Assembly (NCBI GenBank): GCA_021647505.1 | Contig: JAKIUN010000034.1 | Location: forward strand, 1 to 37,921 | Reading direction: 5' to 3' | DNA: 37,921 nt | DNA from: Gammaproteobacteria bacterium | Lineage (GTDB): Bacteria; Pseudomonadota; Gammaproteobacteria; SZUA-152 | Part shown: positions 1 to 37,921 of the stretch, in pieces | Numbering within the stretch: position 1 is the first letter of the stretch | Layout of the letters: the number at the start of each line of letters is the position of its first letter | Notes under the pieces: model-generated | Seen by the model: only the letters and a program-made list of their open reading frames with translations | Databases searched by the model: none | What the model was told of the DNA's origin: nothing | Position numbers and translations under genes: made by a program

Positions 1-282
1 TCCCACGGGGAATTGACACCCAGTAGCTGGCTGTAATGCTCTTCTATGTCCATGGAAAAAACCGCTCCAATCAATGGCTAAAGCAGGGTATTTTACCGGA
101 ATTTCACACAGTTTTACGAAGAGCCTTTCTTCTAGACTCTGATTCTGCTACTACGGTTTACTTGCCAATATTTTTCATTAAAAACATAACAGTTAAATAT
201 ACAGAGTCATCAATTTTGGTATTAGATATAATCTGTCTATTACACAATCACGAACTTCATGCCACTGTATAAGCTATGTAGG

Positions 283-305
283 GTGGGCACGTTTTTTGTG
301 CCCAC
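283..305. repeat. REP-like hairpin inside repeat copy A
   Basis: GTGGGCAC at 283-290 pairs perfectly with GTGCCCAC at 298-305 across a 7-base loop (GTTTTTT). It lies just upstream of the RAYT remnant on the minus strand. REP palindromes are the known substrates of RAYT proteins, so an association is expected. The same position in copy B lacks the hairpin, so it was either gained in copy A or lost from copy B. Confidence 0.7.
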
Positions 306-407
306 GCGGTTGGCGCATAGTCTGCAAAAAATAGCCGAGCGATTGTTTCCTCGCTGGATAATATACCAGGGGATTCCAGGTGTTGAGATTCACGCTCTGT
401 GTGGCAT
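306..407 (-). pseudogene. RAYT transposase N-terminal remnant (copy A)
   Basis: Translation from the ATG at 407 gives MPHRA, an in-frame stop, then ISTPGIPWYIIQRGNNRSAIFC. This is the characteristic start of Y1 (HUH) REP-associated transposases, usually MPRRARI..GxPxHVIQRGNN. The stop codon and the loss of everything downstream, including the HUH and catalytic tyrosine regions, make it non-functional. Confidence 0.75.
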
Positions 408-517
408 TGACTTCCTTCCACCGATGTTTGTCAACATAGTTGTAGCTTCAACTTACGCAGCAGACGATTTTAATCGTGGTCTGTCCCCTATTGCCTTAAA
501 AATATGGGTAACGGAGA

Positions 518-533
518 GCCTAATTCGTTAGGC
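518..533. repeat. Perfect hairpin overlapping the antitoxin stop codon
   Basis: GCCTAA at 518-523 pairs with TTAGGC at 528-533 around a TTCG tetraloop. It overlaps the last codon of the zinc-finger antitoxin gene (stop at 528-530). It could stabilise the 3' end of the transcript. There is no clear U-tract on the minus-strand side, so a terminator call would be weak. Confidence 0.5.
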
Positions 534-743
534 GATATTTGATGTTAATGCCTTTGTTTCATAGTCAATTTTTTGTAATGCCTTTTGAATATGGCTCACT
601 TCATTTTCCTCAAAAAGAGCCTCTCCACACTGCGTGCATACCCATGCAGGAATTGACTCCCAAGAAATATGGTATCCATTTCGGTCAGCACTAAACGGAG
701 CATTTCCTTTGACCATTTTACCTTTACAATGAAAACATTCCAT
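528..743 (-). CDS. YgiT/MqsA-type zinc-finger antitoxin
   Basis: This 71-residue protein carries CxxC at residues 3-6 and a second CxxC (VCTQCGEALF) near residues 35-38, the zinc-binding pattern of the MqsA N-terminal domain. The helix-turn-helix half of full-length MqsA is missing: the protein ends about 30 residues after the second CxxC. It probably neutralises the toxin encoded just upstream but may not bind DNA itself. The start follows a good Shine-Dalgarno sequence (GAGAGGAAC), and the toxin stop lies 2 bases upstream, so the genes are probably cotranscribed in toxin-first order. Known for the family: YgiT zinc-finger proteins pair with DUF4258 or RelE-like toxins. The assignment to this toxin is inferred from the gene order. 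Confidence 0.8.
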   Translation of the reverse strand: MECFHCKGKMVKGNAPFSADRNGYHISWESIPAWVCTQCGEALFEENEVSHIQKALQKIDYETKALTSNIA

Positions 744-745
744 TT

Positions 746-1048
746 TTAGTTCCTCTCTTTAAAATCTGATGACCACTGATCAGTTGCTGGCAAGTATGCT
801 GTAATGATAGCCAAATACTCAGGTTTTGGTGCACAAACAACATGTATGACACGGCCTTCCTTTGTGTGGAGAATCAAGCAACTTTCACCTCTTTGATCCT
901 CTGGGTATTTCTCAATTATTTCACCGAGAAAAACAGCCTCTTTTATCTCATCTGTAGCAATCATTCTATCTGGGCGAGACATCTGCTTAATAGCATGAGG
1001 CAAAAACAGTATTTTCTTATTTGCCGATGATGTTATTTTTTTCTTCAT
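746..1048 (-). CDS. DUF4258 family putative toxin
   Basis: The product is about 100 residues and has the DUF4258 layout: an N-terminal FLPHAIKQMSRPDR segment (family pattern H...R...R), then EIKEAVFLGEIIEKYPED, then a strand-rich end with VIHVVCAPKPEYLAIITAYLPATDQW. DUF4258 proteins resemble RelE/BrnT toxins and often sit beside a YgiT zinc-finger partner, as here. I chose the ATG at 1048, preceded by AGGGAAC. A GTG start at 1072 would add eight residues but has no properly spaced ribosome-binding site. The pair lies between two direct repeats made of transposase debris, which suggests it arrived as a mobile unit. Toxicity itself is inferred. Confidence 0.75.
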   Translation of the reverse strand: MKKKITSSANKKILFLPHAIKQMSRPDRMIATDEIKEAVFLGEIIEKYPEDQRGESCLILHTKEGRVIHVVCAPKPEYLAIITAYLPATDQWSSDFKERN

Positions 1049-1100
1049 ATTATGAATGTTCCCTATTTCCACCTTGCATCTTCAGTTTTCACACGCTTAA

Positions 1101-1380
1101 ACAGTTAAATATACAGAATCACCAATTTTGGTATTAGACATAATCTGTTTATTACACAATCACGAACTTCACATATCACTGTATAAGCTAACAGGTTGGC
1201 GCATGGTCTGTAAAAAATAGCCGAATAATTGTTTCCTCGCTGGATAATATACCAGGGGATTCCAGGTGTCGAGATTCGTGCTCTGTGTGGCATTGACTTC
1301 CTTCCACCAATGTTTGTCAACATAGTTGTCGCTTCAACTTACGCAGCAGACGATTTTAATCATGGTCTGTCCCCTATTGC
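1101..1380. repeat. Direct repeat copy B containing a RAYT 5' fragment
   Basis: This is the second copy of the 189-494 block, shorter because it lacks the REP-like hairpin. It joins directly to a RAYT 3' remnant at 1392-1502. The two copies share both outer ends exactly, consistent with duplication of one sequence on either side of the toxin-antitoxin module. Confidence 0.85.
1192..1293 (-). pseudogene. RAYT transposase N-terminal remnant (copy B)
   Basis: Translation from the ATG at 1293 gives MPHRARISTPGIPWYIIQRG followed by NNYSAIFYRPCANLL, without the internal stop seen in copy A. The open frame then runs into unrelated sequence and ends at about 1105. The HUH motif and catalytic tyrosine regions are absent, so this is a fragment. 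Confidence 0.75.
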
Positions 1381-1391
1381 TCATTACACTG

Positions 1392-1502
1392 GCCTATCAG
1401 AGCGGCGGCTATAGTATGAAAGAGATAGGCTCTTATTTCGGATTACACTATTCGAGAGTGAGCAGGATTATTGGGAAGAGGTGGGCAAAAGGCAAGACCT
1501 GA
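1392..1502 (+). pseudogene. RAYT transposase C-terminal remnant
   Basis: In the frame beginning at 1392 the sequence reads AYQSGGYSMKEIGSYFGLHY, then SRVSRIIGKRWAKGKT and a stop at 1500-1502. This is the helix-turn-helix tail typical of REP-associated transposases (GYSMKEIGxYFGLHYxxVSRI...KGKT). It is on the opposite strand to the N-terminal remnant next to it, so the element has been rearranged as well as truncated. Confidence 0.8.
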
Positions 1503-1641
1503 CCCCGTTGCCCGCGTTGCCCGGTTGCCCTGCTACCTTAAAATTTTGGGGACAGCATATTGATTGTATTAAAAACAAGGCGTTAAGACCCCTGTCTGTT
1601 TTTGATCGCGTGCAAAGGCTGCCGTGCTCAAAGCCACCCTA

Positions 1642-3108
1642 TCACAATGCCGAGCCACTGAAACCAAGCAGCTTGTCGATGTATGCCATATCAAGGTGCT
1701 GTTCAACGGCATCGGCAAGGCGATTGATGTCAGCGTCACGTCGTTGACGGTAATCCGCAGGCTGTACATTTTCCAGTCCGGCCCAGGCTAGCAGGGACTG
1801 GCAGGCCTGGCTGGTTTCAAACAGGCCATGCAGATAGGTGCCGATGATCTTTTTATCCGCGGAGACGGCGCCATCGCGGTGCGTGCCCAGTTGGGCGAAT
1901 GGGTGTTGCTGTGCAGGGCCGCTGCTCACGCCGACATGAATTTCATAACCACTGATTTCCGAGCCGTCCGCGAGCAGTTGCCCAGAAACGTTGCGCAATT
2001 GTTTGCCGCTCTCAAGGCGGGTTTCTATATCGAGCAATCCCAGGCCGATGCAGGCGCCTGCCGTTCCTTCCACGCCAAGTGGATCATGAACGGTTTTGCC
2101 AAGCATCTGGTAACCCCCACAGATACCCAGCACCCGGCCGCCATAACGCAGGTGTTTGTTGATGGCGTCTTCCCAGCGATGTTTGCGCAGCCAGGCAAGG
2201 TCGCTCTGGACGCTCTTGCTGCCGGGCAGGATGATCAGGTCAGCGGCCGGGATATTTTCGCCCGCCGGAACAAATTGCAGATTCACCTGCGGGTGGAGAT
2301 TAAGCGGGTCAAAATCCGTATGGTTACTCAGCCGGGGCAGGGCGGGAACGATAACATTCAGGGCCGGGCCGCTGCTGGCGATACTGTCGTGGCGGGCAAG
2401 GCTGTCTTCCCCTTCCAGGTGAAGGTCTTGCAGGTAGGGCAAGACGCCGGTCACGGTTTTTTGGGTTTTCCGTTCCAGCCAGTCGAGGCCGGGTTGTAAC
2501 AAGGCAAGGTCGCCCCGGAAACGATTGATGACCATGCCCTTGATGCGCCGGCGTTCACTGTGGCTGAGCAATTCCAGGGTGCCAACGAGATGGGCAAAGA
2601 CGCCGCCTCGGTCGATATCGGCAATCAGCAGCACGGGGGCATCCACCGCCTCGGCAAAGCCCATGTTGGCTATGTCTTTTGCTCGCAGGTTGATTTCGGC
2701 CGGGCTGCCGGCACCTTCCACCAGCACGACATCATGCTGTGTTTGCAGGCGCTCATAGGATTCGAGTACGGCCTGCTTCGCAATCTGTTTGTAGTCGTGG
2801 TAACGGCGGGCATTCATGTTGCCGACCGCGTGTCCCTGGATAATGACCTGGGCGCCGGTATCGCTGTTGGGCTTGAGCAGAACCGGATTCATGTCGGTAT
2901 GCGGCGCAATGTTTGCGGCCAGGGCTTGCAGGGCCTGTGCTCGCCCAATCTCACCGCCATCGCTGGTCACGGCGGAATTGAGCGCCATGTTCTGCGGCTT
3001 GAAGGGGGCGACGCGCAGGCCGCGGCGGGCGAGAATACGGCAAAGCCCGGTGACCAGTGCGCTCTTGCCGGCGTCCGAGGTGGTGCCCTGTATCATCAAC
3101 ACGCTCAT
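1642..3108 (-). CDS. cobQ: Cobyric acid synthase
   Basis: This glutamine-dependent amidotransferase (also called CbiP) adds four amide groups to adenosylcobyrinic acid a,c-diamide in the cytoplasm. At 488 residues it has the usual family length. The N-terminal synthetase domain begins with the nucleotide-binding GTTSDAGKS motif (residues 8-16). The C-terminal glutaminase-like domain has the nucleophile Cys330 in [12 protein letters not shown] and the later GTYLHGLFE segment (His427). Its ATG overlaps the stop of cobD by 4 bases (ATGA), so it is translated as part of the operon. It is the last gene of the cluster. Downstream I see no convincing terminator before the transposase debris. Confidence 0.97.
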
Positions 3109-4118
3109 GGCTGTGTCTCGCCGCTGGTGGCGTGAAGGGTCAATGTGGCCAGGGCTTGCTCAAGCCGCGCCCATTCCTGCTCGCCTGCCGGCAAACCGAA
3201 GCGCAGGCTGACGGGTTCCATGAACAGGCGTGTCAGAATGCCCTGCCTGGCCAGCTGCTCATGAATGACCGGCGCTGCTGTGGTTTTCAGCCACTGGAAA
3301 AGTACGCAACCACCATCCGGTAGCAAGTGATAGTTGGTGAGTAATTGCTGAAGACGCCGTCCCTGAAGCTTGAGTTGCCCGCGCATGTTTTCCTGCCAGG
3401 AAACATCCCGCAGGGCCTGTTTGGCCATGAAGCGCGAAGGGCCGCTGATGGGCCAGGGGCCCAGCAGTTCCGCCAGTTGACTGAGCAGCGCCGCTTCGGC
3501 AAAGACAAAGCCGACCCGGACACCGGCAAGGCCAAAGAATTTGCCCAGTGAACGCAGCACAATCAGCCCTTCCCGGGGGGCGTGGGGCACCAGGCTGTCT
3601 TCCGGCGTGGCGTCCATAAAGGCCTCGTCGACAATCAGCCAGCCACCGCGTTGCCGTAAACGGCCATGCCAGCGCAGGCATTGTTCAACACTGAAACATT
3701 CGCCGCTCGGGTTGTTGGGATTGACCAGCAGGATGACATCATGGGCTTCGATGATTTCGTCCATGCCGGCGGTTGACAGTGGCGTAACACCGAAACCGTT
3801 GCAGCGCCAGGCATGGGCGTGTTCGGTGTAGGCCGGATGGAGTATCGCGATGCGTGATGCCGGATCGCGGAGCCGGGGCAAGGCCTGGATCGCCGCTTGA
3901 GAGCCTGCAACGGCTAATAGCTGTTTGTTTCCATAGTAGTCACGGGCGGCCGCTATGAGGCCATCGTCTTCTTCGGGCAGACGCGCCCAGATATCGGCGG
4001 GTACGTCGCCGACGGGCCATGCGTGTGGATTGAGTCCTGTCGAGAGATCGAGCCACTGGTCAATGGGAATACGGTATTGGCACGCCGCCTGAATGAGTTT
4101 GCCGCCGTGTTCAAGCAA
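3105..4118 (-). CDS. cobD: L-threonine-O-3-phosphate decarboxylase (CobD/CobC)
   Basis: This PLP enzyme of aminotransferase fold I makes (R)-1-aminopropan-2-ol phosphate, the arm that links the corrin to the lower ligand. The sequence shows the N-terminal EHGG segment and [13 protein letters not shown], the NPNNPSG motif at about 133-139, DEAF at 164-167, and the Schiff-base lysine Lys193 in [15 protein letters not shown]. Its length of 337 residues is normal for the family. It overlaps cobQ by 4 bases and cbiB by 8 bases. It works directly with CbiB, the next enzyme in the path. The product is called CobC in Pseudomonas nomenclature and CobD in Salmonella nomenclature. Confidence 0.95.
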
Positions 4119-5085
4119 GGCTCAGCCCTCCCGCAAGGAGCAGGGCAAGACCGGCCCAGAGCGCGATGCCGCGCTGAATCAGGCGTGTCGCCTGCATGAT
4201 ATCGTTGGCAAGCGGCGGTTCACCGCAGCCGAGTCGTGGACAGTTTTCCCGTTTGCCGTGGTACACCGCCGGGCCACCCAGTTGCAGTGCGAGGGCGCCA
4301 GCGCCGGCTGCCATCACCGGGCCGCCGTTTGGGCTTTTGCAGTTGCCGGCCTGGGTGCGCCAGCAGTGCAGGGCGGTTTGGAACTGGCCCAGGCAGGCGT
4401 AGGTGAGGGCGGTCAGGCGCGCCGGAATATAATTCAGTACATCATCCAGCCGCGCTGCGGCCCAGCCGAAATGTACAAAACGCGGCGTTCGGTAGCCCCA
4501 CATGGCATCCAGAGTGTTGCACAGCCGATAGACGATCACCGCAGGCGCACCGCCGATGACGAACCAGAACAGGGGGGCGAAAATGGCATCGTTGCCGTTT
4601 TCCAGTGTGGACTCGATGGTGGCGCGGGACATGTCGCTTTCATTCATTTGTGTGGTATCGCGACTGACCAGGTGGCTGGTAAAGGCGCGTGCATCGTCAC
4701 GGCGGTTTGACTGCAAGGCCGTTGCGACGCGCTGTGCATGTTCAATCAGGCTACGCGCGCCGATGGCGAGATAAAGCACGCCTATCTCGACAATGAGATA
4801 GGTGTTGTAGCGGCCTGTGATATAGGCGGTGATTGCAGCTGCGGGAAGGATCAGCAGGGAAAGAGCGAGCAGGCCACGGAATTTTAGTGCGAAGGCCTTG
4901 GGCCTGTTGTTATGAACAGAGCTATAAACAGGGCTATGAACAGGGTTGTTGACGCGCTTATTAAGACGCGTCTCGATGGCCTGCGCCAGCCTGCCAAAAC
5001 CAACCAGCGGATGCCAGCGTCGTGGTTCCCCCAGCAGGCGATCCAAAATCAAGGCGGCTAGTATGGTGATCGCAATACTCATCAT
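4111..5085 (-). CDS. cbiB: Adenosylcobinamide-phosphate synthase, membrane protein
   Basis: CbiB (CobD in Pseudomonas naming) condenses aminopropanol phosphate with adenosylcobyric acid in the inner membrane. The N-terminus ALILDRLLGEPRRWHPLVGFGRL is a family signature, and several hydrophobic segments follow (about residues 68-95, 100-110 and 180-200, plus a C-terminal one). Residues around 46-58 form a short repeat (NPVHSPVYSSVHNN) encoded by three 12-bp tandem repeats; it lies in the loop before the second hydrophobic segment. The start overlaps the bluB stop by 4 bases. A methionine codon directly follows the first ATG, so the exact start is uncertain by one residue. Confidence 0.95.
   Translation of the reverse strand: MMSIAITILAALILDRLLGEPRRWHPLVGFGRLAQAIETRLNKRVNNPVHSPVYSSVHNNRPKAFALKFRGLLALSLLILPAAAITAYITGRYNTYLIVEIGVLYLAIGARSLIEHAQRVATALQSNRRDDARAFTSHLVSRDTTQMNESDMSRATIESTLENGNDAIFAPLFWFVIGGAPAVIVYRLCNTLDAMWGYRTPRFVHFGWAAARLDDVLNYIPARLTALTYACLGQFQTALHCWRTQAGNCKSPNGGPVMAAGAGALALQLGGPAVYHGKRENCPRLGCGEPPLANDIMQATRLIQRGIALWAGLALLLAGGLSLA
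4911..4946. repeat. Three 12-bp tandem repeats within cbiB
   Basis: TATGAACAGAGC (4911-4922), TATAAACAGGGC (4923-4934) and TATGAACAGGGT (4935-4946) are adjacent. They keep frame and encode the four-residue units PVHS/PVYS/SVHN on the minus strand. The repeat number could change in 4-residue steps without breaking CbiB. Confidence 0.8.
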
Positions 5086-5747
5086 TCTTCGTTTTCAGGC
5101 CACTTGTCGCTAAACAAGACGCGCTCGAGGGTTTTTTCTTCACGCCAGCCCGTTTCAACCAACATGGGTTTTGCGTAGAACGCCTTGACCGGCCCCAGGC
5201 AGAGCAGGGCGACAGGCTGTGCGCCCTGCGGGCAGTGCAGTAAGCGCGCAAGCGCCGCCGGCTCAAACAGGGAGACCCAGCCCATGCCCAGGTTTTCGGC
5301 GCGCGCCGCCAGCCACAGGTTTTGAATGGCGCAGGCGGTGGAGCACAGGGCCATTTCCCGGGGCAGGGTGCGGCGGCCGAAGAGAGTGCCATCGTCGGGG
5401 GCCTGCACTACGGCAATGAGTTCGGCGCACTCGCGAATGCCGGCGACTTTGAGTTTCAGGAATTCGCGCCTGCGTTCATTCATGGCGTCGGCGGTTCTGC
5501 GAATTTCTTCGTCGACAAGCCGCGCAATGTCGTTACGCAGTGGCTTGTCTTTGATGCGAATGAAACGCCAGGGCTGCATCAGGCCGACGGAGGGCGCCGA
5601 ATGGGCGGCCGCCATGATGCGGCCCAGTACCGCGTCATCTATTTTTTCGTTAGTCAGAAAGTGCCGTATGTCGCGGCGCGCGGCGATGATTCTGTACAGC
5701 GTTTCACGCTCGGCGGCGGAAAAAACAGTGGCATCAGGCTGTGGCAC
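5082..5747 (-). CDS. bluB: 5,6-dimethylbenzimidazole synthase
   Basis: BluB breaks down reduced FMN with oxygen to make 5,6-dimethylbenzimidazole, the lower ligand of cobalamin. The 221-residue product shows the flavin-destructase/nitroreductase features: RRDIRHF at about 24-30, AAHSAPSVGLMQPWRFI at about 46-62, and MGWVSLFEP with the following short loop. Its place in a corrin operon supports this over a generic nitroreductase. Because the reaction needs oxygen, its presence says the organism makes true cobalamin at least under oxic or microoxic conditions. It overlaps cbiB by 4 bases and the ferredoxin gene by 14 bases. Confidence 0.95.
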   Translation of the reverse strand: MPQPDATVFSAAERETLYRIIAARRDIRHFLTNEKIDDAVLGRIMAAAHSAPSVGLMQPWRFIRIKDKPLRNDIARLVDEEIRRTADAMNERRREFLKLKVAGIRECAELIAVVQAPDDGTLFGRRTLPREMALCSTACAIQNLWLAARAENLGMGWVSLFEPAALARLLHCPQGAQPVALLCLGPVKAFYAKPMLVETGWREEKTLERVLFSDKWPENEE

Positions 5748-6084
5748 AGTCCGCTTCCTGGCGATGGTAGATCAGTTCCTCGACCGGTTGGCCGCCGACC
5801 AGGTGTTCATTGATGATGCGATCCAGGTTGGCCTCGGTGACGTTGTAATACCAGATGCCATCGGGCTGGATGCAGAGAACCGGGCCGGATTTGCAGGTGG
5901 CGAAGCAATGGGTGCGGGTTCGTTTGACGCGTAGTTCTCCTTTGTCGATGCCGGCGGCCTTGAATTTTTCGCCCAGCATGTCAAACAATGCCTGGGACTC
6001 GCCTTCTTCGGTACATCGCGGGCCGACACAGACCAGCATGTGGCGTGCGTAGGTCATCATTTTGGGTTTTTCCAGGTTATTCAT
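5734..6084 (-). CDS. cbiW: Thioredoxin-like [2Fe-2S] ferredoxin, CbiW-like
   Basis: This is a small 116-residue redox protein. The likely cluster ligands are Cys19 and Cys24 (CVGPRC) and Cys60 and Cys64 (CFATC), a pattern close to thioredoxin-fold [2Fe-2S] ferredoxins. Cys71 and Cys113 are extra. In Bacillus megaterium a similar ferredoxin, CbiW, lies next to the ring-contraction methyltransferase gene, as it does here, so I use that name by analogy. The start at 6084 is chosen because AGGAGAAAG precedes it; the gene overlaps the cbiH end by 8 bases. Its likely job is electron delivery to a corrin enzyme, possibly CbiH, but the sequence does not show this. Confidence 0.85.
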   Translation of the reverse strand: MNNLEKPKMMTYARHMLVCVGPRCTEEGESQALFDMLGEKFKAAGIDKGELRVKRTRTHCFATCKSGPVLCIQPDGIWYYNVTEANLDRIINEHLVGGQPVEELIYHRQEADCATA

Positions 6085-7444
6085 TGCTGGCTTTCTCCTG
6101 TTCGTTGGTTGCTGTCAGGGTTGCCCAATCCTGTTCAAAGGCCTGTAGGGCTGCGTGGTTGAAGGCACCGTTTTTGCGTATGAGTGACAGGTTGAAGAGG
6201 GTTTCGTTTTGTTGGTTGGTAAAGTGCACACCACATAAGGTGTCACCACGGCGGATGAACCAGGCTTGTTGTATCTTTGCGCTGTCGATGTGCAGGTGGA
6301 AGTGTTCATTTTCGATATTCAGCCAGTCACGGCGCATGGAAAAGTCATTGGCATGCACCATGAGTTCGCTCACGGCGCCACCGTCATTACGCACGACGGC
6401 GCGTAACCGGCCCCATTGTTTGGCGGCGTCGATGACGCTGGCTATATCATGTTGTACCTTGGCTGCAGTGTACTCGCCGGCGCTATCATTTTCGCCACTG
6501 TCGGCGCTGGCTTCGCTGATGGCGGCGATGATGTCGCCCGTCGGGCTGTCAAAGTGATGTGCTGCTTCCCGCAATGACGCCCCATGATTTTTCCGCAGGT
6601 ATTCACGCACGCAGCCTTTCCAGCCGGTCAGTCCCATGCTTAACGAACGGCCGCGTTTTTCACCTTCGATGGCGTCGCCGGTTATGTTTTCATATTTATT
6701 GGCATAGCCCCGTGGCGTAATCATCAAACCCTCTTCCATGTAGGTGCTGCTGTTGCCGATCAGTACCGTCGTCAGCATGCCGATCTTGCAGTCCTTCATT
6801 TCATCCAGCCGCACACGTTGAATATTCTGTGCTTCACGGTAGGCGGATTTGACGATGGCCACGGGCGTATCCGGTTTACGGTATTGCAACAGGATGCGCT
6901 GGGCTTCGACGATCTGCTGGGTACGGCGGCCACTTTTCGGGTTATACAGGGCAATGACAAAATCACTGCGGCCAGCGGCGTCGATGCGCTTGGCTATGGT
7001 CGGCCAGGGGGTCAGCAAGTCCGACAGTGAGATGGAGCAAAAGTCATGGGTTAGCGGCGCCCCCACCAGTGAGGCGCAGGCGGACAGGGCGGTGCTGCCG
7101 GGGATGATTTCAACCTCGACGCCACAGCCGGGTTTCCAACCGGATTTCAACAGCACTTCATAGGTGGGGCCGGCCATGCCATAGACACCGATGTCGCCCG
7201 ATGAAATCAGTGCGACGGTCTTGCCGAGTTGCGCCTGTTCATAGGCTTCGATGCAGCGGTCAATTTCTTCGGTCATGCCTTTGCGAATGACGTCTTTGCC
7301 GGCGAGCAGGTTTTTGACCAGGTTGATATAGGTCGAATAACCGATGACGACATGGGCTTCTTCAATGGCCTGCAAGGCACGCACACTCATGTGCGCTTCG
7401 GCCCCTGGCCCAAAACCGACCAATAAAATTTTACCTTTGTTCAT
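6077..7444 (-). CDS. cbiH: Cobalt-factor III/precorrin-3B C17-methyltransferase fused to a HutX/ChuX-like domain
   Basis: The first 245 residues are a tetrapyrrole SAM-methyltransferase of the CbiH/CobJ type: GKILLVGFGPG near the start, ISSGDIGVYGMAGPTYE, IIPGSTALSACASLVGAPL, ALYNPKSGRR and the TTVLIGNSSTY end. This enzyme methylates C17 and drives ring contraction. About 190 further residues follow. GLTGWKGCVREYLRKNHGAS then LREAAHHFDSPTGDIIAAI resembles the N-terminal helices of HutX/ChuX. After about residue 340, WGRLRAVVRNDGGAVSEL, DWLNIENEHFHLHI, QQAWFIRRGD and GVHFTNQQNETLFNLSL follow the order of HutX/HemS-type haem-carrier domains. This differs from CbiH60 of B. megaterium, whose extension is iron-sulfur; here the tail has only two cysteines. 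I chose the ATG at 7444, preceded by AAGGA and 1 base after the cbiG(C) stop. An ATG at 7459 would add five residues. The methyltransferase call is firm; the tail call rests on pattern recognition. Confidence 0.88.
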   Translation of the reverse strand: MNKGKILLVGFGPGAEAHMSVRALQAIEEAHVVIGYSTYINLVKNLLAGKDVIRKGMTEEIDRCIEAYEQAQLGKTVALISSGDIGVYGMAGPTYEVLLKSGWKPGCGVEVEIIPGSTALSACASLVGAPLTHDFCSISLSDLLTPWPTIAKRIDAAGRSDFVIALYNPKSGRRTQQIVEAQRILLQYRKPDTPVAIVKSAYREAQNIQRVRLDEMKDCKIGMLTTVLIGNSSTYMEEGLMITPRGYANKYENITGDAIEGEKRGRSLSMGLTGWKGCVREYLRKNHGASLREAAHHFDSPTGDIIAAISEASADSGENDSAGEYTAAKVQHDIASVIDAAKQWGRLRAVVRNDGGAVSELMVHANDFSMRRDWLNIENEHFHLHIDSAKIQQAWFIRRGDTLCGVHFTNQQNETLFNLSLIRKNGAFNHAALQAFEQDWATLTATNEQEKASNE

Positions 7445-7445
7445 T

Positions 7446-7850
7446 TTATCCTTGATCATTGTGCAGTCTCACGATGGATACGGTGGCGTTTTTATTGTCC
7501 ACGCCCCGGTATTTGATTTTTTCAAGCAGTAGATTTTCGATGCCTGTGTTGGCAGCCAGCATGGCGGCTGCTTCGGCAACGGCGGGGGTACCCATGTATT
7601 TGCGTACCACTTCGGAGGGGTTGGGTACTTCAACCGTGGACAGTTGTGCGGCTGAATAAAAATTCAGTGGCCAGCCATGCTCTGCTGAGAATGCCAGCAG
7701 GGCGGCTTCGTCATTTTTTTTATCGATGGTGGCCAGTGCATGGATGGCGTCACGCGCAAGGCCGGCTTCCTGTAATGCCAGGTCGACGGTGGTTTCCAGT
7801 GTTTGCTGCGAGGTGCCACGGTCACAGCCCATGCCCAGAATGACTTTCAT
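7446..7850 (-). CDS. cbiG: CbiG C-terminal domain protein (CobE-like)
   Basis: This 134-residue protein matches the C-terminal domain of CbiG, equivalent to stand-alone CobE: MKVILGMGCDRGTSQQTLE at the start, ALATIDKKNDEAALLAFSAEHGWPLNFYSA in the middle, then VEVPNPSEVVRKYMGTPAVAEAAAML. CbiG opens the delta-lactone of cobalt-precorrin-5A and releases acetaldehyde. Here the protein is split into two genes that overlap by 4 bases (7847-7850), so the halves are presumably made together and assemble. The precise role of this domain is not established from sequence. Confidence 0.92.
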   Translation of the reverse strand: MKVILGMGCDRGTSQQTLETTVDLALQEAGLARDAIHALATIDKKNDEAALLAFSAEHGWPLNFYSAAQLSTVEVPNPSEVVRKYMGTPAVAEAAAMLAANTGIENLLLEKIKYRGVDNKNATVSIVRLHNDQG

Positions 7851-8593
7851 GCCGGCTGGCCCTGCGGTGGCCGGTAAACCACCAGGCGTTCGTCGAGTTC
7901 CTGCCAGAGCGCCTGGGGAATTTCGCGCCGGGTCACCCAGAGTACCGCTTTGTGCCGTGCGAGATCGACATCATCCAGACAGTCGAACAGGTGGATGTTT
8001 TTCGGCAACGGGGTCGGCCGTGTCCACCAGTTCGTGGCGCCACACTCCTGCACGAAGGCGATGGGTTCTTCGTTGACGACGTGGGCGGAGACGCGGGTGA
8101 TATTGATTTTCGGCGCCTCGACCTGCCAGCCCAGTTCGCGGCCAAGGATGTCGACGGGAATGGTTTTGCCTACATCCGAGGCGGTGGTCAGCACCGGCGT
8201 GGCCTGTAATAGCCTGGCGAGTTGTTCCGCATAGGCATTGGCGCCGCCGACATGGCCGGACAGTACGGGGATGACGAATTTGGCCGCATCATCGATAACC
8301 AGGATGCCGGGATCTTCATCTTTGGATTTCAGGTGCGGTGCAATCAGGCGCACCACGGCGCCGAGTGAGACAAAAAACACGATCTGCTCATAGTCTGCAA
8401 ACAGGCCCGCCATCTGCGCACGCAGGGCGCCGCGATAGACCTTGATCGCGTTGGGCAGGTTTTGCAGGGTTTCGGCAAATTTCTCCGCGACAATGATTTC
8501 AGCTTCGGGCAAGCGTGGCGCCAATTTCGCGAGTTGGGCTGTACCATGTTTGGTAATGGCGACCATGCCGGTATGTGGGGTTTGAGTTGTCAT
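7847..8593 (-). CDS. cbiG: Cobalt-precorrin-5A hydrolase, N-terminal and central domains
   Basis: The 248 residues cover the N-terminal and central parts of CbiG. MVAITKHGTAQLAKLAPRLPEA starts the first domain. The central signature is IVFFVSLGAVVRLIAPHLKSKDEDPGILVIDD, then FVIPVLSGHVGGANAYAEQLARLL and TTASDVGKTIPVD. It carries the lactone-opening function; the C-terminal domain is the next gene. The presence of CbiG, with CbiD, marks the cobalt-early pathway. A 211-bp gap holding a long hairpin separates it from cbiL upstream, which is much longer than any other gap inside the operon. Confidence 0.94.
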   Translation of the reverse strand: MTTQTPHTGMVAITKHGTAQLAKLAPRLPEAEIIVAEKFAETLQNLPNAIKVYRGALRAQMAGLFADYEQIVFFVSLGAVVRLIAPHLKSKDEDPGILVIDDAAKFVIPVLSGHVGGANAYAEQLARLLQATPVLTTASDVGKTIPVDILGRELGWQVEAPKINITRVSAHVVNEEPIAFVQECGATNWWTRPTPLPKNIHLFDCLDDVDLARHKAVLWVTRREIPQALWQELDERLVVYRPPQGQPA

Positions 8594-8648
8594 GTGTATT
8601 TCTCTAGTTCTCCATCAAGGTACGCAACCGTTAAAGCGGGTGGATTGC

Positions 8649-8790
8649 AATGCCATTAAGTCAAGCCTGAGATCCTGCTTGTTGTAGGTTGGTGGTGAGC
8701 CTGCGAACCCCAACGAAGCCAACAATGTTGGGGTTCCTTCGTCACCGCCAACCTACAAAACAGTCGTGATTTTGTTAATTTAATGACATT
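8649..8790. repeat. REP/MITE-like long inverted repeat inside the cob operon
   Basis: The arms TTGTAGGTTGGTGGTGAG (8682-8699) and 8741-8758 are complementary with two mismatches. An inner pair GAACCCCAAC (8705-8714) and GTTGGGGTTC (8727-8736) is perfect. A further outer pair, AATGCCATTAA near 8649-8659 and TTAATGACATT near 8777-8788, also matches with one mismatch. Together they form a nested palindrome filling the 211-bp cbiL-cbiG gap. RNA from either strand would fold into a strong stem. There is no poly-U tract typical of a terminator. Confidence 0.8.
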
Positions 8791-8804
8791 GGGGTGGATT
8801 GGTT

Positions 8805-9575
8805 TTACGGACTCTGGGTTTCGGGGTTTTTCTTGCGGCAACCACGAATAACTTCACTACGTTCACGTTGAGGATTTTTTATGATCATCAGTGACAGGTA
8901 GTTGACCTTTTGTCCTTTCAGGGTGGCCAGGTCGTGGACGATGCGCTCTTCGGGTGAACCGGCTTTTTCGATAAAGCGGCTGTGTTCATGCAGACCATGG
9001 CCGTGCAGCAGGTCGATGATTTCATCGAGCAGGGGCTTGACCTTGAGCAGCACCAGCGTATCGAAGCGCGGTAACAGGTCGTCGATGACGGGCAGCCCGT
9101 AACCGGCCGGAATGATGGCCACGGTGTCATCGACATCGGCCAACGGCATCTGCAATTGGGCGGCGGCGGCGTTGAATGAGGTGACACCGGCGATGGTCTG
9201 TACCCTGGCCGCGCCATCAAGCGCCTTGAGCGTGCGGGCAAGGTGGCCGAAGGTGGAATAGGTGGAGGCATCACCCTCGACGAGGAAGGCGACGTCTTGT
9301 CCGTTTTTTAATATTTTGTGCACGGTTTGTGCCGCGTTGAACCAGTATTTAGCCAATTTTTCCGCGTCATGGGTCATGGGGAATACCAGGGCGGTATTGC
9401 CTGTGGGCAGTCTGAGGCCGCTGCGCAGGGCGATATCCAATGCATAACTGTCACTGTTTTTGTTGCGTACTGGATAGGCCCAAAAAATATTTTTCCGTTG
9501 CAGGGTGTCCCAGGCGTGGCGTGTGATGAGGCCGGGATCACCGGGGCCAAGGGAGACGCCGTAGAGTGTGCCCAT
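8805..9575 (-). CDS. cbiL: Cobalt-factor II/precorrin-2 C20-methyltransferase
   Basis: This tetrapyrrole methyltransferase (CobI/CbiL family) opens with the typical MGTLYGVSLGPGDPGLITRHAW. VAFLVEGDASTYSTFGHLARTL is the family active-site region, followed by IAGVTSFNAAAAQLQMPLA and LVLLKVKPLLDEII. It moves a methyl group from S-adenosylmethionine to C20. I chose the start at 9575 because GAGGAAAAG directly precedes that ATG and the protein then begins at the conserved MGTLYG; an upstream ATG at 9605 would add ten residues inside the cbiET end. The protein is 256 residues, close to the family norm. The C-terminus is rather polar and poorly conserved. Confidence 0.95.
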   Translation of the reverse strand: MGTLYGVSLGPGDPGLITRHAWDTLQRKNIFWAYPVRNKNSDSYALDIALRSGLRLPTGNTALVFPMTHDAEKLAKYWFNAAQTVHKILKNGQDVAFLVEGDASTYSTFGHLARTLKALDGAARVQTIAGVTSFNAAAAQLQMPLADVDDTVAIIPAGYGLPVIDDLLPRFDTLVLLKVKPLLDEIIDLLHGHGLHEHSRFIEKAGSPEERIVHDLATLKGQKVNYLSLMIIKNPQRERSEVIRGCRKKNPETQSP

Positions 9576-9582
9576 CTTTTCC

Positions 9583-10887
9583 TCAGTCATGTTGCGCGGC
9601 GTCATGGTCTGGCCGGGCCTGTGCCGAGACGATCCAGACCGGGTTCTCGGCTTGCAGGCGCTGCATGTGCAGGATGGGCTGGCTGCGGCTGGCTTGCAGT
9701 TGGGTCAGATCCCAGTTGGCATGCTGTTTTTTCAGGGTTTCCGTGGCGGTATGCAGGTTTTCCAGAGTGACGAAGTTCATCACCAGCCAGCCGCCCGGGT
9801 TGAGACGTTGCAGGCAAAGCCTGATCAGTTGTTCGAGTTCGCCGCCCGAGCCGCCAATAAAAACCGCATCCGGGTCTGGCCAGTCATCAAGATGCGCGGG
9901 CGCCCTGGCGTTAAATAACTTTAAGTTGTGAATGCCAAGGCGGGCCTTGTTTTGTTGCACGATGTCGGCATCGGCTGGGTTTTTTTCTATCGCATAGACA
10001 TAACCCGCCGGGCAGAGTTGTGCGGCTTCAAGGCCGACCGAGCCAGAGCCGGCACCGATGTCCCAGACGATGCTGCGGCGGGTGAGTTGCAGGCGGGCTA
10101 GTGACACGGCGCGCACTTCGCGTTTGGTGATCAGCCCTTTATCTGGTTTGCGCTGAGCATAACGCTCATCGTCAAGGCCGAAAAGCACGCGCTCTGCCCG
10201 CGGCGAACAGCGTTGCAAAATGACGATGTTCGGCTCGGGAAAGCTCATGCTGGCGGTGTCATTAATCGTTAATTGCCGGTGAATACTTTCTTCCGGCGTC
10301 AGTAACCGTGCGGCGACGGAGAGGCTAAACGCATCGGCCATACCTGTCTGTAACAACAGGCGGGCAATGCGCTCCGGGCCATTTTCCGGGCTGGTGAAAA
10401 TGGCCAGCAGGTCATGTTGCTGGCAGGCCGGCAGGAGGGGGTAAAGGCTATGGTCCCGGTCTGCCTGGTGATGCCATTCGCCGCTATCTTTTGTGTGCAC
10501 TGAGGCGATGTGCGCCGACTGCCAGGCAATGCCCAAACGGGCGCAAGCCAGTTGCAGCGTCGAGGTATTCGGTATAATTTCGCCGTGCTCGTTACCGATT
10601 TTGTCCAGCAGATAGCTTCCTATGCCGTGGCAAAGCGGGTCGCCGGTGGCGAGGACAACCACGGCGCGGTTTTCCCGTTGCGCCGCCGTAATCCAGCCGG
10701 GGATTTGCGCGAGCTTGCCGGTCAGGTCTTTTTGTTCTGCGCCGGCCTTGAAGGTGTCCTTGAACAGGGACAGGGTTCGATGGCCGCCAATGATGACATC
10801 GGCGGTTTCAATCGACGAGAGCGCCGCCGGATCGAGTCCTTCGATGCCGTTGTCGAGTACACCGATGATTCGGCAGGGCTCAGTCAT
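9583..10887 (-). CDS. cobL: Precorrin-6Y methyltransferase/decarboxylase, CbiE-CbiT fusion (CobL)
   Basis: This bifunctional enzyme of about 434 residues methylates C5 and C15 and removes the C12 acetate carboxyl group. The N-terminal half is CbiE-like: CRIIGVLDNGIEGL, ADVIIGGHRTLSLF, VVVLATGDPLCHGIGSYL and the central RVLFGLDDERYAQRKPDKGLITKREVRA hinge. The C-terminal CbiT half has a Rossmann SAM site, SIVWDIGAGSGSVGLEAAQLCPAG, then DAVFIGGSGGELEQLI and NPGGWLVMNFVTLEN. The start at 10887 (MTEPCRIIG) is chosen because it overlaps the cbiD end by 8 bases and starts the conserved fold; an upstream start at 10929 would lie deep inside cbiD. CbiE and CbiT are separate proteins in Salmonella but fused here. 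Confidence 0.95.
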   Translation of the reverse strand: MTEPCRIIGVLDNGIEGLDPAALSSIETADVIIGGHRTLSLFKDTFKAGAEQKDLTGKLAQIPGWITAAQRENRAVVVLATGDPLCHGIGSYLLDKIGNEHGEIIPNTSTLQLACARLGIAWQSAHIASVHTKDSGEWHHQADRDHSLYPLLPACQQHDLLAIFTSPENGPERIARLLLQTGMADAFSLSVAARLLTPEESIHRQLTINDTASMSFPEPNIVILQRCSPRAERVLFGLDDERYAQRKPDKGLITKREVRAVSLARLQLTRRSIVWDIGAGSGSVGLEAAQLCPAGYVYAIEKNPADADIVQQNKARLGIHNLKLFNARAPAHLDDWPDPDAVFIGGSGGELEQLIRLCLQRLNPGGWLVMNFVTLENLHTATETLKKQHANWDLTQLQASRSQPILHMQRLQAENPVWIVSAQARPDHDAAQHD

Positions 10888-11995
10888 GCAGCTCACCCTG
10901 CGTGATTTCGCCCAGTTTGTTGCCGTCAAAGTCGCAGATCAAAACCTTGATGTCGAAGCCACTCGGGTAACGGCGGCTCAGGGTTTCGATGACCTTGTTG
11001 CCCAGCACCTGATAGAACTCACCAAGCAGGCCGATCTCTTCCATGCGCTCACTGGCATAACGTGCCGTCTCGGCCTCACGGATGTCTTTGCAGATGCTTT
11101 CACTGGCGCCAATGCCCGCCGCAAGTTCTGCCAGCAAGCCGGTGTTCACGGCATTGCGGCCGGCATGGGTGATGGTTTCGCCCTGTGCCATCTTGGTCAG
11201 TTTGCCGACCATGCCGCCGATGATGACATGCGTGATGCCTTCTTTAATGACCGTATCCAGGGCATATTTGAGAAAGTCTCCCATTTGTACGAAGCAGGCG
11301 GGCGCCAGTTCCGGCAGTTCTTTTATCACGAATTTTTCCGTGCGGCCGCCGGTGGTCAGTACCACCGTATCCTGTCCCTGATTGGCGGCGACCTGTATGC
11401 CCTGGATCACGCTGTCACGGAAGGCGGCGGTGGAGTAGGGGTGCACGATGCCGGTGGTGCCGAGGATTGAGATGCCGCCGATGATGCCGAGCCGGGCATT
11501 GAGGGTTTTTTTCGCCATTTCTTCACCGCCGGGGACGGAGAGGGTGATTTCCAGGCCGTCGTGTTCCAGCAGGGGGCCTGCTACCAGGCGGACATTTTCT
11601 TCGATATTTTTGCGGGGTGTGCCGTTGATGGCCGGGCCACCAACTTCCAGTCCCAGCCCCCGCTGGGTGACGGTGCCGATGCCCTGGCCGCCTTTGATGA
11701 TGATTTCTTCCGCTTGTCCGGGTAAGCGGTTGATGTCGGCGGTCAGCGGGGCCTTGTCAGTGCAGTCCGGGTCATCGCCGGCATCCTTGATGACCACGGC
11801 ATGGGCGTGATTCTGGTCACAATAGCCATCGCTGACGGCGAACCGGACCCGTTGCCGGTTGGGTAGTTGGCACTCGACATCCGGAGGTACTTCACCCGTC
11901 AACAGGCCGAGCGCTGCGGCGCGCGCGGCGGCCGCAGAGCAGGCGCCGGTGGTAAAGCCCTTGCGGGTGCCTTTTTTCTTTTTTTGCATTGCCAC
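10880..11995 (-). CDS. cbiD: Cobalt-precorrin-5B C1-methyltransferase
   Basis: CbiD is specific to the cobalt-early corrin path and methylates C1. The 371-residue product has a lysine-rich N-terminus followed by the family signature RKGFTTGACSAAAARAAALGLL. Then come VIKDAGDDPDCTDKAPLTADI, GQGIGTVTQRGLGLEVGGPAINGTPR, GISILGTTGIVHPYSTAAFRDSV and THVIIGGMVGKLTKMAQG. The reading frame opens at a GTG (11995) with an ATG two codons later; either could be used. A short gap separates it from the end of cbiC, and it overlaps cobL by 8 bases. Confidence 0.96.
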   Translation of the reverse strand: MAMQKKKKGTRKGFTTGACSAAAARAAALGLLTGEVPPDVECQLPNRQRVRFAVSDGYCDQNHAHAVVIKDAGDDPDCTDKAPLTADINRLPGQAEEIIIKGGQGIGTVTQRGLGLEVGGPAINGTPRKNIEENVRLVAGPLLEHDGLEITLSVPGGEEMAKKTLNARLGIIGGISILGTTGIVHPYSTAAFRDSVIQGIQVAANQGQDTVVLTTGGRTEKFVIKELPELAPACFVQMGDFLKYALDTVIKEGITHVIIGGMVGKLTKMAQGETITHAGRNAVNTGLLAELAAGIGASESICKDIREAETARYASERMEEIGLLGEFYQVLGNKVIETLSRRYPSGFDIKVLICDFDGNKLGEITQGELHD

Positions 11996-12016
11996 GGCGT
12001 GTGACCGAAGGGGGCC

Positions 12017-12685
12017 TTATGCTTGTGCTTTTTGCTGTGCTTCGGCCAATGCCAGCAGGGCATGGATGGCGGAAACGACGAGGGTTGAGCCACCTTTGCG
12101 GCCTTGGGTGATGATCCAGGGGATCGTCGTCAGTTTACTGGTCATGTCCTTGGATTCTTCTGCCGAGACAAAGCCGACCGGCATGCCAACGATCAATGCG
12201 GGCTCGATACCGTCTTCACGAATCATGCGGTCTATTTCCAGTAGGGCGGTGGGTGCATTGCCGATGGCGATGATACTGCCATCGAGCAGCTGCTTTTTCC
12301 GTGCCTTGCGCATGGCCTGAACCGCTCGCGTGGTATTTTCCGCCTTGGCTTGCGCAATCACGTCTGTATCGGCGATGCAGTGATGGGTGGTGACGCCGAA
12401 GTGGGACAAGCGCGGTTGCGACAGGCCGACGCAGATCATTTCGACATCGGCAACGATGTTGGCGCCTTCGCCAATGGCCTTCAGCCCGGCCGGGACGGCG
12501 TCTGGGTGAAAGCGGGTCAGACCATTGAATTCAAAATCGGCCGTGGCATGGATCATGCGCCGCACGATCTGCCATTGATCGGCTGGATAGCTGTGTTCAG
12601 TGGTTTCCCTGTCAACGATGGCGAAGGAATCGTGTTCGATTTTCTGGCCCGCCCGGGTCAGCTGTTCGGTAACGCTATTATTCAT
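12017..12685 (-). CDS. cbiC: Precorrin-8X methylmutase
   Basis: CbiC/CobH moves the methyl group from C11 to C12, giving cobyrinic acid. The 222 residues contain the expected segments: IEHDSFAIVDRE near the start (catalytic His of the family), RMIHATADFEFNGLTRF, IVADVEMICVGL, IGNAPTALLEIDRMI, IVGMPVGFVSAEESK and PWIITQGRKGGSTLVVSAIHALL. The ATG overlaps the cbiX stop by 4 bases (ATGA), indicating translational coupling. Confidence 0.96.
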   Translation of the reverse strand: MNNSVTEQLTRAGQKIEHDSFAIVDRETTEHSYPADQWQIVRRMIHATADFEFNGLTRFHPDAVPAGLKAIGEGANIVADVEMICVGLSQPRLSHFGVTTHHCIADTDVIAQAKAENTTRAVQAMRKARKKQLLDGSIIAIGNAPTALLEIDRMIREDGIEPALIVGMPVGFVSAEESKDMTSKLTTIPWIITQGRKGGSTLVVSAIHALLALAEAQQKAQA

Positions 12686-13566
12686 GCCGCCACCCCGGAT
12701 TTGTTTTCATGATGCGGGTGGTCATGCGAGTGATCATGGTTGTGACCATGGCCATGGTCTTCGGCCAGCTGCCGGTAGTGACAACCATCACATTCCATCA
12801 TGCGGGTGGCCGGGGTTTCTCCGCGAGCTTCGTCGACGCGTTGATTGAGCAATGCATAGATTTCAGGTTCAAAACCAAAATAGCTGCCGTGGCCGAGGGC
12901 AATCTGCGGGTATTGTTGTTGCAGGCGTTTTACCTGGCGTTTGATGCGTTCGATGAGCGTGCCGGTGAACAGGTAGTAGGGCAGGATGGCGATCTGCGTC
13001 ATGCCCAGGGCCACCTGCTGCCGGATGACCGCCTCAAGGCGCGGATAGGTAATGCCGGTAAAGGCGATGTCTACATGCGTGTGATCGTTTTCATCGAACA
13101 GCCAGCGCGCCATTTTGGCGACTTCACCGTTGGCGATCCGATCCGAGGAGCCACGGCCCAGCAGGATCACGCCGGTGGTCTTTGGATCCGGCATGTCCAA
13201 TTGCGCCATGACCTTGCGCAGATTGCGTTGCAGGAGAGTAAAGATACTGTCATTGGCACCGAGGTGTGGCGCGTAAACAAACTCGACGCTGGTGTGTCGC
13301 CGGCGCGCTTCGTTGATGTGATGGGGGATCTCCATCTTTACATGACCCGCCGCATTCAGGATCAACGGCACCACAATGACTCGCTTGGCATGGCGGGCGG
13401 CGGTGTCCAGGCCCTCATCCAGAAGCACGTCGGCGAATTCGATGAAGCAGGTCTCGATCCGCCAGTGTGGATTCATTTTTTTCCATTGGGTGGAAAATTG
13501 CTTGATTTCATCGTTACCCGCCGGGTGACGCGAGCCGTGCCCGACCAGCAGTATGGAGGTGTTCAT
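12682..13566 (-). CDS. cbiX: Sirohydrochlorin cobaltochelatase, long CbiX
   Basis: CbiX inserts cobalt into sirohydrochlorin, the committing step of the cobalt-early route. The 294-residue protein begins MNTSILLVGHGSRHPAGNDEI, with the metal-site histidine in VGHGSR. It continues with IETCFIEFADVLLDEGL and VIVVPLILNAAGHVKMEIPHHI. A second half starts around VILLGRGSSDRIANGEV, then DIAFTGITYPRL and IAILPYYLFTGTLIERI, consistent with the two-domain long form. The C-terminus is strikingly His-rich (DHGHGHNHDHSHDHPHHE), a likely metal-binding or storage tail known in CbiX proteins. The start at 13566 overlaps the cbiF stop by 4 bases; the longer upstream frame would run into cbiF and is rejected. 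Confidence 0.95.
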   Translation of the reverse strand: MNTSILLVGHGSRHPAGNDEIKQFSTQWKKMNPHWRIETCFIEFADVLLDEGLDTAARHAKRVIVVPLILNAAGHVKMEIPHHINEARRRHTSVEFVYAPHLGANDSIFTLLQRNLRKVMAQLDMPDPKTTGVILLGRGSSDRIANGEVAKMARWLFDENDHTHVDIAFTGITYPRLEAVIRQQVALGMTQIAILPYYLFTGTLIERIKRQVKRLQQQYPQIALGHGSYFGFEPEIYALLNQRVDEARGETPATRMMECDGCHYRQLAEDHGHGHNHDHSHDHPHHENKSGVAA

Positions 13567-14372
13567 GAGGTAGTTTCCTGTTTCTTTTCGGCCTTGCGAA
13601 AACGGTGCGTGAAGTGCTTGTCGTAAAGCCTGGATTTTTTCAGTGCCGGCCACTGCCGTGCGCCGATGGTAGGGCTGGCGATGATCATGGCCTGGCTGTT
13701 GATATTTTCGGCCTGGCACTTTTCACGGATGGTGGCGATGGTGCCATGGACGATTTTTTCCTCGTCCGGCCAGCTGGCCTTGTGCACGACGAGTATTGGG
13801 GCGTCGGCATGCCAACCGGCCGCCAGGAGTTCACGTTGGACTTTTTTCAGCAAGGTCATGGAGAGGAAGATGCAGAGCGTGCACCGGTGCCGGGCGAGTG
13901 CCTGGAGTGATTCGCCTTCGGGCATGGGGGTACGGCCTGCGACGCGGGTGAGGATGACAGTTTGTGTGACTTCCGGCAGGGTCAAGCTTTCCACGCCGGC
14001 GGCGGCCGAGGCCATGGCCGACGAGACACCTGGCACGACGCCCACGTCGATGCCCTTGGCGTCCAGCGGTTGCACCATTTCGATGAGCGCGCCGTACAGG
14101 CCCGGGTCACCGGTTTGCAGACGCACCACGGTTTTGTTTTTGCCGGCCCTGGCGATCAGCCAGTCGGTAATGGCTTCCAGGGCCATGCCTTTGGAGTCCT
14201 GGATTTCACAGCCTTCCCGGGCCCAGCGCATGGCGGCCTCGGAAACCAGCGAGCCGGCAAACAGGATGGCATCGGCCCTGGCGATCAGACCCTGGCCCTT
14301 GATGGTCAGCAGCTCGGGGTCGCCGGGCCCGGCGCCAACGAACCAGACCTTGCCCGTTGGGGCGTCACTCAT
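13563..14372 (-). CDS. cbiF: Cobalt-precorrin-4 C11-methyltransferase
   Basis: CbiF (CobM) methylates C11. The 269-residue product has GKVWFVGAGPGDPELLTIKGQGL, ADAILFAGSLV, VVRLQTGDPGLYGALIEM, VPGVSSAMASAAA, LPEVTQTVILTRVAGRTPMP, and CIFLSMTLLKKVQRELLAAGW with APILVVHKASWPDEE, all in family order. The ATG overlaps the cbiA stop by 4 bases. Confidence 0.96.
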   Translation of the reverse strand: MSDAPTGKVWFVGAGPGDPELLTIKGQGLIARADAILFAGSLVSEAAMRWAREGCEIQDSKGMALEAITDWLIARAGKNKTVVRLQTGDPGLYGALIEMVQPLDAKGIDVGVVPGVSSAMASAAAGVESLTLPEVTQTVILTRVAGRTPMPEGESLQALARHRCTLCIFLSMTLLKKVQRELLAAGWHADAPILVVHKASWPDEEKIVHGTIATIREKCQAENINSQAMIIASPTIGARQWPALKKSRLYDKHFTHRFRKAEKKQETTS

Positions 14373-15661
14373 GGCGCGAACAAGCGTGCGCTTGCCTCCG
14401 GGTTGGAAGGAAAATACATGTGCAGATACGATGCATGCAGTCTGTCCTGCCGGTAAATGGCTTCACCACGGCCCCGTTTGCGCGTGCTTTTACTCATGAG
14501 CAGCGGGGGCAGCGGGGTGTCCAGTGTGGAATGATGAAAGGTATGACCGTGTATGACGCCTTCGGGCAGTTCTGCGCTGTGCATGCCGAGGTTGGCAAGG
14601 CGTTTCTGCATTTTGCCATGACCTTGCAGCAGGCCGACCATGTTTTGTGAGTGGCCTTCCCTGTCGGTGAGTGTTTCAAGCAGGTAGAGCATGCCGCCAC
14701 ACTCGGCGACGATGGGTTTGCCCTGTTGCTGGTGGGCCTTGATGGCGTCGTGCATGGCGGTGTTGTTGGCCAATGCCTCAAGATGCAGCTCGGGATAACC
14801 ACCGGGTAGATAAAGGCTGTCGGCAGCGGGCAGGCCGGTGTCTAGCAGGGGTGAGAAATAACACAGCTCGGCCCCCATTGCCTCCAGTAATTCGAGGTTG
14901 GCCCGGTAGATAAAGGCAAAGGCCGGGTCGCGTGCAACGGCAATGCGCTGGCCTTGCAGGGTTCTCGCGGGCCTGGCGTCGTCGGTCTGTGCAAAGGCGA
15001 TAGGCGTGGCTTGATAGTCGAAACCGGCATCCAAAAAATGCTGCTTTGCGGCATCGATACGGGTGTCCAGATCGGCGATTTCTTCTGCCTGTACCAGGCC
15101 CAGGTGGCGCGAGGGAAGTTCGCAGGCGGGGTCACGGCACAGTGCACCGATATAGGAGACCCCGTTCAGGCTCTCGGCGAGCATGTCACCGTGCCCTGCG
15201 CTGGCGACACGGTTGGCGATGACGCCGGCAAAGGGCAGGCCTTTGCGGTAATGGGCAAGGCCATGGGCGATGGCGCCAAAGGTCTGGGCCATGGCTGTGG
15301 CGTCGATGACGGCCACGATGGGGATGCCAAACCGTTCGGCCAAATCGGCGCTTGAAGTCGTGCCATCAAACAGGCCCATGACGCCTTCAATCAAAATGAG
15401 ATCGGCTTCGCAGGCCGCCTGGTACAACAATTGCCGGCAGTGGGTCTCGCCGCCCATCCACAGGTCGAGCTGATACACCGGCAGGCCGCTGGCCTGTTCA
15501 AGAATCATCGGGTCGAGAAAGTCGGGGCCGGTCTTGAACACGCGCACCGTTTTGCCCTGTTCGTGGTAAAGCCTTGCCAGTGCGGCGGTGATGGTGGTCT
15601 TGCCCTGACCCGAGGCCGGTGCGCTGATGAGCAGGGCGGGGCAATGCTTTATTGCGCTCAC
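14369..15661 (-). CDS. cbiA: Cobyrinic acid a,c-diamide synthase
   Basis: CbiA (CobB) is a glutamine- and ATP-dependent amidotransferase acting on the a and c side chains. The 430 residues show the P-loop-like SAPASGQGKTTITAALARLY at 13-32. The synthetase core includes FKTGPDFLDPMILEQASGLP, LILIEGVMGLFDG and GVIANRVASAGH. The glutaminase-type domain includes SLYLPGGYPELHLEAL and the nucleophile region IVAECGGMLYLLE, ending YLHMYFPSNPEA. It overlaps cobO and cbiF by 4 bases each. Confidence 0.96.
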   Translation of the reverse strand: MSAIKHCPALLISAPASGQGKTTITAALARLYHEQGKTVRVFKTGPDFLDPMILEQASGLPVYQLDLWMGGETHCRQLLYQAACEADLILIEGVMGLFDGTTSSADLAERFGIPIVAVIDATAMAQTFGAIAHGLAHYRKGLPFAGVIANRVASAGHGDMLAESLNGVSYIGALCRDPACELPSRHLGLVQAEEIADLDTRIDAAKQHFLDAGFDYQATPIAFAQTDDARPARTLQGQRIAVARDPAFAFIYRANLELLEAMGAELCYFSPLLDTGLPAADSLYLPGGYPELHLEALANNTAMHDAIKAHQQQGKPIVAECGGMLYLLETLTDREGHSQNMVGLLQGHGKMQKRLANLGMHSAELPEGVIHGHTFHHSTLDTPLPPLLMSKSTRKRGRGEAIYRQDRLHASYLHMYFPSNPEASARLFAP

Positions 15662-16275
15662 AGCTCGATGCCCTTTTGTGCGCGTACTCCCGCCTGGTAG
15701 GCGTGCTTGGTTGCCTGCATATCGGTCACGGTGTCGGCGAGTTCGATCAGTTCGGCCTGCGCGGCCCGGCCGGTAATGATGACGTGCTGCCTGTCAGGGC
15801 GTTGTTGCAAGGTATCCAAAACGTCATCGAGCGCAAGGTATTTGTGCTTGAGGATGATGTTCAGCTCATCCAGCACCACCAGGTCGTAGCCGGGATTGCC
15901 CAGGTATGTGCAGGCCTTTTGCCAGGCGGCTTCGGCGGCGCGGATATCACGCTGGCGATCCTGGGTCTCCCAGGTAAAACCCTCGCCCATGACGTGATAG
16001 TCGCCCTCCAGGATATTGCGGAAAAACAATTCTTCGCCGGTGGCGGTACGGCCTTTGCCAAACTGGATGACGGCGACACGCATCTTGTGGCCGAGTGCGC
16101 GGGCCACCATGCCAAAGGCGGCGCTGCTCTTGCCTTTGCCATTGCCGGTATGAACGAGGATCAGGCCGCGTTCTTTATTGGCCCTGGCGATACTGGCATC
16201 GACAATGGCCTTCTTGCGCTGCATGCGCCGGCTGTGGCGTTCATCGACGGACGCCGGTTTTGCGTTCTCCGTCAT
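15658..16275 (-). CDS. cobO: Cob(I)yrinic acid a,c-diamide adenosyltransferase
   Basis: This CobA/CobO/BtuR-type ATP:corrinoid adenosyltransferase adds the upper adenosyl ligand. The 205-residue protein has an early basic segment (RHSRRMQRKKAIVDASIARA), the P-loop LVHTGNGKGKSSAAFG, RVAVIQFGKG, GFTWETQDRQRDIRAAE, and LVVLDELNIILKHKYL with VIITGRAAQAELIELADTVT. It overlaps cbiA and cbtA by 4 bases each. Confidence 0.96.
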   Translation of the reverse strand: MTENAKPASVDERHSRRMQRKKAIVDASIARANKERGLILVHTGNGKGKSSAAFGMVARALGHKMRVAVIQFGKGRTATGEELFFRNILEGDYHVMGEGFTWETQDRQRDIRAAEAAWQKACTYLGNPGYDLVVLDELNIILKHKYLALDDVLDTLQQRPDRQHVIITGRAAQAELIELADTVTDMQATKHAYQAGVRAQKGIEL

Positions 16276-16955
16276 GTGAGGGGACTGTCATCCAGATTAC
16301 GCAGGAAATGGCCAATCATTAAACCCAGCAGTAGCCAGAAGGTCGCATTGCTGATGGCCGATGCGATGACAAATTGTTGCGCCAAAAACTCGGGCGCGAG
16401 ACTGTAGACCTGTTCCGGCTGGGGGGCTCCCGCGATGTGTGGAATGAGCAAAATGAGCACGCCAATTCCTTTGAGCAGTCTTGGACGTGAGAACACCAGC
16501 AAGGCAATTCCCACCGCGCTTGCCGCCGCCGTGGAGATCCACCATAGCTGCTGATCCAGCAGGGACGCCCCTGTGGTACCTGGAAGTTTTGGCGGAAGAC
16601 CGAGTGCGGGCGCTGCAAAAAACACGATGAATCCCGCGCCTCCCCACAGCAAGCCCTTACGCCATCCCTTTTGGTTGGAGAGTGTGATGGCGCTGGCGAC
16701 CAGCAGTGAAAAACCAATCCCGGCAAAAACATTGGATAGCAGGCTGAGCAGCAATCGCTGATCATTTTCGTCGTTGCCGGATGTCTCTGCGGCGGACGTG
16801 GCGTGATCATGTGTCTGGGCATGGCCGGCGCCGGGCTCGTAGGTTTCGGCCTCGACAATCAGCGGAGTAACTTGAAGTTGCTGAATGGCGGTCAACAGAA
16901 TGCCTGAGATCGTTCCTGCCATCAGTGCCGCGAGCAGAAGTGTGCGTAACATCAT
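16272..16955 (-). CDS. cbtA: Cobalt transporter subunit CbtA
   Basis: CbtA is a predicted inner-membrane cobalt-uptake protein found under cobalamin riboswitches. The 227-residue product starts MMLRTLLLAALMAGTISGILLTAIQQLQV, the family's first membrane segment. A His-containing polar loop follows (GHAQTHDHATS at about 44-54). Then come hydrophobic stretches LLSLLSNVFAGIGFSLLVASAI, LLWGGAGFIVFFAAPALGLPP, WWISTAAASAVGIALLVFS, GIGVLILLIPHIAG and the final segment ending LLLGLMIGHFLRNL. It lies 15 bases after cbtB and overlaps cobO by 4 bases. The transport role is inferred from family and context rather than from catalytic motifs. Confidence 0.93.
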   Translation of the reverse strand: MMLRTLLLAALMAGTISGILLTAIQQLQVTPLIVEAETYEPGAGHAQTHDHATSAAETSGNDENDQRLLLSLLSNVFAGIGFSLLVASAITLSNQKGWRKGLLWGGAGFIVFFAAPALGLPPKLPGTTGASLLDQQLWWISTAAASAVGIALLVFSRPRLLKGIGVLILLIPHIAGAPQPEQVYSLAPEFLAQQFVIASAISNATFWLLLGLMIGHFLRNLDDSPLT

Positions 16956-16970
16956 ATGGATATCCCTGGC

Positions 16971-17156
16971 TTAGTGGCAGGGAAAGACCAGGGTATGCCG
17001 TGTGTCATGGGCGGCATCGTGAATCACATCGTTGGCGCCCTGCACAAAACCGACAGCAAACAGAATGATCAGGCCCAAGGTCAGCGCCGTGAGGCTGGCG
17101 GTCAGGCGTGACGTGGCATTTCCCGCTTTGAGTGCCGGGGTCGTCGATATATTCAT
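16971..17156 (-). CDS. cbtB: Cobalt transporter subunit CbtB
   Basis: This is a small 61-residue membrane protein with one transmembrane helix (about 22-40, SLTALTLGLIILFAVGFVQG) and a metal-binding-type C-terminal tail: His46, His50, His54 and the terminal PCH, which is the CbtB signature. It is the first gene of the cobalamin operon. A GAGGA ribosome-binding site lies just upstream (17165-17170 on the plus strand), and a cobalamin riboswitch precedes it, so cobalt import should fall when cobalamin is plentiful. Confidence 0.93.
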   Translation of the reverse strand: MNISTTPALKAGNATSRLTASLTALTLGLIILFAVGFVQGANDVIHDAAHDTRHTLVFPCH

Positions 17157-17166
17157 GGATCATTTT

Positions 17167-17210
17167 CCTCTGCAAAATTGAAGGTAATGAGCAGGCGTCA
17201 TCGACAGAGG
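17167..17210 (-). promoter_or_regulatory. Possible RBS-sequestering stem of the riboswitch expression platform
   Basis: The cbtB ribosome-binding site lies in CAGAGG (minus strand, 17172-17167). An exactly complementary CCTCTG lies 32 bases upstream (minus strand, 17210-17205). Pairing would hide the ribosome-binding site. I see no intrinsic terminator with a U-tract between the aptamer and cbtB, so control of translation start is the simpler model. This is inference from complementarity only. Confidence 0.4.
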
Positions 17211-17284
17211 GTTTGCAGGGAGAAGGAGAGTATAAAAGCGTACGGCGTCCTTCTGACGAACAGCCCTCCGCTGTGCCAAACAAG

Positions 17285-17480
17285 TTTCAGGCCGGTCTCC
17301 GGGCTTGTGAGTGGTATAACCGGGCGGATCGCCTTCCCGCGCAAAAACGCAGTGGCTGTGTGATCCGCCGCAACTCACTTACCGTTGCGGGGGCAGCGCC
17401 GGAATGGTTCGTCTGAGTGTGTCAGGAACGCACCGGCTTCCCGTTTCATTCCTTGGGCGGATACCCTTGGAACACCTGAA
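17285..17480 (-). ncRNA. Cobalamin (B12) riboswitch
   Basis: The minus strand holds the conserved cobalamin aptamer elements in order: AAACGGGAAGCCGGTG near 17440-17425, GCTGCCCCCGCAACGGTAAG near 17398-17379, then GCCACTGCG, GGGAAGGCGATCC, and the closing AAGCCCGGAGACCGGCCTG near 17305-17287. Its position 5' of cbtB and the 18-gene cobalamin operon fits. Adenosylcobalamin binding is expected to lower expression. The ends are estimated from the outermost paired elements. Confidence 0.95.
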
Positions 17481-17491
17481 GCAGTGCCGGG

Positions 17492-17520
17492 AAGTTATCG
17501 TACTCGTGTTGGGGTGTCAA
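17492..17520 (-). promoter_or_regulatory. Sigma70-like promoter of the cobalamin operon
   Basis: On the minus strand a perfect TTGACA (17520-17515) is followed after exactly 17 bases by TAACTT (17497-17492), a weak -10. Transcription would then begin near 17485, at the 5' edge of the riboswitch. The position and spacing support it despite the poor -10 hexamer. Confidence 0.6.
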
Positions 17521-17563
17521 GAAAGGGGTGTCAGGAAACAAGGCGGCATAAATGCTGCTAAAT

Positions 17564-17830
17564 AACTTTACTTATAGCTCTTAAGTGATTGTATTTACAA
17601 TAATAGTGTTGTAGTGGCGTATTCCAGCGGGCAGGCTTGAACTTGTGACACCGCTCTGCGGTGTCACATATCCCGTGGTGCTCAGCGCCACCTCTACCTT
17701 GGTGGATTAGCTTGGCTTTCTCGCGCCACACCGCAGAGCGGTGTAACGCGTCGATATTGCGAAAGAACTTTACCTATTTATTGTAAATGGTTGTATTTGC
17801 AAAAAATAAAGGGTGTGATAATGGCGTATT
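17564..17830. repeat. Diverged direct repeats of about 60 bp flanking palindromes
   Basis: Segments 17564-17622 and 17766-17830 share an opening aactttac, a central gattgtattt/ggttgtattt block and a closing tggcgtatt, with AT-rich filler that has drifted. They flank the REP-like hairpins at 17645-17744. The second copy contains an extended -10-like TGTGATAAT. No gene lies on the plus strand here (17520-17957 is otherwise non-coding), so I read this as repeat debris rather than a working promoter. Confidence 0.55.
17645..17744. repeat. Pair of inverted REP-like hairpins
   Basis: The first hairpin is perfect: GTGACACCGC (17645-17654), loop TCT, GCGGTGTCAC (17658-17667). The second, ACACCGC-AGA-GCGGTGT (17728-17744), is the reverse complement of the first's core. 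CCACC...GGTGG near 17690-17705 forms a minor stem between them. Two REP units in opposite orientation resemble a BIME arrangement. It lies upstream of the cobalamin operon promoter and downstream of the HDOD gene end. Confidence 0.75.
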
Positions 17831-17957
17831 GCGGATGGCTGTGGTGGCCGGTCAAGCGGTTTCGGGATAATGGGTTTAGTTGTTTTCTACCGGGCAGAGG
17901 CGATACAAGGTGGGCGGTTACCTCCCCTGTAGCGCGGATACATTGCTTGCCGATGGT

Positions 17958-18800
17958 TCAGGCGCGCAGGGCGTCGGCGACTTCGCGGATGGAGTCGCCG
18001 GTGCCTTCCATATCGATGACGCTGACGTCAGTGTCCAGGCCGAGGCGGGCGAAGGCCGGTATGCTGCTCCAGTCGGCGCTGGCGTGGCGGTGATCCTTGC
18101 CAAAGTAGCTTTGTACATTGGCGGCGATAACCACGTCCACCAGATCGGCGGCGCCACCCGGGTCGCGCATCAGGTCTTCGTGCTTGGCGGCGACGTTGAT
18201 AATATCCTGCGGGAATTCCCATTTGCTCAGCAGGGCGGTGCCGATGATGGTGTGCAGTTCGCTGATGATCTCGTTCAGCACCTGCTCGTGTTCCAGCAAT
18301 TGCGGAATATCCTCGGCATATTTGATGATCGGCAGAGCGCCGATATCGTGCACCAGGCCGGCCAGCATGGCCTGATCCGGCTTCAGTTTGGCGAAACCAG
18401 CCAGAGCGTGGCTGGTGGCGGCGACCTCGGTACTGTGCCCCCAGAAGGTATGGAACAGGCGGTCGGTGATTTCGGTGGTGGGCTGAAAGATCTGCTGTAC
18501 GATCAGGCTGTTAACGGTATTTTTGACAATGGTGTTGCCCATCCGCGCTACGGCCATGTCGACGCTGTCGATATACTTGCTACCGCGCAGCAGCGGACTG
18601 TTGGCCACCGCGATCAGCCGGGCCGAGAGGGCGGCGTCGGTGCCGATGACCTTGGCCACGTCGCGTGCATTGCTGTTTTCGTCGTCGAGGGTGTCGCGTA
18701 CCTTGAGGGCGACTTCCGGCAGGCTGGGCAGTACCAGCTTGTCATTTTCCAGGTCGTCGATGAGTTCGGCCAGCAGGCGATTCTTGAGGTCGGCGGACAT
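17958..18800 (-). CDS. HDOD domain signalling protein
   Basis: The product, about 280 residues, is almost entirely one HDOD domain (an HD-like fold without full phosphohydrolase residues). Family features visible are LVLPSLPEVALKVRDTL at the start, VIGTDAALSARLIAVANSPLL, AVARMGNTIVKNTVNSLIV, FWGHSTEVAATSHALA, AMLAGLVHDIGALPII, and HTIIGTALLSKWEFP with INVAAKHEDL. HDOD proteins are regulators or scaffolds in bacterial signalling; no output domain is present. I chose the ATG at 18800 because GGAG precedes it at good spacing; the ATG at 18812 would add four residues. The gene stands alone. The 314 bases between it and the divergent methyltransferase at 19115 hold no other gene, and I see no strong promoter in them. 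Confidence 0.9.
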   Translation of the reverse strand: MSADLKNRLLAELIDDLENDKLVLPSLPEVALKVRDTLDDENSNARDVAKVIGTDAALSARLIAVANSPLLRGSKYIDSVDMAVARMGNTIVKNTVNSLIVQQIFQPTTEITDRLFHTFWGHSTEVAATSHALAGFAKLKPDQAMLAGLVHDIGALPIIKYAEDIPQLLEHEQVLNEIISELHTIIGTALLSKWEFPQDIINVAAKHEDLMRDPGGAADLVDVVIAANVQSYFGKDHRHASADWSSIPAFARLGLDTDVSVIDMEGTGDSIREVADALRA

Positions 18801-19114
18801 TTCGGGCTCCATCAGGTTGCGCGCCTCGATGGCACGGCGGTTGTTGACGTGATAACTATCGGGTGCTGTGGCTGGAAATTGAGGGCAATCGTGCAGGTTT
18901 CTGCGCCCGGCTCAAGAACGGGCCAGTCGTGTATCATTGTTACCTGAATGCCCATTTGAGGTCGGAATTGACGACCTGTTGTTTCGAGCCGTAGCCCGGA
19001 ATATTCTCGGAGGTCTGTTTGATCCCGTGAACAGTTTGCGCGCTGTATGGAATTGACCGTCTTTGAATGCCACCACTGGGTTTTTCAATGATTTTTTAGG
19101 ATGAGGAAACATTT

Positions 19115-20849
19115 TTGCTATTGAAACAACTAACCATGGATCTTCCTGTCGAAGACCCCGGAACGTTTACCGATGCGGTTCATGCCGCAATCGCTGAGCT
19201 GTCTCTAAGCTCAAAAATAGAATCGAGGGGTGCGATTTTTACCCGTCGGGAGGTCGTTGACTTTCTTCTCGACTTGGCTGGCTATACGGTGGATCAACTC
19301 CATCAAAAGAGGGTTTTGGAGTCAGCGTTTGGCGGTGGTGATTTTTTACTTCCGATCATTACTCGCCTGTTGTGTGCATGGAAATATTCGAAGTCAGGTA
19401 AGCCTGCCTTGCAGGATCTGGGTGATACTATCAGAGCGGTCGAATTACACCAAGATACTTTCCGTAGCACCTATACGGCGGTAATTGCCTTACTAGAGAG
19501 CGAAGAGCTAGATGCAAAAACTGCAACAGCGCTTGCAGATCGCTGGTTATCACAAGGTGATTTCCTTCTGACCACGTTGGATGGTCAGTTTGACTTTGTG
19601 GTGGGAAATCCTCCCTATGTGCGCCAGGAACTGATTCCCCCCCCCCTTTATTGACCGAGTACCGCGCTCGTTACCAGACCATATATGATCGGGCTGACAT
19701 CTATGTCCCGTTTATTGAGCGGTCGCTTTCCATTTTGGCAGAAGACGGTAATCTGGCCTTTATTTGCGCTGATCGGTGGATGAAAAACCGTTACGGTGGG
19801 CCATTGCGTAGCTTGGTGTCTGAACGGTTTCACCTAAAAATCTATGTCGATATGGTTGATACTCCGGCGTTTCATTCTGATGTGATTGCCTACCCAGCGA
19901 TCACTATCATCAGCCGCGAGGCGCCGGGCGCCACTCGTATAGCACATCGTCCGAACATTGATCGTGATACGCTGAAAACACTTTCTGATTCACTTCGTGC
20001 AAGCACATTATCGAAGGAGGATAGGGCTGTGCGCGAGCTTGCTCGCGTAACGAATGGCTCCGAGCCATGGTTGCTGGAAGCATCGGATCAGATCGGCATA
20101 ATCCGCCGGCTTGAGCAGTGCTTCCCTTCTTTGGAAGAGGTTGGCTGCAAAGTTGGAATTGGGGTAGCTACCGGCGCAGATAAAGTGTTTATTGGAGACT
20201 TCAATGCCCTTGATGTTGAATCAGATCGCAAGCTTCCCCTGGTAACCACAAAGGATATCATGTCTGGTGAGGTTCAGTGGCGAGGGCAAGGTGTCATCAA
20301 TCCTTTTGCGGATACTGGTGGTCTTGTTGAACTCCAAAAGTATCCACGCCTTCAGCGCTACTTTGAAACGCATCGAGAGGTGATTACTGCCCGCCATTGT
20401 GCGCAGAAGACCCCTGCAAACTGGTATCGCACGATTGACCGTATTAGCCCCGATCTTGCGTCGAAGCCGAAACTCTTGATCCCCGACATCAAGGGGGAAG
20501 CACACGTCGTTTTTGAGAGCGGGGCACTGTATATCCACACCACAATCTTTATTACATCACATCTGATGAGTGGGATTTGCGTGCTTTACAAGCTGTGCTT
20601 CTGTCCGCTGTCACACGCTTGTTCGTGGCAACTTACTCAACAAAAATGCGAGGAGGTTTCCTGCGCTTCCAGGCGCAGTATCTACGTCGAATTCGTATCC
20701 CGTCTTGGTCAGATGTGCCTGAATTACTGCGTCGTGAGTTAGCTGATGCCGCTATCAAAAGAAACGTGCAAGCCTGCAACCATGCTGTATTTAAGCTGTA
20801 TGACTTGAGTCATGAAGAACAATTTTCCCTCGGGGGTAATGGAGAATAA
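19115..20849 (+). pseudogene. PaeR7I/XhoI-type adenine-specific DNA methyltransferase, frameshifted twice
   Basis: Read in pieces this is one Eco57I-like N6-adenine methyltransferase of about 575 residues. Piece 1 (19115-19654) has the SAM motif ESAFGGGDFLLP and the catalytic NPPYVRQELIPPP. It breaks at ten consecutive C (19637-19646). Piece 2 continues with LLTEYRARYQTIYDRADIYV, SLSILAEDGNLAFICADRWMKNRYGG and the target-recognition region up to [14 protein letters not shown] second break near 20530, where AT looks duplicated, shifts into piece 3: [19 protein letters not shown], then [25 protein letters not shown]. The frame opens at TTG 19115 with GAGGAAA upstream, or at ATG 19136. Removing the two indels restores a normal protein, so the events are recent or are assembly errors. 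Confidence 0.85.
19637..19646 (+). repeat. Homopolymer of ten C inside the methyltransferase gene
   Basis: The run lies right after the catalytic NPPY motif codons. With 10 C the frame ends at a TGA a few codons later. With 8 or 11 C it continues into the remaining methyltransferase (PPPLLTEYRARY). Such a tract could slip during replication and switch the gene, or it could be a sequencing miscount. Confidence 0.75.
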
Positions 20850-21589
20850 ATGGCACTTGATCTCGTCGATTATGAACAAAAGGCCCGTGAGGCCGTAAAA
20901 GCTTTTTGGGGAAGCCAGGAAACAGCAAAACAAAAACAGATTGAGTCTGGAAAAGCCGACCAAGGTGAACGTGCAGGTGTTACCGCAGGAAAAAATATGG
21001 ATGGCTTTTTGGCGTTGGTACTCGATATTATTAAAGCCAATGGGCTAGCTGACGCAGAGATACACCAGAATCGGGCAATGCTTACCCTACCTGCTATTTC
21101 AGGCCAACAAAGCGCTGGGATCTACTGGTGATTCATAAAGGGGAGTTGATTGCTGCGATTGAGCTAAAAAGCCAAGTGGGGCCATCCTTTGGCAATAATT
21201 TTAACAACCGAACCGAAGAAGCAATTGGAACAGCTCACGATCTCTGGACTGCTTACCGTGAAGGAGCATTTGGGAGGCAACCCCGCCCGTTTGTAGGCTG
21301 GCTAATGGTGGTGGAAGATGCCCCTAAGTCTCGCAGTCCAGTACGGGATTCATCTCCGCATTTTCCAGTTTTCGAGGAATTCAAAGGCGCATCCTACCTT
21401 ATGAGATACGATTTGTTATGTCAGCGCTTGGTGCAAGAACAGCTTTACACAACAGCCACTATCATCGCGGCCGAACGGAGTGTGGTGGGTTCAGGTGAGT
21501 TTGTTCAGCTTTCCTCTATGACGGGTCTTAAGGGATTTGTAACTGCTTTAGCGGGTCATGTTGCAGCAGAAGCAGCACGTCTTGGCTGA
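20850..21589 (+). pseudogene. PaeR7I/XhoI-type restriction endonuclease, frameshifted
   Basis: Two frames join into one endonuclease of about 245 residues. The first (20850-about 21092) reads [20 protein letters not shown] ... [20 protein letters not shown] ... [16 protein letters not shown] one-base loss near 21093 then hides [19 protein letters not shown], after which the frame 21128-21589 carries the catalytic [20 protein letters not shown] and [14 protein letters not shown]. The D...ExK arrangement (WDLL ... AIELKS) is the expected nuclease site. Known for the family: PaeR7I/XhoI enzymes cut CTCGAG. The ATG follows GGAG and sits directly after the methyltransferase stop. As sequenced, the enzyme is not made in full. 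Confidence 0.82.
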
Positions 21590-21660
21590 TGAACCGCTAA
21601 CAAGGCACTCTACTGAGCGGTAATTCCACCGCATTCCATTGCCGCCGGTGAACTTGGTCG

Positions 21661-23379
21661 TCAGCGCATCAATAAGTACAACAACACCCCATTCCCAATC
21701 GCCAAGGCAATACTCAGCCCACGCCAGAAGACGACCGGATTGCGCTCCAGCAGTGGCGCCGAGGCATCGTCCATGAAGTTGGGGTTGGGATGTGACAGGT
21801 CGTGGATGAATTCCGACAGGATATCGTAGCGCTGCTTGGCTTCCGGGTGCACGGCCTTTTTGATTGCGCGATCCATCCACACGGGGATCATCGGATTGTG
21901 ATGGTAGCTGGGCTGGTATTTCAACTTGGCCACGGCGCGGCGGCCCTCGGTACGATCCAGGGCGTCGCCATAAGGCAGCTTGCCGGTGAGCAGTTCGTAG
22001 GTGATCGTGCCGAGGGAGAAGATATCAGAGCGGTTACTGCCGGGCTGGCCAAGCAGGTATTCCGGCGCGGTATAGTTTTTTGTCCCCAGCATTTCGATGC
22101 GTTCGATGGGGCTGCTGATCTCGGCGATACCGGCGATCTTGGTGGAACCGAAGTCGATGATCTTTGCCGTACCATTGGCGTCGAGCATGATATTTTCCGG
22201 CTTCAGATCCTGGTGCAGCATCTCCAGGCGGTGAAAGGCACGCAGACCGGTGGTGACCTGCTCCACCAGCAAACGAACTTCCTTAATGTCCGGCCGTGAA
22301 TGTTGATCCATCCAGTCACGCAGGGTCTGGCCGTCGATGTATTCCATGATGTAGTAGCGGAAATTGCGCTTGCGCTTCTGGTCGATGATCTTTAGCACGC
22401 GGGAATTATTGATGCGCTTGCCGGCCCATTCCTCGCGTACGAAGCCTTCGATATAGGCGGGATCGTCGTCGTAATTCACCGAAGGGGTCTTGATAATCAC
22501 GGTCTGGCCGGTTTCCGAGTCCTCGGCCGTGTACACCTGGGTACGCTTGCTGGCATGGATTTCCTTGAGGATGCGGTAGCCGTCCAGCACCATGCCCGGA
22601 TCCAGCGGCGGCGGAAAGGGCAGCTGGGTCAGCTCTTTCAGGGCGGTGTTGGTGTCCTTCATGGGCAGACTGTCGACGCGTACTATCTGGGCAGTGATAT
22701 TGTCGTTGCTGCCGCCGTCGAGGGCGAATTTCACCAGCTTTTCCGCCGCCGCTTGCAGGTCGTGGTTTTCTTCCACGATGCGTTGGATATCGTTGTTGTT
22801 GACGAAATCGTGCACGCCATCAGTGGTGAGAACGAAGATATCCCCCGGCTTTAGCGTGAGCTTGCGGTAATCGATATCGAGGTGGATGTCGATGCCCACG
22901 GCGCGGTTCAAGTAGTTTTTTTCTTCGGATACCCAGCGGCGGTGATCAGTGGTCAGCTGCTCCATGTTATGTTCTCGCAGACGATAAACGCGTGAGTCAC
23001 CAACATGGAAGATGTGCCCGGTGGTGGACTTCAGCACCAGTGCGCTAAAGGTGGTCAACAGGCCGCGGGTGGCATGTTCGGTATGCTGTGCCTTGCTGTA
23101 CAGCCAACTGTTGATGGCGGTAAGAATCTTGTGCGCCGAGGTCTTCGCGGTCCATGAATCCGGCGTGGAATAATAGTCGGAGAGAAAGCTGCCGACGGCC
23201 GTTTGTGAGGCCTCGCGGCCGTCGATACTGCTGCTTACACCATCGGCGATGGCGATGGCAATGCCCTTGGTGTCGAGCTGTGGTGGTTCGGGAATGATGG
23301 CGCCGTGGAAGTCCTGGTTTTCGCTTTTCAGACCTTGCTCGGAATGTTGACCGATGGTGACGTTGAGTTTTGCATTCAT
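21661..23379 (-). CDS. PP2C phosphatase-Ser/Thr protein kinase fusion with a C-terminal membrane anchor
   Basis: This is a bifunctional signalling protein of 572 residues. Residues 1-240 form a PP2C phosphatase: metal-binding IADGVSSS (Asp46), HVGDSRVYRL (about 125-134), LTTDGVHDF (Asp187) and GSNDNIT (Asp226). Residues about 265-530 form a protein kinase: Lys297 in VIIKTPS, catalytic HQDLKPENIML (Asp391), DFGSTK (Asp409) and APEYLLG. The last 20 residues (about 552-570, GLSIALAIGNGVLLYLLM) are one hydrophobic helix, so both domains should face the cytoplasm from a membrane tail anchor. All catalytic residues I can check are present. The substrate is unknown, and the neighbours do not suggest one. 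The gene is monocistronic. Confidence 0.95.
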   Translation of the reverse strand: MNAKLNVTIGQHSEQGLKSENQDFHGAIIPEPPQLDTKGIAIAIADGVSSSIDGREASQTAVGSFLSDYYSTPDSWTAKTSAHKILTAINSWLYSKAQHTEHATRGLLTTFSALVLKSTTGHIFHVGDSRVYRLREHNMEQLTTDHRRWVSEEKNYLNRAVGIDIHLDIDYRKLTLKPGDIFVLTTDGVHDFVNNNDIQRIVEENHDLQAAAEKLVKFALDGGSNDNITAQIVRVDSLPMKDTNTALKELTQLPFPPPLDPGMVLDGYRILKEIHASKRTQVYTAEDSETGQTVIIKTPSVNYDDDPAYIEGFVREEWAGKRINNSRVLKIIDQKRKRNFRYYIMEYIDGQTLRDWMDQHSRPDIKEVRLLVEQVTTGLRAFHRLEMLHQDLKPENIMLDANGTAKIIDFGSTKIAGIAEISSPIERIEMLGTKNYTAPEYLLGQPGSNRSDIFSLGTITYELLTGKLPYGDALDRTEGRRAVAKLKYQPSYHHNPMIPVWMDRAIKKAVHPEAKQRYDILSEFIHDLSHPNPNFMDDASAPLLERNPVVFWRGLSIALAIGNGVLLYLLMR

Positions 23380-23667
23380 GGTGGATCGAGGTTCTGTGGG
23401 TTGAGTGGTGGGCGAATGATGGGTGAATCAGGCGCAGCGTTATTGCTGCCTTGATTGTATCATCCCTGCTTTCCGTAACGGCTGCTCCGTTAACACCTGC
23501 CCTTTTTGGACGAAAGCTGGGGAGGAGTAAAAAATTCTAGAAAGAAGTTAAGGAGTTTACGATAATATATTGATTTACCTGTTTTTTTAGGATTTTTTTG
23601 AGGTGGTCAACTGATCAATCTAGATTGAAGACGGAATGTAATGGAAAGGTGTTGCGTTGGTTGGTGG

Positions 23668-23787
23668 TAGGGTGCCGGTGAGCGGTAGCGAACCGCACCG
23701 TTCGCGTGGATCAGATGTTGAACGTTGATCCTTGAGGCGGTTACCGTTCCCGACCGATGCGGTTCGCCACCGCTCACCGGCATCCTA
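23668..23787. repeat. Long inverted repeat (REP/MITE-like) upstream of the vanZ-like gene
   Basis: The 30-base arms at 23668-23697 and 23758-23787 are complementary with two mismatches (core CCGGTGAGCGGT ... ACCGCTCACCGG). A smaller GGATCA...TGATCC stem sits in the loop. It fills much of the 437-bp non-coding gap between the divergent kinase and VanZ genes and ends 17 bases before the VanZ ribosome-binding site. The arms share a general GTAGGxTGxxGGTGAGC character with the element at 8682-8758. Confidence 0.8.
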
Positions 23788-23816
23788 CAAGGGTTTTGAA
23801 AATTAAGGATTCTGTT

Positions 23817-24944
23817 TTGCTGAAGCGCGTATTCTTCATTATCGGTCTGTTGATTATTTATGGCTCCCTGTATCCGTTTAATTTTCACGCCGCACCAGTG
23901 GGAGCCTGGGCAAAATTTTTTGCCAGTTGGCACACCTTTACCGGACGTGGCGATGCACTGAGCAATATCCTGCTATTTGCACCCTTTGGCTATTTTGCCG
24001 TGTTGGCCTATGGCCGCAAGGTGTGGCTGATCATTACGCCGCTTGCTCTGGCTGTGGGCGTGCAGGTATTACAGATCTATCTGCCGGGGCGGGATGCCAA
24101 TCTACAGGATGTGTTCTGGAATATGCTGGGTACCGGTTTGGGTGGCGGTATGGCACTGCTGTCGTGGCCGAGACCTTCCGGTCTGGGCACTACCGGGGAT
24201 AGACGCGTCAATGCCGCCCTGTTGCTGATTGGCAGTTGGCTGGCCTATCGTCTTATGCCCTTTGTGCCCAGTATCGATTGGCAACAGTTCAAGGACAGTC
24301 TCAAACCCTTGCTGCTGCACCCTCAGTTTTCATACGTCGGTCTGTTGCATGATGCCGTGGCCTGGGCTGTGGTTGCGTACCTATGGTCCTTGCTGTGTCA
24401 TAGCAAAAATGCAGGCTTGTGGTTATTGATCCTGATTAGCGGTGTTTTTTCGCTGGAAGTACTGATTGTCAAAAATACCATTAGTCTGACCAACGTGCTG
24501 GGCGCAGCCCTCGGTGTGGGCCTGTGGTGGCTGTGGCTACGGAGAGCGCCTTCCGGGTACGTGATTCTAATCCTGTTGCTGATGCTATCCCTATTATTGA
24601 GTGGGCTTGCACCGTTCCAGTTACGCACAGTGCCGGGTAATTTTTATTGGCTGCCATTCCACGGCTTTCTTGGTGGCTCCATGATGATCAATATCAGCGT
24701 AGTCTTTGAAAAGGGCTTCTTTTACGGGGCACTGATTTTGTTGTTGCAGAAGGAAAGCGGACGTTTCCTTTTTGCGGTGGTCTCTGCATGCCTGCTCACA
24801 CTGACCATCGAGATCGGGCAGGTGTTTGTGTACGGCCGTACGGCCGAGATAACTGATCCGGTGTTGGTATTGCTGATTGCCATGGCGTTAAGGGCCGTGA
24901 CGACCGGTTCGCCGGTGCGCAGGGTGTCGGGTAGTGGCCGGTAA
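23817..24944 (+). CDS. VanZ-like family membrane protein
   Basis: The product is about 375 residues with many hydrophobic segments. The VanZ-like signature is GDALSNILLFAPFGYFAVLAYG followed by AVGVQVLQIYLPGRDANLQDVFWNMLGTGLG. The C-terminal part repeats the theme in weaker form (VSACLLTLTIEIGQVFVYGR and AEITDPVLVLLIAMAL), suggesting an internal duplication. I chose the TTG at 23817 because AAGGA precedes it by 7 bases and the protein then starts LLKRVFFIIGLLIIYG; an upstream ATG at 23757 lies inside the inverted repeat and has no ribosome-binding site. VanZ relates to teicoplanin resistance in enterococci, but in Gram-negative bacteria these proteins have no settled function. Confidence 0.85.
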   Translation: MLKRVFFIIGLLIIYGSLYPFNFHAAPVGAWAKFFASWHTFTGRGDALSNILLFAPFGYFAVLAYGRKVWLIITPLALAVGVQVLQIYLPGRDANLQDVFWNMLGTGLGGGMALLSWPRPSGLGTTGDRRVNAALLLIGSWLAYRLMPFVPSIDWQQFKDSLKPLLLHPQFSYVGLLHDAVAWAVVAYLWSLLCHSKNAGLWLLILISGVFSLEVLIVKNTISLTNVLGAALGVGLWWLWLRRAPSGYVILILLLMLSLLLSGLAPFQLRTVPGNFYWLPFHGFLGGSMMINISVVFEKGFFYGALILLLQKESGRFLFAVVSACLLTLTIEIGQVFVYGRTAEITDPVLVLLIAMALRAVTTGSPVRRVSGSGR

Positions 24945-24996
24945 TATTCTTCAGCATAGAACAACTATTCCTGCGTTTTTATTATCCATCATAAGG

Positions 24997-26250
24997 TTAA
25001 AATAATCCCAAGGATGAATAATTGTGCTGAGGCAATAAATAGTCGAGCTGATCATTACCGAGGTGGTGTATGAGGATGTCTCCCATGATGTCACGATAAT
25101 CAACGCTGAAATCCAGGTAACGCCCACGAAAAAGCTGATCGCTTTCCAGACCGGGCCATTCACCGTAAATACCGCCGTTAACGGGTTTTCCTGCCAAAAA
25201 CCACGTACACCCGTTGCCATGGTCAGTGCCACGGCTGGCATTTTCTTTGGCCGTACGGCCGAACTCGGTGTAGCTCATTATAACAACATCGTTCATCCTT
25301 TCTCCAAGATCGGTATACAAGGCGGCAATACCATCAGCGAATTCTCTGTGTCGAAGGTAGTGTTGACTGGTTGACTCACCACCGCCCTGGCCCGCATGTG
25401 TATCCCAGCCATTGATATTGAGCGTAACGATCTCCAAACCCACATTTGCCTTGATCAGTTGAGCTGTTTGTTGCAGCTGTCTTCCGTAGCGTGTGTCAGG
25501 ATAAGCTGCATTTTTTGATGGTTTATACTCTTGTGCTAACAATGAGTCTACAAGCTCCATGTCATTGAGCAAGGTGCGCCCTGCTTGGTGCAGCCGGGAG
25601 CGATAAGGGTGGGGTTCTGCAGAAATTGGTAAATTAAACGCTCGTAAATTTTCAACCATTTTTGCCTCTATCTTTCTGTCGACATCGAGCCTAAATTCCC
25701 GTAACTCCCTAAATAACGATACCGAAGCCTTACCACGCAATGACTGAGGCATGATTTCCGCAAAGGCGACAGAACGGAGTTGGGGGGTGTTCGAAACTGA
25801 GCTTAAATGCCGATTTAACCAGCCATCGAAACGTTTGTTGTTTGTCGCCGATTCAATAAAGTGTTGGCTATCAAAATGTGAATGCGAGCTTTCTGGATAA
25901 TGAACGGCGGGTAGCACAGCCAAGTCTCCGGTATTGAAAATTGGCTTTAAAGACGCCAATCCCGGATGCAGACCAAAAAAACCGTCTAAATTTAAGGCGG
26001 AAGTAGGGTCGGATGCACTGGGAGGAGGGATGGCAATATTGGGCCGTAAATCATAGTAGCGCACGTCGCGGTAGGGAATGCAAGTATTAAGCCCGTCGCA
26101 ACCTCCGCGTTGAAAAATAGCCACTAATGTTTTCTTTTGCGCAGCATGTGCAAAACGAGTCAATGGCCAATTAATGCCATTTGAAATAAAACCCGCACAA
26201 CCGACCGATGCCGCTAAGATTCCTTTAACAAATTGTCGTCGTTTCATCAT
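24997..26250 (-). CDS. DUF1501 family protein, predicted Tat-exported
   Basis: This 417-residue protein starts MMKRRQFVKGILAASVGCAG, a twin-arginine signal followed by a hydrophobic stretch and an AHA cleavage-like site near residue 36. The body shows DUF1501 features: TLVAIFQRGGCDGLNTCIPYRD, LHPGLASLKPIFNTGDLAVL, PESSHSHFDSQHFIESA, LNINGWDTHAGQGG, VVIMSYTEFGRTAKENASRG and TDHGNGCTWFLAGKPVNGG. The histidine- and aspartate-rich pattern resembles sulfatase/phosphatase-type metal sites, but no reaction is established. It lies 16 bases downstream of the DUF1800 gene; these two families are very often paired and probably act together outside the cytoplasm. Base composition is AT-richer than in the cobalamin genes. 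Confidence 0.92.
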   Translation of the reverse strand: MMKRRQFVKGILAASVGCAGFISNGINWPLTRFAHAAQKKTLVAIFQRGGCDGLNTCIPYRDVRYYDLRPNIAIPPPSASDPTSALNLDGFFGLHPGLASLKPIFNTGDLAVLPAVHYPESSHSHFDSQHFIESATNNKRFDGWLNRHLSSVSNTPQLRSVAFAEIMPQSLRGKASVSLFRELREFRLDVDRKIEAKMVENLRAFNLPISAEPHPYRSRLHQAGRTLLNDMELVDSLLAQEYKPSKNAAYPDTRYGRQLQQTAQLIKANVGLEIVTLNINGWDTHAGQGGGESTSQHYLRHREFADGIAALYTDLGERMNDVVIMSYTEFGRTAKENASRGTDHGNGCTWFLAGKPVNGGIYGEWPGLESDQLFRGRYLDFSVDYRDIMGDILIHHLGNDQLDYLLPQHNYSSLGLF

Positions 26251-26266
26251 AATAGTAGATCACATG

Positions 26267-29200
26267 TTATTGATACTGATACGCAGGAAGGCTTAAGATG
26301 CTAGCCAGTGCCTGTCGCAATCGTGTCTCGGTTGTTTCCGCATTAATATCGAAGTTATCAGGGCTATTCATATTCATAAAGATAATGTTATATCCTGTAT
26401 CGCTGATTTCCCCACCCAGATGTAAATCAGCAAAAAAATTGATGATTTCACCGGCCTGACGATAATCGTTAGCTAAAAGAAGAGCCTTAATGTCCCTGAC
26501 CGACGTATCTCGCGTTCTTCTGTCGGTACCCAAAACTTGGTTGACGAAACTCAGGCGTTGCAGAATTTGATTAGGATTAATCCAGTTGTCGCCGATTTCA
26601 GGCCAGCCGGTAGGGACAGGATTGCGGAATAAACGTACCCCCATACGGTTTAGTGACCATCGAATAACCTGCTCGTTGGGGGTGGCGTCGAGACCCCGAA
26701 CGACACCTGTGATGAACTCAATTGGTGTTTTTATTTTGATACGCATATTGATAGGACTTAAAAATTCTGAAGAAGACAGGATATAAGACAATATTTGTTT
26801 GATATCTCCATCAGAGGCCAAAAATATATCAGCACAATTTTCTGTAAATGACTTCTCAGGTGTGTCACTGATAAAATATTGCCCCAGCTTTGTACAGATA
26901 AAAAATGCAGTGCTCGGGTGAGTGGCCAGTATATCCAACACCGCTTCGCCTTCTTCAACACCGCCAGCGGTAATCGTATTGCCGAGAAAGTTCTTATCCT
27001 GGTCATTGTGGCGGCGGGCGTCGAAATAAAATTGGTCGTCTTTAACTCTCCAGCCCGTGAAGATTTTGGCAAGCGATTCGATGTCGTGGTGGTCATAGCC
27101 GCCATCAACCCCCAGGGTGTGTAATTCCATTAGTTCACGTGCATAATTTTCATTAGGTTCCGCCTTAATATTTCTAACGCTATCGAGGTAATAAAGCATA
27201 GCTGGGCTTTTTGCACTGATTTCCAGCAAGTCGCGAAAACGTCCCAAAGCTTGCTGTCTGAATTGATTGTTTTCTTCTAGCTCATACTGGATTTTTCCAT
27301 GCTTACCCAGATGTGTATTAAAATGGTTATCCCAAAACCAAGTCATCACCTCGTTTAGCTGATGCTCACTATCGAGCATGTATTGGATAAGATACCATTG
27401 TAATTCGTTAGCATCTTTAGGTTTGAACTTTTTCATTCTGGTTCGCAGCACAGAATCATCAATAGTGTGTGGATTGAGTTGCTGGGAAATGTATTCTTGC
27501 GGACCAATACGCTCTACCCTTTTCAAGAGCTCTGGTGTCGCGCCAAACGTGATCCTGTTTAGGATGTGCGAAGAGGCGGAGGTATGCGAAGGTATTCGAA
27601 CGTCTCTGGAGTCAGTTTTGAATGTAACAGCTGTGAGTGATTTATTGCCCGCAGCATCCGCTGCTTCCAGGCTTAATGAAACCATTTCTCCTGGAGACAC
27701 CTGATCATTATAAATAGTGAACATCCAGTTAGCATCTCCGAGCGTCAGGTTGATATGTTGACGGTCAACCGTGGTGCCCAACAAAGGATCGCTCAGGCTC
27801 ACATACAGCTCTACAATACCCACATTGTCCACTGCTGTACCCTTTACAATGAATCCACCTGCCGCAACCGAAGCACCATTCTTGGGAGAAATAAGTTCAA
27901 CGATAGGAGGGGATGAATCAGTAGTTACGATATATTCAGCGGATACGGTGCGTTCGTTGTTGGTATTATCAACGGCGGTTACTGAGACTGTTATCATTTC
28001 TCCAGGTGTTATTGCTGAAATATTGATAGGGGCTTCCCAGCGCTTGGTCAGTATGTCATAGGTGGCGGGTACAGTGGTAATGCCAGCGATTGAATCAGTT
28101 ATAGCCACATTGATGTAGCTTAACTTGTCGTTGTCATCAGCAAGCCCTTGCAATAAAAATCCAGACGCATTTGCAAAACCAGAAGGTGCCGGCGATAAGA
28201 TAAAAATAGTCGGTGGCTGTAAGTCGAGAGAACTACTTCCATCGCGTGTTATTTCTAGTGTAACAGGGCCTTCAGATCTGATTACTTTACTATGATAGAA
28301 ACGATCTTTATTGAATGGTTTTATAGCGCTGAAAACATAGGTTTCTCCATTATCTAACCCGTCTAGATCAAAGTAAACGCGACCCTCTTGGCTGGTAATA
28401 CCACTTTTTACCCAAATGCGTTTTTGCTCTGGAGTGATTCGGAAGGCGACAAGTTTTTTCTCAGATAGGGGGATGCCATTGTCCCCGTCTAGCAAAGTGA
28501 CAAGAATAGTTCCAATAGGGAACTTAAAATCTCCGGTAGACGTCAGGATTGATGTGTTTACGTTTCCAGTTCCGTATGGGTTGACTGCTTTCAGGTAATA
28601 TTTTCGTCCTTCTCCCAGGCCGTCAAGTTCAAAAACCGCTTGACCTTTAGCGTCAGTAGTGTTTTCACTGTGCCATTTCTCGCTGCCGTCGGCCAGGCGT
28701 TCCATCGCCACGATTTTAACTTCGGAAACTGCTGTTTCACTGATGCCATTGTGTAGGCTTACGTTAAGCGCTTTAGTACCTACGTTAAAAATATAGGTAC
28801 CGGACGTAATAATGGCTTGGCTTCGCTTCCATTTTCCACTTAATGTGCTTTTTGCTCTCAGGACGTACTGGCGTCCTTTGTCCATCTCCGGTAAATCCAG
28901 CCTTAAAATACCCCCTGCGTCGGAGGTGACGCTCTGAAACCATATAAGGGCTCCATCGTTGGCCACTTTGCTTACGATAACTTGAGTATTGGCAAGAATA
29001 GGGGAGTTTGATTGGGTGGCATTATGTACAGTGACTTCGACTGTACCAACTTTCCAGTTGAAGGTGCCGGGTTTGTGAAAAGTTTTGCTGACAACTCTGG
29101 TGCTGCCACTATAAGGTCTTGCTTTAAAGAAGTATGTCCGGCCAGCGCCTAAATCATCCAGCTCGAATACAGCGATGCCGTTTTCATCGGTGACTTTTTT

Positions 29201-30502
29201 ACCGACCCATTTTTTACTACCGTCCGTTAGATTTTCCAATGCAAAAATTTCAACGCCAGAAACCGGAATGCCTGAAAGGAAATTTTTCAGGGTGATGGTT
29301 AATGGTTTGGTTCCCACTTTAAAGGTATAGCTACCAAGTTTACTGATAAGCTGACTTCGCTTCCATTTCCCACTTAATGTGCTTTTCGCTCTAAGGACGT
29401 ACTGGCGTCCTTTGTCCATCTCTGGTAAATCCAGCCTTAAAATCCCCTCCGCATCAGAGCTAACACTCTGAAACCATGTAAGAGATCCATCGCTGGCCAC
29501 TTCATAAACGATTACTTGGGTATTGGCAATAGTGGGGTAGTTTGACTGGGTAGCGTCACGTACAGTGACTTTAACTGTGCCGACTTTCCAATTGAAGGTT
29601 CCTGGTTTGTAGAAAGTTTTGCTGATGATCCCAGATATGTTGATATAGGGTTTTGCCGTAAAAAAATAAGTTCGGCCTGCACCTAGGCCATCCAACTCGA
29701 ACACAGCAGTGCCATTTTTATCGGTGACTTTTTCTCCTGCCCACTTTTCACTACCATCCGATAGCTTTTCTTTTGCTGTGATTTCAACACCCGAGACTGG
29801 GTTATCTGAAATGGCATTTTTCAGGGTGACGGTTAGTGGTTTAGTGCCTACGTTAAAGGTATAGGTGCCAGATGTACTAATGGGTTGACCTTTTTTCCAT
29901 TTTTCATCTAGCGTGCTTTTCGCTCTCAAGATATACCGGCGACCTTTATCCATTCCCGGTAAATCCAGTCTTAAAATACCCTTTGCATCAGAGGTGACCA
30001 TTTGAAACCATGTGAGAGTTTCATCGGCGTTCACTTCGCTTACGATTACCGAGGTATTGATAAGAGCGGGAGAGTTTGATTGGGTAGCATCACGTACAGC
30101 GACTTCGACTGTACCGACTTTCCAGTTGAAGGTGCCAGGCTTGTGGATGGTTTCGCTAATGACCCTGGTGCCGTTAATATAGGGTTTTGCCTTAAAAAAA
30201 TAAGTTCGTCCAGCACCGAGGCTGTCCAACTCGAACACAGCAGTGCCATTTTTATCGGTGACTTTTTTTCCTATCCACTTTTCACCACCACCCGACAGTC
30301 TTTCTCTTGCTGTGATCTCAACACCCGAGACTGGGTTTCCTGAAATAGAATTTTTTAAGATGATAGTTAATGGTTTTATGTTTGTTTCTTGCGACTCAGA
30401 AGATGCAGCGATGGCGACTGAAAACGAGGTGATGAAAAATATAAATATAAATATAATAATTTTTAAAGCTAGCAGGGAAGGAGTGTAATGTTTTTTTGGC
30501 AT
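26267..30502 (-). CDS. DUF1800 family exported protein with large N-terminal repeats
   Basis: This is a 1411-residue secreted protein. Residues 1-33 are a signal peptide (KIIIFIFIFFITSFSVAIA). Three near-identical repeats of 178 residues start at residues 43, 221 and 399, each opening KPLT(I/V)xLKN. A degenerate fourth starts at 577. Each repeat has two beta-rich carboxypeptidase-regulatory/SpaA-like units (VSGVEITA..., TVEVTVRDATQSN...). Residues about 763-965 form two Ig-like domains (PPTIFILSPAPSG; PPIVELISPKNGA). The DUF1800 domain runs from about 978 to the end: HILNRITFGATPELLKRVERI, MTWFWDNHFN, ENYARELMELHTLGVDGGYD and LAKIFTGWRV. The repeats suggest a surface or adhesive stalk. AAGGAAG lies 10 bases before the ATG. 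Confidence 0.92.
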   Translation of the reverse strand: MPKKHYTPSLLALKIIIFIFIFFITSFSVAIAASSESQETNIKPLTIILKNSISGNPVSGVEITARERLSGGGEKWIGKKVTDKNGTAVFELDSLGAGRTYFFKAKPYINGTRVISETIHKPGTFNWKVGTVEVAVRDATQSNSPALINTSVIVSEVNADETLTWFQMVTSDAKGILRLDLPGMDKGRRYILRAKSTLDEKWKKGQPISTSGTYTFNVGTKPLTVTLKNAISDNPVSGVEITAKEKLSDGSEKWAGEKVTDKNGTAVFELDGLGAGRTYFFTAKPYINISGIISKTFYKPGTFNWKVGTVKVTVRDATQSNYPTIANTQVIVYEVASDGSLTWFQSVSSDAEGILRLDLPEMDKGRQYVLRAKSTLSGKWKRSQLISKLGSYTFKVGTKPLTITLKNFLSGIPVSGVEIFALENLTDGSKKWVGKKVTDENGIAVFELDDLGAGRTYFFKARPYSGSTRVVSKTFHKPGTFNWKVGTVEVTVHNATQSNSPILANTQVIVSKVANDGALIWFQSVTSDAGGILRLDLPEMDKGRQYVLRAKSTLSGKWKRSQAIITSGTYIFNVGTKALNVSLHNGISETAVSEVKIVAMERLADGSEKWHSENTTDAKGQAVFELDGLGEGRKYYLKAVNPYGTGNVNTSILTSTGDFKFPIGTILVTLLDGDNGIPLSEKKLVAFRITPEQKRIWVKSGITSQEGRVYFDLDGLDNGETYVFSAIKPFNKDRFYHSKVIRSEGPVTLEITRDGSSSLDLQPPTIFILSPAPSGFANASGFLLQGLADDNDKLSYINVAITDSIAGITTVPATYDILTKRWEAPINISAITPGEMITVSVTAVDNTNNERTVSAEYIVTTDSSPPIVELISPKNGASVAAGGFIVKGTAVDNVGIVELYVSLSDPLLGTTVDRQHINLTLGDANWMFTIYNDQVSPGEMVSLSLEAADAAGNKSLTAVTFKTDSRDVRIPSHTSASSHILNRITFGATPELLKRVERIGPQEYISQQLNPHTIDDSVLRTRMKKFKPKDANELQWYLIQYMLDSEHQLNEVMTWFWDNHFNTHLGKHGKIQYELEENNQFRQQALGRFRDLLEISAKSPAMLYYLDSVRNIKAEPNENYARELMELHTLGVDGGYDHHDIESLAKIFTGWRVKDDQFYFDARRHNDQDKNFLGNTITAGGVEEGEAVLDILATHPSTAFFICTKLGQYFISDTPEKSFTENCADIFLASDGDIKQILSYILSSSEFLSPINMRIKIKTPIEFITGVVRGLDATPNEQVIRWSLNRMGVRLFRNPVPTGWPEIGDNWINPNQILQRLSFVNQVLGTDRRTRDTSVRDIKALLLANDYRQAGEIINFFADLHLGGEISDTGYNIIFMNMNSPDNFDINAETTETRLRQALASILSLPAYQYQ
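28775..30376 (-). repeat. Three in-frame 534-bp tandem repeats in the DUF1800 gene
   Basis: The units are 29843-30376, 29309-29842 and 28775-29308, each encoding 178 residues. They are similar at the DNA level, with long shared strings such as the segments encoding GKWKRSQ and LDLPEMDKGRQYVLRAKSTL, most alike between units 2 and 3. A decayed fourth unit follows at about 28235-28774. Confidence 0.85.
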
Positions 30503-30868
30503 GCAATAGTTACTTCCTTGGCAACTTATCCATGATAAGTGCGTGAATCTTATTAATTAAGTCCCTTCACAATTGTATGAATTTGAAAAGAGAGTCCTAT
30601 GCACCAACGCATAATTTTTAATCAGCCATTTAGTTACATTTCGTTATATGCATCCGTAAATTGCCGGATATATATAAACAAATACCCCTAGTAATTCCAT
30701 ATTTACTCCGCTCAGGGAGCGTATAAAAATATAGTAGTTTGATTATTTTCTTACGGATTAAATTTTATCAGCATTGCTATAAAGTAGCGTGTTCCTGGTG
30801 TTTGTCAACTCCTCGGTAATTTGTCAATATAATTGGCTCCTCGCTGTTTCAAATAGTAATTAGACATA
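30503..30868. other. AT-rich intergenic region
   Basis: This 366-base stretch lies between the divergent DUF1800 gene and the ORF at 30869. It is strongly AT-rich and presumably holds the DUF1800 promoter. I could not pick out hexamers with confidence. I see no tRNA, hairpin terminator or further coding frame. Confidence 0.5.
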
Positions 30869-31219
30869 ATGATAACTAACGTCAAAGGGCTTGCCAACCA
30901 ATTAACTGAAGAAACGTGCTCGGTGAATTCTAAGGCTTGGGGTAAAAATCGTGAATGTATCGAGCAACAAAGCTTACTGGCCATAGCTTCGTATATTTTG
31001 ATGCGATTGTTTATCGATAAAAAATCCGCTGACCTTGGCATAACCGATGGCGATACCACACAAAAACTGAAATATCATGCCAAGGTTTTAAGCTATATTA
31101 AGGATCGTATCGGTATTGCCTCTCGAGTATATTACAGTGTGCTGTCAAAGGTGACGTGTCAGATGTGGCACTTCTTGAAAAGCTGTTTTGCCAATGAAGA
31201 GCTCACCAGTATTTTGTGA
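30869..31219 (+). CDS. Hypothetical protein, unrecognised
   Basis: The 116-residue frame has no family I recognise. It reads as a mostly helical, soluble protein: QSLLAIASYILMRLFIDKKSADLGITDGDTTQKLKYHAKVLSYIKDR, then RVYYSVLSKVTCQMWHFLKSCFAN. The ATG at 30869 has no clear Shine-Dalgarno sequence. Composition matches the AT-rich neighbourhood. It could be a real orphan gene, the remains of a longer one, or a chance frame. Its 3' end overlaps a short minus-strand frame at 31203-31367. Confidence 0.45.
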   Translation: MITNVKGLANQLTEETCSVNSKAWGKNRECIEQQSLLAIASYILMRLFIDKKSADLGITDGDTTQKLKYHAKVLSYIKDRIGIASRVYYSVLSKVTCQMWHFLKSCFANEELTSIL

Positions 31220-31367
31220 GAACCAGTTTAGGCCACTTTTGGAGAGGTACCTCTAGAGCTGATCCGGACGCCGATGCCAGCAGGGCAAGGCCGAGGCAGA
31301 TGTGAATGGCGAAATTTAACAGGCCCTTCACTGCGACCGAGGTAAGATACTTATCCATTGATGACAT
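31203..31367 (-). CDS. Short membrane-protein-like ORF, probably a remnant
   Basis: This 54-residue minus-strand frame starts MSSMDKYLTSVAVKGLLNFA and runs into one hydrophobic segment, LLNFAIHICLGLALLASASG, ending VPLQKWPKLVLTKYW. The helix and charged start look like the first part of an integral membrane protein, but nothing continues it. It overlaps the end of the preceding plus-strand ORF and abuts the phosphorylase fragment, so it is most likely a decayed 5' end. Confidence 0.3.
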   Translation of the reverse strand: MSSMDKYLTSVAVKGLLNFAIHICLGLALLASASGSALEVPLQKWPKLVLTKYW

Positions 31368-31375
31368 CGATGCGG

Positions 31376-31490
31376 CGTGCGGGTGGTACTTTTGCCGAGG
31401 CGCTGAGGGCTACTCGTGCCGGCAATCTATTCACCACCCACATCCCGGTAGAGGCGAGCTTTGATCGATTCTCTGGACAGTATTTTCAAT
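31376..31490 (+). pseudogene. Alpha-glucan (glycogen) phosphorylase fragment
   Basis: In the frame through 31382-31483 the translation GTFAEALRATRAGNLFTTHIP then VEASFDRFSGQYF matches the conserved phosphorylase segment usually written TFxEAxEAxRAGNxFTTHTPVxAGFDRF. Only about 35 residues of an enzyme of several hundred remain, with no sign of the rest on either side. The remaining bases to 31883 hold no gene I can support. Confidence 0.65.
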
Positions 31491-31593
31491 CGTTGGCCGG
31501 CGATCGAAAGAATCACGCAGCCGGATATATGCCGATGCTCTAGAACCTGATGCATTGACGCTGGACTTTGCATCTCGATTTTGTTTCCTGAGT

Positions 31594-31618
31594 TACCCTA
31601 CCTCCTGTATTCATACAC
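31594..31618. promoter_or_regulatory. Shared 25-bp motif, copy 1
   Basis: TACCCTACCTCCTGTATTCA followed by TACAC. It matches 21 of 25 bases with the string at 32549-32573. It lies in non-coding DNA about 290 bases upstream of the DUF2934 gene. Whether it is a protein-binding site is inferred only from its recurrence. Confidence 0.35.
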
Positions 31619-31883
31619 TGGTGGCGATATTGACTGCTGGGCGCCTATTGCGAAAAACATCAGGGATGTGCATGTAATAACTTCCCGTATTCTTTTTTTA
31701 AGATATCGATAGATAAAATACAGATTTCATTTGTATGCGTTCAATGCGCTATAAATATGTAGAGGTAATGCAGGGAACTTGTAACCACTGAGTAGTGGTG
31801 GGGAGTGACCGGTATTTGACCGTACAGGCATATTAAGGTGTAGATGTGATTTTTGAAACCTAACCGAGGAAGGAAAAAAGATC

Positions 31884-32102
31884 ATGGCTAAAGCAAAGCC
31901 GAAGGCATCCCCCAGAAAGGTTCGCAAGGCCAACACGTCATCAGTGGCCTCGATAGCGCAGCAGGAAGCTGCTGAACAGCAGATGATGATTGCCGAGGCT
32001 GCCTATTTTATTGCGGAACATCGTGGCTTTACCGCCGGCGATGAGCTTGGCGACTGGCTACAGGCAGAGTGTGAAGTCCAAACCAGCCTGCAGCAACAGT
32101 AA
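31884..32102 (+). CDS. DUF2934 domain protein
   Basis: This small protein of 72 residues has a basic, low-complexity N-terminus (MAKAKPKASPRKVRKAN) and a C-terminal DUF2934 motif, IAEAAYFIAEHRGFTAGDELGDWLQAE, which covers most of the folded part. The start is well supported by GAGGAAGG upstream. It ends 1 base before the PilZ gene and probably forms a two-gene transcript ending at the terminator near 32384. The DUF2934 function is unknown; family members are often found near glycogen or stress genes, and a phosphorylase remnant lies just upstream. Confidence 0.85.
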   Translation: MAKAKPKASPRKVRKANTSSVASIAQQEAAEQQMMIAEAAYFIAEHRGFTAGDELGDWLQAECEVQTSLQQQ

Positions 32103-32103
32103 T

Positions 32104-32385
32104 ATGTTGGAGCATCGCTGGTTACATCGTCGGGCATTACGGTTGCGTGTCCGACTGTATAAACGGGGTGAGACCGTTGGCTCGTGCTGTACCATTGACA
32201 TGAATTCACAAGGTATCGGTGTTGAGTGTGGAAAGCTGGATTTCCAAGAAGGTGAAATTGTCGACATTGATCTTCCGGAGACTGGTACCCCAGAGGGCAT
32301 GGAATCCCCTGTCCGATGTCTCGTGATTCACGCAGGGAAGGCGCGTTGCGGTCTGATGTTTCTCGATGTGGTTGGTGTTGACTAG
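32104..32385 (+). CDS. PilZ domain protein
   Basis: The 93-residue product fits a single PilZ domain, a cyclic-di-GMP receptor fold: basic LEHRWLHRRALRLRVRLYKRG at the N-terminus, SCCTIDMNSQGIGVEC (in place of the usual D/NxSxxG segment), FQEGEIVDIDLPE, and VIHAGKARCGLMFLDV at the end. The RxxxR motif is represented by HRRALRLR. The ATG at 32104 starts 1 base after the upstream stop, suggesting coupling. A methionine further upstream in this frame lies inside the DUF2934 gene and is rejected. Confidence 0.75.
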   Translation: MLEHRWLHRRALRLRVRLYKRGETVGSCCTIDMNSQGIGVECGKLDFQEGEIVDIDLPETGTPEGMESPVRCLVIHAGKARCGLMFLDVVGVD

Positions 32386-32412
32386 GGAGGAGATGCTGAC
32401 GCCTCCCTTTTT
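32384..32412 (+). terminator. Intrinsic terminator after the PilZ gene
   Basis: AGGGAGG (32384-32390) pairs perfectly with CCTCCCT (32402-32408) across an 11-base loop and runs into TTTTT. It overlaps the stop codon of the PilZ gene. This is the clearest intrinsic terminator in the window. Confidence 0.85.
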
Positions 32413-32754
32413 CAGCCCGGCTTGACATCTTCTTCAGTCATAGAAGACAACTGTGTTCTGTATTCTTGTTTAAGGCCTCCGCGTCCTCGGAAGCTGGTTC
32501 TGTGCCGCCTGCTAAAAAAGATTTCTTAAGAAAAATGCCTGTTTTTAGTACCCTACCACCTATTTTCATACAATTACGTTAACGCCCCTCTCCCCAAAAT
32601 ACCTGCTTTTGTCGTCCTCCGTATCTGCCTTGAAATCACAGATTCAGGTAAAATAGACAGATTGCGAGAGTGACTAAACCATTGATCACTATCTTGGTAT
32701 CAGGGTGGTTGTTGCGTTAGCTTCTTTAGGCTTCACAGAGAATAGGAAATTTTA
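32413..32754. other. Intergenic region upstream of tas
   Basis: This is non-coding on both strands as far as I can see. It includes the second copy of the shared 25-bp motif (32549-32573) and presumably the tas promoter. I see no RNA gene. Confidence 0.5.
32549..32573. promoter_or_regulatory. Shared 25-bp motif, copy 2
   Basis: TACCCTACCACCTATTTTCA followed by TACAA. It differs from the copy at 31594-31618 at four positions. It lies about 180 bases upstream of tas, in the same orientation as the first copy. Confidence 0.35.
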
Positions 32755-33795
32755 ATGGAATACCGGAAGTTGGGCCGAACAGAATTGAATGTCAGTGTTA
32801 TCGGTCTTGGTACGATGACATGGGGTTTCCAAAATAGCCAAGCGGAAGGGTTTGAGCAGATGGATTATGCGCTTGAGCAGGGAGTCAATTTTTTTGATAC
32901 TGCTGAGATGTATGCAATTCCCCCAATGAGAGAAACGTTTGGCACCACTGAAACGATTATCGGCAACTGGCTTGCTTCACGTTTAAGCCGCGAAAGCGTG
33001 ATTCTTGCATCAAAAATAACCGGGCCAGGCTTACCCTGGATCAGAGGTGGTAATAACCGTATCGACAAGAAAAACATTCTGCTTGCCGTTGAGGGAAGCC
33101 TGAAGAGACTGCAAACAGATTATATCGATCTTTATCAGCTACATTGGCCCAACAGAGGCTCATACCATTTTGGGAAGATATGGAATTACCAGCCAGAATT
33201 TGATGCGCAGGCAGAGGAAGACAATTTTTTAGACGTTTTACAGACTTTGCAGACATTGGTTCGGGACGGAAAAGTCGGCCATATTGGCTTGTCGAATGAA
33301 ACCGCCTGGGGGTTGAGCAAATGGCTGCAGTTAGCCCAACAGCATGGGCTGCCACGTGCGGTTTCCATTCAAAATGAATACTCTCTGCTTTGTCGTTGCT
33401 TCGAGCCGGATCTTAGTGAAATAGCGCTGCATGAAGATTGCGGATTACTGGCTTGGTCACCGTTATCCAGGGGAATATTGAGCGGAAAATATCTGCATGG
33501 CGCTCGTCCAGAGGGGGCGCGATTAACGATTGATACCCGCGTAGATCATCGTATTAATCCGCAGACAGATGCTGCGGTTGTAAAATATATTGAGCTGGCT
33601 AAGCGGCACGGACTGGATGTCTGTCAAATGGCTCTGGCATTTGTCAATAATCAGCCTTTTGTAACTTCTACGTTGATTGGCGCCACCAACATGGCGCAAC
33701 TAAAGAGTAATATCGATGCTATCTCCGTAAATATTTCTACAGAAATCAATGAAGAGATAAAGAAAATCAGACGTGAATATCCGCTGATTTATTGA
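32755..33795 (+). CDS. tas: Aldo/keto reductase, Tas family
   Basis: This NADPH-dependent oxidoreductase of 346 residues closely follows E. coli Tas: MEYRKLGRTELNVSVIGLGT then MTWGFQNSQAEGFEQMDYAL; FFDTAEMYAIPP with the catalytic Asp-Tyr pair (about D49/Y54); ILASKITGPG (catalytic Lys); LKRLQTDYIDLYQLHWPNRG (His); IGLSNETAWGL; IQNEYSLLCRCFEPDL; LLAWSPLSRGILSGKYLHG; and the coenzyme-binding STLIGATNMAQLKSNI. All four catalytic residues are present. The physiological substrate is not known; Tas was named for an effect on starvation-associated mutation and tyrosine auxotrophy. It has a promoter region of its own and no operon partner. Confidence 0.92.
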   Translation: MEYRKLGRTELNVSVIGLGTMTWGFQNSQAEGFEQMDYALEQGVNFFDTAEMYAIPPMRETFGTTETIIGNWLASRLSRESVILASKITGPGLPWIRGGNNRIDKKNILLAVEGSLKRLQTDYIDLYQLHWPNRGSYHFGKIWNYQPEFDAQAEEDNFLDVLQTLQTLVRDGKVGHIGLSNETAWGLSKWLQLAQQHGLPRAVSIQNEYSLLCRCFEPDLSEIALHEDCGLLAWSPLSRGILSGKYLHGARPEGARLTIDTRVDHRINPQTDAAVVKYIELAKRHGLDVCQMALAFVNNQPFVTSTLIGATNMAQLKSNIDAISVNISTEINEEIKKIRREYPLIY

Positions 33796-33961
33796 AATGT
33801 TAGGTAATTAGAGCCACCAGCAGTATGTATGTGTCGATTTCGTGTGGGTTGGGGGGCGCGCAACGAACCCTGCTGTGATTTTGTAAAACTCGGGGTTAGC
33901 TACGCTAAAATTACGCTGAGACCTGAGACTCTTGTTAAGTCATTAAAATGTAGGGAGAATA

Positions 33962-34048
33962 TGGTGCCGAGGAGAGGACTTGAACCTCCACGGGGTTACC
34001 CCCACTAGCACCTGAAGCTAGCGTGTCTACCAATTTCACCACCTCGGC
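33962..34048 (-). tRNA. tRNA-Leu (anticodon CAG)
   Basis: The minus strand starts GCCGAGG and ends CCTCGGCACCA, giving a perfect 7-bp acceptor stem with an encoded CCA. The anticodon arm is CTAGC-TTCAGGT-GCTAG, putting CAG at the anticodon. The long variable arm (TGGGGGTAACCCC) and GGTTCAAGTCC T-arm are typical of leucine tRNAs. Length is 87 bases including CCA. Confidence 0.97.
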
Positions 34049-34202
34049 AGGTGATTGCTGCTGACTGGCCAGGACGGCCTCCACAACTGGGCGCGAACTC
34101 TACCGATCCACCCGATTGTTGTCAACGTCCGATTGGGGGTTTTCTGGCCCCAATAATGTATTTCATACGCCACTGATCCCGTCTATCGAGTAGAATACCC
34201 GG

Positions 34203-36713
34203 ATGACTAAACGAAAAAAGAAAACGACTGTTACCGATCCCCATGCCGAACGTGAGGCACGGAAATACGAAAACCCCATTCCCAGTCGCGAGCTTATTCT
34301 CGAGTTGCTCGAAGAGGCCGGCGAGCCGCTGGTCTGGCAGCAGGTGGCGGAAAGACTGGGCCTGGATGACGAGGAATCGCAAATCGCGCTGACCCGCCGC
34401 CTGCGTGCCATGGAGCGCGATGGCCAGCTGGTGCGCAATCGCCGCAATGCCTATGGGCCGCTGGACAAGATGGATCTGGTGCGCGGCCGCATCATTGCCC
34501 ATCCCGATGGTTTCGGCTTTCTAGTGCCGGACGACGGCAGCGATGACCTATTCATGGGGCCGCGTGACATGCGTGCGCTGTTTCACGGTGATCGTGTAGT
34601 GGCGCATGTGTCCGGTATCGACCGCCGGGGCCGCCGCGAGGGTGCCGTGGTAGATGTGCTGGAGCGCAATACCCATCAAATCGTCGGCCGCCTGCTGATT
34701 GAGGGCGGTATCGCTGTCGTCGCCCCCGATAGCAAACGCATTACCCATGACATCCTGATCCCTGCGGAGGAGTTGAGCGATGCCCGCGAAGGGCAGATTG
34801 TGATGGTGGAGGTGGTTGAGCAGCCCAGCCGTCGCCGTCAGCCCATTGGCCGCATCCTGGAAGTGCTCGGCGAACACATGGCGCCGGGCATGGAAATCGA
34901 TATCGCCGCCCGTGCACACGCTCTGCCTTACCTGTGGCCGCAAGGCGTGGAAGACGAGGTCGCTGGGCTTAAACCACGCGTGCTGCCCAGCCATAAAAAG
35001 GGCCGTGAGGACATCCGCGAGCTGCCGTTAGTGACCATCGATGGTGAGGATGCGCGTGATTTCGATGACGCCGTCTATTGCGAACCGCAAGGCTCGGGCT
35101 GGCGTCTGCTGGTGGCCATCGCCGATGTGTCCCATTACGTGAGCGTCGGCAGTGCGTTGGATGCCGAGGCCATCGAGCGTGGCAATTCGGTGTATTTTCC
35201 TGGCCGGGTGATTCCCATGCTGCCAGAGGTGCTATCCAACGGCCTGTGCTCCATCAATCCCAAGGTGGACCGCCTGTGCATGGTGTGCGAGATGCAGGTT
35301 AGCAGTAGCGGCAAGGTAAAGAGTCACCGTTTCTTCGAGGGTCTGATGCGCTCTCATGCACGCCTGACTTATGACAAGGTGGCGGCCATCCTTGATGGTC
35401 AGGCCGGTCTGCGCAAGACCTACGCGCGTCAGGTGCCGCATCTGGAAAATCTGCATGACCTGTTCCAGGTCTTCATCAAACAGCGCAAAAAGCGTGGCGC
35501 CATCGAGTTCGAGACGACCGAGACCCGCATTGTTTTCGGTGACGACAAAAAGATCGAGCGCATCGAGCCGCTGATGCGCAATGACGCCCACAAGATGATA
35601 GAGGAATGCATGATCGCCGCTAATGTAGAGGCGGCCAAATTTCTTGCCAAGCACAAGATGCCGACCCTGTTCCGTGTGCACGATACCCCCAAAGAGACCA
35701 AACTGATCGACCTGCGTGCCTTCCTCGCTGAACTGGGACTGGATCTGCCCGGTGGCGACAAGCCCAGCGCAAAGGATTACGCCACGCTGCTGGAGAGCGT
35801 ACGCGAGCGTCCCGATGCACATCTGATTCAGACGGTGCTGCTGCGCAGTATGAATCAGGCCGTCTATCAGCCGGAAAATCTCGGCCATTTCGGGCTTTCG
35901 CTGGAGGAATACGCACACTTTACGTCGCCTATTCGTCGTTATCCCGATCTGCTGGTGCACCGCGGCATTCGCCACATTTTGCGCGGCGGCAAGGCTGCGG
36001 ACTTCGACTATGCCCCGTCGGACATGCAAAATCTGGGCGAGCGCTGTTCCATGACCGAGCGCCGTGCCGATGAGGCGACCCGTGATGCTACCGACTGGCT
36101 GAAGTGCGAATACGTGATGGATAAGGTAGGCGAGGTCTTTCCAGGCATCATTACCTCTGTCACCGGTTTCGGCTTGTTCGTGGAGCTGGACGACATCTAT
36201 GTCGAGGGTCTGGTGCACGTCACTTCACTGACCAGCGACTATTACCACTTCGATCCGGCGCATCACATCATGCGTGGCGAGCGCACTGGCAAGCATTATC
36301 GGCTGGGTGACACGGTCGAAGTACGCGTAGTGCGCGTCGACCTGGACGAGAAGAAGATCGATTTCGAGATGGCCGACAAGGTGGAGGGCGAGCAGCGGCC
36401 GGAACGCAAGAAGAAGACCCGCAAGCGTCACAAGAAGAAACCGGGCAAGGGTGCTCTGCCGCAGGCTGCTGCTGTCGCTAGCGAGGAAAGCGCGCAGGGT
36501 GGTGAGGACGAGGCCACGGACAAGCCGAAGAAAAAGAAGAAACGCCGGCGGCGCAGCAAGAAGAAGGGCGGGGATACCGGTGCGCAGCCCACGGAGCAGG
36601 CCTCGAACGAGTCCACGAAAACAGTATCACCGGCCAGTGAGTCTGCCGATAAGCCTGCAAAGAAGAAGCGTCGTCGTCGCCCGCGCCGTAAGCCAAAACC
36701 GGCCAGCGAGTGA
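34203..36713 (+). CDS. rnr: Ribonuclease R
   Basis: RNase R is a processive 3'-5' exoribonuclease that degrades structured RNA and takes part in rRNA and tmRNA quality control. The 836-residue protein has an N-terminal winged helix (about 28-90, SRELILELLEEAGEPLVWQQ), cold-shock domains (about 90-250), the RNB catalytic domain with VTIDGEDARDFDDAVYCE at about 277-294 (metal-binding Asp residues 280, 286, 288 and 289), FTSPIRRYPDLLVHRGI, and an S1 domain (GIITSVTGFGLFVELDDIYVEG). It ends in a roughly 100-residue Lys/Arg-rich tail of KKKKRRRR-like blocks. Its stop overlaps the rlmB start by 4 bases. Gene order rnr-rlmB is common in gammaproteobacteria. Confidence 0.97.
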   Translation: MTKRKKKTTVTDPHAEREARKYENPIPSRELILELLEEAGEPLVWQQVAERLGLDDEESQIALTRRLRAMERDGQLVRNRRNAYGPLDKMDLVRGRIIAHPDGFGFLVPDDGSDDLFMGPRDMRALFHGDRVVAHVSGIDRRGRREGAVVDVLERNTHQIVGRLLIEGGIAVVAPDSKRITHDILIPAEELSDAREGQIVMVEVVEQPSRRRQPIGRILEVLGEHMAPGMEIDIAARAHALPYLWPQGVEDEVAGLKPRVLPSHKKGREDIRELPLVTIDGEDARDFDDAVYCEPQGSGWRLLVAIADVSHYVSVGSALDAEAIERGNSVYFPGRVIPMLPEVLSNGLCSINPKVDRLCMVCEMQVSSSGKVKSHRFFEGLMRSHARLTYDKVAAILDGQAGLRKTYARQVPHLENLHDLFQVFIKQRKKRGAIEFETTETRIVFGDDKKIERIEPLMRNDAHKMIEECMIAANVEAAKFLAKHKMPTLFRVHDTPKETKLIDLRAFLAELGLDLPGGDKPSAKDYATLLESVRERPDAHLIQTVLLRSMNQAVYQPENLGHFGLSLEEYAHFTSPIRRYPDLLVHRGIRHILRGGKAADFDYAPSDMQNLGERCSMTERRADEATRDATDWLKCEYVMDKVGEVFPGIITSVTGFGLFVELDDIYVEGLVHVTSLTSDYYHFDPAHHIMRGERTGKHYRLGDTVEVRVVRVDLDEKKIDFEMADKVEGEQRPERKKKTRKRHKKKPGKGALPQAAAVASEESAQGGEDEATDKPKKKKKRRRRSKKKGGDTGAQPTEQASNESTKTVSPASESADKPAKKKRRRRPRRKPKPASE

Positions 36714-37456
36714 GCGATTATCTGTTCGGTCTGCATGCGGTGCAGGCCGCCCTGGAGCAGGCACCTGAAAGCGTGTCTGAATTGTGGGTGGATCAGCGGC
36801 GTCATGACAAGCGCATGGCGGTGATACTGGAACTGGCGAAAAAGGCCGGCACCACCATCCACGGCAGCGACAAACGTGAACTGGAAACCCTGGTCTCCGG
36901 GGCGCGCCATCAAGGCGTGGTGGCACGCTCGGTGGCGCCGCGTAATCTGGGCGAGGCCGATCTCGACCGCATTCTCGATAAGCTTGATGCACCACCCTTT
37001 CTGCTGATTCTCGATGGCGTTACCGACCCGCATAACCTCGGCGCCTGTCTGCGCAGCGCCGATGCCGCCGGGGTACAGGCGGTGATCGCGCCCAAGGATC
37101 GTGCCGCCTCACTGACCGCCGTCGCCATCAAGGTCGCCAGCGGTGCCGCACAGACCGTGCCCTTCGTGCAGGTCACCAACCTGGCGCGCACCCTGAAAGA
37201 ACTGCAGGAACGTGGCATCTGGCTGGTGGGGCTGGACGGCCACGCCGAGCAGACCCTGTATGAATTCGATTTGCGTGGGCCGCTGGGCATCGTCATGGGC
37301 GCCGAAGGGCAGGGTCTGCGCCGTCTCACCAAAGAACGCTGCGATTTCCTCGCCACCATCCCCATGGTAGGCACGGTGGAAAGCCTCAATGTCTCCGTCG
37401 CCACCGGCGTCTGCCTGTTTGAGTCCCTGCGCCAGCGCCGGGGAGAGGCTCTTTAG
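36710..37456 (+). CDS. rlmB: 23S rRNA 2'-O-methyltransferase RlmB
   Basis: This SPOUT-class enzyme methylates a guanosine ribose (Gm2251 in E. coli) of 23S rRNA. The 248 residues contain the substrate-binding N-terminal domain (SDYLFGLHAVQAALEQ) and the knotted catalytic domain: LILDGVTDPHNLGACLRSADAAG, GIVMGAEGQGLRRLTKERC and IPMVGTVESLNVSVATGVCL. It starts with GTG at 36710, overlapping the rnr stop (GTGA). It completes a two-gene RNA-processing unit with rnr. Confidence 0.96.
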   Translation: MSDYLFGLHAVQAALEQAPESVSELWVDQRRHDKRMAVILELAKKAGTTIHGSDKRELETLVSGARHQGVVARSVAPRNLGEADLDRILDKLDAPPFLLILDGVTDPHNLGACLRSADAAGVQAVIAPKDRAASLTAVAIKVASGAAQTVPFVQVTNLARTLKELQERGIWLVGLDGHAEQTLYEFDLRGPLGIVMGAEGQGLRRLTKERCDFLATIPMVGTVESLNVSVATGVCLFESLRQRRGEAL

Positions 37457-37539
37457 CTATTAACCTAGATTAGTGCTTGACCATTGGGGGGTTACCCGTT
37501 CCAATAGCAGGGAAATCGGTGGGGGCCGGGGACGTAAAA

Positions 37540-37665
37540 ATGGAACTGCTACTCATTGATGATCACCCGCTGTTTCGCAAGGCTCTGTGCAGGATCCTGT
37601 GGGAGTTGGCAGAGGATCTCCACGTTTATGAGGCGGCCACCGTCGCCGAAGCCTTGGCGTTTCTC
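37540..37665 (+). pseudogene. Response regulator receiver domain, truncated
   Basis: From the ATG at 37540 the frame reads MELLLIDDHPLFRKALCRIL, then EDLHVYEAATVAEALAF, the first third of a NarL/FixJ-type receiver domain with the acidic pair Asp8/Asp9. The expected phospho-accepting Asp segment never appears: from about 37660 the DNA becomes a RAYT transposase fragment on the other strand. The frame runs on to 37887 only through transposase sequence. This is therefore an interrupted gene whose 3' part is missing or displaced. Confidence 0.75.
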
Positions 37666-37921
37666 TATTCCGGGAAAAGGTGGATAAGATCCAGTCAATT
37701 TGCAACGATTCCATCACTCCACCCAGGCCGGCTGTTAAACGATAACTGCTCCACGGCCAGTCCTTCGCAGCCCGCACCATCCGAATATCGCCTCGTAGCG
37801 GCCTTGAAATACATGGCCCGTTCGTTTGTGGATACGATTGAAGCGTTGGGTGTAAACGCCATTGAGCTGGCGCATTCCCAACGATAGATTTGCATCCGGT
37901 GTCTCCACCAGCAGGTGGTAG
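37660..37921 (-). pseudogene. RAYT transposase C-terminal fragment, cut by the window edge
   Basis: Reading into the window on the minus strand gives YHLLVETPDANLSLGMRQLN, then GVYTQRFNRIHKRTGHVFQG and RYEAI, the HUH-family core of a REP-associated tyrosine transposase. An internal deletion of roughly 25 codons near 37783 shifts to MVRAAKDWPWSSYRLTAG and DWILSTFSRN, the later conserved WPWSSYR segment. It ends inside the response-regulator gene. It is inactive because of the deletion and frame change; the 5' end lies outside the window. Confidence 0.8.

Follow-up and report, generated by a model that had tools for sequence, protein, structure and literature searches.

Why would an enzyme of corrin ring contraction carry at its C terminus a domain built like a heme carrier? 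Few steps of B12 synthesis are harder than ring contraction, and the electron route of the cobalt-early pathway is known for few of its enzymes. Besides methylation, the conversion of cobalt-factor III to cobalt-precorrin-4 also needs a reduction. CbiH60 of Bacillus (Priestia) megaterium is likewise a CbiH with a C-terminal extension encoded in a cobalt-early operon, and its tail is a redox-active Fe-S, sulfite-reductase-like domain. The window (the whole 37,921-nucleotide stretch of gammaproteobacterial DNA analyzed here) encodes a CbiH with a different tail, next to a ferredoxin gene and within a corrin operon. The features of this locus are as follows, with residues numbered here and throughout according to the 460-residue open reading frame.

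5082-5747 (-): BluB, 5,6-dimethylbenzimidazole synthase (TIGR02476, 226 bits, cut-off 150)
5734-6084 (-): thioredoxin-like [2Fe-2S] ferredoxin of the CbiW class, sharing 8 bases with the end of cbiH (2Fe-2S_thioredx and ferredoxin models, consistent but below cut-off)
6077-7459 (-): open reading frame of the cbiH-tail fusion, 460 residues counted from the first ATG
6110-6469 (-): predicted ChuX/HutX/HemS-fold beta domain, residues 331-450 (PF06228, PF05171, and AlphaFold model)
6290-6325 (-): most conserved tail motif, W-L-N-I-E-N-E-H-F-H-L-H, residues 379-390 (53-tail alignment)
6389-6403 (-): conserved Arg353 and Arg357 (53-tail alignment)
6470-6646 (-): helical leader of the tail, residues 272-330, counterpart of the HutX/ChuX N-terminal helices (HutX profile and predicted helices)
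6647-7444 (-): CbiH domain, cobalt-factor III/precorrin-3B C17-methyltransferase, residues 6-271 (TIGR01466, TP_methylase)
7446-7850 (-): C-terminal part of CbiG (CbiG_C above cut-off)
7847-8593 (-): N-terminal and middle parts of CbiG (CbiG_N and CbiG_mid above cut-off)
10880-11995 (-): CbiD, a marker of the cobalt-early route (PF01888, 295 bits)
12682-13719 (-): CbiX-type cobaltochelatase with a His-rich end (PF01903, 156 bits)

The CbiH half and the fold of its tail

A second ATG, at 7444, encodes Met6 of the reading frame. Because AAGGA lies just 5' of the Met6 codon and the proteins of relatives begin at this same residue, 7444, the start given in the original prediction, is the likelier start of the fusion gene and would yield a protein of 455 residues; the ATG at 7459 is possible. 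The complete CbiH domain that had been described was borne out by a match of residues 11-253 to the full length of TIGR01466 (cobJ_cbiH; model positions 1-239 of 239, 319 bits, cut-off 246), with a TP_methylase match of 114 bits. CbiH converts cobalt-factor III to cobalt-precorrin-4 through methylation at C17 and formation of a delta-lactone (PMC7242693).

The claim of a HutX/ChuX-like fold behind this domain was supported by profiles and by structure. PF06228 (ChuX_HutX) matched residues 327-442 (35.2 bits, cut-off 25, E 1.4e-8) and PF05171 (HemS) matched residues 327-404 (34.1 bits, cut-off 24). In 10 aligned relatives, a HemS match was present in all 10 and a ChuX_HutX match in 9. When a ten-tail profile was compared with the sequences of solved structures, HemS ranked first (E 2.5e-7, with W-x-N and F-x-L-H in the match), followed by ChuS and ChuX-family chains, and all five best-ranked PDB sequences were HemS or ChuS. 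Position 1 of the HutX model aligned at residue 284, so that the helical leader is also homologous, as had been claimed when it was quoted as part of the HutX likeness. The HutX equivalog TIGR04108 scored 24.7 bits with the whole protein and 27.9 bits with the tail alone; since both scores fall far below the cut-off of 110, we consider the tail a HutX-fold domain and not HutX.

Structure prediction, which had been proposed as a check, gave a confident AlphaFold model of the tail from a ten-sequence alignment (mean pLDDT 84.6, pTM 0.80). Foldseek returned 27 significant matches to this model, all of them ChuX, HutX, HemS, PhuS, or ChuS or uncharacterized chains of the same fold, with E 5e-10 against ChuX. 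VIA-align superposed the model on ChuX 2ovi (Z 17.8, rmsd 2.2, 151 residues) and on HutX (Z 17.7, rmsd 2.5, 160 residues), and the first unrelated fold scored Z about 5. These alignments run over model residues 3-178 for 2ph0 and 6-179 for HutX 5exv, thereby covering both the helical leader and the beta domain. Identity to solved ChuX/HutX members is ~13-20%. By these profile and model matches, the tail comprises ~170 residues with the ChuX/HutX/HemS fold and follows a complete CbiH. In the AlphaFold model of the whole protein, the CbiH half came out poorly (mean pLDDT 69), and our conclusions are confined to the separate domains rather than to the geometry between them. HemS, PhuS, and ChuS are tandem two-domain heme chaperones or heme-degrading proteins in which each half has the fold of the window tail, whereas the tail is a single copy.

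Other identities for the tail were rejected. The confident fold model rules out a disordered tail, and the Pfam cut-offs, the recurrence across genomes, and the structure together rule out a chance resemblance to ChuX/HutX. We found no Pfam match to the sulfite-reductase (CbiH60-type) families in the tail and no Fe-S cysteine set in the tails, in which the cysteine of column 283 is the sole one kept in most relatives. The tail therefore differs from the Fe-S extension of CbiH60, a distinction that the original prediction had drawn.

Recurrence, history, and pathway context of the fusion

In an even draw of 369 gammaproteobacterial genomes, we observed the fusion in 21 genomes of 14 families, and the tail was always fused. 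CbiH or CobJ occurred in 41 of the same genomes, so that about half bear a ChuX-fold tail. The other CbiH/CobJ proteins were mostly short (250-311 residues), with a few longer frames that included fusions to other corrin enzymes. More tailed CbiH proteins occur elsewhere in the phylum, and a tail search of the genome collection returned nine loci, all in proteobacterial metagenome-assembled genomes (MAGs) of several groups. Thus, the architecture that the original prediction had suggested seeking in other genomes recurs in 14 gammaproteobacterial families and also in a corrin operon of Methylomonas sp. LL1, where the fusion is plasmid borne. In the latter, the single annotated relative found, the name covers the methyltransferase only (precorrin-3B C(17)-methyltransferase), and the next gene is annotated as a ferredoxin. 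Our full-text literature searches, mostly of papers outside subscription, returned no description of a HutX/ChuX fusion to CbiH or CobJ; the enzyme and the fold are each known, and their combination is so far undescribed and widely recurrent.

Several of these loci have individual architectures. The Methylomonas sp. LL1 locus (L107, NZ_CP064652.1 81822-96367) is a large corrin operon part that contains the CbiH-ChuX fusion and adjoins recombinase genes on a 125-kb plasmid. A 704-residue frame (L030, G363:C61) is a triple fusion of CbiH, ChuX, and BluB, with the ferredoxin gene absent from the examined flank. A tail-less CbiH (L082, G049:C2:109524-110234) is fused to an apparent CobK/CbiJ-type precorrin-6x reductase in 522 residues, and CbiG precedes CbiH in a single 624-residue frame at another locus (L090, G074:C40). 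Finally, a 1.5 Mb genome gave a weak match to the central part of the tail (L061, G456:C1:360999-361202); no CbiH lay in the examined stretch, and this locus could encode a standalone relative.

Tailed CbiH proteins were 67-91% identical to the CbiH half of the window and tail-less ones 34-45% identical. In a tree, a branch with support of 97/93 separated the tailed CbiH from the others and was recovered in 98% of bootstrap trees, although the tail-less rows were long-branched. Distances in the CbiH half and in the tail were correlated (r 0.86, with 0 of 2000 permutations as high), with 2.7-fold greater divergence in the tail. In the window's genome, the tail gave the only match to a ChuX_HutX or HemS domain. 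Because the tailed CbiH form one clade and the genome has no other such match, a single old fusion inherited by descent fits these comparisons better than recent drift into the corrin operon by a HutX gene, which we rejected on the same evidence.

The tail also tracks with the pathway. CbiG, which is split over two genes in the window (7446-8593, minus strand) and is a marker of the cobalt-early route, was present in all 21 tailed genomes, none of which had a CobG above cut-off, and in 11 of the 20 tail-less CbiH/CobJ genomes. By these counts, the tail is a feature of the cobalt-early route but not of every user of it, and the presence of CbiG and absence of CobG in tailed genomes led us to reject an aerobic CobJ identity. 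BluB is an oxygen-dependent enzyme. Its gene in the operon, together with heme-copper oxidase genes in the window's genome, implies that the cobalt-early route runs in a cell equipped for oxygen respiration.

The conserved site and the ferredoxin neighbor

Among the 53 aligned tails, conservation was concentrated in two places. Within the motif at residues 379-390, Phe387 and His390 were each kept in 50 of 53 tails, His388 in 49, and Trp379 in 47; upstream, Arg353 was kept in 52 of 53 and Arg357 in 49. Most relatives near the window have the same motif or one similar to it, and the f207/f227 group mostly has W-L-N-V-V-T-D-x-F-H-V-H. Both histidines were lost in three tails (L038, L059, and L060).

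In a hand-read chain alignment, with ChuX residues counted from the chain used, His390 aligned with ChuX His98 and with the histidine of the HutX G-H-L motif, and His388 aligned with the preceding HutX histidine. Arg357 occupied the position of ChuX His65, which is thus not kept in the tail. His65 is not family-wide, as HutX and a standalone protein (L093, which has a nearby histidine) also differ there. The window tail therefore has in common with the ChuX/HutX heme carriers (PF06228) the fold, the length, the helical leader, and the His98-type residue, but it differs from them in its fusion to CbiH in a corrin operon, in the arginine that replaces His65, and in scoring below the HutX equivalog cut-off. 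The proximal histidine of HemS/PhuS lies close to where the second copy begins, whereas no conserved histidine was found in the helical leader (residues 272-330) among the 53 tails. We also looked for a strongly basic site that might hold a many-carboxylate cobalt intermediate; the tails are acidic overall, with a mean net charge of about -6.

The [2Fe-2S] ferredoxin gene that had been noted beside cbiH is present at 5734-6084 and lies downstream of the tailed cbiH in 40 of 52 relatives, in many of them with an overlap of 1-8 bases. In the other 12, no ferredoxin gene was seen within about 0.9-1.5 kb, and none was found beside tail-less CbiH at the nine loci examined (L082 and L084-L091). The protein has the cysteine pattern C-X4-C-X(about 30)-C-X3-C with Pfam and NCBIfam scores under the cut-offs, and its Cys19, Cys24, Cys60, and Cys64 were invariant in 41 of 41 neighbors. 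In B. megaterium, cbiW adjoins cbiH60. The CbiH60 host has CbiW, which is listed as a thioredoxin-like [2Fe-2S] ferredoxin and so belongs to the same class as the window's neighbor gene, and the cysteine pattern is that of this class (PMC6250708).

All three tails without the histidines also lacked the ferredoxin neighbor, and since L059 and L060 are of one genus, these represent about two independent events. In L059 and L060 (genome family f208), the tail is degenerate, with both histidines, Trp379, and the neighboring ferredoxin gone and the helical leader kept. These two tails may show loss of the ligand site in progress.

Possible roles of the tail

Of the original prediction, the fold assignment, the difference from CbiH60, and the relevance of the ferredoxin are supported; that the tail binds heme, passes on a cobalt tetrapyrrole, or supplies a cofactor remains a possible consequence, with the His98-type residue kept but His65 replaced. 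A conserved metal-tetrapyrrole fold with a coupled ferredoxin is best read as an electron-delivery module that replaces the Fe-S tail of CbiH60. In our proposed mechanism, the CbiH half would methylate C17 of cobalt-factor III and contract the ring, and the ChuX/HutX-fold half would bind a metal tetrapyrrole via the conserved F-H-x-H site and accept electrons from the next-door [2Fe-2S] ferredoxin, enabling oxidized cobalt-factor III to be reduced on the way to cobalt-precorrin-4. The tail and ferredoxin would thus take the place that the CbiH60 Fe-S tail and CbiW have in B. megaterium, but in oxygen-respiring bacteria. We regard this two-domain ring-contraction enzyme, with its tetrapyrrole-binding and ferredoxin-fed tail, as an evenly balanced proposition. 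It draws on the fold matches, on the CbiG-positive and CobG-negative tailed genomes, on the signs of oxygen exposure (BluB and heme-copper oxidases), on the retention of the site residues in 47-52 of 53 tails despite fast divergence of the tail, on the ferredoxin of 40 of 52 relatives and of the Methylomonas sp. LL1 operon, on the joint absence of histidines and ferredoxin neighbor in L038, L059, and L060, and on the CbiW parallel in B. megaterium. Against it, ChuX and HutX are carriers that are not known as redox cofactor domains, ChuX His65 is lost, 12 of 52 relatives are without a nearby ferredoxin, and the correlated losses amount to ~two events; fast evolution of the tail and its degeneration in a few lineages would also suit a structural role.

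As the species that the tail would bind, heme is slightly favored over the cobalt intermediate. We put forward only tentatively the further possibility of a heme-dependent, ferredoxin-fed ring contraction, which would involve the first heme protein of the cobalt-early route and give bacteria that respire oxygen a substitute for the Fe-S CbiH60 with which to operate the "anaerobic" pathway. CobZ of Rhodobacter capsulatus is a flavin/heme/Fe-S enzyme that acts before CobJ in the aerobic route. Judging from the title of its paper, cited in PMC7242693, it too is a heme-containing protein of ring contraction.

A serious rival, though one we consider rather doubtful, is that the tail is a chaperone without a redox role, in which the histidine ligates the cobalt of cobalt-factor III or cobalt-precorrin-4, shielding the intermediate from oxygen and passing it between CbiL, CbiH, and CbiF. 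The ChuX/HutX fold binds metal tetrapyrroles, the substrate of the fused enzyme is a cobalt tetrapyrrole, the conserved arginines could bind carboxylates, and carriers such as HutX deliver heme to enzymes (PMC12670364). However, a chaperone leaves the tight coupling to the ferredoxin gene unexplained, and the acidity of the tail does not point to a binding site for a ligand with eight carboxylates. We consider unlikely a weaker rival, a purely structural or dimerizing domain recruited from a ChuX-like protein that has lost tetrapyrrole binding: the missing His65 equivalent, the persistence of degenerate tails in L038, L059, and L060, and the 2.7-fold greater divergence of the tail would fit such a scaffold, but a near-invariant F-H-x-H and conserved arginines (49-52 of 53) would not be expected of it.

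That the tail senses heme, tuning corrin synthesis to heme or iron supply in a regulatory rather than catalytic capacity, seems very improbable. Heme and B12 arise from a common precursor, and ChuX-family proteins bind heme reversibly, with PhuS being regulatory (PMC12670364), but the enzyme sits mid-pathway, away from the branch point, and the ferredoxin would again have no explanation. In favor of an annotation or assembly artifact, many of the relatives are MAGs. We give this explanation practically no weight; it is refuted by a frame that stays open across dozens of independent genomes, among them the one-contig G144 and G158, and in the complete plasmid record of Methylomonas sp. LL1.

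Returning to the electron-delivery reading, a heme-carrier fold on CbiH with a usual ferredoxin neighbor points to a distinct solution to ring contraction in oxygen-exposed bacteria, and the fusion suggests an as yet undescribed means by which a B12 precursor is handled or supplied with electrons. Residues and hosts, such as Methylomonas sp. LL1, are now named for testing.

Outside the corrin genes, we observed other unusual architectures in the window. A gene at 26267-30502 (minus strand) encodes a protein of 1411 residues in which alpha-2-macroglobulin-like and Ig-like stretches precede a DUF1800 domain, and a DUF1501 gene (24997-26250, minus strand) adjoins it. A further gene (21661-23379, minus strand) encodes a 572-residue fusion of a PP2C phosphatase and a Ser/Thr protein kinase.
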